Made by a program: the position numbers and the translations under genes. DNA of 64,000 nt, taken from the IMG/VR virus record IMGVR_UViG_3300025108_004223, positions 62,001 through 126,000 of that record; one strand, given 5' to 3'. The DNA is from a virus. Numbering within the stretch: position 1 is the first letter of the stretch; each line of letters opens with the position of its first letter. Positions 1 to 64,000 of this stretch are shown piece by piece. The notes beneath the pieces are model-generated. The model made no database searches. It saw only the letters and a program-made list of their open reading frames with translations, and was not told the origin of the DNA.

Positions 1-183
1 CCTTCTTAGCTCTTTATAGTTGTCGTTATTCCAGCTCTCAATTGCTGACTCGCCTGGGTTGTTCAATGGGATCTCTTGTGCTTCGCAACATGGAACCATG
101 TCACCACCAGCACTGCCATAGATATGCATATACGGTAACATGCAAAAACTTTTGCTATTTTTGAGATCTTCTTTGTTAATCAT
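1..183 (-). CDS. Radical SAM protein, N-terminal fragment (cut by window edge)
   Basis: Only the first 61 codons lie in the window; the gene continues past position 1. The fragment has the N-terminal cysteine-rich block of the other twitch-type radical SAM proteins here: Cys14 in FCMLPYMHIYG, a Cys32-Cys33 pair in MVPCCEA, then SAIESWNNDNYKELRR, which matches the 'SL-EIWN-LR' stretch of the family. The radical SAM CxxxCxxC motif would lie outside the window. The start ATG overlaps the stop of the upstream gene as TAATG, so the two are translationally coupled. Family membership rests on the N-terminus alone but is convincing by comparison with four complete paralogues in the window. Confidence 0.75.
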   Translation of the reverse strand, partial: MINKEDLKNSKSFCMLPYMHIYGSAGGDMVPCCEAQEIPLNNPGESAIESWNNDNYKELRR

Positions 184-1391
184 TAGTAAGGTATATACTC
201 TATTCTATCTTTATACTCTGCTTCACACAAAGTTTTTAATCTGCGTATGCATGGCTCGTTAAAATCAAAGCCACGTATTTTCCAAATGTGTTTTAGGTTA
301 GCCAAGTAAGCCGCACTAAAATCTTCTACACCATTTGGCTTGCACAAGTCTTCTACTAGCTTCTTCATCTTGTTAACACGGTTGGGATTGATAACAGTTT
401 CGTTATACTGATAACGAAATGCGTCTAGTAGTTTTTCTTTAAACCAATCAGGCCAGTGTGTAACACTAAGATTGTTTGGTTCGTATACTGTTTGTAGTAT
501 AACATTATTTACTTTCTTTACATTGCGGGCCCAAACAACAAAGTCATATAGATATAGTATATTCATAACACTAATTGTGCATGCTATATTAACTTTAACC
601 TTGTCTGGATACTGTTGCTTGAATGCTAACCATTTGTCTAATGTATCTTCTGTCTTTTCCCATGTGCTAGGATAACGTATCATGGAATTAAGTTCACCAT
701 GTGCATCCATACTCATGCTAAGTGTAAGTTCCTTGAATTGGAACAATGCATCGTATTCTGCTTTCTTGGGCCACCATGTGCAATTACTAAATATTTCCAT
801 TTGTATCTGTGGAGCCAATCCTGCGTCTGCTAATCTTACAACAAACTTCATAAACTGTGGATGTAGGAATGGTTCGCCACCTGTTACTTTCATATGCTTT
901 AGATGTTTTAACGCATCTAAGTCAATCTCATCAAAGTTTACAACTTGATTCTTTTTTAGTTTAGCTATTAAATCAATTGCCGCTTGTGAGTTTTTGTTAA
1001 ACTTCAAGTAGTCGTCATCCCACTTGTGACTCCACTCTGGTCCACATGTTTGACAGGTCAAGTTGCATAGTCTACCCACTGTAATTTCTAAATACTCTAA
1101 ACGCACCTCATCAGTAAAGTCATTAAAGAACTCGTCTGCTTCAGTTCGCATGCTACTACCTTTGGTTTCCTCGTCTGCTTTACATTTATAACAACCTTCA
1201 TGCCATTCATTACGCATCATAGTTTCACGTATATCAGTGAACATCTCACCATACACGTTAACATGTTCCTTGTCGCTTTCTTCTAAAAATCTATCATGAA
1301 ATCTACAACATGGAGTTGTTGGAACTCCATGCATAATCATGCCTGCTTTAAAAGGATACGCACATGCGTTTTTAGGTAGTTTTTTTGACAT
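183..1391 (-). CDS. Twitch-type radical SAM protein
   Basis: Predicted radical SAM enzyme of 402 residues that would cleave S-adenosylmethionine to a 5'-deoxyadenosyl radical; the substrate is unknown. The CxxxCxxC cluster motif is Cys109, Cys113, Cys116 in LCNLTCQTC, followed by a GGEP motif near residue 171. An N-terminal cysteine block (Cys10, Cys28-Cys29, Cys67, Cys70, then an S-x-R stretch) resembles a SPASM/twitch auxiliary-cluster region moved to the N-terminus. I chose the ATG at 1391 because it overlaps the stop of the upstream PLP gene as TAATG; an ATG nine bases upstream (1400) is possible. Four paralogues occur in the window. Confidence 0.88.
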   Translation of the reverse strand: MSKKLPKNACAYPFKAGMIMHGVPTTPCCRFHDRFLEESDKEHVNVYGEMFTDIRETMMRNEWHEGCYKCKADEETKGSSMRTEADEFFNDFTDEVRLEYLEITVGRLCNLTCQTCGPEWSHKWDDDYLKFNKNSQAAIDLIAKLKKNQVVNFDEIDLDALKHLKHMKVTGGEPFLHPQFMKFVVRLADAGLAPQIQMEIFSNCTWWPKKAEYDALFQFKELTLSMSMDAHGELNSMIRYPSTWEKTEDTLDKWLAFKQQYPDKVKVNIACTISVMNILYLYDFVVWARNVKKVNNVILQTVYEPNNLSVTHWPDWFKEKLLDAFRYQYNETVINPNRVNKMKKLVEDLCKPNGVEDFSAAYLANLKHIWKIRGFDFNEPCIRRLKTLCEAEYKDRIEYIPY

Positions 1392-2377
1392 TAGAGCCAA
1401 GTGCCTTTTTGTTTATAGTTTTTAAGTGCATGTCTAATATTCACTCTATTATACACACCGTCTTTTTTAAATCGTTTCCACTGCTCTGCCTCTGGTGCTT
1501 GTGCAATGTGAATTGTATTAGTTGGTTGTAGTCCATAATGCTCACAGAGCAGTATATGTTCTTTCATATACTTCTTGGGCATAGTGTCAGGACTAAAGTT
1601 TTTCATAAGCTCGTTTGCAATGCATACATTTAAATGAATGCCATGTTTCCATTCTGTTTGCACTGCTAATGCACCTTCGTTAAGTTTGCTGAATACAATA
1701 CCTGCACGCCAGTTGCCACAGCTAAGACCTTTTGTAGTGCTGAACGCAACCATCTTAATACAATCTCTAGCCAAGTTAATCTCAATTCCATGACAAGTTC
1801 CAAACCACGCCATGTCTACAAATACAGGAATGTTATTAGCATCACAAAAGTCTAGTGTTTCTTCCATTTTGCTATGCTTTGCACCTGTGCCACTAAATGG
1901 TAAACTAATAAGCAATGCATCTCCTGTGCTTAATGGTGTGTCGTCTACATATCGCTGACCTATCCATTCTTCACCAAGTATAGCATCTCTGTTGTATGGG
2001 TATTCACCACGAAACATACGGAATTCATATCCATTTGCTAAACACCAATAATGCCACCAATCCATGCCTTGTGTAGTTCCTAAACTTACAAACCTATTTG
2101 GAAATGTGCGTAAGCCTTCTACTTTGTTTAGTTTACTGCTTTCAATCCAATCTGGATACAAGTCTAAGTATGCATCACATTCATCTTGCATACTAAAAAT
2201 ATCCATGTTGCCAAACACATGTTCAACTACGTGATCATAAAATGGCATATTCCAAATACTGTTGCCGTTTGTTTCAAAAATTTCTGTCAGCTTCTTTGCT
2301 TCTTCTACACTAAGATGATCAAATGGACTGTAGTGCGGTGTCATCTCCGTTCTACTTGTTACTTTTTCATTCTTCAT
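1391..2377 (-). CDS. PLP-dependent aminotransferase-like enzyme (fold type I)
   Basis: A 328-residue protein that looks like a fold-type I PLP enzyme. The expected cofactor aspartate is in PVFVDMAWFGT (Asp188) and the likely Schiff-base lysine is in AFSTTKGLSCG (Lys216), followed by an arginine as in aminotransferases. The N-terminal substrate region is divergent and the C-terminus is shorter than a typical 380-400 residue aminotransferase, so substrate and even transamination are uncertain. Its ATG overlaps the upstream SGNH-hydrolase stop as ATGA and its stop overlaps the downstream radical SAM start, so the three genes form one translationally coupled unit. Confidence 0.72.
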   Translation of the reverse strand: MKNEKVTSRTEMTPHYSPFDHLSVEEAKKLTEIFETNGNSIWNMPFYDHVVEHVFGNMDIFSMQDECDAYLDLYPDWIESSKLNKVEGLRTFPNRFVSLGTTQGMDWWHYWCLANGYEFRMFRGEYPYNRDAILGEEWIGQRYVDDTPLSTGDALLISLPFSGTGAKHSKMEETLDFCDANNIPVFVDMAWFGTCHGIEINLARDCIKMVAFSTTKGLSCGNWRAGIVFSKLNEGALAVQTEWKHGIHLNVCIANELMKNFSPDTMPKKYMKEHILLCEHYGLQPTNTIHIAQAPEAEQWKRFKKDGVYNRVNIRHALKNYKQKGTWL

Positions 2378-3090
2378 ATTTTACTTCCTTTAATAAATGT
2401 ATTCCACTTGTCTGCTATTAGTTTATGTGATCCTACACCGTGATGACCATCATCAAATGCTTTATCAATTATCCAAGAAGGTGAATTTCCTGGAGTATCC
2501 ATTGGGGTAAAATCTATATTCATATTTTTTGTTAGTGATTCAAGTCCTACTTCTTTAGGAGTTAATTCTTTATTAACTAAACCATGATAACAATTTATAC
2601 CACGTTCTTTGCAAAGCAAATCTACAAGTATTATTTCTCGCCATCGTTGAATAGCAAAATCATATTCATCATAGTAATCAGTATAGAATACAGTATCCTT
2701 CTTATCTAATCTATCCAGCCATTGCCTTTCTGAAGGGACACAACCCAACACTATATTATCAGGATTGTAATGAAATATTCCTGTCCTTGCAAATGCTGGC
2801 CATAGTATTGTTACTGTATCTCCATTGGAAATCATATTATGCTGTAAGCATTGTGTAAAAATCCACACGACTTCTTTGCTATTTGCACCACAACATCCAT
2901 AGTTATAACATGTCAAGTTTAATTTATCTGCTAGGAGTTGTGGCCATGCTAATTTACTTCCAAAGTTATAATTCTCTCCAAATTTAGTTGGATAAATCTC
3001 GCCTTCATAACAGTCCATATACTGAATTACATCTGGTAATGCATATCCAAAAGTGTGACTACAACCAAACGCAAATAGATTAGTCTTCAT
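2374..3090 (-). CDS. SGNH/GDSL-family hydrolase
   Basis: A 238-residue SGNH-like hydrolase. Block I is FAFGCSHTFGYA with nucleophile Ser11; a Gly/Asn-containing block (YGCCGANS) follows, and the C-terminus has the D-x-x-H pair in DDGHHGVGSH (about residues 213-217). Members are esterases or deacylases acting on lipids, glycans or acyl groups; many modify surface polysaccharides. There is no signal peptide, so action is cytoplasmic. It starts inside the end of the upstream hypothetical gene and overlaps the PLP gene by ATGA. Three more SGNH paralogues occur in this window, at 11503, 45491 and 59509. Confidence 0.82.
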   Translation of the reverse strand: MKTNLFAFGCSHTFGYALPDVIQYMDCYEGEIYPTKFGENYNFGSKLAWPQLLADKLNLTCYNYGCCGANSKEVVWIFTQCLQHNMISNGDTVTILWPAFARTGIFHYNPDNIVLGCVPSERQWLDRLDKKDTVFYTDYYDEYDFAIQRWREIILVDLLCKERGINCYHGLVNKELTPKEVGLESLTKNMNIDFTPMDTPGNSPSWIIDKAFDDGHHGVGSHKLIADKWNTFIKGSKI

Positions 3091-3697
3091 ATTTTAGTTC
3101 CCCTAATTGCACTTCTTTCCAATCATAACCGTCGTAGAATAATAGTTTTGCTCTTTTTGTGTCGTCGTATTTGGACCAGTCAACACCATAAGGTTGATGA
3201 TACATAGCTAGTGTTCCTGGTAATGGGTCTATTTCTTGTTTTTCCCAAACATTATCTAAAACTACAGGTGAGCTTATTTTCACTCTCTTTGTGCTGGCGT
3301 TAACCACCACCTTTATAGCTCGCTCATCTTTATCATCTACTCCTACACAAATATGTGCTTCATGTTCGCCACTTTGTCTATATACACCTCTGTATGAAGC
3401 AGTGTGCTTTAATTGATTGTGCATCATATCCGTGCTTATACCAAACATAATACCTTGTCCTATACAGTCTTTAAATCCTTCTTCGAGTGCAGAATAATCA
3501 CAAAGTATTCCTCTAAATAAATCTTCGTTATTTTTGGAACCAATTCTATCCCATCTCATGTTTGAATGTATTGGATAGACCATGCTATGTATTTCAAATT
3601 TTGTTCTAGACCATACATTTAGATCCTTGTCTACACACAATCTATCTTTCAACGGACCTGTATGCATATTCATATCTTCATCTGGTATTATTTTCAT
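3080..3697 (-). CDS. Hypothetical protein (205 aa) in radical SAM cluster
   Basis: I do not recognise this protein. It is 205 residues, soluble, without signal peptide or membrane segment. Its start overlaps the upstream radical SAM stop as ATGA and its end overlaps the downstream SGNH hydrolase by 11 bases, so it is made together with both. Mixed beta-rich sequence (for example RGVYRQSGEHEAHICVGVDD, then short hydrophobic strands) with several histidines could suggest a cupin- or oxygenase-like fold, but I see no clear HxD...H triad. Treat it as an uncharacterised partner of the neighbouring enzymes. Confidence 0.7.
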   Translation of the reverse strand: MKIIPDEDMNMHTGPLKDRLCVDKDLNVWSRTKFEIHSMVYPIHSNMRWDRIGSKNNEDLFRGILCDYSALEEGFKDCIGQGIMFGISTDMMHNQLKHTASYRGVYRQSGEHEAHICVGVDDKDERAIKVVVNASTKRVKISSPVVLDNVWEKQEIDPLPGTLAMYHQPYGVDWSKYDDTKRAKLLFYDGYDWKEVQLGELKYED

Positions 3698-4944
3698 TTG
3701 TATTTCTCCATCTCAGGTATACTCTTAAAAGTATCTGTATCTCTAAGTCTGTCCAAATCCTTTGTATACTTTAAAAACCAATCCCAATACTTGGTAGCGT
3801 CTTCTTCGTTAACATCTCGTCTAAGACCTGCACGTATATCGTCTATGCCTGTTTGATACTCAAACATATCAACTCTGCTGTTGCTAATTGGCCACATCTC
3901 CATACTTGGTATGTGTTCCATTTTTTCCAATGCTAAGTCCTTCAGCTCTCGTGGCATATGTGCAATGTTTAGATATGCTGGTGTTACTACTACATTTGTC
4001 ATACTAATACTAGCACGTTTTCTGTGATTTGTATAGAACCAATCCCATACCTTATCTAAATTGAATATGTTTGTAGTCATTACGGTTACTGCGAATGTTA
4101 CTTCAATGTTACCTTCTGCATAAAACTTTTCTAAGTTATCGTTAAGGTCATCCCATGTATAGTTGCCTCCACGTATAACACTGTATAAATTATCTGTTGC
4201 TTCAATACTAATAAGCAACTCAATGTGTTTAAACTCTTTGAATATCTCTTTGAACCTATCTTCAAATACTGTAGCATTTGTGCTGATGTCCAGTGCAACG
4301 TTCTTAGCAATGCCGTTATCCACAAACCATTTTAACACTTCGTAACAACGCTCGTCATATAATGGCTCGCCTCCTCGTAGTGCAACCCACTGTAAGTTCT
4401 TAAAGTATTCTGGGTTAGCAAACAAGTTATCCATAAAGCCTAGTTCTTTAACACCGTTGAATCCAATTGGTTGCTTGTTCCAATACTCTGGCATTTCTTT
4501 GTTTAGTGATTTGCCATCCTTGGTCCAACCTGTTGATACAAATGGCCCACAATGTATACATGCTAGGTTACACTTGTTGCTGAGTGTAAAGTCTAAGTAT
4601 CTAATATCTGGCGCACTGTCAACGTCAAGTGTTTCGCTTTCCATACGTAAATCGTAATCTAGTTTATCCCAGAAATACATACGTCTGCTACGTCCACTTT
4701 TTTCTTTCTTTGCACAATTGGCACAACTAGGTGGAATCTGTCTGTTACGATGCATCTCACGTAGTTCACGATACTGTGGACCTTCCCATATTTCTTTTAG
4801 AGTGTAGTCATTTATATTGCCTAACTTGTCTTTGTAAATAATATCTGGAACAACATTGCCGCCCCATTTGATTGTTAGTGCATGCCACGGTGCTATGCAC
4901 GTAGGCAAGTTTTCCATATCTAAGAATTTATTTCTATACGCCAC
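3694..4944 (-). CDS. Twitch-type radical SAM protein lacking the CC pair
   Basis: A 416-residue radical SAM protein. The cluster motif is CNLACIHC (CxxxCxxC) near residue 135, preceded by the family's N-terminal block (Cys16 in TCIAPWHAL, a LKEIWEGPQYRELRE stretch, then CANC and SGRSRR). Where the paralogues have a Cys-Cys pair (VxCC or PCC), this one has VVPDIIY, so an auxiliary-cluster ligand set is probably altered. The start codon is GTG at 4944, supported by a GGAG ribosome-binding site six bases upstream; it overlaps the upstream SPASM gene by 11 bases. The substrate is unknown. Confidence 0.87.
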   Translation of the reverse strand: MAYRNKFLDMENLPTCIAPWHALTIKWGGNVVPDIIYKDKLGNINDYTLKEIWEGPQYRELREMHRNRQIPPSCANCAKKEKSGRSRRMYFWDKLDYDLRMESETLDVDSAPDIRYLDFTLSNKCNLACIHCGPFVSTGWTKDGKSLNKEMPEYWNKQPIGFNGVKELGFMDNLFANPEYFKNLQWVALRGGEPLYDERCYEVLKWFVDNGIAKNVALDISTNATVFEDRFKEIFKEFKHIELLISIEATDNLYSVIRGGNYTWDDLNDNLEKFYAEGNIEVTFAVTVMTTNIFNLDKVWDWFYTNHRKRASISMTNVVVTPAYLNIAHMPRELKDLALEKMEHIPSMEMWPISNSRVDMFEYQTGIDDIRAGLRRDVNEEDATKYWDWFLKYTKDLDRLRDTDTFKSIPEMEKYK

Positions 4945-6007
4945 ATTTTACTCCACATATATTTTGGCAACTTTTCCAGCTACCTGTATTAAGTGCATTA
5001 CTTAGAGTTTGATCAAACCATTCATTACTTAGTATATCTCTTAAATTATATTTTTTAAGATCGTTTATTTTACGTGCTTCATGGAAACTAGCATCAACAT
5101 TATCTAAAAGAAATTTGTCTTCATTAATTGGGATGCCATATAAACTTACATGGCAACAAGGCCATACTGTAGCCCATGGATCAATCTGCACTTGCCTATC
5201 ATTATACCAAGGACAAACTGTCTCGGGTTCTGAACGCTGTTTAACCTTTAATTGATCATTTGCATTCATAAAAAACTTATAATCTCTAGAATCACTTAGT
5301 GACCATTTGCGAGAGAATTCGTCTGTTTCAGTAACGACTTGGTATGGCTCTATATTATAACAACCACTGATTTCATAAGAATCTTTACCAAGTTCAAACT
5401 TAATATGTTCACCATGGCTATGTCGCATTGTAAAGTAAACTGATTCAGTGTCCCATGCAATTTGCTCTATTTCTTTAAGTTGATGTTTGTTGTGTTCAAA
5501 TAATGTTGTTGTAACATTTGCTCTACCACCATTACTAGTAAATGCTTTTATATTTTCTATAATTTTATTAAAGTTTGTTTTTCTACGATACAATGAATGA
5601 GTATCTTCCATTCCATCAACAGCAAACACAACTAAATGATTTGTAAACTTTCTACATACAGCACCCAAGTCTCCCCAAAATTTCTTTGTTCTCATACTTC
5701 CGTTGGTATGTAAAAACAAACTAGTTTCTGGATGATACCGGGTCCATATGTGTAGCATTTCTACTAAATTAGGATGCATCATTGGATCGCCCCAATTACC
5801 ATTTAATGCTAAGTCGCCAATAAACCAACCACGTGTATCTTCTGTAGCAAGACGTTCCCATACTTCCATATCAAAATGTTCGAGTGGCAATTCTTCTTTA
5901 ACTTCGTTGCCGTCTTGATTACGTATACATGCACCACAACGGGCATTGCAATGACTTGTAATATCTACTTGTAAATTAGTTACTTCATTTGCCCACTTAT
6001 AATTCAT
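4934..6007 (-). CDS. Radical SAM/SPASM domain protein
   Basis: A 357-residue radical SAM enzyme with the cluster motif HCNARCGAC (Cys20, Cys24, Cys27) close to the N-terminus. The C-terminal SPASM-like region starts at CPWYNDRQVQIDPWATVWPC and ends with SCQNICGVKCGV, giving cysteines for auxiliary 4Fe-4S clusters. This is the classic layout of SPASM maturases and dehydrogenases, distinct from the twitch-type neighbours whose cysteine block is N-terminal. It lies three bases after the amidinotransferase stop, so it is co-transcribed with it, and overlaps the next radical SAM gene. Related SPASM proteins are at 46177 and 62035. Confidence 0.9.
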   Translation of the reverse strand: MNYKWANEVTNLQVDITSHCNARCGACIRNQDGNEVKEELPLEHFDMEVWERLATEDTRGWFIGDLALNGNWGDPMMHPNLVEMLHIWTRYHPETSLFLHTNGSMRTKKFWGDLGAVCRKFTNHLVVFAVDGMEDTHSLYRRKTNFNKIIENIKAFTSNGGRANVTTTLFEHNKHQLKEIEQIAWDTESVYFTMRHSHGEHIKFELGKDSYEISGCYNIEPYQVVTETDEFSRKWSLSDSRDYKFFMNANDQLKVKQRSEPETVCPWYNDRQVQIDPWATVWPCCHVSLYGIPINEDKFLLDNVDASFHEARKINDLKKYNLRDILSNEWFDQTLSNALNTGSWKSCQNICGVKCGV

Positions 6008-6010
6008 ATT

Positions 6011-7099
6011 TTAAATATACTTTTTATTTGTTATATAGTCGTGGCATCCACCTTCACGAACTAAGTCACTTGTTAGACAGTGAATTCCACCATCCCAAAA
6101 GTATTGATGTCTAAAGCGCCATACAATAGGCTCAATGCCGTGTGCTTCCATTCTACGGAATGCAGCATCATTACGTCCTGTGCATATAACTGTATTTTCA
6201 TCTAGTGATAATACGTTAACATCAAATACACTTTCATCAGCATATCCTACCCAGTGTGATAACCATTTTGCTACATACTCTTTATAGAATCTACGTTTAC
6301 GTGTTTGCTGGAAGTCCTGTGGCATTTCGTGGTCATCATCAACTTCGATAATATCCCAATTTTTAAGTTCGTCAGGAACCCATTTTTTATTCCATGTCAT
6401 TAATACACCTGGGCGTAGCAATGCAATTTTACCATCTGCGTGTCCGCCAACCTTAATATCCAAGAACTTAGTGCCTGGGTAACGTTGCGAGATCTCACGT
6501 TGCATCCATTCTTTACCAAGTAGTGTGCCTTTTCCTTTTTTGTTATCTTCTTCCCATGCTTGTGAAAACAAAATTGTATCTCCACATTTAATCATATTAG
6601 CTGCATGGTATAAAACCTTTTGCTCTGCTGAGTATGTATCATACCCAATACCGCCACGCACCATAGCACCTGGCATTGAAACCCAATCGGCTCCACTCTT
6701 ATATAGCTCTACCATATGATCATAATATGCTAAGTTTTCGAAGTATCTATTATCGCCGCCTGTGAAACATTCAAACACACTGTTGCCATATGGCATTAGT
6801 GTATCACGTGGCATCAATGGGTGGTTAGGAAATCCACAACTCATCCAAGGTAATTGTATTTGTTCATCGCCGTTGATAGTAAAAATGTTACTAGGGCGTA
6901 ATACTTCAATGCCTCTATCTTCTAATAGTTTTGCAAGGACTTCAATGTCCTCTGCTGTTTCTGTAAAGATTTGACGCATAGTATCTCGTGTTTCTGGATC
7001 CTTGTGCCAATCAAAAGTTTCTGGGGGAAATGGAGCGCCAAGTATAACCTTCTTTAAAGGTTGAAACTCTGTCCATACACTAACTGCTGGTGTAGTCAT
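6011..7099 (-). CDS. Amidinotransferase-family protein (glycine/inosamine amidinotransferase-like)
   Basis: A 362-residue member of the guanidino-group-modifying superfamily that includes glycine amidinotransferase and streptomycin-pathway StrB. Visible family blocks are EFQPLKKVILGAP at the start, MPRDTLMPYGNSVFE, KVGGHADGKIALLRPG with the catalytic histidine, and the C-terminal DGGIHCLTSDL with the likely nucleophile Cys341. The expected reaction moves an amidino group from arginine to an amine acceptor; the acceptor is unknown. Length is close to bacterial amidinotransferases. An AGAGAGG ribosome-binding site precedes the ATG. It is the first minus-strand gene after the divergent intergenic region and heads the left radical SAM cluster. 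Confidence 0.85.
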   Translation of the reverse strand: MTTPAVSVWTEFQPLKKVILGAPFPPETFDWHKDPETRDTMRQIFTETAEDIEVLAKLLEDRGIEVLRPSNIFTINGDEQIQLPWMSCGFPNHPLMPRDTLMPYGNSVFECFTGGDNRYFENLAYYDHMVELYKSGADWVSMPGAMVRGGIGYDTYSAEQKVLYHAANMIKCGDTILFSQAWEEDNKKGKGTLLGKEWMQREISQRYPGTKFLDIKVGGHADGKIALLRPGVLMTWNKKWVPDELKNWDIIEVDDDHEMPQDFQQTRKRRFYKEYVAKWLSHWVGYADESVFDVNVLSLDENTVICTGRNDAAFRRMEAHGIEPIVWRFRHQYFWDGGIHCLTSDLVREGGCHDYITNKKYI

Positions 7100-7184
7100 A
7101 AAAAGCCTCTCTTATTTTTTGTATAAATATATTTATCCATATTAACATAGTAGTTAATTACTAGCCTAGTTTGTATTAATACAA

Positions 7185-7213
7185 TTGACATATAGCCAAA
7201 ATTAATATATACT
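7185..7213 (+). promoter_or_regulatory. Sigma70-like promoter for the plus-strand gene pair
   Basis: TTGACA at 7185-7190, a 17-base spacer and TATACT at 7208-7213. An AAGGAGA ribosome-binding site at 7224-7230 precedes the ATG at 7240. This is the only clear plus-strand promoter seen and serves the only plus-strand genes. Confidence 0.8.
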
Positions 7214-7239
7214 TGTTGTAACTAAGGAGAATTAAAACA

Positions 7240-8076
7240 ATGACACGAATCGCCCTAGACAAAGATCATGCCAATGAGATAACTGTGCATGAATTTGACG
7301 CTACTAATATAGATATTATAGCACACTCTGAAGAATTATACAAGTCTTTTGAGAGCGGATGGCCAGTAGTAATTAAGAATTTAGTTATTCCTGGCATTGA
7401 CTATGATTACTATGATAACCTTGATGATTGGATTATTAAGGATAACAAATGGATTATGCCTTGGTATAACTCACATATTAAGAAACGTGACCGTATGCGT
7501 AGTGAACGTAATTGGACCGAAGAACAAATTGATGAATTTCATAAGAAACACAAGCAAGCCAACAACGGTTGGAATGAGATATTTGATAAACTTTTCCCAC
7601 GATACAACACACCAGAACGTATGCTCAGCCATAGATATAATATGCTGGTTGAGAACAAATTGCACTTAGATGAATTGGACGAGCAACATACCGGACAGGA
7701 ACAACAGATAAGAATGTTTGTTAACTTAGATAAAAAGCGTCCTCGGGTGTTAACATTCGGACCAGACTTAGAACAAATGTGGTATAAGTATAAAGATGAA
7801 TTTAACTTAGAAGAATTAGATAAAACTAACATACATACATTTATTAGTGAGATGCGTAATCGTTGCGTATGGAATGATAAAAAATGGGATCAGTTTCATC
7901 ACCCACTTCATTATCTTACATTTGATCCAGGTGATGTTTGGTTTTTTAATGCACAATGGATTACACATCAAATTGTATTTGGTTCAAAATTACAATGCTT
8001 TGAAACAGACATTATGAATGATAGTTTATTATGTCCAGAACTATGTATGACAGAAAGGATAAAGAACTTTGAGTGA
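7240..8076 (+). CDS. Putative cupin/2OG-oxygenase-like protein
   Basis: A 278-residue protein, first of two plus-strand genes. The C-terminal half looks like a double-stranded beta-helix: QQIRMFVNLD, PRVLTFGPDLE, then HHPLHYLTFDPGDVWFFNAQ followed by a histidine in WITHQIVFG. That could supply metal ligands of a cupin or 2-oxoglutarate/Fe(II) oxygenase, but no textbook HxD is obvious, so the assignment is tentative. A strong promoter and AAGGAGA site lie just upstream. The gene overlaps the next by eight bases, and its partner is a clearer 2OG oxygenase, which supports a shared oxidative job. Confidence 0.6.
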   Translation: MTRIALDKDHANEITVHEFDATNIDIIAHSEELYKSFESGWPVVIKNLVIPGIDYDYYDNLDDWIIKDNKWIMPWYNSHIKKRDRMRSERNWTEEQIDEFHKKHKQANNGWNEIFDKLFPRYNTPERMLSHRYNMLVENKLHLDELDEQHTGQEQQIRMFVNLDKKRPRVLTFGPDLEQMWYKYKDEFNLEELDKTNIHTFISEMRNRCVWNDKKWDQFHHPLHYLTFDPGDVWFFNAQWITHQIVFGSKLQCFETDIMNDSLLCPELCMTERIKNFE

Positions 8077-9085
8077 TATACAACATACAATAATCGAAAA
8101 CTACTTGCCGAAAGAATTATTCAACAAGTATTATAAAGAATATCCAGTAGATTGGATTAAAGAATATTGTAGTGACCCGACGGTAAGTGAACACGACAGT
8201 AGCTTGTATGGAAACTATAGTGCTCCTACAGAATTATACGATCCAGATTTAATAGAATGGGTTAAACAACAACTACCAGATATTAAATTAAATGCGGTTG
8301 GACGTGAAGTAACGCACGACCATTTTTATACTAACTTTCATTATGACGAACGTGGTAGTTGGATAGAGGAACACAACGACTTAAAAGATATGCGTTGGTT
8401 AGTTACAAATCAGATATACATGTGTAACAATCAAGGTGCAAGATTATTAGATAGAGAACTTAATGTCACTGCTGAAGTTCCTTGTGTGCCTAACACATTT
8501 TATAATATTGTTGCAGACCCTTGGAGTTGGCATGATGTGCCAGAAGTAAGCAACCATAAAAGAAGTATACTATTTCGTGTAGGTAAACGTAGAAGCAATA
8601 GTATTGCACATCCCGATGACGGAGACGATACCGCTTATATCATATACAACAACTTTCAAAAAGACAGACATTATGCAAAGTTAGGTCTACGTATGGGCAA
8701 TCTAACTGAGGCACATCTACATAGTTTAGGTGCTAAAAACATAATGCATACTGCTTGGCGTAGTGAAGAAAGCCTGCATAGAAACATAAAGAAAGCCTTA
8801 CAGCGTTATAAACGGGTGGTTATTGTGCTTAGTGGATACTTACTGCCTAGCTTAACGATCGCTGATAATACCGCACTACAGACGCTTACAGACGCTAATA
8901 CGCCGGTGAATTTAGATGAAAATGTTGAGATTGCGGAGTATTTCCGTATAACTGATGACAATATAGATGCTTATGCAGACTGCGTATTTTCCGATTTAAG
9001 CGGTGATCATGTGTTAGCTGAAGCTGAGCAAGTTATGTATACTTACTACCAAAATAAGCTACATTTGAACTATATAGACCTATAA
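8069..9085 (+). CDS. 2OG-Fe(II) oxygenase-like protein with C-terminal extension
   Basis: A 338-residue protein whose first 180 residues fit a prolyl-4-hydroxylase-like oxygenase: HND in WIEEHNDLKD gives the HxD pair, WHDVPEVSNHKR gives the distal His, and RSILFRVG gives the 2-oxoglutarate arginine. Residues from about 190 onward form an additional unassigned domain. The start is TTG at 8069, with AGGA at 8056-8059 as ribosome-binding site, overlapping the upstream gene's stop. It ends 18 bases before the convergent radical SAM gene. The substrate is unknown; the neighbours suggest small-molecule or glycan tailoring. Confidence 0.75.
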   Translation: MSDIQHTIIENYLPKELFNKYYKEYPVDWIKEYCSDPTVSEHDSSLYGNYSAPTELYDPDLIEWVKQQLPDIKLNAVGREVTHDHFYTNFHYDERGSWIEEHNDLKDMRWLVTNQIYMCNNQGARLLDRELNVTAEVPCVPNTFYNIVADPWSWHDVPEVSNHKRSILFRVGKRRSNSIAHPDDGDDTAYIIYNNFQKDRHYAKLGLRMGNLTEAHLHSLGAKNIMHTAWRSEESLHRNIKKALQRYKRVVIVLSGYLLPSLTIADNTALQTLTDANTPVNLDENVEIAEYFRITDDNIDAYADCVFSDLSGDHVLAEAEQVMYTYYQNKLHLNYIDL

Positions 9086-9102
9086 AAGGGTGTCTTAGAC
9101 GC

Positions 9103-10365
9103 TCAAATACCGTCCTGTATGCGTTTAAATTCAGGAGCTATACTCATTACATCGTGTCCGCGAAAGATGTCGTAGTTGTTGGTTATATCAACATACTGCT
9201 TCATTATCTCTGGATTATATACATGATCTGGATCCTTACCAAAGTTAACCATTTCCATTAAAGGTTCTTCATAATCCTCGTAATGTGGACTATTATGGAT
9301 TGATTTTAAAAACTCTAGCACTTGTTTTTCTTGCTCATCACGTAACCATTGTGGACTATGTGCCATACTGTAATAATGTGGTTCTACTAATTGATTAGTG
9401 CTCATGCCAATTCCTTTGTCATTCTTACATTGATAATTATGCATGAACTTCCAAAAGTCTACAATGTGCAATGCATTGTGTATTTGGTTGACTGTTGTTA
9501 CACGAACTTTAATACGTTTACCGGCTTTAGTATTTGAAAACTTAACCAGTTTATCAAAGTTTTTCCAAACAGAGGCCCACTTGGAAGGTGGACGTAAATA
9601 ATCATTCATGGCGCCCATGCCTTCCAAGGAGCAGTTTACAATCACTTTTTCAAACTTCCCTAATTGTTCTAACCATCTATCTTGCATATTAGTGATATTG
9701 GTATAGAAACTAAGTTCGATGTGATCAGCGTGTCCGGATTCTACTGCGAGATCTAGCAAAGTAAACATATCCTTTGCAACCGTTGGTTCCCCGCCTATAA
9801 GTTTTATTTTACGAGCTTTTCTTATCATGTCCTTAAAGCTCGCCCAGTCGATTCCAGGTTGAAGAAGTGCCTGCTTCTTGTCTGCAATGTTGGCATGCCA
9901 GTCGGGATGGTTCGCTCCGAGTCCGCTTTGTACCATTGTCGCACGTTCCACACTCACTAAGTGAGATGCTTCTTTGTTGCACATCTGACACTGTAAATTA
10001 CACAAATTGCCAAGCCTGAAATCAAATTGTAAAGGTTGTTTAACCTCCCAATCATTAACGGAAGCGTCAGCAACCACTTCGTCAATTACGTCTTCCCACA
10101 CTTCGTTTTCCCATTGTCTGCTGCTGACAATATTATTGCGTTCCAAGTGTAAACATTCACTACACTCAGGTAACCATTCACCTGCGGTCATGCGTTTACG
10201 AACATCTTTAATGTAGTCGTGGTTCCATGTTCCGTCGATGCCTAGTTTCTCTTGGTCTACTAGTTCTGTGGGTTCTTTGGCCATGCAACATAACCTATAT
10301 CGTCCGCCATTATATGTGCTATATTGAACGAATGGTAATGCACAAAAGCCGTTATCTGTTTTCAT
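9103..10365 (-). CDS. Twitch-type radical SAM protein
   Basis: A 420-residue radical SAM protein. The N-terminal block has Cys8 (FCALPFVQYS), Cys26-Cys27 (YRLCCMAKE) and CSEC, followed by SSRQWE. The cluster motif is CNLQCQMC near residue 140, then KLIGGEPTVAKD for SAM binding. The gene looks less AT-biased than its neighbours by eye, which may mean a separate origin; a composition scan would tell. Its ATG overlaps the stop of the upstream 2OG-oxygenase-like gene (ATGA). It converges on the plus-strand pair. Confidence 0.88.
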   Translation of the reverse strand: MKTDNGFCALPFVQYSTYNGGRYRLCCMAKEPTELVDQEKLGIDGTWNHDYIKDVRKRMTAGEWLPECSECLHLERNNIVSSRQWENEVWEDVIDEVVADASVNDWEVKQPLQFDFRLGNLCNLQCQMCNKEASHLVSVERATMVQSGLGANHPDWHANIADKKQALLQPGIDWASFKDMIRKARKIKLIGGEPTVAKDMFTLLDLAVESGHADHIELSFYTNITNMQDRWLEQLGKFEKVIVNCSLEGMGAMNDYLRPPSKWASVWKNFDKLVKFSNTKAGKRIKVRVTTVNQIHNALHIVDFWKFMHNYQCKNDKGIGMSTNQLVEPHYYSMAHSPQWLRDEQEKQVLEFLKSIHNSPHYEDYEEPLMEMVNFGKDPDHVYNPEIMKQYVDITNNYDIFRGHDVMSIAPEFKRIQDGI

Positions 10366-10958
10366 ATGTATCTCGTTAGTAAACTCTTTCTTACCCGATC
10401 GCCTTGCTCGGTATAATGGTAATCAGCATTTGCGTTACTCCCATATACAAGAAAAGAATTTCTTATTAGTGGTAGTTCTTTGCTTTCTAAAATATCAAAG
10501 CAGTTATCATTATTTTCATTATAGCTATTTTTATCTACATTGCAAAGTATTGTTCCATATTTTTTATAATCTATATCAGGCATGTATATATGCCATTGTA
10601 TTACTTCTTTACCAATGGCATCAGTGTGTAAATGTATATAATGTTCTGGATCATCCCATAGATAATCCGTGTAAATTCTACTTATATCATTCCATGGTCT
10701 AGTGGCTGTTAATTTATTTTTTATTGTATCATATAATTGTTTAGATGTTTCTACAAATTCTCTAAATGGTTTCCATTCTACATCAGCACTAAGACTATGA
10801 TCAGGGGGCCTACATTCAAACTGTTGAGCATGAAAATCTTTTACTAACTGAAAATAATGATCGTCACTTAAAAAATTTTCAATCCATAAATGTTCGTATG
10901 GACTAGTAAGCAATTCTGCAGAGTCTATTTTATCTATGATATAATTAAATTCCTGCAT
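10362..10958 (-). CDS. 2OG-Fe(II) oxygenase-like protein
   Basis: A 198-residue protein with a compact double-stranded beta-helix. HLHTDAIGKEVIQWHIYMPD carries an HxD pair (HTD), the distal His is in ADYHYTEQGDR, and RKSLLTRY supplies basic residues for 2-oxoglutarate binding. This is the layout of small phage prolyl-hydroxylase-like oxygenases. It is coupled by TAATG to the upstream nucleosidase and by ATGA to the downstream radical SAM gene. The substrate is not predictable. Confidence 0.7.
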   Translation of the reverse strand: MQEFNYIIDKIDSAELLTSPYEHLWIENFLSDDHYFQLVKDFHAQQFECRPPDHSLSADVEWKPFREFVETSKQLYDTIKNKLTATRPWNDISRIYTDYLWDDPEHYIHLHTDAIGKEVIQWHIYMPDIDYKKYGTILCNVDKNSYNENNDNCFDILESKELPLIRNSFLVYGSNANADYHYTEQGDRVRKSLLTRYI

Positions 10959-11506
10959 TAAACTGTTTTAAGTAAATCTAAAAATAGTTCTGCTCCATTA
11001 GACTGATTTTCTTCCCAAGTTTCTGGTGCATCTTTGTCTGCCATGTCGCTTGCATATTTAATTATCGTAGTTGGCTTGTTAAACATCTTGCCAACTTTAG
11101 CAATTGCATAACCTTCCATGTCAACTAAGTGACTTCTTAATGCAGGTGGGTCTGTTACAAAATTATCACCTGTGCTTAGAATTACTTTACTATCAGCGTT
11201 AAGTGTTATGTCACCTGCAATTTCTGTTGTTTCGTATGGTGTTAGTCCTAAATCAATAACTGGTCTACAATCCATATCACGTTGTCTTACTGCACCTACT
11301 TCTAATAGCTTGCCTGCTAAGTCTGGTGCTAATGCGCCTGCTGTTCCATAATTAATAATACGTTCACAGTCAGGTTGGTTAACAGCCAGTGTTGCTGAAA
11401 CTGTTGCATTAATTTTACCAACGCCTGTATACCATACTTTAAATTTTTCAGGGTTAAGTTTATTCTCTGGCAGTTCGCCTTTGAGTGCTACTAATACGTA
11501 TATCAT
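10958..11506 (-). CDS. MTA/SAH nucleosidase-like (phosphorylase superfamily) protein
   Basis: A 182-residue member of the nucleoside phosphorylase/nucleosidase superfamily. Family blocks are GVGKINATVSA, INYGTAGAL and VDMEGYAIAKV, the last containing the Met-Glu that binds ribose, then KYASDMADKDA with the catalytic aspartate region. The closest function by motif is 5'-methylthioadenosine/S-adenosylhomocysteine nucleosidase, which also cleaves 5'-deoxyadenosine, the by-product of radical SAM chemistry. It is shorter than the usual 230 residues. It is embedded in the radical SAM cluster, which fits a by-product removal role. The specificity is inferred, not shown. Confidence 0.75.
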   Translation of the reverse strand: MIYVLVALKGELPENKLNPEKFKVWYTGVGKINATVSATLAVNQPDCERIINYGTAGALAPDLAGKLLEVGAVRQRDMDCRPVIDLGLTPYETTEIAGDITLNADSKVILSTGDNFVTDPPALRSHLVDMEGYAIAKVGKMFNKPTTIIKYASDMADKDAPETWEENQSNGAELFLDLLKTV

Positions 11507-12180
11507 TTTATATCCTTTGTTTTATTTATTATATCTATAAATCTTCTAGCTATATCTTTTTGTTCTTTCGGCCCAGGGTGTTTGCCATCGTGGGCTCTAT
11601 CAACATAGTTACGATGACAAAGAATATGGTCTATTAAATTTATGTCAGACGGCAATGGAAGTTCTTTTTCTTCTACCCCTAAATCTTGCAACATATGATA
11701 ACTTTTTACTCCTATACTTTGACATGCATAATGTGTTAAACTTATCATCATGATAGTGTTCATAATATTGTCATATGCATCTGTAACTTTGTTATACGCT
11801 TTCTCTAATTTTTTATTAGGACCATTTTTAGTCCTACCTTGTCCTGCATCTAATGTTTCTTCAAACTCTTGTTTTAATATAACATGTCTATCAGAATAAC
11901 TCCATAAAAAACATACAATATCATTTTGCTTTATTTTAGGAAGCATGTGTTGAAATCGCCATGCTATTTCTTTATTGCCTGATCCGGGTGTGCCAAAATT
12001 ATAACATTCTTTATTGATGTTTTTAGCAACAAGTGTTGGCCATGCATACTTACTTGCATAACTTTTGTATGGATCATATGTAGGAACTCGATATGGGACC
12101 TTGGGATCAGGCCATACTTTTATATCGTCTAATGCATATCCATATGTAAGACTATCACCAAATGCATATAATTTACTCAT
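11503..12180 (-). CDS. SGNH/GDSL-family hydrolase
   Basis: A 225-residue SGNH hydrolase. YAFGDSLTYGYALDD is block I with the nucleophile serine at about residue 10, FGTPGSGNKEIAW gives the oxyanion Gly/Asn, and DGKHPGPKEQKDIARR gives the catalytic Asp-x-x-His. It is clearly related to the protein at 2374 (shared GYAL-D and WP-L-A spacing). There is no signal peptide. It directly follows a radical SAM gene with an eight-base overlap; an SGNH gene beside a radical SAM gene recurs at 45491/46177. Confidence 0.85.
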   Translation of the reverse strand: MSKLYAFGDSLTYGYALDDIKVWPDPKVPYRVPTYDPYKSYASKYAWPTLVAKNINKECYNFGTPGSGNKEIAWRFQHMLPKIKQNDIVCFLWSYSDRHVILKQEFEETLDAGQGRTKNGPNKKLEKAYNKVTDAYDNIMNTIMMISLTHYACQSIGVKSYHMLQDLGVEEKELPLPSDINLIDHILCHRNYVDRAHDGKHPGPKEQKDIARRFIDIINKTKDIK

Positions 12181-13639
12181 CTAGTAGGTCTGGATCAATT
12201 GCACCTGTTGGTGGTGTCCATGGCTCGTCTAGTAAGTAAGCCATTTCAGGGAATGTCTTGCGGAAATCTGTCCCACGCATAGCATCAAGTTTATTAATAT
12301 ATTCACGGAACTCAGGTAAACGTCTGCTCCAGTCTTCGCTACGTGCAAAACTAATCATACCACGTAAACGCTTAATACCGTAACTTGCGTTTTCCCATTG
12401 TTCTTTAGTTACTTTTCCTTTGTGCCATGTAGGAACACCTAGTTCCCAATTTTCTTTCCACCATTCAATAAATTCTTCATACTTGGCTTCTGTTTTGTCT
12501 AAGAATTCGTCTGGTAGCACTTTAACATTTAAGTGTCCTGGCCAGTATACAAAGTGATAGTTAATACCACCTGCACCAAATGGCCACATATTTGTTTTAT
12601 GTAATCCACTTTCTGCTAGTTTCCATTTAAGGAAATCTGGAATGTAATGAATGTTAAGAGCGTTAACGGCACATGCAATTGTAACTTCTACATTATTAGT
12701 TGTTTCAGTGTCTAAACGTTTAAACATTGCAAGTTGGTGATCCCATTCACTTGGGTAACGAATATAGTCATTCATAGCACCAATGCTGTCAATACTGTAG
12801 TGGAAACGCACTTTCTTAAAGTGTGACCATAACTCTAACAATCTATCCGGTAGTTCAATTCCATTTGAATTATAACGAACTTCCATTTCACTAGCATAAC
12901 CCATTTCGATTACTTTGGCTAGGATTTCATAGTGTTCTTCAATAACTGTAGACTCACCACCTGCAAAGTATAGCTGACGCATGTATGGAATTTGTGCATA
13001 AAATTGATCCCAAAACTCTGGATTGTTTTTGTGCCAGTTATAACTTGCACCAAACTCTTTACCTTTGTTTTCCCAAATCATAGTTTGTTTAAGACTCTCA
13101 TTGGTAATCTGTGGATATAATTTGTTCCAGTCTTTTACCCAGCCTGAGCTATCATGTGGACTACACATAACGCACCCCAACTGACATTTCGTTCCCATAC
13201 GGATATCAATATATCTAAGTTTACTATCTGTTGATCCATCTTCGTATGTTTCCTTTACTAGCTCATCTACATCAATACCATTGTTCATCCAGTATTGTGT
13301 TTCCCATTGACGTTTTGATCTGTGGCCTGCCGCTTCTTCTTTAAAGCACTTTAAACAACTTGCAGGCTTCTCACCATCAAGCATCATCTTACGAACACTT
13401 CGCATATATGTGTTATTCCATGCTGTATTTAGATCTGTTGTGTTTAGGTTAGCAGGCTTGCCATCTTCTGTTTTAACAATACCTACTCGTCCACCATGTT
13501 CTTTATCGTTTGTAGCACCAACACTACTTGCATTGGCTGTGCAACATACTCGCATACTCCCATCTGGTCTTGTGCTTAAATGTATCCATGGTAGTATACA
13601 AAATGTTTCTGATGGGGTGGGTAGGTCGTGTTCGCTCAT
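12173..13639 (-). CDS. Twitch-type radical SAM protein
   Basis: The longest of the family here, 488 residues. The N-terminal block has Cys14 (FCILPWIHLS), a PDGSMRVCC segment (Cys32-Cys33), CLKC and GHRSKRQWE. The radical SAM motif is KCQLGCVMC near residue 155, followed by YFAGGESTVIEEH, the SAM-binding GGE. The extra length is an insertion after the CC pair (VGATNDKEHGGR and following) and a longer middle region. A CGGAG ribosome-binding site overlaps the end of the upstream sulfotransferase-like gene, and it overlaps the SGNH gene by eight bases. Confidence 0.89.
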   Translation of the reverse strand: MSEHDLPTPSETFCILPWIHLSTRPDGSMRVCCTANASSVGATNDKEHGGRVGIVKTEDGKPANLNTTDLNTAWNNTYMRSVRKMMLDGEKPASCLKCFKEEAAGHRSKRQWETQYWMNNGIDVDELVKETYEDGSTDSKLRYIDIRMGTKCQLGCVMCSPHDSSGWVKDWNKLYPQITNESLKQTMIWENKGKEFGASYNWHKNNPEFWDQFYAQIPYMRQLYFAGGESTVIEEHYEILAKVIEMGYASEMEVRYNSNGIELPDRLLELWSHFKKVRFHYSIDSIGAMNDYIRYPSEWDHQLAMFKRLDTETTNNVEVTIACAVNALNIHYIPDFLKWKLAESGLHKTNMWPFGAGGINYHFVYWPGHLNVKVLPDEFLDKTEAKYEEFIEWWKENWELGVPTWHKGKVTKEQWENASYGIKRLRGMISFARSEDWSRRLPEFREYINKLDAMRGTDFRKTFPEMAYLLDEPWTPPTGAIDPDLLDE

Positions 13640-14317
13640 TTACATCTCCGGGATTTTACAAGTTGCGATGTAGACATCATTGTGCTTAATATTATTATTT
13701 ATCTTGTTATAATCTAATTCAAAAGCATCACTTCTATCAAATCCCGCCCAAGAGGCAAATTCGTTTGTATTGTAAGGTTTAAATGTCAAACCTTTACGCA
13801 TTGCAAAGTCTGTAATCTTAGAACTTTCTTGCCATAGTATCTCATACATTCTATTATAGTCTTTGTAGCCTGGTCTGTAATCTGGATAGTGACTTTCATC
13901 GAAGCACATAACTTCGCTCCACCAAGCAAAACTTTTTTGTGGTTCTCTATAAATTAAAACTATTTTATCGCCTGGAAAGTTATTCCATATAAAATCTAAA
14001 TTAAAATGTCTTGCAAAGAAATGGCTTTTAATAATACGATAGCCTTCTCCAGAGAATACATTGTTAATATCGTCTTGTAATTTATGTTTTGTTAAGTGGT
14101 TAAAGTCAACCCAGTCTTCGCCACAGCCCATGCCAGGCCCCCAATAGCTACCACGATGGCCATTGTTAGCATCGTTTGGATTAAACGCTCTATGATATTG
14201 TGTTCTGTTTGGTGTTTCATCTGTGCGATCACAATGTAAAATGGAACGCATCTGTATATCGATACCGCTCCATCTACTACCTGGAATTCCACAGAACCAT
14301 ATATTTGTATTATTCAT
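13640..14317 (-). CDS. Sulfotransferase-like P-loop protein
   Basis: A 225-residue protein that begins with a sulfotransferase-style phosphosulfate-binding loop (IWFCGIPGSRWSGI) and has a central strand with IVLIYREPQKSFAWW, like the R-x-P block used by PAPS sulfotransferases to bind the 3'-phosphate. Such enzymes transfer sulfate from PAPS to glycans or small molecules. It lies just after a terminator and is first in the transcript that continues into the radical SAM cluster, though I see no consensus promoter between. The fold assignment is likely; the acceptor is unknown. Confidence 0.55.
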   Translation of the reverse strand: MNNTNIWFCGIPGSRWSGIDIQMRSILHCDRTDETPNRTQYHRAFNPNDANNGHRGSYWGPGMGCGEDWVDFNHLTKHKLQDDINNVFSGEGYRIIKSHFFARHFNLDFIWNNFPGDKIVLIYREPQKSFAWWSEVMCFDESHYPDYRPGYKDYNRMYEILWQESSKITDFAMRKGLTFKPYNTNEFASWAGFDRSDAFELDYNKINNNIKHNDVYIATCKIPEM

Positions 14318-14333
14318 TATATACCTTTCGGAC

Positions 14334-14359
14334 TAGGAAAAGAGGACCTAAGTCCTCTT
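14334..14359 (-). terminator. Rho-independent terminator
   Basis: A perfect 8-bp stem (14340-14347 with 14352-14359) with a four-base CTAA loop. On the minus strand it is followed by TTTTCC. It starts four bases past the stop of the 95-residue gene at 14363 and separates the small-protein block from the radical SAM cluster. Confidence 0.8.
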
Positions 14360-14362
14360 ATA

Positions 14363-14650
14363 TTATTTAAAATATTTTCCTAGAAATCCACCTACTCCGT
14401 TTAATACATCTGATTTAACTAATTCAAAATCAATCTTAACTTGTATGTCTTTGATATCTTCTTTCATTATATGATTAACGACATCCTGTCCAGACTTTTC
14501 AATTCTTACAAGATCTTCTTTTGTCATAGTTACACTCTTACCATCTTGTAACTCTATGATGATTTCAAGTATGTATTCGGCTGGCACATGATCTAGTGAA
14601 ACCTGATCGAATATTATGTCAAACGATCTATCTTTACGCTCAATTGGCAT
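14363..14650 (-). CDS. Conserved phage-type small protein
   Basis: A 95-residue acidic protein of unknown function. I chose the ATG at 14650 because AGAGG lies nine bases upstream; a GTG further up would add nine residues. The C-terminus (KIDFELVKSDVLNGVGGF, then LGKYFK) resembles the tail of small proteins I recall from marine T4-like phages, but I cannot name a family. It sits directly before the terminator, as the last gene of the transcript coming from 17.1 kb. Confidence 0.7.
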   Translation of the reverse strand: MPIERKDRSFDIIFDQVSLDHVPAEYILEIIIELQDGKSVTMTKEDLVRIEKSGQDVVNHIMKEDIKDIQVKIDFELVKSDVLNGVGGFLGKYFK

Positions 14651-14709
14651 TCCACTAATCCTCTTATGAAGTGACACTAATTACTCAAGTGGCTATGCCA
14701 CTATACTAT

Positions 14710-15309
14710 TTATTCAGCGACAGGCTGTTTAGCTGGTCTGCCTCTGCGTGGCTTCAATGAAGGATCTAATTCATACGCTTGCGTCTTTAATGACTCTGCT
14801 TCTGCTAAGAATGATTCAGCTTGTGCAATCATACTCTTTGCAAGGTCACCATCTGCTAGTGCATCTGCTTTAGCACCAATTTCTGGAATATCACTTATGT
14901 CACGTGCTGCAGGTTGGATTTGTGTATCATCTGGTGATACAACAGGTGCTCCATCAGTATCTTCTCTAATAATATCATTCAGTTCTTTTAAGTTAACTGA
15001 TACACTATTATTAGGAGTCATTGCAACTTTATCTGTGGGGTATTTAATTAAACGCCCTGAACTATGTAATGTTTGTAACATATTAGTTCCATCAGTAAAT
15101 ACTGTTCTTTCAGCATACTCATAAAAGTTTGCACTTGATTGTGCTCCGGGTGCCTCAACTGCTTTCATTAGATCATCATGCATCCAATCTGGGGCTGCAT
15201 CTGTGTCTACGAGTAAACAGTGTGTTGGATCATCTGGTAATTCACGGAAGACTACAATACACTTTTTCTGTGTATTAATAATCTGTCCTACGTGTTTTAT
15301 ATTTGCCAT
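14710..15309 (-). CDS. Hypothetical phage protein with AT-hook-like C-terminus
   Basis: A 199-residue soluble protein. The N-terminal half is a compact domain (KCIVVFRELPDDPTHCLLVD); residues from about 140 are Ala/Asp/Glu-rich and probably helical. The last residues, KPRRGRPAKQ, look like an AT-hook DNA-binding core (RGRP). The function is unknown. A GGAG site 10 bases upstream supports the start. It follows the 76-residue gene by three bases and is in the same transcript as the VWA/MoxR genes. Confidence 0.75.
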   Translation of the reverse strand: MANIKHVGQIINTQKKCIVVFRELPDDPTHCLLVDTDAAPDWMHDDLMKAVEAPGAQSSANFYEYAERTVFTDGTNMLQTLHSSGRLIKYPTDKVAMTPNNSVSVNLKELNDIIREDTDGAPVVSPDDTQIQPAARDISDIPEIGAKADALADGDLAKSMIAQAESFLAEAESLKTQAYELDPSLKPRRGRPAKQPVAE

Positions 15310-15312
15310 AAT

Positions 15313-15543
15313 TTACTTCTCCTTAGAAGCTTTTGCCTCTTCTGGCTTTGCTTCTTCTTCTTCTGGTGTATTAGCCTTGACAAAGGCTACTAGTTTTTCA
15401 AAGCAAGTGCCAACTTGACCGGCTTCTGCTGCCTTGAATGCTCCACGTTGTGTAGCAAGATCAATAATATTGCAAGCCATTACGATGTCTGCAATTTGAA
15501 TCTGTGCTGTCGCGGTAGAGTCTGGTGTATTTTCTTCGCTCAT
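15313..15543 (-). CDS. Conserved phage-type small protein (76 aa)
   Basis: A 76-residue protein with a central helical core, IADIVMACNIIDLATQRGAF, and an acidic Glu/Ala tail. The 'I-DLA-QRGAF-A-E--QVG' pattern is one I recall from small proteins of T4-like cyanophages and other marine myoviruses; no function is known to me. A GAGGAG ribosome-binding site precedes the ATG. It is co-transcribed with the downstream AT-hook-like protein. Confidence 0.75.
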   Translation of the reverse strand: MSEENTPDSTATAQIQIADIVMACNIIDLATQRGAFKAAEAGQVGTCFEKLVAFVKANTPEEEEAKPEEAKASKEK

Positions 15544-15593
15544 TAGTTATTCTCCTCGAGTTAAAAATAATTATATACTATGTTTATTTATCC

Positions 15594-15887
15594 TTACTTT
15601 GAAGCAAGTTTATTTAACATAAGTTTTTTCTCAAATTTGTCTAAGTCTTTTAATTCCTCAAACCAAACTTGAAATACCATATTGGACTTGTCGACGGGCC
15701 TAATATGATAGAACGCCGTTACTTCCGATGTTAACCCGTCCCAATCAATTGATGACTTAGGATCATTCGCAACAAGTAAAACCCTGTTACGCATCATGTT
15801 AACGATGATGTCAGTGTCTCGCAAAAGTTGTAAATCACTTTCACTTAAACTTCCACTGTTCTTTACCAGCTTTAAATTACTGTTCAT
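15594..15887 (-). CDS. Conserved hypothetical phage protein
   Basis: A 97-residue protein, no recognised domain. I start it at the ATG at 15887, with GGAG 12 bases upstream, overlapping the end of the VWA gene by 11 bases; a longer reading frame running back to 15998 lies wholly inside the VWA gene and is unlikely. It contains two predicted helical segments and a Trp-Phe-rich C-terminus (FQVWFEELKDLDKFEKK). Its position after the MoxR/VWA pair suggests shared expression. Confidence 0.7.
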   Translation of the reverse strand: MNSNLKLVKNSGSLSESDLQLLRDTDIIVNMMRNRVLLVANDPKSSIDWDGLTSEVTAFYHIRPVDKSNMVFQVWFEELKDLDKFEKKLMLNKLASK

Positions 15888-17091
15888 AATGAATAGTAAC
15901 TCCAAATGGTGCTTCGATCTTTCGTTGTGGATCGCCATGTATAACATGTAGCACATCACAGTAATCTGGATTACCCCAACTACCCCATGGGTAGCCATCT
16001 GTAAACATTACCATTTGGTCTGGTTCAATTCCTTCTTGCTCCATGTAGTTATACACTACATCAAAGTCTGTTCCACCGCCACCTGTGATTTCATATTCAT
16101 TCATTGAACGACCATCATCACTAGTAAAAGTTTCTGGAGCATATACATTTGTATCAAACTGTGCAATATGAATTTTATATGCACTGTATTGATCCATGAT
16201 GCCTTGCACTTCACTAAGGAAGTCACGTAGCATATCTTTGCTAATACTTCCACTTGTATCTAGAAATACTGCAATATTTAATTCTTCATCTTTGTTCATA
16301 CCTGGAAATAATACTTCACCTGAACGTTTACTTGGACGCATAAATGTAAAATCATTTTTAAGTGAACTTTCTAATTGTGTTCTCAGAACATCTCGCCAAT
16401 CCATTTTAGGTGCAATAAGCTCACTAATCATACGCTTAACTGATTCTGGAACATCAGGTCCAGCACTTTGAGCCGCTTGTATTACAGCCTGTTTAATTTC
16501 ATCTTGTAGTGCTTTCTTTTCTTCTTCTGACATTTGAACTTTAGTGCCGTCGGCCTCGCCATCGCCTTCACCTTCACCAGATCCAACTTCCATATGAACG
16601 TCCATGCCACCTTCTTGGCCTTTGTTTTCTTCAATTAGTTTATCATAAATCTCAAATGAATTCAGTCCACGATACTTCCAATCCAAACACATTTGGCCGC
16701 CTGCTAAGTTTTCACTTTTAATTGGCTCGCCCACATGGTGTTCAACTAGTGTCATGTTAATGTTATAGTCTGCAGCCGCATTCCATGTCATTTTTTCACG
16801 ATCACCTCTAGCACCCATGTGATCATATACCACATGCAATACTTCATGCCCAACTAAAAAGTCAAGTTCGGGATCTGACAAACGATCAATAAAAGTTGTG
16901 TTATATAAAAACCTACGACCGTCTGTTGCGGCAGTTGGAATATAACTAGTAGCATCTTCAATTCGTAAACGAGTTGCTAGTTGTCCAAAGAAAGGCTTAG
17001 TAAGTAATAGTCTAACACGGCTCTGTGTGATACGTTCTATTGCAGTCTTTTGCATTTCTGTGATCTCCGTTTTTTCGATAGTATCTAACAT
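15877..17091 (-). CDS. VWA-domain metallopeptidase-like protein
   Basis: A 404-residue protein combining two recognisable parts: a HExxH zinc-peptidase-like motif (GHEVLHVVYDH, His82, Glu83, His86) and a C-terminal von Willebrand factor A domain with MIDAS motif FLDTSGSIS and a later MFTDGYPW. The architecture matches the 'VWA-like, putative metallopeptidase' family that pairs with MoxR AAA+ ATPases. The gene follows the MoxR gene at 17459, with one small gene between. Its own promoter at 17101-17129 would give a near-leaderless mRNA for the ATG at 17091; an alternative ATG at 17055 has a GGAG site. The client is unknown. Confidence 0.85.
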   Translation of the reverse strand: MLDTIEKTEITEMQKTAIERITQSRVRLLLTKPFFGQLATRLRIEDATSYIPTAATDGRRFLYNTTFIDRLSDPELDFLVGHEVLHVVYDHMGARGDREKMTWNAAADYNINMTLVEHHVGEPIKSENLAGGQMCLDWKYRGLNSFEIYDKLIEENKGQEGGMDVHMEVGSGEGEGDGEADGTKVQMSEEEKKALQDEIKQAVIQAAQSAGPDVPESVKRMISELIAPKMDWRDVLRTQLESSLKNDFTFMRPSKRSGEVLFPGMNKDEELNIAVFLDTSGSISKDMLRDFLSEVQGIMDQYSAYKIHIAQFDTNVYAPETFTSDDGRSMNEYEITGGGGTDFDVVYNYMEQEGIEPDQMVMFTDGYPWGSWGNPDYCDVLHVIHGDPQRKIEAPFGVTIHYEQ

Positions 17092-17100
17092 TATAGTAGT

Positions 17101-17129
17101 ATTATAGCATTTATGGTTATTATAGTCAA
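17101..17129 (-). promoter_or_regulatory. Sigma70-like promoter for the VWA gene
   Basis: On the minus strand TTGACT (17129-17124), a 17-base spacer, and TATAAT (17106-17101). Only nine bases separate the -10 box from the ATG at 17091, so the transcript would start at or within a few bases of that codon. Confidence 0.7.
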
Positions 17130-17136
17130 CCTTTAA

Positions 17137-17466
17137 TTAGATTGAAAGTTTAAAAAGCATAGCTTCTTCTGGGTTTTTAAAGTAAATTGCATGTGAATCA
17201 TCTTGATTTGCATATTTTTTAATTACATAATCCTGTTGAAAACAATGTGTTCTGCACCATCTTGTAGCTTTATCTAATCTTCCTCTGATAGTAACTTCAG
17301 TTGCATCTTTACGCCATTTTGTTTTGTATTCAAATATATCTTGTGGAACAGCGTCTTTAAAATCTAATCCGTATAAACGAATGTTTGTCCTTTCTCGAGG
17401 TGAGTAAAGGGAGAGGTCAACTATCTCTCCCTCCCTCAGCTTGGGCGTAATATAACTACTACGCAT
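17137..17466 (-). CDS. Small phage protein, start uncertain
   Basis: A reading frame of up to 109 residues ending in YFKNPEEAMLFKLSI. A similar ending (KFKEPENAFLFKLWW) occurs in the 112-residue protein at 35672, suggesting a shared small-protein family. The ATG at 17466 overlaps the MoxR stop, but the first 28 codons span a terminator-like hairpin (17405-17432). A good AGAAAGGA site instead precedes an ATT codon at 17382, giving a protein starting (M)RLYGLDFKDAVPQ. A rare ATT start or read-through of the hairpin are the two options. The function is unknown. Confidence 0.65.
   Translation of the reverse strand: MRSSYITPKLREGEIVDLSLYSPRERTNIRLYGLDFKDAVPQDIFEYKTKWRKDATEVTIRGRLDKATRWCRTHCFQQDYVIKKYANQDDSHAIYFKNPEEAMLFKLSI
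17405..17432 (-). terminator. Terminator-like hairpin after the MoxR gene
   Basis: An 8-bp G/C-rich stem (AGGGAGAG with CTCTCCCT, extended inward by two pairs) begins about 27 bases beyond the MoxR stop codon. On the minus strand it is followed by TTTACT, so the U-run is weak. It could attenuate read-through into the 17137 gene. Confidence 0.55.
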
Positions 17467-18568
17467 CAAGCACCAAACGTCCATACCTTGAGAAGTATTC
17501 CTCAAAACGTTCGATTTTGTCTTGCTTAGGCACTAGTTTGTATTGTTGCATTGCAACCCTACTAGCCATGATAACCATTTCAGTTTCAAAGTTATCCATC
17601 ATAAACCCAAGCATGTTTGAAAAACTCTTGTGATATTTGTCCATCTTACCGGACTTCTCACCAGCAATATTACGGTCACGTAGTTCGTAACACATTGAAG
17701 TTGCTAGTGCATATTTGGCACTAATTTCTGTTGACTGCATAGTTTTAACTTTGCCGTCTAGCACTGCTACAGGATCTGGTAAGTCACCTGCAATCTTTCT
17801 ATGTGCCATAAACTTAACTGCAACACCTTCGCCTACACAACCTGCAACTAAATCTGTTTGCAATCCATCGCCTAAGTCATCTGCATCTTCAATAAGTTCT
17901 GAAGTAAATGTCCAAGCCCTTGGTGTAGCAAATCCTCTTGAACTTGATTGAGGATCAAAGTTATAAAGATCGTTTTTAGCAAACGACAAGTAACCTACAA
18001 CGTCTGCATCTATATCATGTTGCACTGCCCAATTCAACCAATCCTGGAAATCAACACGTAGTTCAAAGTGAACAAACCTGTTCTCAAGTGGCTTAGGCAT
18101 TCTATACGTAACACCTTTATCTGTTTCACGATTACCTGCGGCAATCATTACAACGTTATCTGGTAGTTCGTATTGACCAATTCTACGATTTAAAATGAGC
18201 TGGTAACCTGCAGCTTGCACACTTGGTGCGGCAGAGTTCATCTCATCTAGGAACACAATAACAGTATCGTATTGTGCGGCAACTTCTTTGCTAGGCAAAT
18301 CAGCTGGTGGGAGCCACTTCATAACACCTGACTTTACATCAGGAACAGGATAACCACGTAAATCAGTTGGCTCAAACAATGCAAGACGCATATCAATAAC
18401 TAGAGTTGAACCTAGTTCGCCTGAGTCGCCAATGCCTTGCACTAGCTCTGATTTACCAATTCCTGGAGGACCCCATAAAAACACAGGGCGTTTCTTTTTA
18501 AACGCTCGTGTAATGAGGGTCTTTGCTTCACTAATCTTAACGGTACGAGTTTCAGTAATAGTTGACAT
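17459..18568 (-). CDS. MoxR-type AAA+ ATPase
   Basis: A 369-residue AAA+ ATPase. Walker A is GPPGIGKSE (residues 33-41), Walker B is VIVFLDEMNSA, and downstream sensor elements (AAGNRETDKG; LENRFVHFEL with the arginine finger region) are present. MoxR ATPases work with VWA proteins as chaperones that insert cofactors or remodel complexes; the VWA protein is encoded downstream at 15877. I chose the ATG at 18568, with AAGGAAG upstream, over an in-frame ATG 27 bases earlier that lacks a ribosome-binding site. Confidence 0.9.
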   Translation of the reverse strand: MSTITETRTVKISEAKTLITRAFKKKRPVFLWGPPGIGKSELVQGIGDSGELGSTLVIDMRLALFEPTDLRGYPVPDVKSGVMKWLPPADLPSKEVAAQYDTVIVFLDEMNSAAPSVQAAGYQLILNRRIGQYELPDNVVMIAAGNRETDKGVTYRMPKPLENRFVHFELRVDFQDWLNWAVQHDIDADVVGYLSFAKNDLYNFDPQSSSRGFATPRAWTFTSELIEDADDLGDGLQTDLVAGCVGEGVAVKFMAHRKIAGDLPDPVAVLDGKVKTMQSTEISAKYALATSMCYELRDRNIAGEKSGKMDKYHKSFSNMLGFMMDNFETEMVIMASRVAMQQYKLVPKQDKIERFEEYFSRYGRLVLDA

Positions 18569-18601
18569 TTTTTCTTCCTTATTTATAGTTGACATAATTA
18601 C

Positions 18602-18630
18602 ATGTTACAGTATTTAAATACAATTGTCAA
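18602..18630 (-). promoter_or_regulatory. Candidate promoter for the MoxR gene, with palindrome
   Basis: On the minus strand TTGACA (18630-18625), a 17-base spacer and a weak TAACAT -10 box (18607-18602). The spacer contains a perfect 12-bp palindrome, GTATTTAAATAC, at 18610-18621. Confidence 0.5.
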
Positions 18631-18633
18631 GCC

Positions 18634-18786
18634 TTAATTGGCTATATAATGCATTAAATACCACCATGTATACTCCTTGCTGTTTTCAACACCAAACATC
18701 CATAGGACGTCTATCCAACCCATTGCAAATACTAACAATATGCTGTATCCAAATAAATCCATAATTGTATCTTTTAGATGTGTCAT
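18634..18786 (-). CDS. Small membrane protein (50 aa)
   Basis: A 50-residue protein with one hydrophobic segment (about residues 11-32, GYSILLVFAMGWIDVLWMFG) and an aromatic C-terminus rich in Trp and Tyr. An AAGAAGG ribosome-binding site precedes the ATG by about eight bases. It has its own strong promoter at 18824-18852, which shares an operator-like palindrome with the S8 protease promoter, so the two are probably regulated together. The function is unknown; an inner-membrane peptide affecting the host envelope is a guess. Confidence 0.7.
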   Translation of the reverse strand: MTHLKDTIMDLFGYSILLVFAMGWIDVLWMFGVENSKEYTWWYLMHYIAN

Positions 18787-18823
18787 TTTTTTACCTTCTT
18801 TCTTATTTACTTACTATACTTAT

Positions 18824-18852
18824 AGTATACAGTAAGACGTCTTACTTGTCAA
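18824..18852 (-). promoter_or_regulatory. Sigma70 promoter with perfect 16-bp operator-like palindrome
   Basis: On the minus strand TTGACA (18852-18847), a 17-base spacer, TATACT (18829-18824). Sixteen of the spacer bases (18831-18846) form the perfect palindrome AGTAAGACGTCTTACT. The same element, 14 of 16 bases identical and in the same register, is in the promoter at 32723-32751. Confidence 0.82.
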
Positions 18853-18863
18853 CCTTTTAGGTC

Positions 18864-18892
18864 ATAAAAAAACCCTTGTTTACCAAGGGTTT
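18864..18892 (-). terminator. Rho-independent terminator
   Basis: A perfect 9-bp stem (18870-18878 with 18884-18892) and five-base loop, followed on the minus strand by a run of seven T. It closes the transcript that carries the genes from 23.5 kb down to the Smr protein at 19037. Confidence 0.88.
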
Positions 18893-18905
18893 ATAAGTTT
18901 TTTAA

Positions 18906-18983
18906 TTATTTTTTATGTCTAGGTGGGTAATTAGTCGGCAACATATTACTTTTGCGACTCGGTTTTCTTGCAAACTTTCGCAC
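18906..18983 (-). CDS. Possible small basic peptide
   Basis: A 25-codon frame starting at GTG (18983), very basic (RKFARKPSRKSNMLPTN, then YPPRHKK). The frame stays open further upstream to TTG codons but I see no convincing ribosome-binding site. It lies between the Smr gene and a strong terminator. The composition looks protein-like, yet coding is unproven. Confidence 0.3.
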   Translation of the reverse strand: MRKFARKPSRKSNMLPTNYPPRHKK

Positions 18984-19036
18984 TTTTTTCTTTTTTAAAC
19001 ATAATAATCGTTTAAGGCTAGTAAGCAACAATTATT

Positions 19037-19360
19037 CTAGTTATTAAATTTAGCAACTAACCTGGCTAAATCTTCCGGTGTTGCTAATCTACTTGGCTTT
19101 GTGGTAGGTTTATCATGCGTTTGTTTTTGTTGATTCTTCTTTAATTTAACTAAAAAAGATCCTGTATTATGTCTGTCTTGTTCAACTGCTACTGTTAATG
19201 GATTTCCATTAACCCAACCTTTTATTTCTTCTGACATTTTTCCATGTCCTGTGATTACAATAATCTTTTTAAAGCCTTTTGCATATGATAATTCAACTGT
19301 ATCATTAAATTGTTTCCATGCATCATGCACTTTTAGTCCATGTAAGTCTAGTTTTTTCAT
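19037..19360 (-). CDS. Smr-domain protein
   Basis: A 107-residue protein with a complete Smr (small MutS-related) domain: LDLHGLKVHDAW near the N-terminus, IVITGHGKMSEEI in the middle (the GHG motif), and a closing strand TGSFLVKLKKN. Smr domains are DNA or RNA endonucleases or nucleic-acid binders. The C-terminal 25 residues are a basic tail. It overlaps the upstream 64-residue gene by ATGA. The role in the phage is unknown; RNA or recombination-intermediate cleavage is plausible. Confidence 0.85.
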   Translation of the reverse strand: MKKLDLHGLKVHDAWKQFNDTVELSYAKGFKKIIVITGHGKMSEEIKGWVNGNPLTVAVEQDRHNTGSFLVKLKKNQQKQTHDKPTTKPSRLATPEDLARLVAKFNN

Positions 19361-19551
19361 ATCTCTCTTTTTATTACGAATTCCATTCCGTGGGAATTCC
19401 CTACATACACACCGGTCTTTGTTCTTTTAAACCAAAGTGGAACACCGTTGAGTAAAACTCTTAATGAGTTTTTTGTTATGCTTACTATTGTTCCTTCAGC
19501 ATTTGTTTCACTGTCTGTGCAATGAACATTAACTTTGTCGTCAATTTTCAT
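19357..19551 (-). CDS. Small beta-rich protein (64 aa)
   Basis: A 64-residue protein, DDKVNVHCTDSETNAEGTIV and then short alternating strands ending KREI, reminiscent of a KOW/SH3-like small barrel. The function is unknown. It lies five bases after the nitroreductase-like gene and overlaps the Smr gene (ATGA), so it is part of the same operon. Confidence 0.65.
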   Translation of the reverse strand: MKIDDKVNVHCTDSETNAEGTIVSITKNSLRVLLNGVPLWFKRTKTGVYVGNSHGMEFVIKREI

Positions 19552-19555
19552 TTAG

Positions 19556-20212
19556 TTATAGCCAACTCACATACAAATTTGGATCTGGTCTTTTTAAATT
19601 TGCATGTTCATTTGTTGGAAATATTTTTTGTTTATTAGTTCTTGGATCAAGATAACTTGTTGCTTCATGATCTTTATAACCAATTCCTAACAATACAGTA
19701 GGTTCATCTGGATCGTTATTACCTGGGTTTAATACTTTTGCAATTGTCCTTTTGCTACCTTCCAGTTCGTTCATACAACCACAATAACCTGTGCTGAGTC
19801 CACGTGCTGCAGCACTCCATACTATAAAACTACTTGCAATACCTATTTCCAAGTTAGCCATTCTATTGAAAAAGCCTTCTTTATCTGCACCTTCATACTG
19901 ATCGTATTCTTCATCTTCGACTGGACGTCTAGGAGTAAATGCTAATAACCACGGTGCTAATGTTTGTGGATTACCTAAATCACTTGCTACTGGTAATTCA
20001 CTGTCTCGATGTGTGTTTTCAAATATTGTATGTCTTACTATAACATTGCTCCAGTCTAATACCTTAATAGTATAAGGCATCATTGCTTGTTTGCTTGGCA
20101 CATGATTGTGTAAGTCGTCGAGCATGGATTGAATTGTTTCTTTTGTTACTTCTTTGTCAGACCAAGCAAACGTTGTGCTTCGGTTTTCTAACATCTCTTT
20201 CCATTGTTCCAT
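19556..20212 (-). CDS. Nitroreductase-family protein
   Basis: A 218-residue protein resembling FMN-dependent nitroreductases: an early R-S-x-x-x-F segment (ENRSTTFAWSDKEV), a central helix (GIASSFIVWSAAARGLSTGY) followed by CGCMNE, and a late LLGIGYKDHEAT strand. The family reduces nitro groups, quinones or flavins using NAD(P)H. I chose the ATG at 20212, preceded by AAGGGGA, rather than an in-frame codon 36 bases upstream that overlaps the previous gene. Substrate and role in infection are unknown. Confidence 0.72.
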   Translation of the reverse strand: MEQWKEMLENRSTTFAWSDKEVTKETIQSMLDDLHNHVPSKQAMMPYTIKVLDWSNVIVRHTIFENTHRDSELPVASDLGNPQTLAPWLLAFTPRRPVEDEEYDQYEGADKEGFFNRMANLEIGIASSFIVWSAAARGLSTGYCGCMNELEGSKRTIAKVLNPGNNDPDEPTVLLGIGYKDHEATSYLDPRTNKQKIFPTNEHANLKRPDPNLYVSWL

Positions 20213-20238
20213 TGTATTCCCCTTTTTAATCTTTGTTC

Positions 20239-20559
20239 TTAAAGCCAACCTTCTGTTCCAGCCAGTCTGGCCATAAATGCATCTTGCTCACTGAACAATA
20301 CCATTACTTGTTTATCAATGTAATATGGATGTTGCATCTTACTTTGTAAGTCCATTAAATTTCCTGCTAATTTTCCTGGTGTTTCTACAGTCCACGATCT
20401 AACATTCTTCTTTAATAAACTACAACCTTTTTTAGTCAATCTCAACGAGCTTGGTGTTTGAAACAAAAGTCTAGCACTATTACCTATTTTTGTTACGTTA
20501 GGTAATAACTTTAGTATTAATTCATTTTGTATCGATTTTATCTCGCTTGACGGTTTCAC
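20239..20559 (-). CDS. Conserved phage-type protein, start uncertain
   Basis: A 106-residue protein with a PYYIDKQVMVLFSEQDAFMA segment and an LRLTKKGCSLLKK segment that I associate with conserved proteins of T4-like marine phages. The function is unknown. The longest frame begins at a GTG at 20559, overlapping the upstream gene by 38 bases and with AGAAGG too close to it; the true start may lie slightly downstream. It is followed by the nitroreductase gene. Confidence 0.65.
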   Translation of the reverse strand: MKPSSEIKSIQNELILKLLPNVTKIGNSARLLFQTPSSLRLTKKGCSLLKKNVRSWTVETPGKLAGNLMDLQSKMQHPYYIDKQVMVLFSEQDAFMARLAGTEGWL

Positions 20560-20824
20560 CTTCTAATAACCTTACTACTGTAAATGATTCTGTGTTGAAT
20601 TTCTTATTCAATCTATCGGCTAAATTAAAAGCATGGCCACTGTTACTAAAGCTAACTTTTTTATACTTAGGACCTGGATAGTTCACCAGGGTATTCATTG
20701 TTCGTAGATTAATTGGTTTATTATTATGGTAAACGGCATATATTGCCTCGGCGTCTAAGATTTGTTCTGTATTATAATTTTTATCAACAATTTCTAACAT
20801 AATGTTGGGTTTAGGTCTTGCCAT
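20522..20824 (-). CDS. Conserved marine-phage protein (100 aa)
   Basis: A 100-residue protein beginning MARPKPNIMLEIVDK, then AEAIYAVYHNNKPINLRTMN and YPGPKYKKVSFSNSGHA. I recall very similar small proteins in marine T4-like myoviruses; no function is known to me. The conserved basic and aromatic core could bind nucleic acid. It is the first gene after a 54-base gap and overlaps the next frame. Confidence 0.75.
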   Translation of the reverse strand: MARPKPNIMLEIVDKNYNTEQILDAEAIYAVYHNNKPINLRTMNTLVNYPGPKYKKVSFSNSGHAFNLADRLNKKFNTESFTVVRLLEGETVKRDKIDTK

Positions 20825-20878
20825 ACTTTTCTCTCTCCTATACTTGTATTTAGCAAGATGGAAGAATTAAGTGCTGTT

Positions 20879-21256
20879 TTATTGGCCAATTAACCTAAAA
20901 TTTACTCCTGAATAAATGTTACAAGTTATTCCACTTTGTATATTAACAATAACAATACTGAACTCACTAGTTTCTTCGTTCAGTGCTAAAACTACCTCAC
21001 TAAACACTTCTGTCGGCATTGTTGCTGTGCCTTGTGCAATAGGTAGTTGTCCACGTTGGTAAAGTATAGCTTGAACCATTTGTGTGCTTGTGCATGGCAC
21101 ATCTCTATTAATTCTAAAGATTTCAGGTAATGTCAATTCTTCTTCTGCTTCTGCTGGTGCTTCTGCTGGAAAAAAATTATCCGCTCTTATATCTGATGCG
21201 AATACCATTACTGTAATAACCATTAGTATTGATACTATTGTTCCTTTAATTGTCAT
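20879..21256 (-). CDS. Secreted small protein with signal peptide
   Basis: A 125-residue protein with an N-terminal signal peptide (MTIKGTIVSILMVITVMVFA, likely cleavage after SDIRA), an Ala/Glu-rich linker (AEAPAEAEEE) and a C-terminal domain with two cysteines (DVPCTSTQM and ITCNIYSG) that could form a disulfide in the periplasm. It overlaps the upstream gene by 11 bases. The function is unknown. A similar style of secreted two-cysteine protein is encoded at 54996. Confidence 0.72.
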   Translation of the reverse strand: MTIKGTIVSILMVITVMVFASDIRADNFFPAEAPAEAEEELTLPEIFRINRDVPCTSTQMVQAILYQRGQLPIAQGTATMPTEVFSEVVLALNEETSEFSIVIVNIQSGITCNIYSGVNFRLIGQ

Positions 21257-21698
21257 TTTGTTTCGCCTTTTTTAATTGTAGATTCATATCCCATTCTGTA
21301 AAATACGGACCTTGATATTCATATTTGTCTAAAGTTTCTGCCTTTGGACAATATGCATGTTGCCAGCCCATTCCATGATATTTAAGTATGTAATAGCCTG
21401 CGGCATAAACAACTTTACCTGTTTCTGTTTTACGAAATAATGGTAAAGTTTCATGCTCTGTTGGTATAACTATACTGCTATTTGTTGGATAACCATTAAG
21501 TGATTGACTTTCAGATTTAGCATCTATTTTGCGTTCTGCTGTTTTAAATCCATCTAATGATTCTAGCATAGTAATACTTTTATCACGTTGATCAAAAAAT
21601 TCAAAGACATCTTTTTGCCTGCGAATAGTTCCTATTTTACTAGTATCTAATTCAACAATCCAAAACTTGTCTTTGATTAATTCTTTGGTAGTAAACAT
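21246..21698 (-). CDS. Conserved hypothetical phage protein (150 aa)
   Basis: A 150-residue soluble protein. The pattern GYPTNSSIVIP, then LPLFRK, AAGYYILKY and GPYFTEWDM is one I recall from hypothetical proteins of T4-like cyanophages. The function is unknown. It begins right after the stop of the SH3-like protein and is coupled to the secreted protein downstream. Confidence 0.72.
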   Translation of the reverse strand: MFTTKELIKDKFWIVELDTSKIGTIRRQKDVFEFFDQRDKSITMLESLDGFKTAERKIDAKSESQSLNGYPTNSSIVIPTEHETLPLFRKTETGKVVYAAGYYILKYHGMGWQHAYCPKAETLDKYEYQGPYFTEWDMNLQLKKAKQNDN

Positions 21699-22001
21699 TT
21701 AGCCAACTGTTCCAGTCGATACGACTGTGTCAATTTCTTTAACTTCAACAACATTTGCTATACGGAAACTTCTAAATCCTTTAGCATTTGTATCCCATAC
21801 AACAAGAACTTCTTCGTTAATTTTACGAATCTTTTTTTGTGTTAATGGGTCATCTTTTTTAGCTGGCGGCAATGCTTCTGGCATTAGTGTGCATTCCATT
21901 ATACGTTTGTCACCATTAACTTTATTAAAAGTGACTTCCATAATTTGTGTTTTTAGTTTACGTTCTAGTTCTTCACGTTTAATAACTAGTTCAGATGACA
22001 T
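21699..22001 (-). CDS. SH3-like small protein (DUF2693/WYL_2-like)
   Basis: A 100-residue protein with the sequence pattern of the Sm-like SH3 barrel family common in phages: VTFNKVNGDKRIMECTLMPE, a Pro/Lys-rich loop, then VWDTNAKGFRSFRIANV. Members are thought to bind nucleic acid or proteins; no specific role is known. I chose the ATG at 22001, preceded by AGAGG, which overlaps the previous gene by 11 bases; the longer frame to 22103 lies inside that gene. Confidence 0.75.
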   Translation of the reverse strand: MSSELVIKREELERKLKTQIMEVTFNKVNGDKRIMECTLMPEALPPAKKDDPLTQKKIRKINEEVLVVWDTNAKGFRSFRIANVVEVKEIDTVVSTGTVG

Positions 22002-22263
22002 GTCCGGCCTCTCTGATTCTACGTTTCCAGGCACCACCTTGTTTTTGCTCGGTGAGCTGTAGCCTACACCATTGTAGTGTTGGCTCTTTAATGTGTGCTT
22101 CAATTGTAGGGTTAACTTCCATTGACTGGATTAGTTGTTCAATTTGTGTCTGTGTTAAACAATTTAGTGTCATATTTGCCTCTTCTATAGTTTTAGTTTG
22201 AAATGCAGCTTCGTATACACCTGCGTATTTTTTAACTCTTTTTGTGTTTCTTCCGGTTGCCAT
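21991..22263 (-). CDS. Small basic hypothetical protein (90 aa)
   Basis: A 90-residue protein with a basic N-terminus (MATGRNTKRVKKYAG) and two helical stretches. I do not recognise a family. It starts three bases after the RNase H stop and ends within the start of the SH3-like gene, so all are in one operon with nucleic-acid enzymes. Confidence 0.65.
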   Translation of the reverse strand: MATGRNTKRVKKYAGVYEAAFQTKTIEEANMTLNCLTQTQIEQLIQSMEVNPTIEAHIKEPTLQWCRLQLTEQKQGGAWKRRIREAGHVI

Positions 22264-22265
22264 TA

Positions 22266-23258
22266 TTATCCTCCATATGATTTGTTAAGATATTCTGCGT
22301 GGTCTTGAGCTCGTTCACTTACTCTAACCATATTCCATTTGCCACAAAACTTCAGAAAATGTATACCTACTTGTGACTTGGATTCTTTTTGCACTTGTTC
22401 AACTATCGCATTGTCAAGCTCTGTTTTAATATCATCTGGCTGTGCGGTTAAATCAATAATGTGCATGTTACGTTGATAGTCTTCCAACACACGATGCTCT
22501 GCACCATTGTGATCAGTCCAACGTTGTAGCATAAAGTTATTCCAGTTATAGCCTTTGTTATCTTTATCAGCAAAGGCTTCCATCATACCTACTTTGTTTT
22601 TAGTGCCTTTCTTACGAGCACCTGGGCATGCACTAAACACATTATCACTAGTGTCACCACGTATACATTTCTCAAACAATAACCATTCTGGATCACCTAT
22701 TTGCTTAGGCTCTTTAGTTTTCTTATCCATAACAGGATTACCTTTATCATCAAAGATACCTTCTGTTGTAATAAGTTGTCCTGTAATACCATTGTATTGT
22801 GTTACATTGTCGTTAAGCAATTGATAAAAGTCACTGTCACTGCTTACAATACAATGTTTATCATTAGGATGATTTTGTATCCAACGTGCAATAAAGTCAT
22901 CTGCTTCGCATTGCGAATTCTGTAATACTGTGCAATTAGTTCTACTTTCAAAGAACACCTTTAGTTCATCAAACGCATTCCAAAACATCTTATCTTCTTC
23001 TTGCTCACGTTCAGTTAGTGCCGCACGTGCTGCCGCCCGATTTGCTTTATAAGGTTCATAAACATCTCTACGCCAACTACGGCCTTCTAAACATAGCACA
23101 ACATGACTACCATTCTGATTACGCCATACCTTTGCAATACTATTAAACATAATATGATATGCCATACCTACTTTGTCTTTTGCGTCTGCTCCACGTTGAA
23201 CTACGTGCCTAGCACGAAAAAACATATTAGCTGCATCTACTAAAATATAACTCAACAT
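22266..23258 (-). CDS. 5'-3' exonuclease / T4 RNase H-like nuclease
   Basis: A 330-residue flap-endonuclease-family protein like T4 RNase H, which removes RNA primers from lagging-strand fragments. Metal-binding acidic clusters are visible in order: LVDAANMFFRA at the start, CEADDFIARW, SSDSDFYQLL and RGDTSDNVF. The helix-hairpin-helix region follows the last cluster (GARKKGTKNKVGMMEAFADK). Length matches T4 RNase H (305 residues). The promoter at 23559-23587 drives it together with the small gene at 23273. Confidence 0.9.
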   Translation of the reverse strand: MLSYILVDAANMFFRARHVVQRGADAKDKVGMAYHIMFNSIAKVWRNQNGSHVVLCLEGRSWRRDVYEPYKANRAAARAALTEREQEEDKMFWNAFDELKVFFESRTNCTVLQNSQCEADDFIARWIQNHPNDKHCIVSSDSDFYQLLNDNVTQYNGITGQLITTEGIFDDKGNPVMDKKTKEPKQIGDPEWLLFEKCIRGDTSDNVFSACPGARKKGTKNKVGMMEAFADKDNKGYNWNNFMLQRWTDHNGAEHRVLEDYQRNMHIIDLTAQPDDIKTELDNAIVEQVQKESKSQVGIHFLKFCGKWNMVRVSERAQDHAEYLNKSYGG

Positions 23259-23272
23259 TGCTCTCCTAATGA

Positions 23273-23536
23273 TTAAATTTCTTCTGATATTTGTTTACAA
23301 AGTGTAGTAAACCATAAGTCAACAATCTCTTCTTCGTTGTCGCCTGTATAGCCTGCTTCTAACAATTGCTTAACAAATAAGTTATTCCATTCCAATTCAA
23401 AGTATCCATCACCTGGATTCTTTTTATCAAATTTAACTTCCAATACTTTAACATACGGTTCGCCTTTAGCAGTAGCTTTGTCTTTATCAGACATGCCTGG
23501 ATTCTTTTTAAACAATTGCTTAATCTTATTGATCAT
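23273..23536 (-). CDS. Conserved marine T4-like phage protein (87 aa)
   Basis: An 87-residue protein; the core DKKNPGDGYFELEWNNLFV followed by DNEEEIVDLWF is a pattern I recall from cyanophage and marine myovirus proteins of unknown function. An AGGAGAA site precedes the ATG. It is the first gene after the 23559-23587 promoter and leads into the RNase H gene. Confidence 0.75.
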   Translation of the reverse strand: MINKIKQLFKKNPGMSDKDKATAKGEPYVKVLEVKFDKKNPGDGYFELEWNNLFVKQLLEAGYTGDNEEEIVDLWFTTLCKQISEEI

Positions 23537-23558
23537 GCTTTTCTCCTAATGTGTTACT

Positions 23559-23587
23559 ATTATAAGACATCTTGAGATGTTTGTCAA
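23559..23587 (-). promoter_or_regulatory. Consensus sigma70 promoter with inverted repeat
   Basis: On the minus strand TTGACA (23587-23582), a 17-base spacer and TATAAT (23564-23559). Inside the region lies an inverted repeat ACATCT-TG-AGATGT (23567-23580). It lies just past the metK stop, so it starts a new transcript for 23273 and RNase H. Confidence 0.82.
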
Positions 23588-23595
23588 GTGATAGT

Positions 23596-24684
23596 TTACC
23601 ACCCAATTTTCTCCCAAGGAACATCTTTGTTGCCAAAGTGACCATACACACAATTCTCACTATAGCGATAGAAGTTATACATATCAAACCTGTCAATAAT
23701 ACCTTTAGGTGTTAGGTCGATATTCTCTTCAATAAACTTTTGAATAGTTCTGTTATGTCCATTTGAATCTACATAGATACTTGTTGGTTGTTTTACACCA
23801 ATAGCATACGACAATTGGACTTGACACCAATCTGCCATGTTATCAGCTACAACATTCTTTGCTAACCATCGTGCCATGTAGGTTGCACTTCTGTCGACTT
23901 TTGTGGGGTCTTTTCCACTAAAAGCGCCACCGCCATGGGGAGCAAAGCCACCATAAGTATCAACGATAATCTTACGGCCGGTAAGTCCTGTGTCGCCATC
24001 AGGACCACCAATGACAAAATTGCCTGTAGGATTAATATGCCATGTAGTGTCTTCATCTATTAAATCTCCCATTACGCTATTGACTGCTTCTTTTACTGGT
24101 GCTTTAAGACTGTGCATAAAGCCCTTTTTATGTTGTGTGCTTACAACTATTTGATCTGCACGTTGAACTTGTCCGCCAACGTATTGAATACTTACTTGAG
24201 ATTTAGCATCTGGCAGTAAGAAATCATATCCATCTAATCGAAGTTCTTTTAGTTTCTTTAGAATTTCGTGTGAGTAATAAATCGGTGCTGGTAGCATTGC
24301 ATCGTTTTCGTTACTAGCATAGCCAAACATAATGCCTTGGTCGCCTGCGCCAAAGTCGTCTGTTCCCAATCCAATGTCACCTGACTGTGAGTGTATCTCG
24401 TTATAAATGTCTAAGTAATCCCAATGAAATCCATCTTGTTCGTATCCAATTTCTTTAACTTTGTCAATTACGATTTGTTTTACTTCGTCTTTTCTTACGT
24501 TAAAGTTCTTTACTTCACCCGCCAACGTTACATGGTTGGTAGTTACAAGTGTTTCAATTGCCACACGTGTAGTTTCATCACCGTTCTTTAACCCGGCATC
24601 AACTAGTGCGTCAGAGATTTGATCTGATACTTTATCAGGATGTCCATCACTTACACTTTCGCTTGTAAAAATATAGTTATTCAT
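23596..24684 (-). CDS. metK: S-adenosylmethionine synthetase
   Basis: A 362-residue SAM synthetase that makes S-adenosylmethionine from methionine and ATP. Signature blocks are present: FTSESVSDGHPDKVSDQISD with the ATP-binding histidine and aspartate, FGAGDQGIMFGYA, and GGGAFSGKDPTKVDRSA near residue 250. Length is slightly under the bacterial 384. In a phage this would raise SAM supply for the DNA methyltransferase, other methyltransferases and the many radical SAM enzymes here. It is nine bases downstream of the DNA methyltransferase gene. Confidence 0.95.
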   Translation of the reverse strand: MNNYIFTSESVSDGHPDKVSDQISDALVDAGLKNGDETTRVAIETLVTTNHVTLAGEVKNFNVRKDEVKQIVIDKVKEIGYEQDGFHWDYLDIYNEIHSQSGDIGLGTDDFGAGDQGIMFGYASNENDAMLPAPIYYSHEILKKLKELRLDGYDFLLPDAKSQVSIQYVGGQVQRADQIVVSTQHKKGFMHSLKAPVKEAVNSVMGDLIDEDTTWHINPTGNFVIGGPDGDTGLTGRKIIVDTYGGFAPHGGGAFSGKDPTKVDRSATYMARWLAKNVVADNMADWCQVQLSYAIGVKQPTSIYVDSNGHNRTIQKFIEENIDLTPKGIIDRFDMYNFYRYSENCVYGHFGNKDVPWEKIGW

Positions 24685-24692
24685 AGTTTATT

Positions 24693-25811
24693 TTATCCTT
24701 TGTTTTTGGTAAAGACATATATGCCTTCCCATTTTTCTCGGCCTTCTTTTTTATCATTGCCAACACCAGGCCTAGTGTTTAGCATCATCTTAATTGTTGT
24801 GTCATGTTTGAATCCAAGTTGCTCTGCAAGTTCAATCCATCTATCCACGACAAAGTATTCTTTGTTTCCATATGATTTATAGTCTGCAATATTTGTAGCA
24901 AATATTCCATCACTGTTTAATCCTTTGTGTATCTGTTGCATTGTTGGTGCAACATACCCATCAAACCAATCATCCATTGTAGTATGTTTAACCATACATT
25001 GAGTAGGCTCATCACTATACTTTTCTAAATTAAAGTATGGTGGACTACTAAATGCTAAGTCAATATTCTCGCATTGATAATCTTCTGAAGGACTGCAAAT
25101 GATTTCTGCATCGTTGGTTAGCAAACTATCTAAGTATTTTAAATACTCAAATGTTTGTGTGTTAGGGTCTGTGCCTATGTATTTATAGTTCATGTTGCTA
25201 CTGGTTATTCCAAGTAGCCTTCCACCATAACCACAGCTATAATCGTAAATACGACCCCATAACACCGGGCATAAACGCTCTGCAATAGCTCTAGCATGTT
25301 GTGGCTTAAAGTTTTGCACGTTCTCGCCTGTAACAAGCTCTAAGCTTCTACGCATTGCTGTTGGGTATACTAACTTGTTTCCTTCTCTAAATTCAAAGCA
25401 GATACGTATAGCACGTTTAAGTTTCGCATCGTCTCGAAACCTATCCATTAAACTGTTTGAGCCTCTTCCTTTTGGCTCCGCTGTCTGCATGTTTGTGAAT
25501 ACAAAACGATTAATTGTTTGTCCTTGATTGTTACCAAGTCCTAATACATTTTGTTCAACTTTCTTATATGATGTGCGTTTAAAGTTCTTTAGTGCTTCAC
25601 GTAATCCTGCTTCTGTGTAATAGACAATAGGAACAATATCTCGTTTACGATATATATCAAATACTTTGTCTATTGTTCCAGGTCCATCTGCTTCGTAAAC
25701 CTCTGCGGTGAATGTATCTAATTCTTCGTATAGGTCTTCGTATCCTGTAAACTCATCTGCAAAGATGTGTTCCGGCTTAATGTTCCAAAACTTGTGTATC
25801 TCATCGATCAA
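24693..25811 (-). CDS. DNA methyltransferase (adenine-N6 or cytosine-N4 type)
   Basis: A 372-residue amino-methyltransferase. The catalytic motif IV is SSPPY at residues 255-259 and the SAM-binding glycine-rich motif is YDYSCGYGGRLLG (189-201), followed by YIGTDPN, the acidic motif that holds the SAM ribose. The N-terminal 180 residues are a probable target-recognition or accessory domain. Such phage enzymes protect DNA from restriction; the target base (A or N4-C) and site cannot be read from sequence. No restriction gene is nearby. It lies three bases after a small membrane-protein gene and upstream of metK. Confidence 0.85.
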   Translation of the reverse strand: MIDEIHKFWNIKPEHIFADEFTGYEDLYEELDTFTAEVYEADGPGTIDKVFDIYRKRDIVPIVYYTEAGLREALKNFKRTSYKKVEQNVLGLGNNQGQTINRFVFTNMQTAEPKGRGSNSLMDRFRDDAKLKRAIRICFEFREGNKLVYPTAMRRSLELVTGENVQNFKPQHARAIAERLCPVLWGRIYDYSCGYGGRLLGITSSNMNYKYIGTDPNTQTFEYLKYLDSLLTNDAEIICSPSEDYQCENIDLAFSSPPYFNLEKYSDEPTQCMVKHTTMDDWFDGYVAPTMQQIHKGLNSDGIFATNIADYKSYGNKEYFVVDRWIELAEQLGFKHDTTIKMMLNTRPGVGNDKKEGREKWEGIYVFTKNKG

Positions 25812-25813
25812 TG

Positions 25814-26122
25814 TTAGGCTCCAAAGTAATACTTCAGTAAGCCCGTAAAGATTAGTGTAACTAAAACACCATTAAGCAATACCAATGCTCTATCATGCCA
25901 TAACATACCAACCCATAGCCAACCAATAGTTCCAAACAATCCAAACCATAAGTCAACATGTGGCATTGTTCCTGTAGCTCTAGCTGATGTGGCTACTAAA
26001 ATTAGTATAACTGATATCCATTTGACATACCATGACATGTCATACTTGGGTGTTATTTTTTTAAATACCCTTGTAGAATCTAGTTCTTTAATTTTATCAT
26101 CTAGTTTGATTCGTTTATTCAT
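25814..26122 (-). CDS. Small membrane protein (102 aa)
   Basis: A 102-residue protein with three predicted membrane segments (WISVILILVATSA, LWFGLFGTIGWLWVGML, LVLLNGVLVTLIFTGLL) after a basic, charged N-terminus. It resembles in layout the 72-residue membrane protein at 48475 (both have a G-x-x-G-W-x-W/Y-V-G stretch). The function is unknown. The start overlaps the upstream stop as TAATG. Confidence 0.72.
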   Translation of the reverse strand: MNKRIKLDDKIKELDSTRVFKKITPKYDMSWYVKWISVILILVATSARATGTMPHVDLWFGLFGTIGWLWVGMLWHDRALVLLNGVLVTLIFTGLLKYYFGA

Positions 26123-26319
26123 TAGTGAACTGAAGGTCCTTTTGTTGGTATGTCAATGTGTTCTGCTGACGCACCTATATGGTCTGTTAGCATTTTAAAG
26201 TCTTCTTCGCTTAGTATAATTTTATAAATCTTAAGAGCTTGTGCCATCATTATACCTGCAACCATTAATGGATCTTCATTTGCTGTTATGTTTTCAATTT
26301 TTCTATATAATTCTTCCAT
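26122..26319 (-). CDS. Hypothetical protein (65 aa)
   Basis: A 65-residue helical protein with no recognised domain (VAGIMMAQALKIYKIILSEE). The ATG at 26319 has AGG six bases upstream; a TTG two codons earlier is less likely. It lies between QueE and the small membrane protein, and its stop overlaps that gene's start. Confidence 0.6.
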   Translation of the reverse strand: MEELYRKIENITANEDPLMVAGIMMAQALKIYKIILSEEDFKMLTDHIGASAEHIDIPTKGPSVH

Positions 26320-26355
26320 TACCAACCTGCTTCTCTAATTTTATCTTCGTAGCTC

Positions 26356-27252
26356 TTATGTGCCCCATGCGTTTCCGAAGAGACTGATGTGGAGTCTTGG
26401 GGTAAAACGCCATCCCCTTTCCATACAGATTTCTGCGACTTCCTGGACGTTAAGATTATATTCTTCACTGCGACCACCCAACGGCATAAGATACACAGGG
26501 CATTCCAACCCAGCTTTGCGATATGCCTTGACAGCTCTATCAACATCAGCAATATCCTCGTTGTCAGCAACAACAAATTTAAGATAGATATCGCTGTTAT
26601 CCACACGACTGTAGTTGAAAGCAACATCAGGCTTGATAGCATCTTCCCAAGATTCTCCCGATACTGTGAGCTTGGGTGAACAACTCCATGTGACTTTAAT
26701 TCTGTCACTGTTGTGGAGATAGTCGAATAAATCGTCATGTAAATGTTGTGTAGTGTTTGTTTCAAATGTAACATTTTTTAAGTCCTTCATGCGTGGATGT
26801 TCAAATAGTTCTACATAAAGTCGTTGCCACGCTAACAACGGCTCACCACCTGTCATAATTAAATGAATGTCTTGTCCATTGTCGCAAGTCCATTTGCCTT
26901 CAGGAGTAAGACTTAGTAGATGATTTACTACTTCGTCAACTTCTGCAAGTTTATTAAAATTTTTAAATTCTGGATAGATACTTGCATAAGTATCACAACC
27001 TGTATGTATAATAGGCAAGTCTGTAAATTGTGTCACGGTATCTGCAATACCACTATCAATTAATCCTTTAACTTCATCATTATAACGATTACCTGCATCA
27101 TGCTTTTCAGCTCTGCTTGGTTCGTTTCTTGGTAACCCAAAATTCATACAACGAAAATTGCAACCAAATGTGCGTAAAAATACGCTAGGAACTCCTACGT
27201 ATTGTCCTTCACCTTGCACACTATAAAATGCTTCTGAATATCTAAGTTTCAT
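26356..27252 (-). CDS. queE: 7-carboxy-7-deazaguanine synthase (QueE), phage variant
   Basis: A 298-residue radical SAM enzyme matching QueE, which converts 6-carboxytetrahydropterin to 7-carboxy-7-deazaguanine. The N-terminus YSEAFYSVQGEGQYVGVPSV is the QueE signature, MTGGEPLLAW binds SAM, and it ends in RLHISLFGNAWGT like other QueEs. The cluster motif is split: Cys31 and Cys35 in GCNFRCMNFG are normal, but the third cysteine is probably Cys86 in HTGCDTY, 50 residues later. It belongs with FolE, QueD and the DpdA-like gene at 36.6-42.6 kb. The start overlaps the MazG-like gene by 11 bases. Confidence 0.88.
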   Translation of the reverse strand: MKLRYSEAFYSVQGEGQYVGVPSVFLRTFGCNFRCMNFGLPRNEPSRAEKHDAGNRYNDEVKGLIDSGIADTVTQFTDLPIIHTGCDTYASIYPEFKNFNKLAEVDEVVNHLLSLTPEGKWTCDNGQDIHLIMTGGEPLLAWQRLYVELFEHPRMKDLKNVTFETNTTQHLHDDLFDYLHNSDRIKVTWSCSPKLTVSGESWEDAIKPDVAFNYSRVDNSDIYLKFVVADNEDIADVDRAVKAYRKAGLECPVYLMPLGGRSEEYNLNVQEVAEICMERGWRFTPRLHISLFGNAWGT

Positions 27253-27688
27253 TTACTAAGTTGCTCCATCTTTTTAATTTATTACGTTTAACTTTTGCAC
27301 GGTCTTTTAAGTCTTCCATGGTAAACATTCCATGTTCTTCCATTAACTTCAGCATACAATATACATCACCTGCTTCTTCAATTAACTTTCTTTTATTAGT
27401 TAATGCATTCTGCACTTTACTATTGGCTTCTTCAATTGTATTAAACTTGCGAACTGTTTTACTACACATCTGTGTTAGTTCACCACATTCTTCTGCGGTA
27501 ATAATCATTAACTGTTGCAATGTGTTAAGTGGATGCTTCTCACGTGCTTCAGCTTCTTCATGCTTTTGTGCTTTGTTATTAAACAAGTCTACTGGATATT
27601 CTTCTTTTAGTCTGCGAGCCATATAGTCTTGATAACTTTCACGCTCGTTTTCGCCATTAAGTGGATTACCTTTACTGTATTGTGCCAT
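27242..27688 (-). CDS. MazG-like nucleotide pyrophosphohydrolase
   Basis: A 148-residue protein with the all-alpha NTP pyrophosphohydrolase pattern: ITAEECGELTQMCSK gives the first E-x-x-E pair and KLIEEAGDVYCMLKLM gives the second E-x-x-D pair, as in MazG. The family hydrolyses nucleoside triphosphates or ppGpp-like alarmones. MazG homologues are common in marine phages. It is coupled by TAATG to the upstream 73-residue gene. Confidence 0.8.
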   Translation of the reverse strand: MAQYSKGNPLNGENERESYQDYMARRLKEEYPVDLFNNKAQKHEEAEAREKHPLNTLQQLMIITAEECGELTQMCSKTVRKFNTIEEANSKVQNALTNKRKLIEEAGDVYCMLKLMEEHGMFTMEDLKDRAKVKRNKLKRWSNLVNET

Positions 27689-27909
27689 TAGTGTATTGTC
27701 CTATTATTAATTGGTGTTGCATCAGAAGTTATTTGATCGCCGTATATCATACCTAGTATAACTATTATTGTATCTGGCAATTGATCAAAGTCTTCAATTT
27801 CAAATGGCGCAAATATTCCTTGAAATGATCCATCTGCTTTAAGCACTAAAGCATACTCGTCGTCTTCGAGCCAATCATTTATTTCACCTTCTCGTTTTTG
27901 TTCTGCCAT
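27688..27909 (-). CDS. Hypothetical protein (73 aa)
   Basis: A 73-residue acidic protein (KREGEINDWLEDDEYALVLK, then FAPFEIEDFDQLPDTII). No family recognised. I start it at the ATG at 27909 because TGAGG lies five bases upstream; another ATG 18 bases earlier is possible. It is the first gene after the promoter at 27942-27970, followed by MazG-like, QueE and the downstream genes. Confidence 0.68.
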   Translation of the reverse strand: MAEQKREGEINDWLEDDEYALVLKADGSFQGIFAPFEIEDFDQLPDTIIVILGMIYGDQITSDATPINNRTIH

Positions 27910-27941
27910 TGTTTGCCTCAACATCATTGTTTATACATATA

Positions 27942-27970
27942 ATTATATACGATTTCATACGATTAGTCAA
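27942..27970 (-). promoter_or_regulatory. Sigma70 promoter for the MazG/QueE operon
   Basis: On the minus strand TTGACT (27970-27965), a 17-base spacer, TATAAT (27947-27942). The spacer repeats the element ATCGTAT twice in direct orientation around a central GAA. It sits five bases past the stop of the 25-residue peptide gene. Confidence 0.78.
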
Positions 27971-27974
27971 CTGT

Positions 27975-28052
27975 TTATAATCCTGCTAGTTTGGCCAATA
28001 ACCATAACATAAGAAATGCAAGTATGGCTATAAATAATGCTCCTTTAATCAT
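27975..28052 (-). CDS. Hydrophobic micropeptide (25 aa)
   Basis: A 25-residue peptide that is almost entirely one membrane segment (GALFIAILAFLMLWLLAKL). AAGGAG from the end of the upstream gene serves as its ribosome-binding site. It is one of several very small membrane peptides in this genome. The function is unknown. Confidence 0.6.
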   Translation of the reverse strand: MIKGALFIAILAFLMLWLLAKLAGL

Positions 28053-28053
28053 A

Positions 28054-28227
28054 TTACTCCTTCTTTTTTATACTCCAGTTGCCGTTAGTAAGTTCTTTCC
28101 AAATCAAAGTATCGCCTACATCCCAACCCACTTGGTTTAATAGGTCAACTGGTAATTCAATAACTAATTCTTCTGTTTTGCCGTCTTTTAGGACTTCTAC
28201 AGTCCATGTTGTTTTTGGTTCTGTCAT
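28054..28227 (-). CDS. Small AbrB-like phage protein (57 aa)
   Basis: A 57-residue protein, LPVDLLNQVGWDVGDTLIWK followed by NGNWSIKK, which matches the 'LP-LL--VGW--GDTL-W---G-W-I' pattern of small phage proteins with a swapped-hairpin (AbrB/SpoVT-like) look. The ATG overlaps the prs stop as TAATG, so translation is coupled to prs. A DNA- or RNA-binding role is inferred from the fold only. Confidence 0.75.
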   Translation of the reverse strand: MTEPKTTWTVEVLKDGKTEELVIELPVDLLNQVGWDVGDTLIWKELTNGNWSIKKKE

Positions 28228-29186
28228 TAAATCTTTTGTGTAAACAAACTGCTTACACTCTCCTCATTGCTTACCCTTCTTAGGGCCTCTCCAAACATTT
28301 CTGCTACGCTTACTACACGAGTCTTTTTACAATTGCTTGGACATCTAAAGTCAATAGTGTCTGTGATTACTAGTTCTTTTAACACACTCTTTTCAACTTT
28401 TTTACATGCTTCACCAGTTAATACTCCGTGTGTAATATATGCTCTTACACTTAATGCACCAGCATCCATAATAGCCTGTGCGGCATTACATAGTGTTCCA
28501 CCTGAATCAATGATATCATCTACTAGAATAGCATGAGCACCTTCAACTTCACCAATTAGATTCATTACTTCACTGATGCCTGCTTTCGGTCTACGCTTGT
28601 CTACAATAGCAATATCACTGTGAAACATATCAGCAAACCTACGAGCTCTTACAGTTCCGCCTGCGTCTGGTGAAACAAATACTGTTTCTACTTCATTTAC
28701 ATTACTATCTTCTTTGTAGAACTGCTTTTTAATATCCCTTGCAAATGATATACGACTTGTTAAATCATCTACAGGAATATCAAAGAAGCCTTGAATTTGA
28801 CCGGCGTGTAGATCCATTGTAAGGATTCTATCAGCACCGGATTCGGTTAGCAGGTTCGCTACTAGTTTAGCCGTAATAGGAGTGCGGCTTGCACTTTTAC
28901 GATCCTGCCTTGCATAACCGAAATAAGGTATGACTGCGGTAATACGACTAGCACTGCTACGCTTGGCCGCATCAATCATAATCATTAATTCCATTATATT
29001 ATCGTTAACTGGTGTGCTTGTGCTTTGTATAATAAACACATCCTCACCTCTAACATTCTCTAAAAACTCTACACTGCTTTCGCCATCAGCAAATGTTTTA
29101 ATATCAGCAGGCACAAGTGTAGCAAAACAATGTTGTGCAATTTTTTCTGCTAGTTCAATATTACTGTTACCTGCGATGATTTTCAT
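28227..29186 (-). CDS. prs: Ribose-phosphate pyrophosphokinase (PRPP synthetase)
   Basis: A 319-residue PRPP synthetase, full bacterial length. Blocks seen: [10 protein letters not shown] for ribose phosphate, [50 protein letters not shown] and the PRPP loop [17 protein letters not shown]. It makes PRPP from ATP and ribose 5-phosphate for nucleotide synthesis and salvage. Thymidine kinase and a phosphoribosyltransferase are encoded nearby, so it fits a nucleotide-supply module. The start overlaps the upstream 52-residue gene (ATGA). Confidence 0.95.
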
Positions 29187-29341
29187 TGTGACTTCTCCTT
29201 GTCAATGAGTGTTAATATTTGTTGTGCGAACTCTTTACGACCTTCAAAGATGTCTTCAGTTCCATCTGTTAGTCCTTGCACGTCATCTTCTAGCTCGCTT
29301 TCGCATGCTTCTATTATTCTTTTTATAGCATCACCGCTCAT
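29183..29341 (-). CDS. Small helical protein (52 aa)
   Basis: A 52-residue acidic, helical protein ([20 protein letters not shown], then [20 protein letters not shown]). It is tightly coupled: its ATG overlaps the tdk stop (TAATG) and its stop overlaps the prs start (ATGA). No family recognised. Confidence 0.68.
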
Positions 29342-29898
29342 TACTTACTCTCCCAATGTTCATGGCAACGTGGTTCATATAGATCTGCGCCGCCTACGTT
29401 TACTCTGCCACCACTTTTTCTAAGTCGTTGCGTCTTACTGCATGGTTGTCCACATATATTACAAAATGCAGTTATTTTCATAATACCATCTGCTAGTGCT
29501 AACAATCTGCCAGTTGTATCAAATGGTATTCCTCTACTGTCTTGATCTAATCCTGCACATACAAAGTTAACACCTTCACGTAATCCTTCTTCTACAAACC
29601 ATAGTGCTTCTTTAGGATCAAAGAATTGCACCTCGTCAATGAATACTGTGTGAAAGTTATAAGGTTTAATTGTGTAATTATCTTTTACTAATTCTAAATC
29701 AATAACACTAATAGCAGGGTGACTAAGTTTATTGTGTGTAACAATCTTGTCTGGGTCATACCTGTCATCTACTAATGGTTTTAGGACTAATGCTTTGTGT
29801 CCTGAATGCTCTAGAAAGAGCAGTCGTTTTAACAACTCACTGCTCTTTCCTGCAAACATAGGTCCTGCAATGACCTCTAGATTGCCTCGTTTATACAT
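29341..29898 (-). CDS. tdk: Thymidine kinase
   Basis: A 185-residue type II thymidine kinase, which phosphorylates thymidine to dTMP. P-loop GPMFAGKSSELLKR (residues 12-25), VFIDEVQFF with the Walker-B aspartate and catalytic glutamate, and a zinc site from CNICGQPC and the closing CHEH are all present. Length is typical. It is four bases downstream of the S8 protease gene and coupled to the gene before prs. Confidence 0.94.
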   Translation of the reverse strand: MYKRGNLEVIAGPMFAGKSSELLKRLLFLEHSGHKALVLKPLVDDRYDPDKIVTHNKLSHPAISVIDLELVKDNYTIKPYNFHTVFIDEVQFFDPKEALWFVEEGLREGVNFVCAGLDQDSRGIPFDTTGRLLALADGIMKITAFCNICGQPCSKTQRLRKSGGRVNVGGADLYEPRCHEHWESK

Positions 29899-29901
29899 TT
29901 A

Positions 29902-32685
29902 TTAAAAGCTCCATGTTAAGTTAAGACCTGCTGTCGTAACTGTTTCGTTTGTTCCTGCATAGTTCAAACGTGCTTCTGCGTGTGCTTTAACAAACATGTT
30001 GTCTGTTACTTTGAAGTTACGAAACACACCTAAGTCTACTTCACGTTGTGTAGCACTTAAATCACTTTCGCTTGTTAAGTAATCTACATCACCAGTTGAA
30101 CTAACACTACTTGCTGATGTAAATGTTGCACTGCCTTGCGTAATTGCTACAGGCACACTTGCTACAAATCCAAAGTCGCCGTTGCTAACGTTACGTTTGA
30201 TACCAAGTGTTGCACTATTACTTAGCAAGTTACTTGCTGATGTCATCATGCTATCACCTACGTTTACTTTAGTAATACCAAACATTGCATTACCAAATAG
30301 TGTAACATCTTCTGTTAGTGCTTTATCTAAGTTATAGCCTGCATAGAATGTAGTTGCACCATTAACATCCATAAGTGGATTGTCTGCAACATTACCAAGG
30401 AAACTATTACCTTCTGTTACTGCGCCAAACATAAACTTATCTACTGTAGTTGCAATTGCTACACTATCTTCATTAATATTTAGTGCGCCTACTTCCATTG
30501 GAATAACTTGTCCATTACCATATCCAAAATAATAGTCTGGAGCAAATCCCATGTCAGCGGCTTGTGTTGGATCTGCACTTCGTGTATCAGCGACAGTAAT
30601 CATATCGTTACCATCTACATAAAAGTTACGATCATAATCATCAACTACCATTGTGTTGCTAATACTACTAATATAAGCACCGCCACTTAATGCAAATGCA
30701 CCCGAGTCTAAATTACTTGTAGCGCCTTCAATACGTCCACTAGTTGGAATACCTATTGCACCTTGTGGGCTAGTTGCTTCATCTAAGTCAAGCATACCTT
30801 GTCCATGAATGTTCTCATCATAGTTTCTAAGATCCTTGTCGGCTGTATTAAGTAACAACTGAACAATGTTCTCGCCTTTCATGTATGGCCACATTTGATG
30901 CACAATACCTACTGCACCTGTAACTGCCGGTGCCGCCATTGATGTTCCGCTATTAGTTCTATATTCACCATTAGCACTTGTTGATGCTACATAACGACCT
31001 GGTGCTAGTATATACCAATCACTAATTCTAGTATCACTTGAACATTCACCATTCGTGCCATAACACATTGTTCCTGCTCTGTTACTTGAGTTTGAGATTT
31101 TATCTGTTTTAAGATCCCATGACCCAACTACAATTGCTTTACCACCAAGCAACAATTCACCATCTTCGTTTTCGGCAACTGCATAATGAGCCGGAAAGGT
31201 TGGAACATCTAAACGTTGGTTACCTGCGGCAAATACAATTACTGCTTCGTTACCTGACATTGCATCTGTAAGTTGTGGCAACATATAATTATCATCTACT
31301 GCTAATCCTGAGTAGCCTTCAAGTGCATATACTCCATCGTAACGTGAGTCCGTGCTATAAAATACACCATCTCCTGCACTTTGTATACTACGCTTATATG
31401 TTGTGTCTACGTTATAGTTACCAGATACGTTTATTGCATCTGCACCATTGTTAACTGCCCACTCAATACCGTTACCTAATGCACTAAACTCATAGTATCC
31501 ATTGTCCCATGCTGTTTTACCAATAAGTAGTTTGGCATCTGGAGCAACACCTGTTGTTCCTACACCATCTAAGTTTGCCGCGGCAATACCTGCCACGTGT
31601 GTTCCGTGTGAATACTTATTTTTATCGTCTATTGTTTCGTTTCCATCTGCACATATACTTGTAAGACATTTACTAGCAATAATCTTATCAGCAAACTCTG
31701 GATGATCTAAATCAATACCAGTATCAAGTATTGCTAACACACTACCTTCGCCTGTCCAACCTTTTGCCCAGGCTTCTGGTGCATTAATACTTTCTAAATT
31801 ATTACCATTATTATATAATCCACTTTCACGTGTAATGTAATCAACATTAATTCTGCTATTCATACTGTGAACTGCATCAATATATGTCTGTGTTCCACCT
31901 AATGATACATCGTCCATTGCTAAGTATTCTTCTACAGTTAATACATTTTCTGTTTTAATACCAATACCATCGTTGACAACGTTCACTGGTTCGTTGACTA
32001 CATCAACGACAACGACCTCCTCCTCAACGACAACGGGTTCTTCAACAACTTCAACAACTTCAACAGGTCGTTCAAGTTCATATGTGCTTACAAAATTACG
32101 TTCAGTTTCTGTTCGTGTAACTTCTTCTACATTTGTAGAAACTAGATCAGTAGTAACTTTCGTAAGAGAAGTATCATCACTAAAATGTGTTGTAGTGTAT
32201 GTGCCTTTATAACTCTTTGTTGTTACTGTTTTTGTATATGTAATTACAACATCTTCATATACATTAACTGTATAATCTTCTGTAACTTCATCTTGTGTGG
32301 AAGATCGTGTGGCTACCTCAGGAGATTCTTCTACCTGATCATAGTTTGTATATTTGTATGTTTTGTGTGTTTCGGTGACTGCTTGTTCAAGTGCACCACC
32401 AATTAATATTGTAAACTTTTCAATCTCATTCTCATAAAAGTTTACTGTTTCGACTAGCCCTGCGGCCCAACTGTAATGTCCGTATTTTTCTGCTAGTGGC
32501 TTTAATGATTTAAGTCCGCTTTCATATGAACGGATCATACTTTTTGCAAAGTTATCTCTTGATTCAACGTTTGCTATATTAGACACCATGTCATAATAAC
32601 TGAATGGTGCCGCTGTTGCTGGTGCAGTAGCTGATATACCTATAACAGCAACCGCAATAGCGATCCAACTTCTTACATTTCTCAT
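29902..32685 (-). CDS. Secreted S8 subtilisin-like protease with outer-membrane-like C-terminus
   Basis: A 927-residue protein: a signal peptide (about residues 1-26, ending ATAA), a Val/Glu/Thr-rich N-terminal region, an S8 protease domain with Asp321 in AILDTGIDLDH, His360 in YSHGTHVAG and Ser near 580 in SGTSMAAPAVTG, then about 280 residues of beta-rich repeats ending in a terminal phenylalanine (TTAGLNLTWSF), as in autotransporter barrels. I infer an outer-membrane-anchored surface protease, a surprising cargo for a phage. Its own promoter at 32723-32751 carries an operator-like palindrome. AGGAG precedes the ATG. Confidence 0.85.
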   Translation of the reverse strand: MRNVRSWIAIAVAVIGISATAPATAAPFSYYDMVSNIANVESRDNFAKSMIRSYESGLKSLKPLAEKYGHYSWAAGLVETVNFYENEIEKFTILIGGALEQAVTETHKTYKYTNYDQVEESPEVATRSSTQDEVTEDYTVNVYEDVVITYTKTVTTKSYKGTYTTTHFSDDTSLTKVTTDLVSTNVEEVTRTETERNFVSTYELERPVEVVEVVEEPVVVEEEVVVVDVVNEPVNVVNDGIGIKTENVLTVEEYLAMDDVSLGGTQTYIDAVHSMNSRINVDYITRESGLYNNGNNLESINAPEAWAKGWTGEGSVLAILDTGIDLDHPEFADKIIASKCLTSICADGNETIDDKNKYSHGTHVAGIAAANLDGVGTTGVAPDAKLLIGKTAWDNGYYEFSALGNGIEWAVNNGADAINVSGNYNVDTTYKRSIQSAGDGVFYSTDSRYDGVYALEGYSGLAVDDNYMLPQLTDAMSGNEAVIVFAAGNQRLDVPTFPAHYAVAENEDGELLLGGKAIVVGSWDLKTDKISNSSNRAGTMCYGTNGECSSDTRISDWYILAPGRYVASTSANGEYRTNSGTSMAAPAVTGAVGIVHQMWPYMKGENIVQLLLNTADKDLRNYDENIHGQGMLDLDEATSPQGAIGIPTSGRIEGATSNLDSGAFALSGGAYISSISNTMVVDDYDRNFYVDGNDMITVADTRSADPTQAADMGFAPDYYFGYGNGQVIPMEVGALNINEDSVAIATTVDKFMFGAVTEGNSFLGNVADNPLMDVNGATTFYAGYNLDKALTEDVTLFGNAMFGITKVNVGDSMMTSASNLLSNSATLGIKRNVSNGDFGFVASVPVAITQGSATFTSASSVSSTGDVDYLTSESDLSATQREVDLGVFRNFKVTDNMFVKAHAEARLNYAGTNETVTTAGLNLTWSF

Positions 32686-32722
32686 AATTACACTCCTATT
32701 GCTTTTATGATTTAATACTTAC

Positions 32723-32751
32723 AGTATACAGTAAGATGTCTTGCTTGTCAA
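32723..32751 (-). promoter_or_regulatory. Sigma70 promoter with operator-like near-palindrome (S8 protease)
   Basis: On the minus strand TTGACA (32751-32746), a 17-base spacer, TATACT (32728-32723). Spacer bases 32730-32745 match the perfect palindrome of the 18824-18852 promoter at 14 of 16 positions in the same register. No other gene lies between it and the protease start. Confidence 0.82.
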
Positions 32752-32757
32752 CCTCTT

Positions 32758-33321
32758 TTATGTATTATTGTAAAACTCAAATGTTTCTTTAACAATACCA
32801 GTATCTTCTAGTGTATTTTCTAGTGTTTTACGCCCATATTCTACACGATGTAGCAATTTGTCTCCATCAATACTAACTAACGCTAAATTTAACAAATGAT
32901 GACTGAAATCTTCTTCCTCTAAATATCCTGTAAAGAATGTTCCTTTGCATTCTCTGACACCTTTTAGGTAATGTCCTTTACCTAATGTGTTGCAATCCAT
33001 AGTAAATCTTACAGATTCGTCTATTGCACTAGATGAATATACTGTGTTATCATCCTCATCAATCACATGCACATGTATATGACTTGGGCGTGGACCAAAT
33101 ACTTCTATAAGTCTGTTTTGTTTGGACTTTGCCATGCCTAAGAACAATGGATCTTCGTAATCTGTTATAGGATTTCCATTTAGATTAGTTTCTGGATCTT
33201 CAAACAAATGACTGCGTGTTGCTTCAGTGTCTTGTTTGCTCCAAAATTCATATACATTTGGTTCAATGCGTCTTATATGTAAGTGGGCACCATACCCATT
33301 AACTATTATTTTATATTTCAT
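32758..33321 (-). CDS. Paralogous hypothetical protein A (187 aa)
   Basis: A 187-residue soluble protein paralogous to the next gene upstream: both start with an I-x-G-Y-G segment, share YEFWSKQD/YEHWSIKS, SHLFEDP/SHLFWDP, DPLFLG/DPRFLG, GHYLKG/GYYFKG and FEFYNN/WEFYEN. The function is unknown; the strand-rich acidic sequence suggests a beta fold. The ATG overlaps the upstream stop (ATGA). It is the last gene before the protease promoter. Confidence 0.72.
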   Translation of the reverse strand: MKYKIIVNGYGAHLHIRRIEPNVYEFWSKQDTEATRSHLFEDPETNLNGNPITDYEDPLFLGMAKSKQNRLIEVFGPRPSHIHVHVIDEDDNTVYSSSAIDESVRFTMDCNTLGKGHYLKGVRECKGTFFTGYLEEEDFSHHLLNLALVSIDGDKLLHRVEYGRKTLENTLEDTGIVKETFEFYNNT

Positions 33322-33887
33322 AAGTTCTCGTAAAATTCCCAACCAGAGTCTTTGGTAATAGTATCGCCGCCGATGTTATCTAAATCTTCTCCATCATACG
33401 TAATACTATCAATAACTACATCACCATCAATATTAGTAGCACCAAATTTTAGTTTCTTGGGATTAAAATTGTCTAATTCAATGTCACAACTAAAAAAGTT
33501 TCCTTTTTCTGTGTTCCAGCCTTTAAAATAATAACCCTCTGGTTGATCATCTGGATCAGAAATATGTGTTGATTCTATTTCAGGGCTATCGTTTTCGTAA
33601 ATAGTTTTACCATCTTCGTTTGTTACTACAACCTCACACTGGTCGTGGAACGCTCCATGGGCATGATCAATATCATCAATCTCATGCCAGTTTCCAAGGA
33701 AACGTGGATCCTGATCATCTACAATATCATTGCCATCTGATTCTTCATATGGATCCCAAAACAAGTGACTGTTTATTCCATCGTCATCCTCGCTTTTTAT
33801 ACTCCAATGTTCATAGGCTTCCTTAGATACAGAACCGAGAACCATCTCACCTCCATATCCATATATCTCAAGTGTAAATGTCGTCAC
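33318..33887 (-). CDS. Paralogous hypothetical protein B (189 aa)
   Basis: A 189-residue acidic paralogue of the downstream 187-residue protein (shared segments listed there). It starts at GTG (33887), with AGGAG seven bases upstream and the stop of the previous gene overlapping as TAGTG. No known domain recognised. Tandem duplication within a phage operon suggests a pair forming a heteromer or a diverging function. Confidence 0.72.
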   Translation of the reverse strand: MTTFTLEIYGYGGEMVLGSVSKEAYEHWSIKSEDDDGINSHLFWDPYEESDGNDIVDDQDPRFLGNWHEIDDIDHAHGAFHDQCEVVVTNEDGKTIYENDSPEIESTHISDPDDQPEGYYFKGWNTEKGNFFSCDIELDNFNPKKLKFGATNIDGDVVIDSITYDGEDLDNIGGDTITKDSGWEFYENL

Positions 33888-34216
33888 TAGTCTTCTCCTA
33901 ATCTCTTTAAAAACTTCTTTTGTTCAACTCTCTTTTCAATATCTAATTCTACATCGAAGTTTTTAGTTTTTACCATTTCTTTAATGATATCTGTTAGTGC
34001 TTCGATTTCATATTTTTGTTGACGTATAGTAGCGCCGACCATTAATGTTTCGCCGTTACCTTGTTGTATTTCAACTTCAGTTGGAGTATCATCATCAAAT
34101 ATTTTTAAACTTGATGTAGCTACATTCCCCAAGTCCATATCATATGTATCAGATGTTCCAATTGAATAATAAGTATCAACATCATTTGTTGTTATAATTA
34201 AATCATCTGGATTCAT
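33887..34216 (-). CDS. Hypothetical protein (109 aa)
   Basis: A 109-residue acidic protein with a coiled helical C-terminus (QQKYEIEALTDIIKEMVKTK, then LDIEKRVEQKKFLKRL). No family recognised. A GGTAGGAGG ribosome-binding site overlaps the end of the preceding membrane micropeptide gene. Its stop is coupled to the next gene. Confidence 0.66.
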   Translation of the reverse strand: MNPDDLIITTNDVDTYYSIGTSDTYDMDLGNVATSSLKIFDDDTPTEVEIQQGNGETLMVGATIRQQKYEIEALTDIIKEMVKTKNFDVELDIEKRVEQKKFLKRLGED

Positions 34217-34230
34217 TTTAACCTCCTACC

Positions 34231-34341
34231 TTATAGAAAATCTTGAAGGTTATGCAGTCTATGAGATATAAACATCAATCCAACTATAATAATCCATAAG
34301 CATAACCTAATGTCTTTTAATAATTTTTCATTTTTATCCAT
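34231..34341 (-). CDS. Membrane micropeptide (36 aa)
   Basis: A 36-residue peptide with a short charged N-terminus (MDKNEKLLKDI) and one hydrophobic segment (CLWIIIVGLMFIS). AGGAGG precedes the ATG, the same leader sequence as that of the gene after it, so the two share a duplicated ribosome-binding region. The function is unknown. Confidence 0.6.
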   Translation of the reverse strand: MDKNEKLLKDIRLCLWIIIVGLMFISHRLHNLQDFL

Positions 34342-34364
34342 TTTAACCTCCTATCTTAAAAATT

Positions 34365-34916
34365 TTAAAAATTTCCGTAGTCTCTTTCGCCTTCCCACGG
34401 AAATACTACCCATACATCTTTTTCCATCTTATTGATTTCCATAGCTGTATAGTCTACATCGCCAAAGTCACTTGCACTGTTATCTAACAGACTAGCAAAC
34501 CTAACGTTATTGCCCCAAACTGTATCCCAACCTTTGTCGTTAGGTAAACAGCCTGCAGGCCAATCCTTTTTAATCCAATCCATAGTTTTACCACTATCAT
34601 TAATATCATCAAAGATTAATATATTCTTTCTGTGACTGGTGTGAGCTAATCCCTTGCCACAGTAACCAAATGCATCTTCGGCCATCCAGAAATTTGATTC
34701 TGGACCACTGTAATTGTCTCCAGTATCTCTAAAACGCACATCTAATGCATGCATTTTAATTCCTGTAATATTGGACATCATAACTGCTGGCACTAAGCCG
34801 CCACGTGTCATGCCAACAATATAATCTGGACGCCAGTTGTCTGCAAACATAAGATTGTTAACAGTGTTAACCATATGTTCAATGTCTTTCCATGTGTAGT
34901 ATACTTTGTTAGACAT
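34365..34916 (-). CDS. Purine phosphoribosyltransferase-like protein
   Basis: A 183-residue type I phosphoribosyltransferase. The PRPP loop is ILIFDDINDSGKT (about residues 98-110), preceded by YIVGMTRGGLVPA, the pyrophosphate loop; together they match xanthine/hypoxanthine phosphoribosyltransferases such as Gpt. It would salvage purine bases with PRPP from the phage Prs. A possible alternative link is to deazapurine chemistry, given the QueE/DpdA genes, but this is only a guess. Confidence 0.82.
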   Translation of the reverse strand: MSNKVYYTWKDIEHMVNTVNNLMFADNWRPDYIVGMTRGGLVPAVMMSNITGIKMHALDVRFRDTGDNYSGPESNFWMAEDAFGYCGKGLAHTSHRKNILIFDDINDSGKTMDWIKKDWPAGCLPNDKGWDTVWGNNVRFASLLDNSASDFGDVDYTAMEINKMEKDVWVVFPWEGERDYGNF

Positions 34917-34942
34917 GTTACTCTCCTATAGTGTCTGGTATG

Positions 34943-35122
34943 TTACATTGCGTTCTTGCGTTCTTGGATTTCCTTACGTCTTTCTTTTGTAAGTTTACCC
35001 AATTCGCCAAGGGCTTTACGGGCTCTTGAAGCAGCCGCTTTAATCGGCTTTTCAGCTTCCCATGATTCGTTCTCTTTAACATATGTTTCATATGCTTGTG
35101 TAATTTTATCGTGATTTGTCAT
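34943..35122 (-). CDS. Conserved small basic phage protein (59 aa)
   Basis: A 59-residue Ala/Lys/Arg-rich helical protein (IKAAASRARKALGELGKLTK, then ERRKEIQERKNAM). The 'A-RARKAL-ELGKL-KERRKEIQE-KNA' pattern is one I recall from small proteins of marine T4-like phages. GGAG precedes the ATG by six bases. Nucleic-acid binding is likely from composition; the function is unknown. Confidence 0.75.
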   Translation of the reverse strand: MTNHDKITQAYETYVKENESWEAEKPIKAAASRARKALGELGKLTKERRKEIQERKNAM

Positions 35123-35130
35123 TTTTTCTC

Positions 35131-35652
35131 CTATAGTGATTTTAATACGTTATCTGGTGTTGTTTCGCCATATGGGTCTGGGTCAGCGGCCGAACTATCA
35201 GGTTCAATAAACATTTTAGTTACTGTGCCGTTGTCAACAATCATTGCATAACGTCTGCTACGCTTGTTGAATCCCACACCACTCATATCAATTAATTGAC
35301 CCATACCTTCTGTAAATGTTCCATTACCATCTGGTAGCACTTTAACATTCTTAAGGTTGTTTGCATCTCGCCATGCGTTCATTACAAATGCATCATTAAC
35401 TGAACAGCAATAGATATCATCTACGCCTTTGTCATAAAATTGTTGTGCATTTTCTTCAAAGCCTGGCAGTTGATATGTTGAGCAAGTAGGTGTAAATGCA
35501 CCTGGCAGACTAAACACTACAACTTTCTTGTTAGAAAAGATTTCGTTTGTAGTTAAATCTCCCCACGTTGATGGGAAGATTTCACATGAGTTAGGTTCAG
35601 CATCATCGCTTGGCACTCTAACTTTAAATATTACATTTGGTGTTGCTTTCAT
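35131..35652 (-). CDS. Peroxiredoxin (Prx5-type)
   Basis: A 173-residue thioredoxin-fold peroxidase with the active-site block SLPGAFTPTCSTYQLPGF, in which the cysteine of TPTC is peroxidatic; this is the Prx5/AhpE-like motif. It removes hydrogen and lipid peroxides. I chose the ATG at 35652; an upstream ATG would add 21 residues that overlap the previous gene. It is followed by the basic small gene and sits among redox-related genes (an FTR1-like permease two genes upstream). Confidence 0.85.
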   Translation of the reverse strand: MKATPNVIFKVRVPSDDAEPNSCEIFPSTWGDLTTNEIFSNKKVVVFSLPGAFTPTCSTYQLPGFEENAQQFYDKGVDDIYCCSVNDAFVMNAWRDANNLKNVKVLPDGNGTFTEGMGQLIDMSGVGFNKRSRRYAMIVDNGTVTKMFIEPDSSAADPDPYGETTPDNVLKSL

Positions 35653-35671
35653 TTTAGTTTCGCTTTCATTG

Positions 35672-36010
35672 TTAATCTTTAAATTTAGTTCCACAGTCTG
35701 GACAAGTGTGTTCATGGTTATAACTATTCATTGCTTCTGGTGAATCTTTATCCCACCATAACTTGAATAAAAAAGCATTTTCGGGCTCTTTAAATTTATA
35801 ACAATATTGTCCAGTCTTTTTATCAGCAGTATAGTCATAATCAATATTTTTCTTACAATCTATACCAACTAAGAAGTTTCTTGCTCCAGGTAAAGGCCTC
35901 ACTTTAGTTCCCCATATAGGCTGACCTTGTTGATTTTTAAAAGAGTATGAGTAAGTCATATCCTTTTTATTTGTTGCCTCTACTAATACTTCTGTCCATT
36001 CACTTAACAT
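35672..36010 (-). CDS. Small protein with C-terminal zinc-knuckle
   Basis: A 112-residue protein. The middle has a KFKEPENAFLFKLWW element, shared in pattern with the protein at 17137, and the C-terminus has HTCPDCGTKF, half of a zinc-ribbon, with a preceding histidine (YNHEHTC). AGAGGATAA precedes the ATG. The function is unknown. Confidence 0.68.
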   Translation of the reverse strand: MLSEWTEVLVEATNKKDMTYSYSFKNQQGQPIWGTKVRPLPGARNFLVGIDCKKNIDYDYTADKKTGQYCYKFKEPENAFLFKLWWDKDSPEAMNSYNHEHTCPDCGTKFKD

Positions 36011-36025
36011 TGTATTATCCTCTTG

Positions 36026-36568
36026 TTAAAGTATGTGTGCATGTTCCAATGCTTCATATCCAAACCATAATGCAAAAAATAAGAAAGCATATCGTGTTAT
36101 TGTAAATAGCTCTCTGGTGTGTTTATATTTTTCTAATACCTTGTATAATGACGCTACTACTATAACGGCACAAATTGCCGCCGGCCAACTTACTTGCTCA
36201 CTTGGTGCGAACATGAATGTAAATATCTCCATGCTTTCTCTAAAGAATATAAACCATACAGTAAACATTCCTGCCCAAAATGTAGCAGTATTATCTGCAA
36301 TTGCTTGAACATGTCCTTTGATGTGTGCTGGTAGATTATTACTTGTAAAAAACAAGTAAAGCATTAATCCACTTAACGTGGCATACATTGCCACTTCGTA
36401 GTCTTCTAGGAATTCACCTAGTAGCATTCCACCTGCTAGTCCACTTACTAGACCAATTGCTCCTGCGGTAATCATTTTTTTATTTACTGATACTGTTGCT
36501 GTAATCATAAACAGCAAAAACATCATTTCGAGAGCTTCTCGCCCTACATATATAAAAGTCGCTAACAT
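36026..36568 (-). CDS. FTR1-like iron permease (short)
   Basis: A 180-residue integral membrane protein with the two REXXE motifs that define FTR1/EfeU iron permeases: REALE at residues 10-14 and RESME at 110-114, each at the start of a hydrophobic helix. About six membrane segments are predicted. The family usually has 270 or more residues and works with a ferroxidase (EfeO/EfeB), which is absent here. It would import iron across the inner membrane. It is ten bases downstream of folE. Confidence 0.75.
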   Translation of the reverse strand: MLATFIYVGREALEMMFLLFMITATVSVNKKMITAGAIGLVSGLAGGMLLGEFLEDYEVAMYATLSGLMLYLFFTSNNLPAHIKGHVQAIADNTATFWAGMFTVWFIFFRESMEIFTFMFAPSEQVSWPAAICAVIVVASLYKVLEKYKHTRELFTITRYAFLFFALWFGYEALEHAHIL

Positions 36569-36577
36569 ATTATTCTC

Positions 36578-37276
36578 CTACTTAGCTGCAAAATCTGATT
36601 GGAGTTTAATGTTATCCATAAACTCTTCTTTAGTTGCAGGGTCAGTTTTAAATGCACCCTTAAGAACTGTAGTTTGTGTTAAACTACTGTGTGCCATAAT
36701 GCCTCTGTTCTCACAACATCCGTGTGTTGCTTGAATGTAAACACCTACATCATCTGACTTGGTTACTTTCATAATCTCACGTGAAATATCCATTGCAAGT
36801 TCTTCTTGTAGTGTGCCACGCCTTGCACACCATTGTGCGATACGTGTATATTTAGATAAGCCAATTAGTGTGTCAGCGGCAATAATGCCAATGTATGCTA
36901 CACCTGTTACTGGCTGATGGTGATGTGAACAAACACTTTTAAGTTCACTTCGCACAACTAACATACCATCATAACGTTCGTTAGTTACGTTGTCTGGTTC
37001 ATTAGGAAATGCTGTTGCCGGTGGTGCTGTTTCATAACGCCCTGCCATTAATTCATTGTAATACATTTTAGCTAAACGCTTGCCTGTATCCATGCTGTTA
37101 GGATCTGTTTTCCTATCAATAACTAATGTATCTAATACACTTTCAAAGGCAAGTGTTGCCTCTTCAATTAGTTCTTCTCTATCACCATTTTGTAATACTT
37201 CACTAATGTTGTCACCCGCCCAATAGCGAATGCCTGCTTCTTCTAATTTGTTTCTAATTTGTTTTGACTTACTCAT
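36578..37276 (-). CDS. folE: GTP cyclohydrolase I
   Basis: A 232-residue GTP cyclohydrolase I, which makes dihydroneopterin triphosphate from GTP. Zinc and catalytic residues are in SVCSHHHQPV and THGCCENRG, and substrate-contacting segments GLSKYTRIAQWCARRG and MAHSSLTQTT are present. In a genome with QueD-, QueE- and DpdA-like genes, the product most likely feeds 7-deazaguanine synthesis for DNA modification; tetrahydrofolate supply is the alternative. It is followed by the FTR1-like gene. Confidence 0.93.
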   Translation of the reverse strand: MSKSKQIRNKLEEAGIRYWAGDNISEVLQNGDREELIEEATLAFESVLDTLVIDRKTDPNSMDTGKRLAKMYYNELMAGRYETAPPATAFPNEPDNVTNERYDGMLVVRSELKSVCSHHHQPVTGVAYIGIIAADTLIGLSKYTRIAQWCARRGTLQEELAMDISREIMKVTKSDDVGVYIQATHGCCENRGIMAHSSLTQTTVLKGAFKTDPATKEEFMDNIKLQSDFAAK

Positions 37277-37290
37277 TTTATTCTCCGAGT

Positions 37291-38244
37291 TTACGACGAG
37301 GATGTCGTTTTAGTTTTTAAATACCAATCGTAGGCTGTTTTTACTATGTCGCTGAGTCCATGTTGTGGGACCCAGTCTAGTTCTTTTGTTGCTTCTACAT
37401 CTGCTATAAGCATAGGTGGATCACCTGCTCTAGCTTCTGCAAATGCTGTGTTAGGCATTAGTGGAGTCATGTAACTAACTGCATCAACAATCTCTTTATT
37501 ACTGTTACCTTCTCCGCTACCTAAGTTAAATACGTGAGCACCAGTGTTATTTTCTAAATACTGTAGTGATGCATAAATGCCACTTGCAATATCTTCTACA
37601 TGTATGTAATCTCTAATACATGTTCCATCTGGTGTAGGATAATTATTGCCAAAGAAAGTAAATGTCTTACCTGCCATTGCACTTTCCATTACTCTTGCAA
37701 TAATATGTGTTGCTTGTTTCTCTTGACCCATCTCACAATCTGAGTCAGCGCCTGCAACATTAAAGAAACGTAAACTAACACTGTTCATTCCATATGCAAT
37801 AGCATAATCTTTTAGCATTATTTCTGTCATACGCTTGCTCATTCCGTATGGATTTGTAGGTTCGTTTTTATCTGTAACCCTACATATTCCATCTTCTACT
37901 ATGCCATAACAGGCAGCCGAACTTGCGAAAACAAATTTGTTAACGCTCTGAATCTTGCAGTCTTGCATTAACGCTAAAGTTCCTTGCACATTATTTTGAT
38001 AATAAGTGTGAGGATCTGTTACACTAGGACCCACTAGACTAGTGGCCGCTATATGGACACAAGCATCAACTCCAAGCAATAGGTCTTGGATGTCGTTATA
38101 GTCACGATCATCATGGAATACTTTGTAGTAGTCGTGACGTGGTTTGTGCCTGTCAACTCCAATAACTTCGTGTCCTGCTCTTGTTAATGTCTTACACGTT
38201 TGACTGCCGATATATCCGGCTGCTCCTGTTACAACAATCTTCAT
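37291..38244 (-). CDS. galE: UDP-glucose 4-epimerase-like (GalE)
   Basis: A 317-residue extended short-chain dehydrogenase. The NAD-binding Gly motif is VTGAAGYIGSQTCK at residues 5-18, FASSAACYG and the catalytic Y-x-x-x-K in PYGMSKRMTE follow, and the C-terminal half has RDYIHVEDIASG, all typical of GalE and related nucleotide-sugar epimerases. It would make UDP-galactose or a related donor. It is coupled (ATGA) to the glycosyltransferase just upstream, forming a donor plus transferase pair. Confidence 0.9.
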   Translation of the reverse strand: MKIVVTGAAGYIGSQTCKTLTRAGHEVIGVDRHKPRHDYYKVFHDDRDYNDIQDLLLGVDACVHIAATSLVGPSVTDPHTYYQNNVQGTLALMQDCKIQSVNKFVFASSAACYGIVEDGICRVTDKNEPTNPYGMSKRMTEIMLKDYAIAYGMNSVSLRFFNVAGADSDCEMGQEKQATHIIARVMESAMAGKTFTFFGNNYPTPDGTCIRDYIHVEDIASGIYASLQYLENNTGAHVFNLGSGEGNSNKEIVDAVSYMTPLMPNTAFAEARAGDPPMLIADVEATKELDWVPQHGLSDIVKTAYDWYLKTKTTSSS

Positions 38245-39413
38245 GCGTATTTTGCCTCCGCAACGAAGTCTCTGTAACGGTTGCCGCTACGTAGCCATTG
38301 TTCACCATTTCCTTGCATAATATCAATCATACGATCGATAGTGCCATTATTCCAATCACTAATCTTACCCATGTTCTCAGAAGGTGCATCAAGACCTGTG
38401 AGGATCTTTTCAACTGCATGTTCTTTACTCCATGGTGTATATAGACGTGTGTGATCGTTTGCAAACGTTTCAGGAAAACTACGATATGCAGGGTAAACTA
38501 CATTACAACCTAACGCATCTGCTTCACTGACGGTATTAGATACCCAGTCTTGCAATGCACAATTAAACAATACCTTACTGTCATTAACAATGTCATAGTA
38601 TTGATTCTTCTTTAGGTCTTCGTATATTTTTAACTTACCTTCGTTTTGCATGTTATAGGCACGGTCCAAATACTTCTGGTTGTTGCTACGCAGTGGCCCG
38701 CCACTTAGCACTGCAAACTCTACATCAGGTCTTTGTTGCAATACCATTTCAATAACATCCATGTAAAAGTCAGGTTGTTTCTCCTGATCGAATCGGGCAG
38801 CAAAAATTACACGGTTGTTACGTTGATCAAATGGTTTAATATTATCCACACGACTTTGCACTTCTTCTTTACCAAAGCTAAGTCCTGATATATTATAAAG
38901 TGGTGCTTCCCAATTTGCAATACGCATGTGTGCAATCATTTCTTCGTTTGTTGCCAACACTGTTGCAAATTGATTAACCATTTGTTCATACAAGCTCATC
39001 CATTTACCCATGCCCCATACGTGGACAAAGTCATCTGGATCTACTGCTTGTGCCAGACACCTTACATAAACTGTAGGGCGTTGTTCTTGTGGAATTTGAT
39101 TCATAATATACGGAAGGGATTCAATACCAGGTTGAAACATATCTTCAAAGAAGATTGCATCTTTACCTGTGCATTCGCCGTTACGCATCATTTGAACCAA
39201 GTTCATAATCTGTGACATTCCAAAGAAACTTCTACCATGTGCGTCGAGCACTTGGCCAACACTAATAGCTTTAGTGTCATCAATAGTTTCTCCTGGAACG
39301 ATAGTATAATCTATTCCTCGTTTTTGAAATACCGCTTCTGCCCAGTCTTGCAACTGTAATGTGTAGCGGCCTTCGTATGGTTCGAGGCCCATATAAAATA
39401 GTTTACGAAACAT
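38241..39413 (-). CDS. GT-B-type glycosyltransferase
   Basis: A 390-residue protein with a glycosyltransferase family-4-like C-terminal half: NNRVIFAARFDQEKQPDFYM for the donor domain start and VSNTVSEADALGCNVVYPAY, the E-x-x-A-x-G region that binds the nucleotide sugar. The N-terminal half is divergent. It may glycosylate DNA or a surface glycan; the adjacent GalE gene could supply the sugar donor. AGGAG precedes the ATG, which overlaps the previous gene by 11 bases. Confidence 0.78.
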   Translation of the reverse strand: MFRKLFYMGLEPYEGRYTLQLQDWAEAVFQKRGIDYTIVPGETIDDTKAISVGQVLDAHGRSFFGMSQIMNLVQMMRNGECTGKDAIFFEDMFQPGIESLPYIMNQIPQEQRPTVYVRCLAQAVDPDDFVHVWGMGKWMSLYEQMVNQFATVLATNEEMIAHMRIANWEAPLYNISGLSFGKEEVQSRVDNIKPFDQRNNRVIFAARFDQEKQPDFYMDVIEMVLQQRPDVEFAVLSGGPLRSNNQKYLDRAYNMQNEGKLKIYEDLKKNQYYDIVNDSKVLFNCALQDWVSNTVSEADALGCNVVYPAYRSFPETFANDHTRLYTPWSKEHAVEKILTGLDAPSENMGKISDWNNGTIDRMIDIMQGNGEQWLRSGNRYRDFVAEAKYA

Positions 39414-39750
39414 TGTTCTCCTCTTGTTTATATACTAGTTTACCAACATGAATCTTTAGCTTTTTAGGGCTACGTTCACGATGCATCTGCACATGAACAT
39501 CATATGTATATGCATTTTCTTTTTCAACGTTGTCTACATTGAAGCTAAAAATCTTCCATGAATGTTTAAGATCATTCAAGTAAGAAATAAACAAAGAGCG
39601 AATATTACTGACATCTTTGTCGCTGTGCATCAACCCATCATAAGGTTGAATAATTTTTAGTAGATCGTATTTCACATCATTAATATTATATTGGCCTGAA
39701 ATACGATACCGATTAGCATGGCTAGTCTTGTTTGTAGTAGTGTTTGACAT
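39403..39750 (-). CDS. Hypothetical protein (115 aa)
   Basis: A 115-residue basic soluble protein with alternating strands (NIRSLFISYLNDLKHSWKIF, then TYDVHVQMHRERSPKKLKIH). No family recognised. It lies between the QueD-like gene and the glycosyltransferase and is co-transcribed with both. Confidence 0.65.
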   Translation of the reverse strand: MSNTTTNKTSHANRYRISGQYNINDVKYDLLKIIQPYDGLMHSDKDVSNIRSLFISYLNDLKHSWKIFSFNVDNVEKENAYTYDVHVQMHRERSPKKLKIHVGKLVYKQEENNVS

Positions 39751-39787
39751 GTTTCATATTCCTTCTTCTGTCAAATTAGTTTACGTT

Positions 39788-40171
39788 TTAATCATCTGTA
39801 AAAAGCATATTAGCACCATTCTCATTATCTTCAGCAACACTAATTTTAAGTTCTCGCTTTGGATACTTGGTAAGAATAGTTTCTGCTAATTCTTCTGCAA
39901 TCATTTCACAACTGCGGTGGTTTAGTTCTAATGTTCCATCACTATAAAGTGATTCCAGCCAACGTTTGAATTGAATAAATTCAATATCTCTATCGTTGTG
40001 GGTTACACTAATTTCTACACGAAAGTGAAAAATATGCCTATGAGCATATCCTAGAAATGAAACATCATCCCATTTACCTGTTGCTAATGCTGGATCGTCT
40101 TTAGCGGCTGGATATAAATGCACACCTTCTTTGCTAAACGTTACCCAGATATTACGTGACGCTATCTGCAT
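39788..40171 (-). CDS. queD: QueD-like 6-carboxytetrahydropterin synthase
   Basis: A 127-residue protein with the tetrahydropterin-synthase pattern: a histidine triad for zinc in GYAHRHIFHF (His44, His46, His49), a middle strand FIQFKRWLES, a LELNHRSCEMIAEELAE helix resembling the D-x-N-H-T-S-x-E-x-I-A region of QueD, and a late VAEDNENGA with the closing glutamate. It is small and divergent, so specificity is inferred from the neighbouring DpdA-like gene and the QueE and FolE genes. QueD makes 6-carboxytetrahydropterin, the substrate of QueE. Confidence 0.75.
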   Translation of the reverse strand: MQIASRNIWVTFSKEGVHLYPAAKDDPALATGKWDDVSFLGYAHRHIFHFRVEISVTHNDRDIEFIQFKRWLESLYSDGTLELNHRSCEMIAEELAETILTKYPKRELKISVAEDNENGANMLFTDD

Positions 40172-40357
40172 TTACTTAGTCTCAACGCCGGCTTTAGCAC
40201 GTTCAAGTTTTAGCAATTCCCATAGCTTCCAATCAATTGCTTCAAGAAACTTCATAAGTTTCTCTGCATCAATTACGTTTTCACCAACTGGTGTTGTTGG
40301 TTCTACTGTTGGTTCAGTAGTAGTTTCTTCGTCAAGTAGTCTTACTTTTTTTACCAT
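40172..40357 (-). CDS. Small protein (61 aa) in deazaguanine cluster
   Basis: A 61-residue protein with a Thr/Glu/Pro-rich N-terminal half (EETTTEPTVEPTTPV) and a helical C-terminal half (KLMKFLEAIDWKLWELLKLE). It has an AGGAG site and is directly followed by the QueD-like gene. No function known. Confidence 0.66.
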   Translation of the reverse strand: MVKKVRLLDEETTTEPTVEPTTPVGENVIDAEKLMKFLEAIDWKLWELLKLERAKAGVETK

Positions 40358-40367
40358 AATATATCTC

Positions 40368-40904
40368 CTATTTGATTATATGATCTTGTGTATATTGATC
40401 CCAATCTGTAAACACACTGCGATCCATTAAGTTATGAAGGCTATGAACCCATACACCTTCGTTAGTAGCATCAAAATCAACATCGTCAATCTTAACACAT
40501 GCATTATATCCCATTTGATCAACATAAGGAATTCTTATGCTTATCATTGGAATAAATCTGCGATACTCAGTGTAGCCACTTTCAAGGACATAATCTGAAT
40601 ATTTGTTTTCAAAGTCTAGTGTTACCCAAAAGTCTGCTCTAAGCAAACTCGTTATCATGGGATCCCAGGCTTTGTTTTCTTCATCAGTGCCATGTGGCAA
40701 CTGAATATTAAATGACATGTTTGCACCTAAGTAAATATGTTTACAATCATGTTCTTTTGCTAATACTAAGATTTCTGCAACGGATGTGTCTGTTCCCACT
40801 ACAAAGAGTGTCTTCATACCATATGCTGGTGTGCGTTCTATTTCTTTGCCTACAAACAATGTAGTGCCAGTTACACCATCTGCTTTATCATAGTTTCTTT
40901 TCAT
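40368..40904 (-). CDS. Uncharacterised conserved protein in deazaguanine cluster
   Basis: A 178-residue protein I cannot name. Salient segments are LFVGKEIERTPAYGMKTLFV, HIYLGANMSFNIQ, DFWVTLDFENKY and VKIDDVDFDATNEGVWVHSL. It has the feel of a conserved marine-phage protein. It lies between the DpdA-like gene and the QueD-like gene, which suggests a part in deazaguanine metabolism; no QueC is seen in this window, so it is a candidate for a missing step. That is inference only. The ATG overlaps the upstream stop (TAATG). Confidence 0.7.
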   Translation of the reverse strand: MKRNYDKADGVTGTTLFVGKEIERTPAYGMKTLFVVGTDTSVAEILVLAKEHDCKHIYLGANMSFNIQLPHGTDEENKAWDPMITSLLRADFWVTLDFENKYSDYVLESGYTEYRRFIPMISIRIPYVDQMGYNACVKIDDVDFDATNEGVWVHSLHNLMDRSVFTDWDQYTQDHIIK

Positions 40905-41104
40905 TACTGTTCTCGTTCTGCAATTGTTGTTTCTAGTTTAACGATTTCTTCTTTAATTGAAAGTTTTTCTTTTTTCATTTTATGAAGTTCTATATCGTTT
41001 ATATGATTACTATACGCTTCTTTTATATCTTTGTCAAGTGTTTTATGCTTAATAACTAAAGCATCTTTGTGCCTTAGTAGACTGTTTATTGTTCCTGTTC
41101 CCAT
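40904..41104 (-). CDS. Small coiled-coil protein (66 aa)
   Basis: A 66-residue charged, helical protein with heptad-like Leu/Ile spacing (HKMKKEKLSIKEEIVKLETT) ending IAEREQ. GGAGAGTGAA precedes the ATG. It lies between the DpdA-like gene and the 178-residue protein. No family recognised. Confidence 0.66.
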   Translation of the reverse strand: MGTGTINSLLRHKDALVIKHKTLDKDIKEAYSNHINDIELHKMKKEKLSIKEEIVKLETTIAEREQ

Positions 41105-41117
41105 TTCACTCTCCTTG

Positions 41118-42611
41118 TTATAATGTTTCTAAGAAGTCTTCAGCCGCTTCGGCTTGTTCAGAAGTAAACTCTCCATCGGATTCTTCTTGAACTGCATCAC
41201 CGGTATCAAACAAACTATCAAACGCACCTTGTGTCGTTTTAATAGTTTTCATACCGCTGAAGTGTGTTAGCATTGGCTGTGCTTCTTCTAGCATCTGCAT
41301 AGGTGTCTCACTCTTAAATAATTTATTTACAAATTCAGTAACATAAATTACATCACGTGGAACCCATAAGTCAAATTCACTTTGCCCAGGCTTAACCTTA
41401 TTCCATTCTAAGTGACTAGGCTGATATTTTGTTGTAGCAATGTCGGCCAGTGTGTTAGCACGTTGACATGCTTCAATGTGTTGATAAACGTTATGTGCCA
41501 TTAGCAAGAAGTATGAGAAACTATCCCAACTAGTCTTGCCTTCCTTGCCAATTTTATTAAGCATACCCGGACCCATATAACATAAGTCACCCATGTTCAT
41601 ACGTTCTCCAATAGGACTGTTAAAAGGAAAAGGTATTTTACTGTGCTGAAAACGTTTATCGTCTACTGCCTGTTCCATAACATAACTAAACTTATTATTC
41701 CTATGAACGTGTTGTGTATACGCTTGCCCCTTGGCAGTAGTAATAAAAGGACTTGCCGCATCATATGTCACCATCATGTCAGGATTAATAGTTTCTCTTA
41801 TGTTACGCTGAATTGCTGTAAAGATACAAGACCAATTCAGTTTGCTTGTGCCTAAGTAGTGAATTAAATCTCTACCTGGATCAAGCATCTTCTCATCACG
41901 CATAACAATAAGTCTGCGTAATGCAAGATGTAATTGCTTCATGTTGTAACCAGCCATTGCCCAACCTTCAAATGGATAATGCTTAACTGCTGAATACCAA
42001 TCGTCTGCTTGTTGTTCGTTGTTGCCTTGTAACACATTTAAGAACTTAGTGTTACCTGTTCTGTTTCTAACAAAGTAATCATTGTTATGCATTGTATATT
42101 CTAAACAGTCTACCCAGTCTGTTAGTCCTGTTTTAGCATTAAGCGGTGGAGCCGCTGCTAATGTAGGAATATCTAACACCATACTATAATCTGCGGTATG
42201 TTCTAACCAGTTTAGAATTGTCTTACGCAAGTCATCATTTGTTTTAAAGTTTGGCCAATCACATTTGATTACACCTGTAGCAATCTGGAACCCACCACTG
42301 TCGCCTAGGATAAAACTATTATTCCTATCACGCTTTTGAATCATTGGTTCCTGTTCGTCACTCTTAACTGTGTCTCGAGTGGCGTGTCCGGCAGAGTAAA
42401 GACCCCACTTGTAATTGTAGTAATTGTCCTTAGGCTTTAAAAAGTCAAAGCCATCAATTCCATATTCAAAGCCTGCAGGCATACGCTCAGGCTTAACAAA
42501 GTCTGGACGCTTTTGTGCTTGTGCTATGAACTTAGAATAGAAACTACTGATGCTCGGTAAGAACACACTGTAGTCTTTATTGCTGGTTGTTAGGTCTTTT
42601 CTGTCTGCCAT
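41118..42611 (-). CDS. dpdA: DpdA-like DNA 7-deazaguanine transglycosylase
   Basis: A 497-residue tRNA-guanine transglycosylase-like protein. TGT-fold blocks are ILGDSGGFQIATG (residues 101-113, with the catalytic aspartate region), KFLNVLQGNN, GWAMAGYNM and IHYLGTSKL. In phages such proteins (DpdA) exchange guanine in DNA for a 7-deazaguanine base, protecting DNA from restriction. FolE, QueD- and QueE-like genes in the same window supply the pathway. It is six bases downstream of the sliding clamp gene. A tRNA-directed role is less likely in this context. Confidence 0.83.
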   Translation of the reverse strand: MADRKDLTTSNKDYSVFLPSISSFYSKFIAQAQKRPDFVKPERMPAGFEYGIDGFDFLKPKDNYYNYKWGLYSAGHATRDTVKSDEQEPMIQKRDRNNSFILGDSGGFQIATGVIKCDWPNFKTNDDLRKTILNWLEHTADYSMVLDIPTLAAAPPLNAKTGLTDWVDCLEYTMHNNDYFVRNRTGNTKFLNVLQGNNEQQADDWYSAVKHYPFEGWAMAGYNMKQLHLALRRLIVMRDEKMLDPGRDLIHYLGTSKLNWSCIFTAIQRNIRETINPDMMVTYDAASPFITTAKGQAYTQHVHRNNKFSYVMEQAVDDKRFQHSKIPFPFNSPIGERMNMGDLCYMGPGMLNKIGKEGKTSWDSFSYFLLMAHNVYQHIEACQRANTLADIATTKYQPSHLEWNKVKPGQSEFDLWVPRDVIYVTEFVNKLFKSETPMQMLEEAQPMLTHFSGMKTIKTTQGAFDSLFDTGDAVQEESDGEFTSEQAEAAEDFLETL

Positions 42612-42616
42612 TTATA

Positions 42617-43366
42617 CTATACCGTTAATGCTGGAAGAATGTAATCATATTTGCCAATGCCTGAGTCTACACTAATCTGTAGGGCACCACGTTTACTAAT
42701 TTCCATTACACATGTTCCTGACATGCCTAACTTCAAAATAGCTAATACTTGTGCTAGTGGCCAAGCATAGCCTTCGTTTAGTTCTCCGCTAATGTTTTTA
42801 GCAAATGTTCGCTTACCTGTAAATGATCCATCTGGAGCACCTACTGTAACAATTAAGTCACCGTCTTCTGTTTTAACAGTAAAGTTTGGCTCGATACCGC
42901 CGTAAATTCCTGCGATAGCATTAAGTTCTGCAACTTTATTTTTAGTTGGTTCAAAAGTAACATCCCAATCAGCACCTTTAAACTTTACAGTTTGTAGTGT
43001 CTGTTCGATAATCTCTTTTGACATAAAACGATATTGGTCTGTGTTGCCATCTACATCTTTAAACATTAGATGATCTGGCATTTGAACTCCATTACGTTCG
43101 CGTGAAACAACTTCAACGGAAGCTGTATCTTCTTGATAGTTTGATAGTGATGTTACACCTGCTAAGAAACCTAGGTTACCTAATCCAAACTCACCTTTAA
43201 AGTCTGGTTGTGCATTGTGTAATGTTGCGTGTAAGATAACTGTGCGATCGGCATCCATTGCATCTAGCTCTGTTGCTTCATCTGTTCCTGTTACTTTTAC
43301 ATTTGTAATAAAACCAAGACCTGCTGTATGTTTTACGATGTCTTGAACTACGTCACGTGTGCTCAT
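42617..43366 (-). CDS. 45: Sliding clamp, T4 gp45-like
   Basis: A 249-residue DNA polymerase processivity clamp. The pattern FKGEFGLGNLGFLAGVTSL followed by a strand-rich middle (DQYRFMSKEIIEQTLQTVKF), and the C-terminal GALQISVDSGIGKYDYILPA, match gp45 of marine T4-like phages. T4 gp45 is 228 residues and also activates late transcription. Two tandem promoters (43405-43433 and 43514-43542) drive it. Unlike T4, the clamp-loader genes 44 and 62 do not follow; the DpdA-like gene does. AGGAG precedes the ATG. Confidence 0.9.
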   Translation of the reverse strand: MSTRDVVQDIVKHTAGLGFITNVKVTGTDEATELDAMDADRTVILHATLHNAQPDFKGEFGLGNLGFLAGVTSLSNYQEDTASVEVVSRERNGVQMPDHLMFKDVDGNTDQYRFMSKEIIEQTLQTVKFKGADWDVTFEPTKNKVAELNAIAGIYGGIEPNFTVKTEDGDLIVTVGAPDGSFTGKRTFAKNISGELNEGYAWPLAQVLAILKLGMSGTCVMEISKRGALQISVDSGIGKYDYILPALTV

Positions 43367-43404
43367 ATGATTCTCCTATTGATAATTGTAATATAACTAT
43401 AATA

Positions 43405-43433
43405 ATTGTATAATAGTATTTAGAAAATGTCAA
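43405..43433 (-). promoter_or_regulatory. Proximal promoter of the sliding clamp gene
   Basis: On the minus strand TTGACA (43433-43428), 17-base spacer, TACAAT (43410-43405). It lies about 30 bases before the likely leader of the clamp gene. Confidence 0.72.
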
Positions 43434-43513
43434 GTAAAAAGACCATTTATGGCTTTAAAATTGATATTTTTTATTATACAAGTTTCTAGTCAGTTTTGTT
43501 GTGTCATATAGTT

Positions 43514-43542
43514 ATTATACAACATATATAGTTAGGTGTCAA
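43514..43542 (-). promoter_or_regulatory. Distal consensus promoter of the sliding clamp gene
   Basis: On the minus strand TTGACA (43542-43537), 17-base spacer, TATAAT (43519-43514), a perfect consensus. The tRNA genes lie upstream. Between this and the proximal promoter I see no open frame. Confidence 0.82.
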
Positions 43543-43598
43543 CCTATGTATTAGTATCTATTGCTGATATTCAGCTATTAACTGCTTTGTGAATGATT

Positions 43599-43675
43599 TG
43601 GCCCGCTCTACAGGATTCGAACCTGTGACCTACGGCTTAGAAGGCCGTTGCTCTATCCAGCTGAGCTAAGAGCGG
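43599..43675 (-). tRNA. tRNA-Arg (anticodon UCU)
   Basis: A full cloverleaf on the minus strand: acceptor CCGCTCT with AGAGCGG, D arm GCTC-AGCTGGATA-GAGC, anticodon stem ACGGC with GCCGT around loop CTTCTAA (anticodon TCT, codon AGA), T arm ACAGG-TTCGAAT-CCTGT, discriminator G and an encoded CCA. AGA is a common Arg codon in this AT-rich genome. Confidence 0.93.
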
Positions 43676-43694
43676 GCATTGTTATTAACGCTTT

Positions 43695-43771
43695 TGGCGT
43701 GCCTGAAGAGACTCGAACTCCTGGCCTCATCTTCCGCAAAGATACGCTCTATCCAACTGAGCTACAGGCAC
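43695..43771 (-). tRNA. tRNA-Arg (anticodon GCG)
   Basis: A cloverleaf on the minus strand: acceptor GTGCCTG with CAGGCAC, D arm GCTC-AGTTGGATA-GAGC, anticodon stem TATCT with AGATG around loop TTGCGGA (anticodon GCG, codons CGC and CGU), T arm AGGAG-TTCGAGT-CTCTT, discriminator G and encoded CCA. The usual bacterial tRNA for these codons has an ACG (inosine) anticodon, so GCG is unusual. Confidence 0.88.
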
Positions 43772-43773
43772 GT

Positions 43774-43908
43774 TTATCCGAAATGCTTTGTAATAGCATT
43801 TGGTAATTTTGATTTGATTGGGTTCCATATTGCTGCTTCTGCCTTGCCTATAAACTTAGGTCTTGGCACTAGCCATCCAATTAGAACTCCTAGTAAAAAA
43901 TATCCCAT
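43774..43908 (-). CDS. Small membrane protein (44 aa)
   Basis: A 44-residue protein with a short N-terminal membrane segment (MGYFLLGVLIGWLVP) and a basic C-terminus (IWNPIKSKLPNAITKH). AAGGAGG precedes the ATG by five bases. It ends two bases before the second tRNA. The Trp-Asn-Pro-Ile-Lys stretch is similar to that in the 40-residue protein at 59390. Confidence 0.65.
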   Translation of the reverse strand: MGYFLLGVLIGWLVPRPKFIGKAEAAIWNPIKSKLPNAITKHFG

Positions 43909-43926
43909 TTGTCCTCCTTCTTTGTG

Positions 43927-44385
43927 TTATTCAAATGGACTCATTGGTGGCTTGGGTGGGTGACGAGGTTGACGTTCCATCCATAACTTTACAACCATTA
44001 GCAACTGTGTATCTATATCATCAAACCATTGGCTTACATGATAGTCTACTTTAGTTGGCTTTTCAAACATGAGGTTTGTATCATCGAAGCGTCCTTCTTT
44101 GATAGTATCCATCCATACTGAATAATCTGGATTAAATTCTTTTCGTGCTTCTTCAGTAGGGCATATGAAATCAGCAACTGCAATTTTGCCTGCCTTGACT
44201 ACACCGTCTGATAAAAGACGCATACGTTGTGCTTGTCTAATACGACCAGACAAACTAAAGTCGTAATCATTATAACTTGTTCTTACTTCATCAGCATTGA
44301 TATGCACACCACCTACTAATTCTGCAAATGGTTTTGCTAGTGTAGTTTTTCCACTGCCTGGTAGTCCAAAGATTAAGATCTTCAA
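43927..44385 (-). CDS. APS-kinase-like P-loop kinase
   Basis: A 152-residue P-loop kinase. Walker A is FGLPGSGKTTLAK (residues 6-18), followed by VHINADEVR (the D-x-D/N-x-x-R region), SLSGRIRQAQRMR and AVADFICPTEEARKEF, all matching adenylylsulfate kinase (CysC), which makes PAPS from APS. The family is usually 190-200 residues and this is short. PAPS would feed the sulfotransferase-like proteins nearby. It starts with TTG, with GAGGAG eight bases upstream; the start overlaps the upstream 37-residue peptide's stop. Confidence 0.75.
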   Translation of the reverse strand: MKILIFGLPGSGKTTLAKPFAELVGGVHINADEVRTSYNDYDFSLSGRIRQAQRMRLLSDGVVKAGKIAVADFICPTEEARKEFNPDYSVWMDTIKEGRFDDTNLMFEKPTKVDYHVSQWFDDIDTQLLMVVKLWMERQPRHPPKPPMSPFE

Positions 44386-44495
44386 TCCAAATTCTCCTCA
44401 TGGAAGCTCGGGCATCCATCATCTGTGCAATTGTTTTCTATGTGGTTAGCATTGTATATGAACAATGCTGTAATCATTATTATTATATATTCCAT
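44382..44495 (-). CDS. Membrane micropeptide (37 aa), probably leaderless
   Basis: A 37-residue peptide with a hydrophobic N-terminus (MEYIIIMITALFIYNA) and a polar, cysteine-containing tail. Its ATG lies six bases after the -10 box of the promoter at 44502-44530, so the mRNA would begin at the start codon. Its stop overlaps the kinase TTG start, giving coupling. Confidence 0.55.
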   Translation of the reverse strand: MEYIIIMITALFIYNANHIENNCTDDGCPSFHEENLD

Positions 44496-44501
44496 TGTTA
44501 T

Positions 44502-44530
44502 ATAATAGACTAAAAGTGATGTTTTGTCAA
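44502..44530 (-). promoter_or_regulatory. Sigma70-like promoter, leaderless layout
   Basis: On the minus strand TTGACA (44530-44525), 17-base spacer, TATTAT (44507-44502), then six bases to the ATG of the 37-residue peptide. The -35 box overlaps the end of the upstream oxygenase gene. Confidence 0.7.
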
Positions 44531-45174
44531 GTAATACTTTTAAAATCTCTACACATAAAACTTGGTCTGTAGAAATCTATTTTAGGAACTGCATGCCATG
44601 TTTCTGAGCTTGCAGTAAAGGACCATGATTGATTAGGTGTGTATGGCACTTGATACTGTGCCATGCTTGGATTAGATAAATTACGCACATCAATGTCATC
44701 ATCGTCTTCTGGGCAAATATTAGATATTATTACTCCACTGTGTGCTTTATCATTGTTCTTTGCCATGTAGACTTGAAAGGTAGTAACCTCTACACCTGGA
44801 TAGGAGTCAAGATCATTGTGCCATGCTTGATCAAATCCTGGATAATCTAAATGCCACAAGTAACTATAACGTGTAAAATCTACTCCTGTTTTTTCAAGTA
44901 TATGTGCTTTAAGTTCTCCTGTCCACAACCAGTCATAAAACTCACGTAAGAATCCTGTGGACTTTTCACGTGCTTTTTCATCTATCATTACTACTTGTCC
45001 TTGTGGATAAGCCGGATCACTGCCATCATCATTATATACTGGCCAATCTTTTACTGCTTCAGAATATAATATATTTGTAAGATTCTCATATACTTCTGGA
45101 GTAAAGAAGCCACTTTGCGATGTTATATACTTCCATGGATGCGTATACTTATTATATGTTGGATTGGTAATCAT
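44527..45174 (-). CDS. 2OG-Fe(II) oxygenase-like protein
   Basis: A 215-residue protein with a plausible iron and 2-oxoglutarate site: HxD in QAWHNDLDSYPGVEV, a strand TTFQVYMAKN, the distal His in SSETWHAVPKIDF and an arginine in RPSFMCRDF. This fits prolyl-hydroxylase-type oxygenases. It overlaps the upstream 107-residue gene by ATGA and ends at the kinase promoter. Confidence 0.75.
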   Translation of the reverse strand: MITNPTYNKYTHPWKYITSQSGFFTPEVYENLTNILYSEAVKDWPVYNDDGSDPAYPQGQVVMIDEKAREKSTGFLREFYDWLWTGELKAHILEKTGVDFTRYSYLWHLDYPGFDQAWHNDLDSYPGVEVTTFQVYMAKNNDKAHSGVIISNICPEDDDDIDVRNLSNPSMAQYQVPYTPNQSWSFTASSETWHAVPKIDFYRPSFMCRDFKSIT

Positions 45175-45494
45175 AATAACGGGTTCTTGTGTGGGTTGCT
45201 TGCGTTGTTAATTTTATTTATTACTTCTTGCATCGAAGAACCTACGGCCTGTAGTGCTTCTTCGCAACTCGATGTTTGTTTATCATCATTGTATGTCTGA
45301 TCAAATGCATCAAGAAATGCATCTTGTAATTTTTGATCTACTTCTCTTTGTATCATTACTTGTTCTATATTGGGTCTGAGTTTTTTAAATTGGGGAATAT
45401 CTTCTTCACATACTAGCACAAGACCTCCAGCCATACTACCTATAAACATAGCCTGGAGAGCATTTGAAAGCATATTAATAAAAGTATCTATCAT
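45171..45494 (-). CDS. Hypothetical membrane-associated protein (107 aa)
   Basis: A 107-residue protein with an N-terminal hydrophobic stretch (ALQAMFIGSMAGGLVLVC) and an acidic helical remainder. Both ends overlap neighbours by ATGA. No family recognised; a lipoprotein-like N-terminus is possible but no classic lipobox is seen. Confidence 0.65.
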   Translation of the reverse strand: MIDTFINMLSNALQAMFIGSMAGGLVLVCEEDIPQFKKLRPNIEQVMIQREVDQKLQDAFLDAFDQTYNDDKQTSSCEEALQAVGSSMQEVINKINNASNPHKNPLL

Positions 45495-46180
45495 GTGTCA
45501 CTTGCCAATTGTTTACTAAGAAATTCTTCTGCATAGTATCTACTTGCACTTGTCCTTGGATGCCAATTGTCTGGCATAAACTCTTGATCGGTTTTGATAC
45601 ACCAGTCGACTAACGGTTCATCAATATAGTTTACATTGTTCTTGTCGAACACATCTGTAATTTGTTCCCACGTTTTTTCTGGGGCGTGTGGTATTATACC
45701 TGTCCAACCTCTAAATGCATATACTGTTACGCCTGCATTTGCTAATAGACATAACTTACTTACTACTCTTGTTAACAGTATGATATGATTATGGTGTTCG
45801 TCATAGTGCATACCATGGCTTAGGCTGGAACCCCATAGCATATACTGTTTGCCAAAGTATCCTTCCCATAGAAGACTTCGTTGGTCTGGAAGTATATTGC
45901 TCAGCTCCCTTAACTTCGTTTTGTGGTCTATCAACTCTTTCGAAACTCCTGATGAGTATATTCCACCGCCTCTTTCCATACCAGTCATTTGATATACTAC
46001 AGTTAAATCTTTTGTTGTGTTGTGATATAAGTATTCGTCTATACAGTCTAGCAGTTGTTGATTGCCGCCGCCACCGAACCCATAGTTTGTATGTATATCG
46101 AATTGTCCAGCTTGATTGCATGTATACGGCCACGAGTCAATTGGAGCTAAACTACATCCTAGAGTCAGTAACTTCTTCAT
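45491..46180 (-). CDS. SGNH-like hydrolase
   Basis: A 229-residue protein with SGNH block I (LLTLGCSLAPIDSW), a Gly-rich second block (NYGFGGGGNQQLLD) and a late DNWHPRTSASRYYAEEF holding the D-x-x-H pair. More divergent than the two on the left. It follows a SPASM radical SAM gene with an ATGA overlap, the same neighbour pairing as at 11503/12173. Confidence 0.72.
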   Translation of the reverse strand: MKKLLTLGCSLAPIDSWPYTCNQAGQFDIHTNYGFGGGGNQQLLDCIDEYLYHNTTKDLTVVYQMTGMERGGGIYSSGVSKELIDHKTKLRELSNILPDQRSLLWEGYFGKQYMLWGSSLSHGMHYDEHHNHIILLTRVVSKLCLLANAGVTVYAFRGWTGIIPHAPEKTWEQITDVFDKNNVNYIDEPLVDWCIKTDQEFMPDNWHPRTSASRYYAEEFLSKQLASDT

Positions 46181-47268
46181 GTAAACTGCTCCGCAAATGG
46201 ATCAAACTCTGTGCCACATTTCATACTGCAAACACCTAGCTTACCTTCTTCAATGCTTTTCTTATTCCAACTGTTTTGTATGTCTTGCATAATGCCTGTT
46301 TTGAATACGCCTTCGACTCCATGTATCTTTGCATCAAGAGCCTCTTTTCCGCCAACACCATCTATGAAATCCCATATCTGTTCTACCTTTGGATCTTTGT
46401 GCCACCACTTATACATACGACCAGCTGTCCAACAACAAGGCAACACAAGGCCTTCTGCTGTAATAAAGATGTTAGGATCTTTGCCTGCTACTTTACATTT
46501 AATATCACAACTATCATAATAGTTTTTCATACCACCATATGTTTTTTCAATCTCTTTTTGTTTCAGTAGTGCTAGGTTTTGATACTCTGCTTTCTTTGGC
46601 TTAGCCAAGTTCTGCATTGTAGCACCTTTGCGATTCTTTGCTTGGTGTGTTTCTTTAGACTCACTGTTAGCATTAATAAAGCGTCCAGTTTTCTTTTTCA
46701 TAAACTTCTCAACACCCCATTGCTTTGCTAATTGTTCAGCACGTTCTACATCACATTCACTATGTTCAAATATTAAATAGTCCCAACGAGCTCTGCCACC
46801 TGCTTCAATAAATGCTCGCATGTTGCGTTCTACTTTATCCCATTGCACACCTTGTCTATACAAATGGTTTGTGTTTTCTAATCCATCAACACTAAAGATA
46901 ACTGCACCGTTCTTGCCAATAGTCTTAGCAAGTTCTCGCCACCATGTAACATCTCTCGCACCTGCATTTGTATTCATACTTAACCATATGTTTTCATTCA
47001 TTGCACGTGTGTAATCAAATATTTCTAATGTATCTCTAGCACTAATTGGGTCACCTAAGTTACCACACATATATAATGTGTTTAGTTGCTGTAAGAAGTC
47101 TGGATCAAATATATTAATACAATCATCTAAACTTAGTTCTTGTAAGTTATTCTTAATGTGCTGATTGACTGCACCACCGTTCTCATTACGGTCACACATA
47201 GGACAACTTGCATTACAACGTTGTGTAACTTCTAAGTGAACTGTGTTTATATCTTCATACTTATACAT
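46177..47268 (-). CDS. Radical SAM/SPASM domain protein
   Basis: A 363-residue radical SAM protein. The cluster motif is RCNASCPMC (Cys18, Cys22, Cys25), with GNLGDP in the SAM-binding region and VIFSVDGLENTNHLYR in the barrel. The SPASM part has CDIKC, then GLVLPCCWTAGRM and a final CSMKCGTEFDPF. A basic insertion (about residues 190-240) is unique to this paralogue. It is coupled to the upstream gene by an eight-base overlap and to the SGNH gene downstream. The substrate is unknown. Confidence 0.9.
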   Translation of the reverse strand: MYKYEDINTVHLEVTQRCNASCPMCDRNENGGAVNQHIKNNLQELSLDDCINIFDPDFLQQLNTLYMCGNLGDPISARDTLEIFDYTRAMNENIWLSMNTNAGARDVTWWRELAKTIGKNGAVIFSVDGLENTNHLYRQGVQWDKVERNMRAFIEAGGRARWDYLIFEHSECDVERAEQLAKQWGVEKFMKKKTGRFINANSESKETHQAKNRKGATMQNLAKPKKAEYQNLALLKQKEIEKTYGGMKNYYDSCDIKCKVAGKDPNIFITAEGLVLPCCWTAGRMYKWWHKDPKVEQIWDFIDGVGGKEALDAKIHGVEGVFKTGIMQDIQNSWNKKSIEEGKLGVCSMKCGTEFDPFAEQFT

Positions 47269-47878
47269 CTGTATATCCTACATGATTAATATATTCGTCG
47301 CATAGAGTATCAAGTGTAAATTTACTTAATGGATGTTCTTCAATTATATTTAATATATTTTTGTATTCTTCTTGCCTTGTATTCTTATTCAACAATCTTG
47401 TTACATTTATAAATTGTAATTTATTTCTAGAGTCATCGTCCATGGCTAAGTCTACTAATATTTTTGCATAAGTATTTTCCCATTGTTCAGTAGGTATATT
47501 GTCACGTTGTTGTGCCATTTTTACTTCTGGAGTAACTGCTATTATTACTTCTGCTGAATTTATTTCAATATCTTTTAAGTCATGCTCTCCGAATGGTCCT
47601 GTATCAATCCATTTTGTAAAGTTTGTATTCTTTATTGGTTCAATCAATGTTGGGCGTTCTTCATCTGTTTTGTATATAACGTGATTCTTAGTTGGTAATG
47701 TTATGTAGGCAGCACTACTTCTTGGAAAGTTTTTATGCTGACTAATCATAAATTGAAGGAACATTCCACTATGATTAGTTGGCCAATATATTCTGTAATG
47801 TTTTGGATTATGTTCTAAACTAACATTGACTGTTAAATCATTTACATTATTTTTCTCTTGTGTTCTATAATGTATCAT
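47261..47878 (-). CDS. Possible sulfotransferase-like protein
   Basis: A 205-residue soluble protein. YWPTNHSGMFLQFMISQHKN could be a degenerate phosphosulfate loop, and the size and order with the next gene suggest a sulfotransferase-like fold, but motifs are weak. It lies one base from its upstream neighbour's stop and overlaps the SPASM gene. Treat the function as unknown. Confidence 0.55.
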   Translation of the reverse strand: MIHYRTQEKNNVNDLTVNVSLEHNPKHYRIYWPTNHSGMFLQFMISQHKNFPRSSAAYITLPTKNHVIYKTDEERPTLIEPIKNTNFTKWIDTGPFGEHDLKDIEINSAEVIIAVTPEVKMAQQRDNIPTEQWENTYAKILVDLAMDDDSRNKLQFINVTRLLNKNTRQEEYKNILNIIEEHPLSKFTLDTLCDEYINHVGYTDV

Positions 47879-48478
47879 TTATATTTCGTCCTTGCTTAGA
47901 TTATATCTTAAATTGATAGTTTTTAATTGTAAGTCTGTGTATTCGGTTATAGCTTCAGCTACTGTATTTACACTTAACGACGGAAAATCTAAGAATAACA
48001 GTAACTCTTTAATTGTTTCTTTGTTAATATCAATAAACAAATCTGAATAGTTTATATCTAATACATTCACTCCTTGTTGCCTAAGTATTTCACTGAAGGT
48101 ATGGTGATGTTTATAATGTTCATTAGTGTTTTCATCGCTTACAAATCTACTCTCTGCTACTTGTTCTATTGTATCTTCTACATCATCGTTTGTCTTTAAC
48201 AGCCATAGAATGTAGATATACCAATCAATATCTGGATGTATTATAACTATATTTGTATCTTGGTGCTCTTGTGCAAGTTCTTTAAACCTCTTTATACTGT
48301 AATCTTTTCTTTGAGTTGCTCCTGTTGTTAACTCAGCTATATGAGTTATATCTAACAAATTCCTATTACCATCATATTTGTGTTCAATATTGTTACTTAA
48401 CTTATTTGTATTACCAGTAAAAATGCCTGCTAGGAAATGCCCGCTTGCACCTGCTGGAAATACTATTAAGTTTTTCAT
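47879..48478 (-). CDS. Possible sulfotransferase-like P-loop protein
   Basis: A 199-residue protein beginning MKNLIVFPAGASGHFLAGIF, a phosphate-binding-loop-like start, with IVIIHPDIDWYIYILW in the middle. This fits the sulfotransferase superfamily loosely. I chose the ATG at 48478, which overlaps the upstream stop (ATGA). Acceptor and activity are unknown. Confidence 0.55.
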   Translation of the reverse strand: MKNLIVFPAGASGHFLAGIFTGNTNKLSNNIEHKYDGNRNLLDITHIAELTTGATQRKDYSIKRFKELAQEHQDTNIVIIHPDIDWYIYILWLLKTNDDVEDTIEQVAESRFVSDENTNEHYKHHHTFSEILRQQGVNVLDINYSDLFIDINKETIKELLLFLDFPSLSVNTVAEAITEYTDLQLKTINLRYNLSKDEI

Positions 48479-48693
48479 CCTAGCCACATGTATACCAAGC
48501 CAGGTATAATAATAAAAAACTGTGGCAAGAAATTTAGTATGAGAGCTTTCTCATTTTGTTTCCAGCCTACATATATCCAACCAGCGGCTCCTATCATTTG
48601 TAAGAAACTATTCCACGGTGTCCACCCTTGCACGTGGAGTATCATTGCTATAAGTATTATAATAGCACTGCCATACTTAATGTAACTAATCAT
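48475..48693 (-). CDS. Small membrane protein (72 aa)
   Basis: A 72-residue protein with two to three membrane segments (GSAIIILIAMILHV, LQMIGAAGWIYVGW, FFIIIPGLVYMWLG). It resembles the membrane protein at 25814 in layout. It overlaps the upstream stop and is coupled by ATGA to the next gene. The function is unknown. Confidence 0.68.
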   Translation of the reverse strand: MISYIKYGSAIIILIAMILHVQGWTPWNSFLQMIGAAGWIYVGWKQNEKALILNFLPQFFIIIPGLVYMWLG

Positions 48694-48931
48694 CAAGTAT
48701 CAACTTTATATCTTTGCCGGGTCCTATCTCGCTTGGAAAGTCTCCGTGTTCATTTATGTAATATTTTATTACTGCTTTATACCAAAGATTACTGTTGTGT
48801 CTTGCAACTGCATTAAACTTATGTATACTATCATTGTCAGCAGGCATAGTGCATATTGCTCTAGCGGCTTCTTTTTGTAATTGTCTGGGTGTGAAGCCAT
48901 CCATAATAGCGTCCCATAGTTCATCATCCAT
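48686..48931 (-). CDS. Hypothetical protein (81 aa)
   Basis: An 81-residue mostly helical protein (MDDELWDAIMDGFTPRQLQK, then WYKAVIKYYINEHGDFP). No family recognised. It overlaps both neighbours by eight bases, so it is part of a compact four-gene run of small proteins. Confidence 0.62.
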   Translation of the reverse strand: MDDELWDAIMDGFTPRQLQKEAARAICTMPADNDSIHKFNAVARHNSNLWYKAVIKYYINEHGDFPSEIGPGKDIKLILDD

Positions 48932-49070
48932 TGTTATCTTCTCTATTTCTCATAACGATATGTATATACCATTTCATTAACCATTCTACTCTGCGTGGAT
49001 ACTGTTCCGGATTAGGTATGTTATCTTCGCCAAAGTAATCTATAAACCCTTGTATATCTTTATCATCCAT
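48924..49070 (-). CDS. Small protein (48 aa)
   Basis: A 48-residue acidic, aromatic-rich protein (MDDKDIQGFIDYFGEDNIPN, then VEWLMKWYIHIVMRNRE). Its ends overlap both neighbours by eight bases. The start MDD- resembles that of its downstream neighbour, hinting at duplicated translation signals. No function known. Confidence 0.6.
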   Translation of the reverse strand: MDDKDIQGFIDYFGEDNIPNPEQYPRRVEWLMKWYIHIVMRNREDNNG

Positions 49071-49320
49071 TATATATTCCCATCATCTTTGAGATAAATG
49101 CTGTGTGATCATTTATAAATGCAAACTTTAATATACGCTTTCCGTCCTTGGCATAGTATGCCTCTTCAAACCAAAAGTCTTTCTCATATCGTAAATTAAG
49201 TTTTCTGGTTAACTTACTGCTTATATCACAACAAACTTCTACAGTAGCATGGTTTGTTTCAACTGCACCGCCTGGCGGTATAAATTCGTTAAGCTCAAAC
49301 TCAATAAACGTTAATGTCAT
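49063..49320 (-). CDS. Hypothetical protein (85 aa)
   Basis: An 85-residue beta-rich protein (MTLTFIEFELNEFIPPGGAV, then RILKFAFINDHTAF). No family recognised. Its ATG overlaps the upstream methyltransferase-like gene's stop as TAATG. Confidence 0.62.
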   Translation of the reverse strand: MTLTFIEFELNEFIPPGGAVETNHATVEVCCDISSKLTRKLNLRYEKDFWFEEAYYAKDGKRILKFAFINDHTAFISKMMGIYNG

Positions 49321-50408
49321 TACTTAATTCCTATTAACATGAACCTATTGTAAAGGTTTGTATCTAGCTCTCCTTCGTAATATATTTCACTCATGGGATA
49401 CTTAGACTTTACTTCTTCTAAGTCTTTACAACAATTACTGTGTTGTTCGTTTTCAAAGTAATCATTTTGATGTAGCACTACAAATGTTCCAACAGGTAAA
49501 TCTTCAAACCATTGATTATCCATGTGTTCACAACTTGTATTAATTACACAATTAATGTTATCTAAATCTACCCAGCCAAATGTATCTTCGAGTAAGGTAT
49601 CTTTGTCTTTAAAAATATCATTGCGTATCTTTTCTTTGCTGGTATATCCTTGCATAATCTCATCAAATTTTACTTCAATATCATTTGCATATTTTTCTTC
49701 TTGCTTTTCCATCCAACGTTCAATTTGTTCATCACGTAATTTATAGTTCCTGTAGCTAAGAGTCTTGTTATTCCAGCGTAGTTTATTTACATCTGTAGCA
49801 ATAGGAATAAATTTATTGTCAACAGTTTCGTTATAGCATAACTTCTTGCTAGGCTCTACTGTTTCTTCGTTTAGATCTAGACTATATATCTTACCTACAG
49901 TAAAGTTTTGAAATATAAAGTGAGCAGGAAAGTTATACCAGCCTCCGTAAAATGCTACATTACCTAAACTACCTTCTACAACTTTATTAAGTTCTCTAAT
50001 CATCCATAGTTTACTTTGCACTTGTCCTTTACTAAAGAAGTCATTTAAATCTGGAACCTTTGCACCTTCTCCTTCGTCACCACTCCAATGATTAATAAAT
50101 CTTGCTGTATTGGCCAATAACGGATCTTCGTTCATATACTTACGAATAAGTGTTACAACTAACTGTGCTTTTATCTCTATGTCAGTTAACTGTTCGTGCA
50201 TTAATAAGTTCATCCAACTTTTTACATGCGTTGGGTTACTTTGTCCCATAACAATAATTTCTGTTAAGATATCACGCTTACGATACCAATTATTATGATA
50301 TAATGCTTTGAATAATACTTCATACCTATCACCCTCACCTATTGCATCAAAGTATTCACGTAGACCATAGAGCCAATGATATTGTTTTTGAAATTCTTCT
50401 TGTTTCAT
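49320..50408 (-). CDS. SAM-dependent methyltransferase-like protein
   Basis: A 362-residue protein whose middle looks like a class I methyltransferase core: GNVAFYGGWYNFPAHFIFQ as a modified motif I, KIYSLDLNEETVEPSKK as the acidic ribose-binding motif, and NINCVINTSCEHMDNQW as motif IV. The N-terminal 150 residues are helical and unassigned. I chose the ATG at 50408, coupled to the upstream stop (ATGA). The substrate is unknown; glycan or small-molecule methylation fits the neighbourhood. Confidence 0.68.
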   Translation of the reverse strand: MKQEEFQKQYHWLYGLREYFDAIGEGDRYEVLFKALYHNNWYRKRDILTEIIVMGQSNPTHVKSWMNLLMHEQLTDIEIKAQLVVTLIRKYMNEDPLLANTARFINHWSGDEGEGAKVPDLNDFFSKGQVQSKLWMIRELNKVVEGSLGNVAFYGGWYNFPAHFIFQNFTVGKIYSLDLNEETVEPSKKLCYNETVDNKFIPIATDVNKLRWNNKTLSYRNYKLRDEQIERWMEKQEEKYANDIEVKFDEIMQGYTSKEKIRNDIFKDKDTLLEDTFGWVDLDNINCVINTSCEHMDNQWFEDLPVGTFVVLHQNDYFENEQHSNCCKDLEEVKSKYPMSEIYYEGELDTNLYNRFMLIGIK

Positions 50409-51109
50409 AATGCACTTTCGAATGTTTTCTTTAACCATTCCCAATCGTTAATTTTACGTAATGCTTCTTTGTCATTCTTATAATGATTGCCAAAGTCTCT
50501 GCCTTGATTAGCACCTAGTATTGCATACTCACCATAACGTCTGTTCTCACCACGGGTGCACCAAACTTCTAATCTATATGCATCATCTACTTGTTTTTTG
50601 TGATCAATAATTCCACTGGCCATTTTAGTTCCTTCACGGAATCCACTACGCCATGTATTAAATGGATCAGTATTAAATGCTGTAGTGTTTGATATCTCAA
50701 ACTTAGGTTTAAATACTGCACCTATACTTGTAGTCATATCTACTTTGAATTCTTCTGTAGCAAGTAACTTCTTCTTAGGAAATAGTTTTAACGCACCAAA
50801 TCCATATATGAGATCGTTAACAGGGTTATGACTACGATAAGTAAATACGCATTCTGTTTCGGGAACACCTGGATATGCCTCTCTTCTGTCGCTTGGTTCA
50901 AACTTAAATTGAAAGTTCTCTTGTATGATTGCATCTGCATCACACACATAAAAGTAATTTGTTTTTGATAATTCTGCAGCAGCTTTGTGTGCCTCAAGCA
51001 ATCCAACTACGTTGTCTACTCGTTGTGCATGTGGGGCCTTTTGTTTTAGTATCTCGAAGTTCTCATCAGCTTCCGGCTCGCCGAAAGTTAACATAATAAC
51101 ATCTAGCAT
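50405..51109 (-). CDS. GT-A-like glycosyltransferase
   Basis: A 234-residue protein with a GT-A fold signature: MLDVIMLTFGEPEADEN at the start, VVGLLEAHKAAAELSK, then YFYVCDADAII containing a D-x-D metal/nucleotide motif. An aromatic C-terminal region may bind the acceptor. It is probably a glycosyltransferase for a surface glycan. A GGAG site from the upstream micropeptide gene precedes the ATG. Confidence 0.68.
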   Translation of the reverse strand: MLDVIMLTFGEPEADENFEILKQKAPHAQRVDNVVGLLEAHKAAAELSKTNYFYVCDADAIIQENFQFKFEPSDRREAYPGVPETECVFTYRSHNPVNDLIYGFGALKLFPKKKLLATEEFKVDMTTSIGAVFKPKFEISNTTAFNTDPFNTWRSGFREGTKMASGIIDHKKQVDDAYRLEVWCTRGENRRYGEYAILGANQGRDFGNHYKNDKEALRKINDWEWLKKTFESAL

Positions 51110-51112
51110 GTA

Positions 51113-51220
51113 TTACTTCTCCGTTAATGCGTATACTTTTGTTGCACTAATCCAGCCTAGTATAAATGAGATTGCCATCACACTTGTAATTGCTAGTAAA
51201 TGCCATAAAATAAAAGTCAT
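51113..51220 (-). CDS. Membrane micropeptide (35 aa)
   Basis: A 35-residue peptide, mostly one membrane segment (LLAITSVMAISFILGWI). AAGGAA precedes the ATG. It ends four bases before the glycosyltransferase start. The function is unknown. Confidence 0.6.
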   Translation of the reverse strand: MTFILWHLLAITSVMAISFILGWISATKVYALTEK

Positions 51221-51234
51221 ATTATTTTCCTTTT

Positions 51235-51861
51235 TTAGCTTTGGCGCACTGCTTTTTGGACCTCTGTATCCAACCAATGTTCATGCACCTGTTTAATATA
51301 TTTAGTGTTACTATCTTCCTTTAGAATTTCATCTATATTCGAGTCCAAAAAAGCAATAGGCCAATCTATTTCTCTGCCTAACTGCTCCAAATAGTTCTGC
51401 TTATACAAATATAATAGTTCTTGACTTAAGAAGTAACAGTTTTGTGTTTCAAACAACCAGTTAAAAGATTGCAATGCAATAGGAGTAGTTTCTTTGCCTC
51501 GCACTCTATTTTGTTGATTACGTAAAATATTTTGATCTCTACCAATTATGCCTATATTAATTTTATCTACATGCTTTTGTGCATGTTTAATAAACTCAAT
51601 GTAATCAGGTGTAACAGGTTTTTGATCTTTAAAGTATGGACTGCTAACACTGGTTACAAAGTATTCACTTTGATTCCAGTCAAATTCGTCTAATTTAGAT
51701 GGGTCTGCCCAATAATCTGCAAAAGGCTCTTGGTGATGCCCTTCCCAATATCTATTGAGCAATGTTTTCCATCCAAAGACTTCTTCGTGTAGTGCTAGAC
51801 ATTTGCTAAACAAATGATTACCACTACCTTGCGGACCTGTAATAATTAATAAACTACTCAT
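51235..51861 (-). CDS. Sulfotransferase-like P-loop protein, probably leaderless
   Basis: A 208-residue protein beginning MSSLLIITGPQGSGNHLFSK, a P-loop or phosphosulfate-binding loop, and containing INIGIIGRDQNILRNQQNR, similar to the PAPS 3'-phosphate region. The ATG at 51861 sits seven bases after the -10 box of its promoter with no ribosome-binding site, so the message would be leaderless. A longer frame to 51897 would overlap the promoter and is rejected. Acceptor unknown. Confidence 0.62.
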   Translation of the reverse strand: MSSLLIITGPQGSGNHLFSKCLALHEEVFGWKTLLNRYWEGHHQEPFADYWADPSKLDEFDWNQSEYFVTSVSSPYFKDQKPVTPDYIEFIKHAQKHVDKINIGIIGRDQNILRNQQNRVRGKETTPIALQSFNWLFETQNCYFLSQELLYLYKQNYLEQLGREIDWPIAFLDSNIDEILKEDSNTKYIKQVHEHWLDTEVQKAVRQS

Positions 51862-51868
51862 TGTAGTT

Positions 51869-51897
51869 ATAATACTATAAAATGCTCTCTTTGTCAA
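51869..51897 (-). promoter_or_regulatory. Sigma70-like promoter, leaderless layout
   Basis: On the minus strand TTGACA (51897-51892), a 17-base spacer and TATTAT (51874-51869), then seven bases to the ATG at 51861. The same -10 sequence and spacing occur in the promoter at 44502-44530. Confidence 0.72.
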
Positions 51898-51918
51898 GTG
51901 GGCATTTTGATCCTATTA

Positions 51919-52428
51919 CTACTGTGCTAGTGGATTATCCAATGCTCTTTGTAATCTTTTGTTTAGTCTGCTTTCTAGTTCTTTAAGTTTCAAATCAGTG
52001 CTTGTGCGTAAACTATCTGCTTTTTGCTCATAGTCTGTTAGTAACTGGTCACGTTTGTTTTCAAAACGTTGATCAGCTAAACTAATTTCTTCACGCACAT
52101 CTTCTTCAACACTATTAACATCATCTTCTACTTGATCTACAATACGTTCTAGTCTAACAATATCATCACGTAATCCGTTTTTAATATCTTTAGAATAGTC
52201 TAATGCTTCATCTAGTTTAGTGTTAACTACTTGTAGTTCTGCTCTGATTCCACTTAGGTCTGGTGCTACATACCTTTCTATCTTTGCTTTCATATTTCTA
52301 TAATCATTATAGAATTCGAAGCCTCCCCAAGCTGCTCCGCCTAGGGTAGATAAAATAGTAATAACTAGAAACAGTTTGCCGCCTGTGAACTTTAATCCAC
52401 CTACTTCTACTGTTGTTTTTTCACTCAT
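51919..52428 (-). CDS. Membrane-anchored coiled-coil protein
   Basis: A 169-residue protein with one membrane segment (LFLVITILSTLGGAAWGGF, residues about 19-37) and a long charged coiled coil (QVEDDVNSVEEDVREEISLA and beyond). It is coupled (ATGA) to the lysine-rich protein upstream. The layout resembles a membrane tether or spanin-like element, but the function is unknown. It closes the late-type module that begins at 55550. Confidence 0.68.
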   Translation of the reverse strand: MSEKTTVEVGGLKFTGGKLFLVITILSTLGGAAWGGFEFYNDYRNMKAKIERYVAPDLSGIRAELQVVNTKLDEALDYSKDIKNGLRDDIVRLERIVDQVEDDVNSVEEDVREEISLADQRFENKRDQLLTDYEQKADSLRTSTDLKLKELESRLNKRLQRALDNPLAQ

Positions 52429-52655
52429 GCTTTTGTTTCCTTTTTCTTAGCAGGCTTCTTGGCCGCTGTCTTTTTAGACTTTGTAATTTTCTTTGGCTTA
52501 GATGCTTTTTTCTTACTCTGCTCTGGCTTTTTAGCCTTAGGTTTAGCAGGCGCCTTCTTTGCCTTCTTTGGTTCTTCTTTTGGACTAGTTGGACCTTTAC
52601 CTTTTCCAAAGAAAAGTTCAGTCAACGTAGGCCAATCCTTTATTGATTTCCACAT
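52425..52655 (-). CDS. Lysine-rich histone H1-like small protein
   Basis: A 76-residue protein whose C-terminal two thirds are Lys/Ala/Pro repeats (KKAPAKPKAKKPEQSKKKAS) like bacterial H1-type or Lys-rich DNA-binding tails. The N-terminus (MWKSIKDWPTLTELFFGKGK) is different. I chose the ATG at 52655 with AGGAGAA upstream. It may bind DNA or the acidic region of the neighbouring giant protein. Confidence 0.7.
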   Translation of the reverse strand: MWKSIKDWPTLTELFFGKGKGPTSPKEEPKKAKKAPAKPKAKKPEQSKKKASKPKKITKSKKTAAKKPAKKKETKA

Positions 52656-52684
52656 ATTATTTCTCCTTTTAATTAATTTAGTTA

Positions 52685-55063
52685 TCATTCCATTCCCTCA
52701 TATTGTTCATCTACCATTTTATTCCACTTTAATTCACTTGCAAGACCATTTCTCAAACCTCGTTGGTTCTCTGGAATCTTTTTATCTAAGTATATTCCTT
52801 CTGAATTGTAAAAGTCTACTCCAGGTATTGCCATTTCTCCATAAGCATTAAAGCCTGGAACATAGTTAATTAATGCTGCAATAATCTGTTGTAAAGCCTG
52901 TTGTGCCTCAAGTGATGTTGCTTTGCCTTGATCTTCTGCAAGTTTTTTTAGTTTTTCTTTGATGATCTCTTTCATCTTCTTGCGTTTAGCTGCTTCCTTT
53001 TCTTTCTTGGATAGCTTCTTAACTTTCTTAGGCTTTGAGTCAGCTACTTTTTCTTCCTTTGTATCTTCCGTTGTTTCTTCCTCTGATTCATTTGAATTCT
53101 CTTCTTCGCTTTCATCTTCATCGGTAGCTTCCTCATTGCTTTCTTCTTCAGTAGTTTCTTCTTCGTCTGTGCTTTCTTCCTCAGTTGATTCCTCTTCGGT
53201 CTCTTCTGTAGCCTCATCCTCTGTGCTTTCTTCAGCTTCTTCCTCAGGTTCAGTTTCTTCTACTGCTTCTTCGGTTGACTCTTCTTCTGTGGAATTTCCT
53301 TCAGATACTTCATCGGAACTTGTATCTTCTGTTCCCCCTTCAGTATCGTTCTCATCTGTCCCGGTATCTCCATCCATTGACTGTTCCACATCACTACCGG
53401 ACTCTTCTTGTTCTTGTGTCGCATCTGGTATCTCCAATTCCATTTCAATTTGCTGTTCTACTTCAGCTTCAATTTGTTCTACTTCACCTAATGGTTCTGG
53501 TGCTGGCATAGTGTTGCCTGTATCCATTGTTCCCACATCTGGTATTTCAACTGTTGGTAATTCTATTACTACCTCGGGTTCTGGTTCAGGCATTGGCTCC
53601 GGCATAGGCTCTGGAGCAGGTATTAAGTTTATAGTTGGTAAGTCTGGTGTTGCAATTACATTATCAACAATACTATCACCTGTTCCTGTTCCAATATCAG
53701 TTGGGTCAGTTTCTATGATTGGTGCAACATAACCTGGGCACTGTGAATCATACTGTGAGTTGTAACTACATTGCTGATTTAAGTATGCTGTATCGTATCC
53801 TGCACAACCCGGACTATGCAATGCATCTAAGGTGCATTGCTGTTCAAAGTATGCTTCTTCATATCCTGGGCATGATTCATCATGTGTTGAATCTAATGCA
53901 CATTGTTGTGTTAAGTAAGCGGCAGCATAACCTGGACATGCACTATTATATAATGTGTCAATGCTACATTGCTGTGTTAGGTAAGCAGCGGCATATCCAT
54001 CACATCCACTGTCATAAAGTGGGTCTGCACTACATTGTTGAGTGTAATAAGCAGCGGCATATCCATCACATCCACTGTCATAAAGTGGGTCTGCACTACA
54101 TTGTTGATCATAGTAAGCACTTGCATAGCCTGGGCACCCACTATCGTATAATGGATCTGCACTACATTGTGCATTATAATTTGCTGTTGCATAGCCTGGA
54201 CAACCTGGATCGTATAAGGCATTAGCGGCACAATTTGTATCGTATTGCCATGTCGCATAGGCTGTTGCATAACCTGGGCAACTAGGATCATAAAGGGCTG
54301 TATCATTACATGGGTTAGCTCTATAAGTAAACCAAGTTTTTAAATCATTTATAATAGGACCGTAGTAACCATCCCAATTACCTTTGTCGTATCCACTTAT
54401 TCTAAAACGCACATCACCAACTGCATTTGGTGTGCGTATTGTTCCTACTTTATCTATGTGATTGTAAACTTCTATATTGTCTTCGTGTATCTGCCAAACA
54501 ACCGAACCTTCTTGAACTTCATTATCACTATGAGCGTTACTTGACGTCCAATCATACCATGTATCCATAGTCCAAGTTTTAGTTTCAACTACGTTTCCAC
54601 TGCTATCTGTTACTTCAACAATTACAATTAACTCATCCCAATGCGTATCATCAGTAATCTCACCTGTTGAGAGGTTTACTCTATCTTCAATATCAACACT
54701 ACAAAATTTGCCAGGTTCATTGAAGCAATGTATATATTTCCATTGATAGTGAACTTTGTCTATGCTAACGCCTGTGCCTTCTAGTGCTTGATTGATTGCA
54801 TATGATACTGCAAATGTGTTAACACACTCACCAAAACGTAGGCTTTCTCCATTCGAATATACAAATGCCGCGGAGGTGCCAGATGGACATCCATATTGTG
54901 GACTACCAATGGTTCCGTCATCCAAGTCTATGTCGGTTGGATTAGTTGTTGTTGGGTTAGTTGGAACAGCGGTATCTGTTGCTAATGCTGTGCTACTAAA
55001 TGAGTAACAAATACAAAAGAATACTAAAACCGATAGTCTTTTCAACAATCTTTTGAGTATCAT
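52685..55063 (-). CDS. Giant repeat protein of a late-type module
   Basis: A 792-residue protein: a signal-like hydrophobic N-terminus (LSVLVFFCICYSF), a globular N-terminal domain, nine tandem repeats of about 22 residues (C-x-x-D-x-L-Y-D-x-x-C-x-G-Y-x-x-A-Y), a Pro/Glu linker, a roughly 110-residue very acidic Glu/Ser/Thr region, a basic helical patch (KKVKKLSKKEKEAAKRKK) and a C-terminal domain with YVPGFNAYGEMAIPGVDF. The C-x-G-Y repeat style is one I recall from marine myovirus proteins. The ATG at 55063 has GAGGAGAA upstream; an apparent TTG start 18 bases earlier is rejected. Probably virion- or envelope-related. Confidence 0.85.
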   Translation of the reverse strand: MILKRLLKRLSVLVFFCICYSFSSTALATDTAVPTNPTTTNPTDIDLDDGTIGSPQYGCPSGTSAAFVYSNGESLRFGECVNTFAVSYAINQALEGTGVSIDKVHYQWKYIHCFNEPGKFCSVDIEDRVNLSTGEITDDTHWDELIVIVEVTDSSGNVVETKTWTMDTWYDWTSSNAHSDNEVQEGSVVWQIHEDNIEVYNHIDKVGTIRTPNAVGDVRFRISGYDKGNWDGYYGPIINDLKTWFTYRANPCNDTALYDPSCPGYATAYATWQYDTNCAANALYDPGCPGYATANYNAQCSADPLYDSGCPGYASAYYDQQCSADPLYDSGCDGYAAAYYTQQCSADPLYDSGCDGYAAAYLTQQCSIDTLYNSACPGYAAAYLTQQCALDSTHDESCPGYEEAYFEQQCTLDALHSPGCAGYDTAYLNQQCSYNSQYDSQCPGYVAPIIETDPTDIGTGTGDSIVDNVIATPDLPTINLIPAPEPMPEPMPEPEPEVVIELPTVEIPDVGTMDTGNTMPAPEPLGEVEQIEAEVEQQIEMELEIPDATQEQEESGSDVEQSMDGDTGTDENDTEGGTEDTSSDEVSEGNSTEEESTEEAVEETEPEEEAEESTEDEATEETEEESTEEESTDEEETTEEESNEEATDEDESEEENSNESEEETTEDTKEEKVADSKPKKVKKLSKKEKEAAKRKKMKEIIKEKLKKLAEDQGKATSLEAQQALQQIIAALINYVPGFNAYGEMAIPGVDFYNSEGIYLDKKIPENQRGLRNGLASELKWNKMVDEQYEGME
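53725..54318 (-). repeat. Nine tandem 66-bp coding repeats (C-x-G-Y motif)
   Basis: Nine in-frame units of 22 codons, each with a paired-cysteine pattern, C...LYD..C.GY...Y..QQ. Adjacent units 4 and 5 are nearly identical, with the later ones diverged, as expected from tandem duplication. They lie inside the 792-residue protein and are not CRISPR. Confidence 0.9.
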
Positions 55064-55550
55064 CCTGACGTTTCTCCTCAATTATGTTTTCTGGTCTACG
55101 CTCCGGAGAAGCTTCCCAACTTGCTTGGGCCTCTTCACCAATTTTACCAAAATACGGACAAGGAGTTCCTGCCATTTCCATTGCATTAAATACACGTTCG
55201 TCTTGACACATAATACTAACGGCTGCAACCTTCATGCCCATGTCGTAGATTGTTTTGGCTAGTTTTAGCCTTTCACAATTCAAGTCACGAACAGTTTTGC
55301 CTCCACTAATACCAAGTATTTGTGTTTGAACTGCACCTGAAATTCCTACTGTGCATAAGTCACTGTTGCTACTGTTTATGCTTGGTGATATTGCACTAGG
55401 CGGTGGGCTTTTAACTGTTGTTTTAGTGTCACCTTTTGTTGTGACTGTGCTGTTACTAGTTGATTCTGTTACAATAGGATCTGCAGCGAGTGCCGATGTC
55501 ATTCCAAAAACTATTAGCATGACTATTGTAAATATTTTTATGTTTCTCAT
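54996..55550 (-). CDS. Conserved secreted phage protein (184 aa)
   Basis: A 184-residue protein with a signal peptide (MRNIKIFTIVMLIVFGMTSA), a Thr/Ser linker, and a cysteine-containing core (NSDLCTVGISGAVQTQILGI, then RDLNCERLKLAKTIYDMGMK, CQDERVF and AGTPCPYFGKIGEEA). I recall similar proteins in marine T4-like phages; function unknown. The ATG at 55550 has AAGGAA upstream. A TATAAATA late promoter lies at 55623-55630. It overlaps the giant repeat gene by 68 bases. Confidence 0.78.
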   Translation of the reverse strand: MRNIKIFTIVMLIVFGMTSALAADPIVTESTSNSTVTTKGDTKTTVKSPPPSAISPSINSSNSDLCTVGISGAVQTQILGISGGKTVRDLNCERLKLAKTIYDMGMKVAAVSIMCQDERVFNAMEMAGTPCPYFGKIGEEAQASWEASPERRPENIIEEKRQDDTQKIVEKTIGFSILLYLLLI

Positions 55551-55622
55551 CTGCATTTCCTTCTTAGTTAAGTTCGAAATCTTCATAGATTATTGTATTA
55601 CGAAAACATCTATTTCGTGTAG

Positions 55623-55630
55623 TATTTATA
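55623..55630 (-). promoter_or_regulatory. T4-type late promoter (TATAAATA)
   Basis: On the minus strand an exact T4 late promoter box TATAAATA, about 65 bases upstream of the 54996-55550 start. A small hairpin (ACGAAA with TTTCGT) lies in the leader. It would drive the late-type module down to 51919 through the gp45-dependent late system. Confidence 0.72.
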
Positions 55631-55670
55631 ACTATTGTTAATTTTATTAACTATATATTTATTGATTGTC

Positions 55671-55699
55671 ATAGAAAAGGGCCCCCGAAGAGGCCCTTT
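55671..55699 (-). terminator. Rho-independent terminator after the TctC-like gene
   Basis: An 8-bp GC-rich stem (55676-55683 with 55692-55699) with an eight-base loop, followed on the minus strand by TTTTCT. It lies just past the substrate-binding protein gene and separates the transporter from the late-type module. Confidence 0.85.
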
Positions 55700-55736
55700 A
55701 ATGTAACCTAAGTTACGTTCCTAAGGTAGTTAGGAC

Positions 55737-56810
55737 TTATTGAGGGATAACATCTTCTTTGAAGATTGCATCTTTACCTGTAAACTTCAAGAAGTCAACT
55801 AGGTTTGCATATGTATCACGCTCGATTTGGTTACGCAAAATGTCTAGTGCGCCTTTCATATCGTCTCCGATAATCCAGTCATACTTTCCAGTTTTTACAT
55901 AAATCTTTGCCATTGACTCTGGGTCTGCTGCCATGGCACGGAATGCCGCAACAAGAGCCGGAGTATTTGGGTTGTCTTTTTGTGTCCATAATGCTTTTTG
56001 CATCACGTCACGGAAGTTACGAACTAGTTCGAAAGCATCCCAGAATTCACCTGATGGTGCTTCGCCCCATCTTTGTTCAAACACTTCGTGAATTGATTGG
56101 TTTGGCCAGTTTGGATCTGCATCAATTTCACCTGTTTCCAAGTTGAATACACCTTGTGAGAACCATACTTTTGAGTAAGGTGCATCATTATAATACTTGT
56201 TATAAGCCGCAGTTGACTCACGTGTTACGTTAAGCTCACCACGTTGGTAAGACAATCTACGCTCGCCACCTGACATACCTTTGATGTATTTGTATTGAGT
56301 GTTAAAGATTTCTTTACCTTGCTCCATAGTTAGACCTGGTCCACCTTTAAGTAAGATGTGTGCCATCATGTCTGGATTCATACCTGAACCAGCTGAGAAC
56401 AAAATCTCATCTGTGTATGGGTCAATTGACTTTTGGTGACCGTTAATAATAGTCAAGTTCATCATACCAATTGGATCATATTCATAGTAGTTATAGTCTA
56501 CGTCATCTACTAGATAACTTACACCATTACCACCGTGTGATACCATTACAACTTTTGGATCTGATTGCAAGTCGTTGTGGAACTTGTTGAATCCAGGAAT
56601 ATCATTTGCACCTGGAATGTTAATGATCTTGATTTTTTCACCTAAGTGCTTCTCAAGTTCTTTGGCAACAATTGCTGTCCATACAGACGTTCCTGATCCA
56701 GGCTTCTGTGGGACAACAAATGTGTAGTCTGCTACTGCTGGTGCAGAGTATCCTACTAGTAATGACATTGCAAGTGCTAATGCCATAAAAGGTTTCTTTA
56801 GTTGTTTCAT
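55737..56810 (-). CDS. tctC: TctC/Bug-family substrate-binding protein
   Basis: A 357-residue periplasmic protein with a clear signal peptide (MKQLKKPFMALALAMSLLVG, cleavage near VAD). The mature start FVVPQKPGSGTSVWTAIVA matches the Bug/TctC signature (P-x-x-P-G-G-x-x-D-x-x-A-R-x-x), and KIINIPGANDIPGFNKF follows. Bug proteins bind tricarboxylates, dicarboxylates or other organic acids and deliver them to TctA. It is directly downstream of TctA and ends at a strong terminator. The ligand is unknown. Confidence 0.88.
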   Translation of the reverse strand: MKQLKKPFMALALAMSLLVGYSAPAVADYTFVVPQKPGSGTSVWTAIVAKELEKHLGEKIKIINIPGANDIPGFNKFHNDLQSDPKVVMVSHGGNGVSYLVDDVDYNYYEYDPIGMMNLTIINGHQKSIDPYTDEILFSAGSGMNPDMMAHILLKGGPGLTMEQGKEIFNTQYKYIKGMSGGERRLSYQRGELNVTRESTAAYNKYYNDAPYSKVWFSQGVFNLETGEIDADPNWPNQSIHEVFEQRWGEAPSGEFWDAFELVRNFRDVMQKALWTQKDNPNTPALVAAFRAMAADPESMAKIYVKTGKYDWIIGDDMKGALDILRNQIERDTYANLVDFLKFTGKDAIFKEDVIPQ

Positions 56811-56825
56811 ATTTTCTCCTTTGAT

Positions 56826-58289
56826 TTATACGAAATCTATTTTAGCTTTGTTAAAAAACAATCCCCATATCGCGGCTGCTACCGCTAATGCAAGGAAGGT
56901 TGGTGGGAGCCAGCTTGTAAACAAGTCACTCCATTCATACAGCCCCGAAAATTGTAAATAACTTTTCTCAATTCTTGCACTGAGAATAAATCCAATTAAA
57001 AAACTTACACGGCTAAACTTTAGATATTTTAGAACTACACCTACAGCACAACAGATTGCAAACATATAATAGTCTTCAATGAGTCCTGTGTATTGTGTGC
57101 ATGACCATATTAGCGATGCTAGTATTGGCCAAAAATACCATCTAAAAGGAACGTTGGTAATCTTAACTGCATACTTGATAAACAAATAAGCAATTGGTAA
57201 GATTATAATAAGACTTGCTAGGTAACTACTCAGCAAGTGATCAAAGAACACTCCATCTGCTAATACACTTGGAGTTCCTAGTTCTAGGCCTACATACATA
57301 AGTAAACCCATAACAATCACTTCAAATGGTGCACCTGGAATGCCAAACAAAATGGTAGGAACATAACTGGTAGCCTTTTGAGCATTGTTGGCGCCTTCGC
57401 AACCAATAACACCTCTAACATTACCTTTTCCAATTCCATAAGCATCTTTATCGGCATGTTTGCCTGCGGCTGCAACTGTTTGACTATATGCAAACCAATC
57501 TGCAATGTTGCCGCCAATACCTGGAATTAATCCAATAAAGCCTCCAATAAAGCCTCCTCGTAATCCATCCCATTTATATTTCCAACTGTCTTTGATACCT
57601 TGTATTAGTTGTGATTTAATTAGTGCATTGTCTAGAAAGATTTTTTCAGCTTTCATTCTGTATGCACTTAGTAGTTCTGGAAATGCTAATACGCCTGCCA
57701 TAACAGGAATCATTTGTATTCCATCACCTAAGTAATCCCAACCCATTGTCCAACGTGAACTTGCTGTTTCAGGATCCATTCCAATATGTCCGACCATAAA
57801 GCCGGCAATTAATGCAATGAAGCCTCTTACCCAATACTTACTGCTAATAAACACAACACATGTCATAGCAAATATTAGGAAAGTAAACATCTCTCGAATG
57901 CCAAAATATAACACAATCTTGGTATACCATGGTAAGAAAAGGAATACAAGTAAACCCCATATCAATCCATTTATCCAACTTGTGCTAATTGCGGCACTTA
58001 AAGCTCTTGCAGCCTCGCCACGCCGACTCATGGGAAATCCATCAATCATTGTTGCGGCGGCTCCGCCTGCCCCTGGCACATTCATAACAACACCGCAAAA
58101 GCTGTCGCCAATACTCGAAGTCACAACAATTGCTGTTGTGAATACAACTAACATGTAGGGATCTTCAAAGTATCCAACGAATGCGTATACGGCTATTAGT
58201 CCTGTTGTAGCACCTGCTACCGGAATTAAGCCTACAAAAAATCCATAGACAACACCCAATAACAGGACACCAATATATGTTTCCAACAT
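56826..58289 (-). CDS. tctA: TctA-like tripartite tricarboxylate transporter large subunit
   Basis: A 487-residue integral membrane protein of the TctA family with about 12 membrane segments. Signature blocks are VPGAGGAAATMIDGFPMSRR (G-x-x-G-D-G-x-P motif), FIGLIPGIGGNIADW and ILFGIPGAPFEVIVM. TctA carries the transport channel and works with TctC and a small TctB; no separate TctB is seen here. The promoter region at 58290-58434 has AT-rich near-late elements (GATAAATA). The gene is coupled with the binding protein downstream. A phage-borne TTT system is unusual. Confidence 0.9.
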   Translation of the reverse strand: MLETYIGVLLLGVVYGFFVGLIPVAGATTGLIAVYAFVGYFEDPYMLVVFTTAIVVTSSIGDSFCGVVMNVPGAGGAAATMIDGFPMSRRGEAARALSAAISTSWINGLIWGLLVFLFLPWYTKIVLYFGIREMFTFLIFAMTCVVFISSKYWVRGFIALIAGFMVGHIGMDPETASSRWTMGWDYLGDGIQMIPVMAGVLAFPELLSAYRMKAEKIFLDNALIKSQLIQGIKDSWKYKWDGLRGGFIGGFIGLIPGIGGNIADWFAYSQTVAAAGKHADKDAYGIGKGNVRGVIGCEGANNAQKATSYVPTILFGIPGAPFEVIVMGLLMYVGLELGTPSVLADGVFFDHLLSSYLASLIIILPIAYLFIKYAVKITNVPFRWYFWPILASLIWSCTQYTGLIEDYYMFAICCAVGVVLKYLKFSRVSFLIGFILSARIEKSYLQFSGLYEWSDLFTSWLPPTFLALAVAAAIWGLFFNKAKIDFV

Positions 58290-58434
58290 ATGGTTCCTTA
58301 TTCTTCTAAAGTTTTGAGGGTATTACACCAATGAACCTGTTGCACTCGCATGTTGGTAATCGTGTAAAGTGATAACAAAGTAATTATAAATCTATAATTA
58401 TTGTTATATCTATTTATCTTCGTTTTGTATATAG

Positions 58435-59109
58435 TTACGATCTTCGCTTCAAAACAAAGTATAATCTGTTTGCATCTTGTTTAATTGTTACTACAACACA
58501 ATCAAGTTCTTTTGCTACATTAATAATGAACTCTGGAGTCCAATTAAAAAAGTCTATCCATTTTGCCTCAGGTGCTTCATGTTGCTTACCTGGGTTAGCA
58601 CGGAAAAACAACAAACCTTCTGGTGCTGTTAAATCAACTGCATGACACAATTCTCTAATAATTTTATCAGCACTACCAAAGTTGATACTACCCATACAAA
58701 TTGTTACATCATATTTTGTATCAGGCTTGTAGTCTACTATGCTACACACATGGTCTGCTTTTTTATTAAATGGATCAACTCCAGTTAGGTTTTTTATCTT
58801 TCCTTTAAACTCATTGTATCCACAACCTAAATCCAATACAGCCTTTGGATTTAATGCATTAACTTCGTCAATGATGTCTAGTCCACTGTATTTGTATTTC
58901 TTTGTTTTAGGTTGCCATACTTTGCCAAAGTAGTTTGCAAGTATTAAGTCATCGACTGTGTTAACTAAATGTTCTATGCTTGGAGCAGGACCATTCATCT
59001 CAATATCAAACTCAGATTTGATTGCTACTTTTAGTGTTTGTGGGTTAGTCATTAGACTTGGAGCATTTTTAATCATCTCCATTACTCTGTTGTAAATTTT
59101 TATATTCAT
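58435..59109 (-). CDS. SAM-dependent methyltransferase
   Basis: A 224-residue class I methyltransferase with motif I VLDLGCGYNEFKGKI, motif II LTGVDPFN and a later YDVTICMGSINFGSADK for motif IV. The N-terminus is helical and basic. The substrate is unknown. The promoter at 59136-59164 drives it, and it is the last gene before the 145-base region upstream of tctA. Confidence 0.8.
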   Translation of the reverse strand: MNIKIYNRVMEMIKNAPSLMTNPQTLKVAIKSEFDIEMNGPAPSIEHLVNTVDDLILANYFGKVWQPKTKKYKYSGLDIIDEVNALNPKAVLDLGCGYNEFKGKIKNLTGVDPFNKKADHVCSIVDYKPDTKYDVTICMGSINFGSADKIIRELCHAVDLTAPEGLLFFRANPGKQHEAPEAKWIDFFNWTPEFIINVAKELDCVVVTIKQDANRLYFVLKRRS

Positions 59110-59135
59110 TCTCGATGCCTTAAATTTATCAAACT

Positions 59136-59164
59136 ATTATACTACTTTTGTGTTCTGTTGTCAA
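59136..59164 (-). promoter_or_regulatory. Consensus sigma70 promoter
   Basis: On the minus strand TTGACA (59164-59159), a 17-base spacer and TATAAT (59141-59136). It overlaps the end of the upstream 76-residue gene and leads into the methyltransferase gene. Confidence 0.8.
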
Positions 59165-59372
59165 GCACTTTTTGATAAGCTTCTTCGAATCCTTCTTCGT
59201 ATTCAGATAGTGGTGCACCATCGCATCCATCTCGCCATGCACGATTGAAATAACTATTTGCACATGACAGTATGGTCTCCTCTGACGTATTAAAATGTCC
59301 TTTGACTATCCAAAATAGCCAATAAGCATCTCTATGACTGAACTCTCCATCGTCTCCGTCGAAGTTAACCAT
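59142..59372 (-). CDS. Hypothetical protein (76 aa)
   Basis: A 76-residue acidic protein (SHRDAYWLFWIVKGHFNTSE, then YEEGFEEAYQKVLDNRTQK). GAGGAAAC precedes the ATG. No family recognised. It lies just after the basic 40-residue gene. Confidence 0.6.
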   Translation of the reverse strand: MVNFDGDDGEFSHRDAYWLFWIVKGHFNTSEETILSCANSYFNRAWRDGCDGAPLSEYEEGFEEAYQKVLDNRTQK

Positions 59373-59389
59373 TATACGTTTCCTCTAAT

Positions 59390-59512
59390 CTAATCGTATA
59401 TGTAAGGATCTTTTTTGCGTAGTTCTTCTAATTTCTTCTCTAGTTTTTTCTTATGCTTATACTCTGCAATTAGTTTTTTAACTAACTTAATTGGGTTCCA
59501 TTCGAATTTCAT
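59390..59512 (-). CDS. Small Lys-rich protein (40 aa)
   Basis: A 40-residue basic protein, MKFEWNPIKLVKKLIAEYKH then a Lys/Glu-rich helix ending PYIYD. The Trp-Asn-Pro-Ile-Lys start recalls the 44-residue membrane protein at 43774 and small proteins of marine T4-like phages. Its ATG overlaps the upstream SGNH stop as ATGA. Function unknown. Confidence 0.68.
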   Translation of the reverse strand: MKFEWNPIKLVKKLIAEYKHKKKLEKKLEELRKKDPYIYD

Positions 59513-60219
59513 TTATCTCTCCTGCTCCACGCATCTGCTACACGCCCTGCTAATAATTTGTTGCCTTCTACCGTAAAATGTCCTTGGCCGCCATCCGTAA
59601 TTGTATTTACTAATTTTTTATCATTGCCTACTATTGTAAATAAAGGATCTAAATCTAAATATTTACAATGTATATGTTCGTTTGTATAATTAACATACTC
59701 ATGTGTTCTAATAATGTAACCTGGAATATTATGTGCTTTTAATTTATTGTTTATATGACTGACACAGGCTTTGGTTATATTTAATACACTATCATTATTG
59801 CCAATATCATGTATATAGTCTAATGCATCAGATTCTTTTAATCCCAATGCTTCTTGTAACTGTGGTCTATGTTTTATACCTTTGCTGTATATAATACTAG
59901 ACTCTTGTAATTCGTGTCTTGTTAGTGGTGGTCTAAATTCTGTAGCATGTGTGGTTGTGATCCATTTTGCATCTTTGTTTAATTGAAACTTGGGTTCAAC
60001 ACTTTCTTGTAGTATAACTGCATCAAAGTCATTTAGTTCTATGCTTTCTAATACATCTAACCATTGTATGTATCCTACTCCATATCCACAATAAAGAGTT
60101 ATCTCTGCAGGTATATTGTCTACCCATGTTTCTTTGCTTGTAAGTTCTTCATCTCCATTTTTATGGAAACTATAGCTACCTCTAGTGTAACTGCAACCTA
60201 ATATTAATAATTTAGCCAA
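59509..60219 (-). CDS. SGNH-like hydrolase
   Basis: A 236-residue protein with SGNH block I (LLILGCSYTRGSYSF), a late DGGQGHFTVEGNKLLAGR giving the D-x-x-x-H-like pair, and a middle DFDAVILQESVEP resembling block II. The nucleophile serine is in LGCSYTR. It is one of four paralogues; here it follows the carbamoyltransferase gene region. Substrate unknown. Confidence 0.72.
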   Translation of the reverse strand: MAKLLILGCSYTRGSYSFHKNGDEELTSKETWVDNIPAEITLYCGYGVGYIQWLDVLESIELNDFDAVILQESVEPKFQLNKDAKWITTTHATEFRPPLTRHELQESSIIYSKGIKHRPQLQEALGLKESDALDYIHDIGNNDSVLNITKACVSHINNKLKAHNIPGYIIRTHEYVNYTNEHIHCKYLDLDPLFTIVGNDKKLVNTITDGGQGHFTVEGNKLLAGRVADAWSRRDK

Positions 60220-60475
60220 AGCGTTTATCGTTCGTTATTAAATTCTCTGTCATTAATTCTTTAACAGCATATTCTATTTTTCTTTCACTTAGTTTATCTA
60301 AGACAAAATCGTGTAGGAAATATTTGTATGTATTTCTGCGCCACTGTTCTTCTATTTCGCCTGCTCGGCGAGCTTCGTCTGATGATGTATATACTCCAAC
60401 CACATATCTGTGTGGTATTTCTTCTTTAACTGATTGGGTGTCTTTGCGTTCCATTTGCACAATATACACTATCAT
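60212..60475 (-). CDS. Hypothetical protein (87 aa)
   Basis: An 87-residue helical, charged protein (EARRAGEIEEQWRRNTYKYF, then LDKLSERKIEYAVKELM). No family recognised. It is three bases after the carbamoyltransferase stop and overlaps the SGNH gene by eight bases. Confidence 0.62.
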   Translation of the reverse strand: MIVYIVQMERKDTQSVKEEIPHRYVVGVYTSSDEARRAGEIEEQWRRNTYKYFLHDFVLDKLSERKIEYAVKELMTENLITNDKRFG

Positions 60476-60478
60476 AAT

Positions 60479-62038
60479 CTATTCTCCTATACTAGACTGT
60501 TCGCTAGTTACCACTTCCACACTATATTTCTCTGTCCAACGCTCTGCGTCATCCTCGGTGTCCACCATTGGCTCACCTTTAATGTTTAAACTAGTATTTA
60601 ACAACATAGGACAACCTGTAGCTTCGTGCCACTTGTCCAATAACTTATATAAACCTGGGTGTTGTAATCGTGTTACAGTTTGCACTCGGCTTGTTCCATC
60701 TATGTGAGTAATTGCTGGAAATGAGTTTGGATCCTTTGTTCTTCCAACAAATTGCATAAATGGACTACTAGTTACACCTTCTGGCATATCAAAGTAATCA
60801 TGTAAACATTCTTCTTTAATAACTGGAGCAAAAGGCCTAAATGCTTGCCTTTGCTTTACTGTATTTACTTGATCTTGCATATTTTCACCTCTAGGGTCAG
60901 CTAACAGGCTTCTATTACCCAATGCACGTGGTCCAAACTCTGCACAACCGTTGGCAACACCAACCATTCCGCTTTCTTGTATAACTTTTAATGCTTTATT
61001 AACAGGATAGTTGCCTCTAATAGCATTTCCAAGATATGGACTATCAAATTCAATAAACTTATTGGTGTGTGCTAATACACAACCAACACTGCTACCTGCA
61101 TCACCTGGATTAGGCATAATCCAAACATTTTTAAAACGATTAAATGCTATACTGTTTGCTACACAATTTAATGCACACCCTCCCATTAATACAATGTTAT
61201 CACTGTCAACAAGTTTCTTTGTTTGTTTAATTAAATGAGTAAAAATATATTCATATACTGCTTGAGTGCCTGCGGCTATGTCGGCATAGTCTTGAACTGT
61301 GTTTAGTTCTGGTGCCCATTGCTTGCAACCTCTGTGTAAGTTTTGTTTAAAACGAATACGTGGACTGTTTTGATCTAATGGATAAAAGAAATCATCAAAT
61401 ATACGTTTCTTATACTTGTCTGGGTCACCAACTGCGGCCCATCCCATTAGAATATATTCATCTTCGTTTGGTTTTAGTCCAATACGCTGTGTCATTGCAC
61501 TATACCATAAGCCTATGCTGTGTGGATACTTCTGGCTAAACTTACGCTTTAGTTTAGTTCCATGTCCTTCCCATACTGTGAGTGTTTCAAACTCACCTAT
61601 ACTATCTACCACCAATACTGCGGCTTCTCTGTATGGACTTGTGTAATAACCTGCGGCTGCATGACTATGATGATGTCTAGTGTTGTGCCACGATGGTGTG
61701 CGATTAAAGTCTACAGGAACCTCATTATAAAAATCTAATAAACTGCGAGGACGTATTCCAAACTCATATAGTGATGTAACTGGAGATGGCTTTGTTAATG
61801 CTGTGCGATATTGTCCTGCACGTAGTTGACGTAAACGTTTAAGCCATTGTGTTTCATACCAATGAACATGTTCAGGGTTACCAAACTCTAATGCTTGATT
61901 GATTAATGTTTGATTTAAATGCTTATCATTCTTTATTCCACTGCTACGTTCAGCATGAGCGGCAAACTTTAGTTCGTCGTTGTCAAACACTGCCAATGAG
62001 GCATCGTGTGCGTTCGCTGTTATTCCCCATCTAATCAT
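60479..62038 (-). CDS. NodU/TobZ-family O-carbamoyltransferase
   Basis: A 519-residue carbamoyltransferase of the NodU/CmcH family, which moves a carbamoyl group from carbamoyl phosphate to a hydroxyl of a sugar or antibiotic. Visible family blocks are RWGITANAHDASLAVF, HHHSHAAAGYY near residue 120 with metal-binding histidines, VLMGGCALNCVANS, EFGPRALGNRSLLADPR and MLLNTSLNIKGEPMV. Genes of this family are known in marine phages. It is coupled (ATGA) to the SPASM radical SAM gene. The acceptor is unknown. Confidence 0.92.
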   Translation of the reverse strand: MIRWGITANAHDASLAVFDNDELKFAAHAERSSGIKNDKHLNQTLINQALEFGNPEHVHWYETQWLKRLRQLRAGQYRTALTKPSPVTSLYEFGIRPRSLLDFYNEVPVDFNRTPSWHNTRHHHSHAAAGYYTSPYREAAVLVVDSIGEFETLTVWEGHGTKLKRKFSQKYPHSIGLWYSAMTQRIGLKPNEDEYILMGWAAVGDPDKYKKRIFDDFFYPLDQNSPRIRFKQNLHRGCKQWAPELNTVQDYADIAAGTQAVYEYIFTHLIKQTKKLVDSDNIVLMGGCALNCVANSIAFNRFKNVWIMPNPGDAGSSVGCVLAHTNKFIEFDSPYLGNAIRGNYPVNKALKVIQESGMVGVANGCAEFGPRALGNRSLLADPRGENMQDQVNTVKQRQAFRPFAPVIKEECLHDYFDMPEGVTSSPFMQFVGRTKDPNSFPAITHIDGTSRVQTVTRLQHPGLYKLLDKWHEATGCPMLLNTSLNIKGEPMVDTEDDAERWTEKYSVEVVTSEQSSIGE

Positions 62039-63054
62039 AATCTATTTTCTACTCCGCAATCGTCAACGCATACACTAAACTGTGCACCTTCAATTTTCTT
62101 TTCTAATATATCTGTATACCATTTATCTGTTAATATTTCTTTTAATGTGTGTTCTTTAAGGCTGTATTTTGGTGAATGGGATAAATTTGTAAATCCTGTT
62201 ACACTATCATATTTTTGTCCTGTTGGTTCTACACCATATGATGTTTGACTTGTAATACAACAAGGCCAAACTGTAGCATAAGGATCAATCTGTATCTCAC
62301 CATCTGTATACCAAGGACATTGACTGTGTTGTTGTTCTGGGCTTTTTATTTTATTGTATTTCTTTCTGCTTTCTCGACTGTTGCTATTCCAAACAACTTC
62401 CCTTGCCTGACTGTTGTCTACATCGTGCAATGTAACTGTGTGCGTTGGATATACAATTTCTTTTCTATCGCTGTAATTCTTTCTTGCTGTAAAGCCTGAG
62501 CATCCGTATTGTTTTGCTAATTGTTCTGCACGATCTATTTGATCGTTATTATAATCAAATATTGTTATAATCCATATGCTTTTTCCACCTGCACGATTAA
62601 ATGCTTGCATATTTTTGATAATCTTATTGTAATCAGTTCTTGCTCTATACAATGCATTTGATTCCTTGTCTATTCCATCAATACAAAATATAACTTCTCC
62701 GTTATCTCCTAATACTTCACCTAGCTCACTCCACCATTCGGGTGTTCTTGCTCCGCCATTTGTTGAAATATAAACTAACAAGTTTGCTCGCCGAGCAATG
62801 CGACACATTTCAATTAGTTTAGGGTTCATGCATGCATCTCCCCAATTACCATTGAATAAGATTTCCGTTACATTTGTTTCTTTTATATCTTCTTCAATTA
62901 ATCTAGTGTATACATCCATTGGAAAATGTTCTAGTTTTAAATATGGTTGAACTTCTAGTGTTTCTGGCACAAACCTTGCACATGTTCCACATTTAGCATT
63001 GCAATAACTAGTTGGATCAATTTGGATTCGTTGAATATCATTTAAATGATTCAT
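62035..63054 (-). CDS. Radical SAM/SPASM domain protein
   Basis: A 339-residue radical SAM protein with the cluster motif YCNAKCGTC (Cys18, Cys22, Cys25) and EILFNGNWGDACMNPKL in the SAM region. The SPASM part has CPWYTDGEIQIDPYATVWPC and ends with CVDDCGVENRL. It is the closest paralogue of the protein at 4934 (shared NGNWGD, IDP-ATVWPCC). It is coupled to the GDPD-like gene (ATGA). Substrate unknown. Confidence 0.9.
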   Translation of the reverse strand: MNHLNDIQRIQIDPTSYCNAKCGTCARFVPETLEVQPYLKLEHFPMDVYTRLIEEDIKETNVTEILFNGNWGDACMNPKLIEMCRIARRANLLVYISTNGGARTPEWWSELGEVLGDNGEVIFCIDGIDKESNALYRARTDYNKIIKNMQAFNRAGGKSIWIITIFDYNNDQIDRAEQLAKQYGCSGFTARKNYSDRKEIVYPTHTVTLHDVDNSQAREVVWNSNSRESRKKYNKIKSPEQQHSQCPWYTDGEIQIDPYATVWPCCITSQTSYGVEPTGQKYDSVTGFTNLSHSPKYSLKEHTLKEILTDKWYTDILEKKIEGAQFSVCVDDCGVENRL

Positions 63055-63497
63055 GTCTCTAGTTTGTGCATAATCCTAGCATCGTCTCCACATATACCCC
63101 ATATATTTGGAATAACATCTGGTAATGGTTTATTATGTAAGTCTAACCAAATTGCATCAGGATGTATTGGAAAGTTTCCTGGAAAGCACCAAATCTTGCC
63201 TCTACTTGTTAATGTTATATCATCTTCTTGATGGAAAAATGTATGACATCCTAAATCCAATAACGGTCCCATTGTTTCAAATGTTTTAGCATGACATATA
63301 ACTTCCCATCGTTGTATAAATTTTTCATTTATATGTTTGTTAGGTTCATCATGTCCATAATACAATGCACCATTCCATAATTGAATATCTACTTCAACAT
63401 GATATCCTATATCAATTGCATCTTGTAAATAATCTTCTGTATTTTCAAATGTGGGCTGCGGTCCTAGAGTATTACCTCTGTGTGCTATAAAATTCAT
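63051..63497 (-). CDS. Glycerophosphodiester phosphodiesterase-like protein
   Basis: A 148-residue protein that resembles a truncated GDPD fold: FIAHRGNTLGPQPTFENT carries the catalytic HRG and ENT, and HVEVDIQLWNGALYYGHDEP the E-x-D and H. It is far shorter than usual GDPD proteins (about 250 residues), so it may be a compact variant. It lies between a nucleotidyltransferase and a radical SAM gene, suggesting cell-surface or lipid/sugar chemistry. ATGA overlaps on both sides. Confidence 0.72.
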   Translation of the reverse strand: MNFIAHRGNTLGPQPTFENTEDYLQDAIDIGYHVEVDIQLWNGALYYGHDEPNKHINEKFIQRWEVICHAKTFETMGPLLDLGCHTFFHQEDDITLTSRGKIWCFPGNFPIHPDAIWLDLHNKPLPDVIPNIWGICGDDARIMHKLET

Positions 63498-64000
63498 TTA
63501 ATAAATTCTTTCAAATCTTCTGGAGTTCCTATTCCTTGCATATTATCTACTTTTATTGTTACAACACTACTATTTGAGTCTTCGACTTCTGCAACTGTGT
63601 AATTGTAAACAGGACATGTATAGAATTCATTGTTTACTCTGTCGTTTGCTTCTATCATTTGTTTGGCATTACGAATAAACTGTTTGCCATGTTTCCAATA
63701 ATAGTATCCAGTTGTAGCCCATTCACTAATAGGATCTTTTTCTGCTACACGCACAACTTTACCTAATTCATCTATCTCTGCATAACTCCATTTAGGATCC
63801 TTTTCAGGACAATGAAATACACTGATAAAGCCAGCAACAAACACACTGTTGATTAAACTTTGTGCATGCTCGCTGTCCCATTTTGTGTGTTGATCACAAT
63901 TAGCAACAAATATACTGTCGCCTTCATTAATATGATCTTCTATACTTATTATAGTGCATGCTGTTCCTTCTGTCAAGTGATCTAATTCATGAACAATTGC
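63494..64000 (-). CDS. Sugar-phosphate nucleotidyltransferase, C-terminal part (cut by window edge)
   Basis: The gene continues past position 64000; the in-window part has 168 residues. The frame stays open through the edge, so the TTG at 63976 is not the start. EGTACTIISIEDHINEGDSI is followed by VANCDQHTKW, the strand and D-x-H region of NTP-transferases, and ATTGYYYWKHGKQFI follows. This matches sugar-1-phosphate nucleotidyltransferases that make activated sugars. It would supply donor sugars for the glycan genes to the left. Confidence 0.75.
   Translation of the reverse strand, partial: AIVHELDHLTEGTACTIISIEDHINEGDSIFVANCDQHTKWDSEHAQSLINSVFVAGFISVFHCPEKDPKWSYAEIDELGKVVRVAEKDPISEWATTGYYYWKHGKQFIRNAKQMIEANDRVNNEFYTCPVYNYTVAEVEDSNSSVVTIKVDNMQGIGTPEDLKEFIK

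Follow-up and report, generated by a model that had tools for sequence, protein, structure and literature searches.

A radical SAM gene module conserved among T4-like phages and shared with Bdellovibrionales: a candidate glycan-tailoring pathway

Described relatives and the radical SAM inventory

T4-like phages rich in radical SAM (rSAM) genes have already been published (PMC2853527, PMC5332604, PMC7029224). CP220 and CPt10 (PMC2853527) are, like the phage studied here, T4-related, with 11–12 rSAM genes, a central cluster of five rSAM genes with a putative amidinotransferase, and nucleotide-diphospho-sugar transferases in the CP220 rSAM cluster. However, their amidinotransferase is 26% identical to ours and keeps the GATM Asp where ours has His, and CP220 lacks the MetK, both Fe-S carriers, the nucleosidase and the ferredoxin of the present phage. 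The CP220 module is not orthologous to ours: RS6 has no match among 50,697 phage records, and the 3 matches of RS14 are all weak and lie outside Campylobacter phages. The accessible excerpt on the T4-like marine TARA_ERS488813_N000010 (PMC5332604) lists 12 rSAM genes, an A-type Fe-S carrier, grx, paaD and cas4, and describes neither a gene order or module nor a SAM synthetase, a nucleosidase or a counterpart in bacteria. Lake Baikal VP_139 (PMC7678222) is also T4-like and encodes rSAM, methionine adenosyltransferase and MTA/SAH nucleosidase, but the accessible part of that paper reads them as PQQ and SAM-cycle support of methylotrophy and reports no conserved rSAM island. Pelagimyophages (Mosig) and the cassettes of PMC7029224 carry rSAM, carbamoyltransferase, Asp/Arg hydroxylase and sugar aminotransferase genes near tail fibres; Mosig differs in having 2 PF04055 matches, none of the cofactor genes tested and a PLP enzyme 24.5% identical to ours. 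The first-pass annotation, made from the DNA letters, had put the locus forward as its top candidate for an undescribed system. This does not hold for rSAM-rich phages or the CP220 cluster, but we found no publication that treats the conserved module as a unit with its bacterial twin and cofactor kit.

The window analyzed here, a 64-kb stretch of DNA, comes from a 126.8-kb virus record, a large environmental T4-like phage with 16 rSAM genes plus QueE. One gene-tight block of 25.6 kb holds 10 of the 16, its right half being the part within view of the first-pass annotation. All 16 belong to the rSAM superfamily, each having a CX3CX2C motif and a match to PF04055 or NF033640. The genes called rSAM from the letters are thus real, and their count in the window, eight besides QueE, is correct:

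1..183, minus strand: RS9, N-twitch rSAM, 5′ end (complete gene at genome 60948-62183, 411 aa)
183..1400, minus strand: RS10, N-twitch rSAM (NF033640, 229 bits)
3694..4944, minus strand: RS11, N-twitch rSAM (NF033640, 262 bits)
4934..6007, minus strand: RS12, rSAM/SPASM-type, fastest-changing rSAM among those compared
9103..10365, minus strand: RS13, N-twitch rSAM (NF033640, 293 bits)
12173..13639, minus strand: RS14, N-twitch rSAM (NF033640, 422 bits), most conserved member
26356..27252, minus strand: QueE-like rSAM without the plain CX3CX2C motif, separate 7-deazaguanine role
46177..47268, minus strand: RS15, rSAM/SPASM-type, core partner of RS14
62035..63054, minus strand: RS16, rSAM/SPASM-type

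The left 14 kb holds, as proposed, five N-twitch enzymes (RS9, RS10, RS11, RS13, RS14) and one rSAM/SPASM enzyme (RS12); the supposed fragment at position 1 is indeed rSAM, but it belongs to a complete gene that crosses the window edge, of which it forms the 5′ end. Against the curated NF033640 (N_Twi_rSAM) cut-off of 170 bits, in a scan that left out RS1 and RS9, RS2, RS3, RS7, RS8, RS10, RS11, RS13 and RS14 scored above, while RS4, RS6, RS12, RS15 and RS16 scored 29–51 bits and are, by these scores, other rSAM types and not N_Twi_rSAM. No characterized member of the N-twitch family was found in the literature, and the module offers a first testable function for it. A frameshift in RS5 (214 + 118 aa) was considered and rejected; RS5 is a real gene split because nine relatives show a matching first part of 219–226 aa.

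Conserved gene order and bacterial counterparts

The order RS14-RS13-amidinotransferase-RS11-PLP-RS10-RS9 is repeated across many viral contigs, with synteny kept in dozens. Orthologous order is kept at 45–95% protein identity, and each paralogue has its own orthologue line. A single pathway had been judged unlikely should synteny be missing from related phages and the paralogues fall into unrelated subgroups scattered among hosts; the conserved synteny and the separate orthologue lines do not refute one. A deeper core, made of RS14, RS15, a GT-A-like protein, a methyltransferase-like protein and RS6, recurs in almost every divergent viral locus tested (among divergent complete loci, RS15 in 31/31, GT-A-like in 29/31, methyltransferase-like in 27/31, RS6 in 25/31, and RS7 in 23/31), and the accessory members of the island differ between viruses. 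In related contigs the number of rSAM genes reaches 25. The island goes beyond chance because its genes are under purifying selection (dN/dS = 0.04–0.34 in 13 island genes) and because only 0–4 rSAM genes were counted in control viruses with a related DNA polymerase. Relatives of RS14 lie in at least 572 IMG/VR stretches, which makes this a common and untouched system.

An orthologous RS6-RS15-RS14-methyltransferase block, chromosomal in contrast to that of the phage, is present in Bdellovibrionales MAGs (L056, L057, L058), with 58–62% identity to the phage in RS14 and about 55% in RS6. In one MAG the block lies within a capsule/EPS-type locus, among a sugar epimerase, an Asn synthase, GT2 glycosyltransferases and an Acyl_transf_3+SGNH protein. 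A second Bdellovibrionales locus, C47, has at least 13 genes in common with viral islands and also holds HMGL, aconitase, aminotransferase and B12-rSAM genes. Modules were also found beside glycosyltransferases in bacterial chromosomes without phage genes. The literature search returned no published function for the Bdellovibrionales RS6-RS15-RS14 loci, and this twin gives a bacterial handle on the product. A bacterial origin was rejected for two further MAG loci, L055 and L059, since RS14 trees group both with viruses; they are probably mis-binned phage contigs.

A proposed glycan-tailoring pathway and competing readings

The following companion genes lie in the island and elsewhere in the window:

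1391..2377, minus strand: PLP enzyme, aminotransferase class I/II-like, conserved neighbour of RS11
2374..3090, minus strand: SGNH-like protein
6011..7099, minus strand: amidinotransferase-fold enzyme, His165 in place of GATM Asp254; His220, Asp222 and Cys341 retained
7240..8076, plus strand: conserved protein of unknown fold, on the opposite strand within the island
8069..9085, plus strand: putative oxygenase, conserved
10362..10958, minus strand: putative 2OG oxygenase
10958..11506, minus strand: MTA/SAH-type nucleosidase, catalytic Glu11, Glu131 and Asp154 invariant
11503..12180, minus strand: GDSL/SGNH-like hydrolase
13640..14317, minus strand: conserved protein upstream of RS14
36026..36568, minus strand: FTR1-like iron permease (weak)
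37291..38244, minus strand: NAD-dependent sugar-nucleotide epimerase
49320..50444, minus strand: methyltransferase-like core protein (motif reading)
50405..51109, minus strand: GT-A-like core protein
60479..62038, minus strand: NodU/TobZ-type carbamoyltransferase

Among the calls of the first-pass annotation, the nucleosidase, the PLP enzyme and the amidinotransferase are supported, the last with a His at the catalytic Asp of GATM. The oxygenases (8069, 10362), the SGNH protein (2374) and the sulfotransferase-like protein (13640) are plausible calls that find no Pfam match, and the SGNH call at 11503 is likewise plausible, with a GDSL match that is weak (E 1.8e-4) and below cut-off. The nearest solved relatives of the amidinotransferase-like enzyme are HsvA (profile E 5.5e-41), SxtG and StrB1, and the residue aligned with GATM Asp254, His165, is invariant in the family. 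Profile searches against PDB sequences gave no solved relative for the PLP family and nothing usable for the GT-A-like, methyltransferase-like and 7240-8076 families. The best PDB matches of the AlphaFold model of the GT-A-like protein (pLDDT 84) are almost exclusively GT-A enzymes or nucleotidyltransferases, including RmlT, HddC, SunS, ppGalNAcT and chondroitin polymerase at E of about 1e-3 to 1e-2, the best value, 1.2e-3, falling short of 0.001. For h59372 (genome 59372-60826; AlphaFold pLDDT 52, no PDB match under E 0.001) no fold is claimed.

We propose, with moderate confidence, that the genes of the island and those of the RS15 locus work together in a single multi-enzyme glycan-tailoring pathway whose product would probably be on the host surface; its substrate, chemistry and surface destination, like the function of the cofactor kit, we infer. 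Two features favour the glycan reading: a GT-A-like protein belongs to the core, and one bacterial twin was found within a capsule/EPS-type locus. Sugar genes also occur in the analogous modules, as two nucleotide-diphospho-sugar transferases in CP220 and as an Ara4N-type aminotransferase, a carbamoyltransferase and an epimerase in Mosig. In the proposed pathway, the GT-A-like enzyme and sugar-nucleotide enzymes would supply or transfer the sugar, and RS14, RS15, RS6 and RS7 would carry out the core radical steps, which could be epimerization, dehydrogenation, deoxygenation or bond formation at unactivated carbons. The accessory rSAMs, the PLP enzyme, the amidinotransferase-like enzyme, the carbamoyltransferase, the oxygenases and the methyltransferase would add variable decorations. 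Most likely the product would change the glycan on the infected cell's surface, for example to block superinfection. Should the module yield a single product, this would be a viral metabolic pathway of a new kind.

The main rival, which we consider somewhat unlikely, is that the product is a diffusible or intracellular small molecule (an unusual amino acid, an aminocyclitol or an alkaloid-like compound) and not a surface glycan. The amidinotransferase-like, NodU/TobZ carbamoyltransferase, PLP and oxygenase genes do recall natural-product tailoring, and the additional genes of C47 bring that locus closer to a small-molecule pathway; against this stand the GT-A-like protein in the deepest core and the RS14 block embedded in a capsule-type cluster in one MAG. 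The original proposal of a glycan or an unusual metabolite is thereby narrowed toward the glycan, with C47 keeping the metabolite reading alive.

Maturation of a protein or RiPP, in which the N-twitch and SPASM rSAMs would act on a ribosomal peptide or a virion protein, appears improbable. Most characterized SPASM rSAMs have peptide substrates, and our enzymes give weak cross-matches to RiPP maturase models, but every RiPP equivalog cut-off was missed by far, which does not place them among RiPP maturases, and no adjacent precursor gene was found. There is room only for a very short one because coding sequence fills practically the whole island, with tight gene overlap and no gap >140 bp. Phage DNA hypermodification is about equally improbable: the phage encodes QueE and a PTPS/QueD-like protein, and the DNA of Campylobacter phages, some with many rSAM genes, is often refractory to restriction enzymes (PMC2853527), but the QueE and QueD genes are distant from the island and the modules also occur on those phage-gene-free chromosomes beside glycosyltransferases. 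That no single pathway exists and a plastic region has collected unrelated auxiliary genes would fit the accessory members that vary from virus to virus but is hardly credible given the maintained order, the near-invariant core and the overlapping genes.

A putative cofactor kit encoded by the phage

The phage encodes MetK, a ferredoxin, NfuA-like and A-type Fe-S carriers, the MTA/SAH-type nucleosidase, APRT and PRPP synthetase, of which two further members lie in the window:

23596..24684, minus strand: MetK, SAM synthetase
28227..29186, minus strand: PRPP synthetase (partner APRT outside the window)

To our knowledge, 16–25 radical enzymes are unexpected in viruses, even more so with their own provision of SAM, iron-sulfur clusters and electrons and disposal of waste. 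MetK would make SAM, the NfuA-like and A-type carriers would deliver Fe-S clusters, and ferredoxin would supply the electron. The nucleosidase would degrade 5′-deoxyadenosine, a byproduct and inhibitor of rSAM enzymes (PMC8102628), and APRT and PRPP synthetase would recycle the adenine. The catalytic Glu, Glu and Asp of the nucleosidase are unchanged in 8 orthologues, and its scores are below equivalog cut-offs (PRK05634, 112/129 bits; PRK05584, 72/169 bits).

Kit genes co-occur with rSAM richness, defined as 6 or more rSAM genes: ferredoxin was found in 13/21 rich versus 1/10 poor contigs, MetK in 11/21 versus 0/10 and the nucleosidase in 11/21 versus 1/10, with p-values (0.005–0.11) that are only indicative as the contigs are related and partly incomplete. 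Isolate-phage matches for MetK, carrier and nucleosidase, apparently for the most part prophages or contaminated records, were left out. An obligatory kit for rSAM-rich phages was rejected because most kit genes are missing from CP220 and from a second rSAM-rich clade (G012-G017), which lacks MetK, both carriers and the nucleosidase and has ferredoxin in three members. A bolder version of the glycan-tailoring proposal, which we put forward tentatively, is a self-provisioned virus-borne rSAM pathway leading to a heavily modified sugar or aminocyclitol by no known route and horizontally shared with Bdellovibrionales. As a separate observation, the FTR1-like gene sits among Fe-S genes in virus G003.

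Radical SAM genes in the record and its relatives

The virus record is 126,762 bases long and the window covers its bases 62001–126000, so adding 62000 to a window position gives the genome position. The record, which may be a fragment, has genes for a DNA polymerase and clamp loader of T4 type. The nearest isolates by DNA polymerase are jumbo T4-like phages such as Phosso, Atu_ph07 and RaK2 (43–50%). The abundance of radical SAM (rSAM) genes remarked on in the first-pass annotation is confirmed and enlarged in the full record: 16 PF04055 places (RS1–RS16), all 16 with CX3CX2C, and QueE as a seventeenth rSAM. By NCBIfam score and sequence comparison, ten are N-twitch (RS1–3, 7–11, 13 and 14; RS2, 3, 7, 8, 10, 11, 13 and 14 were tested against the curated NCBIfam cut-off and passed it), five are rSAM/SPASM types (RS4, 5, 12, 15 and 16) and RS6 is separate from both sets. 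The left-hand cluster seen at first pass is real, although only the right half of the gene-tight island (genome 50677–76317) was visible there, and its "fragment at position 1" is a complete rSAM gene cut by the window edge. rSAM genes occupy 46% of the island and 15% of the whole record. Paralogues share only about 20–35% identity, orthologues up to 94%, and dN/dS of the compared genes is 0.04–0.34.

In related viral contigs the rSAM matches number up to 25 (G003, 184 kb), with 22 in G019 (328 kb) and 21 in G006 (138 kb); two contigs with a 59% identical DNA polymerase, one of them 182 kb, have none. Isolate jumbo relatives have 0–4, Campylobacter phage CP220 11 and pelagimyophage Mosig 2, and RS6 has no match among 50,697 isolate phage records. 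RS5 (genome 50677–51674, left of the window) is split in two: an rSAM part of 214 aa and a SPASM part of 118 aa, with a 4-base overlap. The split is inherited, since the short first part recurs in nine relatives. An 876-aa bacterial protein (L118:6448–9078) fuses two N-twitch rSAM units. Two B12-binding rSAM proteins, both also present in Bdellovibrionales, adjoin the island on a virus contig of 257 kb (L124:10751–12604 and 14251–15957).

Conserved module and bacterial counterpart

Scanning IMG/VR with the amidinotransferase yielded 41 loci. Most of those 71–94% identical share the order RS14-nucleosidase-RS13-[opposite-strand pair or single gene]-amidinotransferase-RS12-RS11-PLP enzyme-RS10-RS9-h59372-h57891-hydroxylase, with RS8 beyond in many. 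At 45–53% identity, RS14-amidinotransferase-RS11 is kept, the PLP gene, RS7 and RS15 occur in most loci and RS6 in several, and RS14 is still about 64–68% identical. The rSAM genes are one module rather than scattered genes. RS14 matched at least 572 coding stretches in IMG/VR. Of the 31 full loci with RS14 below 75% identity, all 31 have RS15, 29 the GT-A-like gene, 27 the methyltransferase-like gene, 25 RS6, 23 RS7, 13 the PLP gene and 8 the amidinotransferase. By these counts RS14-RS15-GT-A-methyltransferase-RS6(-RS7) is the true core, the amidinotransferase and PLP genes being accessory. In the window phage this core is divided, RS14, RS7 and RS6 lying inside the island and RS15, methyltransferase and GT-A at window 46177–51109. 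A 651-aa protein (L055:11513–13468) joins an h57891-like part to an Asp/Arg hydroxylase domain, linking two neighbouring island genes.

Among RS14 relatives on GTDB contigs, an RS6-RS15-RS14-methyltransferase block occurs in three Bdellovibrionales MAGs, whose sequences form their own branch in both the RS14 and RS6 trees. One block (L057) neighbours an NAD-dependent sugar epimerase, asparagine synthase, GT2 glycosyltransferases and an Acyl_transf_3-SGNH protein. Another locus of that MAG, on contig C47, has at least 13 genes in common with viral islands: its two B12-rSAMs (38–40%), methyltransferase (50%) and protein pair (42–46%) match G014 and its relative L038, and its rSAMs match four consecutive G003 genes (37–46%); HMGL, aconitase, aminotransferase and carbamoyltransferase-like genes are also present. 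GT2 glycosyltransferases at L057:11275–13368 and L056:12135–14060 bear a long repetitive basic tail with repeats around 'FWLPNE' or 'IYWLPGK'. RS14 of L055 and L059, filed as Neisseriaceae and Gammaproteobacteria MAGs, nests among viral RS14, and both are probably phage contigs in bacterial bins.

Possible product and cofactor supply

The pathway proposed at first pass is partly supported: the module is conserved, and the glycan or metabolite product is unproven. We favour glycan tailoring, suggested by the GT-A-like core protein (model pLDDT 84; nearly all best PDB matches are GT-A enzymes, E 1.2e-3 and above), the capsule-type surroundings of the L057 block, and the presence of sugar genes in both the CP220 and Mosig rSAM modules. 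RiPP maturation, with the rSAMs acting on a precursor peptide, is disfavoured: the island has essentially no non-coding room for one (biggest gap 140 bp), and every RiPP maturase cut-off was missed. An invariant His of the amidinotransferase-like family aligns with the GATM catalytic Asp254, whereas the CP220 enzyme retains Asp there.

The record also encodes MetK, PRPP synthetase, ferredoxin, an NfuA-like NifU domain and an A-type carrier, with APRT between the latter two genes, and a weakly matching FTR1-like permease whose G003 counterpart lies among Fe-S genes; an MTA/SAH-type nucleosidase with invariant catalytic residues lies within the island. Such a kit could supply SAM, Fe-S clusters, electrons and possibly iron, and would couple 5'-deoxyadenosine removal with adenine salvage. 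5'-Deoxyadenosine inhibits rSAM enzymes (PMC8102628), and the phage nucleosidase would remove it. Across 31 related, partly incomplete records, rSAM-rich (6 or more) versus poor ones had ferredoxin in 13/21 versus 1/10, MetK in 11/21 versus 0/10, A-type carrier in 9/21 versus 0/10, nucleosidase in 11/21 versus 1/10 and NifU in 9/21 versus 1/10. CP220 and clade G012–G017 lack MetK, carriers and nucleosidase, so the kit is mainly a window-lineage trait; ferredoxin, its most widely shared part, extends to G013–G015 and G018–G020.

Published rSAM-rich phages and other genes

VP_139 is described as having rSAM, MetK and nucleosidase genes (Coutinho et al. 2020; PMC7678222). Timms et al. 2010 counted 11–12 rSAM genes in CP220/CPt10, five of them grouped with an amidinotransferase in an interchangeable cluster (PMC2853527); a T4-like genome has 12 and an A-type carrier (Nishimura et al. 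2017; PMC5332604), and pelagimyophages have rSAM cassettes (Zaragoza-Solas et al. 2020; PMC7029224). rSAM-rich phage modules are already known; the product of the present one is unproven. In literature outside subscription journals, neither the conserved core nor its Bdellovibrionales counterpart nor the kit, taken as a unit, turned up as already described.

Further genes of the record are:

genome 22902–23390 (L010:2902–3390), PTPS/QueD-like gene
window 26356–27252, QueE gene
window 43599–43771, minus strand, two tRNA-Arg genes (anticodons tct and gcg)

The PTPS/QueD-like and QueE genes, part of a 7-deazaguanine pathway, are both distant from the island. TctA (PF01970, E 1e-85) and a TctC-like neighbour without Pfam match (window 55737–58289, minus strand) represent a tripartite tricarboxylate transporter, an odd nutrient-uptake set for a phage record.

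Follow-up and report, generated by a model that had tools for sequence, protein, structure and literature searches.

Characterised tripartite tricarboxylate transporter (TTT) systems include TctB. The closest described of them, TctCBA (TC 2.A.80; Salmonella TctCBA, Bordetella BctCBA and R. palustris MatBAC), has a TctA permease beside a solute-binding protein (SBP) of the Bug/TctC fold, as does the phage locus presented here, which differs from it in having no detectable TctB, in the gene order (TctA-SBP vs tctC-tctB-tctA), in a TctA sharing some 25-32% identity with those ordinarily found in bacteria, in an SBP falling under the Pfam TctC threshold and in being phage-borne. The closest cellular TctAs, which reach about 246 bits at best with the viral profile, are long alphaproteobacterial proteins (about 660-715 aa) which are paired with TctC much as in the phage and possess a C-terminal domain of about 170 aa, probably TctB-like, that the viral TctA is devoid of; rare TctAB fusions are known (PMC5812351). 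The TTT family has been reviewed (PMC5812351), and its substrates are so varied, including citrate, malate, terephthalate, quinolinate (binders, PMC11452294) and alginate oligosaccharides (PMC13390454), that a tricarboxylate is not to be assumed for any given member.

As for viruses, tctA was listed as a putative auxiliary metabolic gene on SUP05 viral contigs from a domain match only (eLife 2014, PMC4164917), the listing being repeated in a 2019 review, and a gene for tricarboxylate transport was reported on a myovirus scaffold, in the neighbourhood of norB/nirK (ISME J 2020, PMC8115048). Both reports place a TctA-type gene on marine viral contigs, as is the case here, and the text consulted mentions no SBP pair, clade, TctB loss or distribution. 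Bug-type SBPs occur in phages too, namely the Bug/TTT-domain proteins of uncultured Caudovirales in BFVD (e.g. A0A6J5T247), which are 12-14% identical to our SBP in structural alignment and belong to another SBP subfamily. No prior description of the TctA-SBP pair, of the viral clade or of the absence of TctB turned up in the papers searched, which come from outside subscription journals and preprint servers, so the conserved pair, the clade and the missing TctB appear to be undescribed.

The gene pair and its proteins

The window, that is the whole stretch of DNA analysed, contains 64,000 nucleotides and is part of a 126,762-bp IMG/VR record (IMGVR_UViG_3300025108_004223). A sequence-only reading of it had described a TctA-like channel and a Bug/TctC binding protein with a signal peptide as a compact pair ended by a strong terminator. 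Both open reading frames are indeed present (Table 1), the intergenic gap between them is only 15 nt, and the terminator, consisting of a 10-bp stem, a UUCG loop and a U-run, is as stable as had been suggested, even though it was not picked up by the pattern scan.

Table 1 Features of the TctA-SBP locus and related elements, in window coordinates
Feature	Position	Strand	Basis
TctA-family membrane permease, 487 aa	56826..58289	-	PF01970, hydropathy count, dN/dS
Bug/TctC-type periplasmic solute-binding protein (SBP), 357 aa	55737..56810	-	AF2 model, BugD match
Putative Sec signal peptide of SBP, residues 1-27, AVA followed by D	56730..56810	-	Read by eye
AAGGAA, ribosome-binding-site-like, 5' of TctA	58294..58299	-	From sequence
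AAGGAG ribosome-binding site, 5' of SBP gene	56816..56821	-	From sequence
Class I SAM methyltransferase-like protein, 224 aa	58435..59109	-	Methyltransf_23 E 3.8e-4, under family cut-off
Candidate sigma-70 promoter TTGACA-17-TATAAT, 5' of the methyltransferase-TctA-SBP run	59136..59164	-	Consensus 12/12
Intrinsic terminator closing the unit	55676..55699	-	-19.9 kcal/mol, z -4.2, shuffles all less stable
T4-late-promoter-like TATAAATA, 5' of next gene (54996-55586), beyond the unit	55623..55630	-	Motif match
DUF6552 small membrane protein, 73 aa, 2-3 hydrophobic segments	48475..48696	-	PF20189 E 2.6e-9
81-88 aa family gene, adjoins local DUF6552 copy	48686-48931		

The identification of the TctA-like channel is borne out by a match to PF01970 with an E-value of 1.1e-85 and 288 bits (cut-off 28.9), which covers the full profile, and the hydropathy count gives about 11 hydrophobic segments. 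The AF2 model of this protein was poor (pLDDT 47) and was discarded.

Searches of Pfam, including PF03401, NCBIfam and PHROG gave nothing significant for the binding protein, so its earlier TctC label was a guess. The GenBank phage set likewise contains no match to it. Its N-terminus, MKQLKKPFMALALAMSLLVGYSAPAVA followed by D, is typical of a Sec signal peptide as judged by eye, in agreement with the signal peptide proposed from the sequence. The AF2 model, built from 21 viral relatives, has a mean pLDDT of 87.4 and resembles BugD with a Foldseek E-value of 4.8e-10 and Z of 21.8 across 272 residues. The top 11 solved structures, BugD, Bug27, MatC, AdpC and TphC among them, are all of the Bug/TctC type (Z 18.4-21.8), and the next fold class, the phosphite/phosphonate binders, starts only from Z 13.8, which turns the guess into a fold assignment. 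With the viral SBP profile, the TctC proteins adjoining the closest cellular TctAs give matches of up to 102 bits. One of them (locus L480, 101.6 bits) is itself a PF03401 member with an E-value of 6e-10, and these matches link the window protein with the family at the level of sequence besides fold. On its predicted structure, then, the window protein is a Bug/TctC-type SBP.

The T4-late-promoter-like motif lying beyond the unit is a weak reading because such motifs are not enriched in the window, 5 being found vs 9.65 expected. Some other genes of the window were noticed as well. Positions 52685-55081 code for a secreted-looking protein of 798 aa without a Pfam match, in which CxxDPLYDSGCxGYAxAY units recur and a long stretch is acidic and rich in E/T/S, and a NodU/Nol-like carbamoyltransferase is encoded at 60479-62038. 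Radical SAM proteins in one phage record are located at window positions 9103-10365, 12173-13639 and 46177-47268, and at L100:13161-14282.

Viral origin, distribution and descent of the pair

The record encodes a T4-type DNA polymerase (phrog_262, 6e-194) and a clamp loader, as well as dihydrofolate reductase, thymidylate synthase, GTP cyclohydrolase and a QueE-like protein. The genes for the QueE-like radical SAM protein and GTP cyclohydrolase (window positions 26356-27252 and 36578-37276) suggest 7-deazaguanine modification of the phage DNA. The gp23 capsid gene is absent from the record, the latter being a fragment; it was found with E-values of 1e-82 to 1e-100 on five other TctA-bearing contigs, namely G005 (192 kb), G013 (300 kb), G014 (151 kb), G062 (383 kb) and G071 (182 kb), the first of which has a TctA 83% identical to that of the window. 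A sixth TctA-bearing contig, G065, shows a short partial gp23 match. The sizes of the five gp23 contigs (151-383 kb) point to large T4-like phages.

The placement of the pair in a phage, as claimed from the sequence, is thus upheld by relatives holding the pair and a T4-like gp23 on one contig and by the phage replication genes of the record itself, and the objection that the contig might be a bacterial chimera fails for the same reasons. What could be said for an assembly chimera or bacterial contamination is that two of the nearest genomic-contig matches sit in contigs of metagenome-assembled genomes (MAGs), 7.9 and 15.7 kb in length. However, the 7.9-kb 'Pelagibacter' contig contains phage neighbour families, so that contamination there went the opposite way, the pair recurs on dozens of viral contigs independent of one another, several of which carry gp23, and the viral TctAs group in a clade of their own; this explanation is refuted for the relatives and extremely improbable. 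Seven GenBank phage records matching TctA with 28-33% identity were not accepted as true phage, as they are probably bacterial DNA, most of them being either short contigs without annotation or a 691-kb Salmonella scaffold; the one inspected is an unverified and unannotated 17-kb clone.

A scan with the window TctA found 28 viral loci with 72-100% identity, and in all of those with enough sequence the SBP gene lies directly 3' of TctA. In profile scans of IMG/VR, TctA was matched by 320 viral stretches and SBP by 288; 80 stretches per gene were kept, leaving 106 loci after removal of near-duplicates. Both genes are present in 99 of these non-redundant loci, and in 97 TctA is located 5' of SBP on the same strand, with a gap of no more than 35 nt in 81 of the 97 and many start/stop overlaps. 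Among the seven loci with one gene, a contig end adjoins in five (L026, L224, L240, L042 and L173) and very probably accounts for L133 too, while L041 appears to have no TctA upstream. The methyltransferase-like family is the commonest neighbour, occurring in 79 of the 106 loci and 46 times directly 5' of TctA. One viral contig, L247, carries the TctA-SBP pair twice in tandem (5968-11108).

Both genes are under purifying selection. Between the window and L011, the NG86 method gave dN 0.070 and dS 1.32 for TctA and dN 0.046 and dS 0.41 for SBP; dS is near saturation in distant pairs. Compared with several relatives, dN/dS of the two genes is well under 1, and where dS is unsaturated it is about 0.05-0.15. 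Their distance matrices correlate with r of 0.65, a value reached in none of 999 permutations and expected for co-inherited partners. As befits auxiliary metabolic genes, the pair is carried by a genuine viral genome and codes for transport homologues kept by selection.

In a tree of 58 TctAs, for which the bacterial sequences were drawn by peptide patterns with incomplete sampling, 40 viral proteins are placed on one long branch (length 2.77, support 100/100), into which two metagenome-bin sequences, L043 and L044, also fall. Judging from these sequences, the viral TctAs are a clade far from the sampled cellular ones, and the pair is no oddity of one phage: as a module it is widespread among viruses and has a TctA clade to itself. 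Besides the pair, L043 (CAJQJC010000036.1, 7,878 bp, binned as Candidatus Pelagibacter) contains three of the neighbour families seen in the phages, and it most likely represents phage DNA that was wrongly binned with a host. L044 (WJMG01000074.1), from an Omnitrophota MAG, is bacterial-looking, has a phage-type TctA and SBP without TctB, and was the sole match among 193 Omnitrophota genomes; given a bacterial-looking contig, alone in its phylum, with the same TctB-less pair, transfer in either direction between phage and this lineage is likely.

When 385 alphaproteobacterial genomes were searched with the TctA profile, the best match apart from the phage-like contig reached 246 bits vs 505 for the latter, and the best cellular matches were the long proteins mentioned above. 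In two of these that were aligned, the additional C-terminal residues, lacking in the viral TctA and in L044 alike, end in a TctB-like motif (FPAGLLQ vs LPAGPLE). The domain gives no match to the Pfam TctB model, so naming it TctB-like is a motif reading by eye.

The missing TctB and candidate small membrane proteins

No TctB had been visible to the sequence-only reading, and this holds for the whole record and for 24 related ones: profile PF07331 gave no match in any of the 25, with TctB being poorly conserved and the records being fragments. A TctB profile built from 11 bacterial loci likewise found nothing in any fetched viral locus. The 'tripartite' label used earlier is inaccurate, since TctA and SBP make up only two of the canonical three subunits, and with TctB undetected the system is filed here as a two-component TTT variant instead of a canonical tripartite one. 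A TctB hidden as a fusion was rejected, the viral TctA stopping at the end of TctA proper, and so were the open reading frames inserted between TctA and SBP, which code for an oxygenase-like protein, methyltransferases, beta-barrels and others.

It might be supposed that the phage TctA and SBP use the TctB of the host or compete for host TTT subunits, thereby retuning the host system. In favour of this, TctA-family genes were found in 137 of the 385 sampled alphaproteobacterial genomes and, according to an eye-guided search, TctB adjoins 48 of 53 bacterial TctA genes. Nevertheless, the low identity of the viral TctA to bacterial ones makes specific pairing with a host subunit improbable, small TRAP-type subunits being known to form specific complexes (PMC5812351), and we regard this explanation as unlikely.

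Two unrelated families of small membrane proteins are candidate leads for a replacement subunit: c5, of about 73 aa (DUF6552, PF20189), and c17, of about 117 aa, which has four hydrophobic segments, an internal duplication and no known family match. The system would be three-component after all if one or the other replaced TctB as a docking or stabilising subunit. In favour of this, c17 is the first gene after an SBP gene at 14 of the 49 unique c17 loci, and the corresponding count for c5 is 12 of 57, frequently with a stop-start overlap. The two families interchange in the same slots, including the one after the 81-88 aa gene, and seem to exclude each other: none of 27 long c5 contigs carries c17, and among 23 close TctA-bearing records there are 11 with c5, 8 with c17 and none with both except for one weak c5 match, although this exclusivity is inflated by near-identical records. 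A DNA-polymerase-based sampling of co-occurrence comprised 9 long contigs in total. Moreover, c17 is found directly behind orphan canonical Bug SBPs (PF03401 E 8e-20) on viral contigs without detectable TctA (L273, L274, L275 and L266).

Against such a role, both families were rejected as TctB homologues, with hhalign probabilities of 0.1-0.2%, and about half of their occurrences are away from SBP. The c5 gene was also rejected as TTT-specific, as in other phages it comes after a gene for a DnaB-like helicase and in one bacterium it belongs to a choline-oxidation-like operon. Holins, too, look like small membrane proteins that exclude each other in one slot. The c5 copy of the window is 7 kb from the pair, which leaves its link to the latter uncertain. 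Taken as a whole, replacement of TctB by c17 or c5 is possible but doubtful.

Proposed function

We consider it likely that the two genes encode a secondary importer of a virus lineage, which depends on a binding protein. In this reading the secreted SBP would capture a small solute in the host periplasm, most likely an organic anion to judge from the TTT family, and hand it to TctA, which would move it inward on an ion gradient. Both genes would be co-translated from a host-type promoter and end at the terminator, presumably early or midway in infection, and the phage would benefit from carbon entry being kept up in a cell whose own transporter synthesis is off. Cells infected by these large T4-like aquatic phages would thus probably take up a small organic acid via a virus-specific transporter. 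We infer from the TTT family that TctA and SBP cooperate and that they bring an anion into the cell, and likewise the energy source, the time of action and the advantage to the phage.

Some of the loci are consistent with nutrient import. Four of them (L215, L218, L225 and L241) have a gene for a small secreted beta-barrel between TctA and SBP, with a Porin_4/OMP_b-brl match in L218 and a weak one in L225. In L267 (IMGVR_UViG_3300022200_000019, 212,917 bp) a methyltransferase gene, the pair and c17 stand in a row, and after c17 the region 4492-8350 contains genes for a ferritin/RNR-fold-like protein, a glutamine-amidotransferase-like protein, an ammonium transporter (PF00909, 1.4e-87) and a PstS-like protein, so that carbon, nitrogen and phosphorus uptake genes are together in one phage. 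The beta-barrel inserts and the AmtB- and PstS-like neighbours both fit an importer. A bolder proposal, which we offer as speculative, is that the viral proteins represent a virus-lineage class of TctA in which TctB is replaced by DUF6552 or the 117-aa family with four transmembrane segments, sometimes with an outer-membrane channel added; if true, this would be a phage-made solute route across both host membranes.

The pair might also serve something other than feeding, namely superinfection exclusion, sensing or the scavenging of a precursor such as quinolinate for NAD synthesis. Bug proteins have sensing roles in bacteria, and the record contains a ribose-phosphate pyrophosphokinase-like gene. 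Quinolinate is bound by Bug27 and Bug69 (PMC11452294). A full-length conserved permease beside the SBP nonetheless favours transport, and a role of this kind seems quite improbable.

Phage genes for the uptake of phosphate and nitrogen are well known. If phages widely carry a conserved importer of organic solutes, such uptake genes would come to include carbon, and infected heterotrophs may gain substrate through viral and not host proteins. Having no TctB, the pair is also a natural experiment on a long-standing question of the TTT family, namely the role of this subunit and whether TctA and SBP alone are sufficient.
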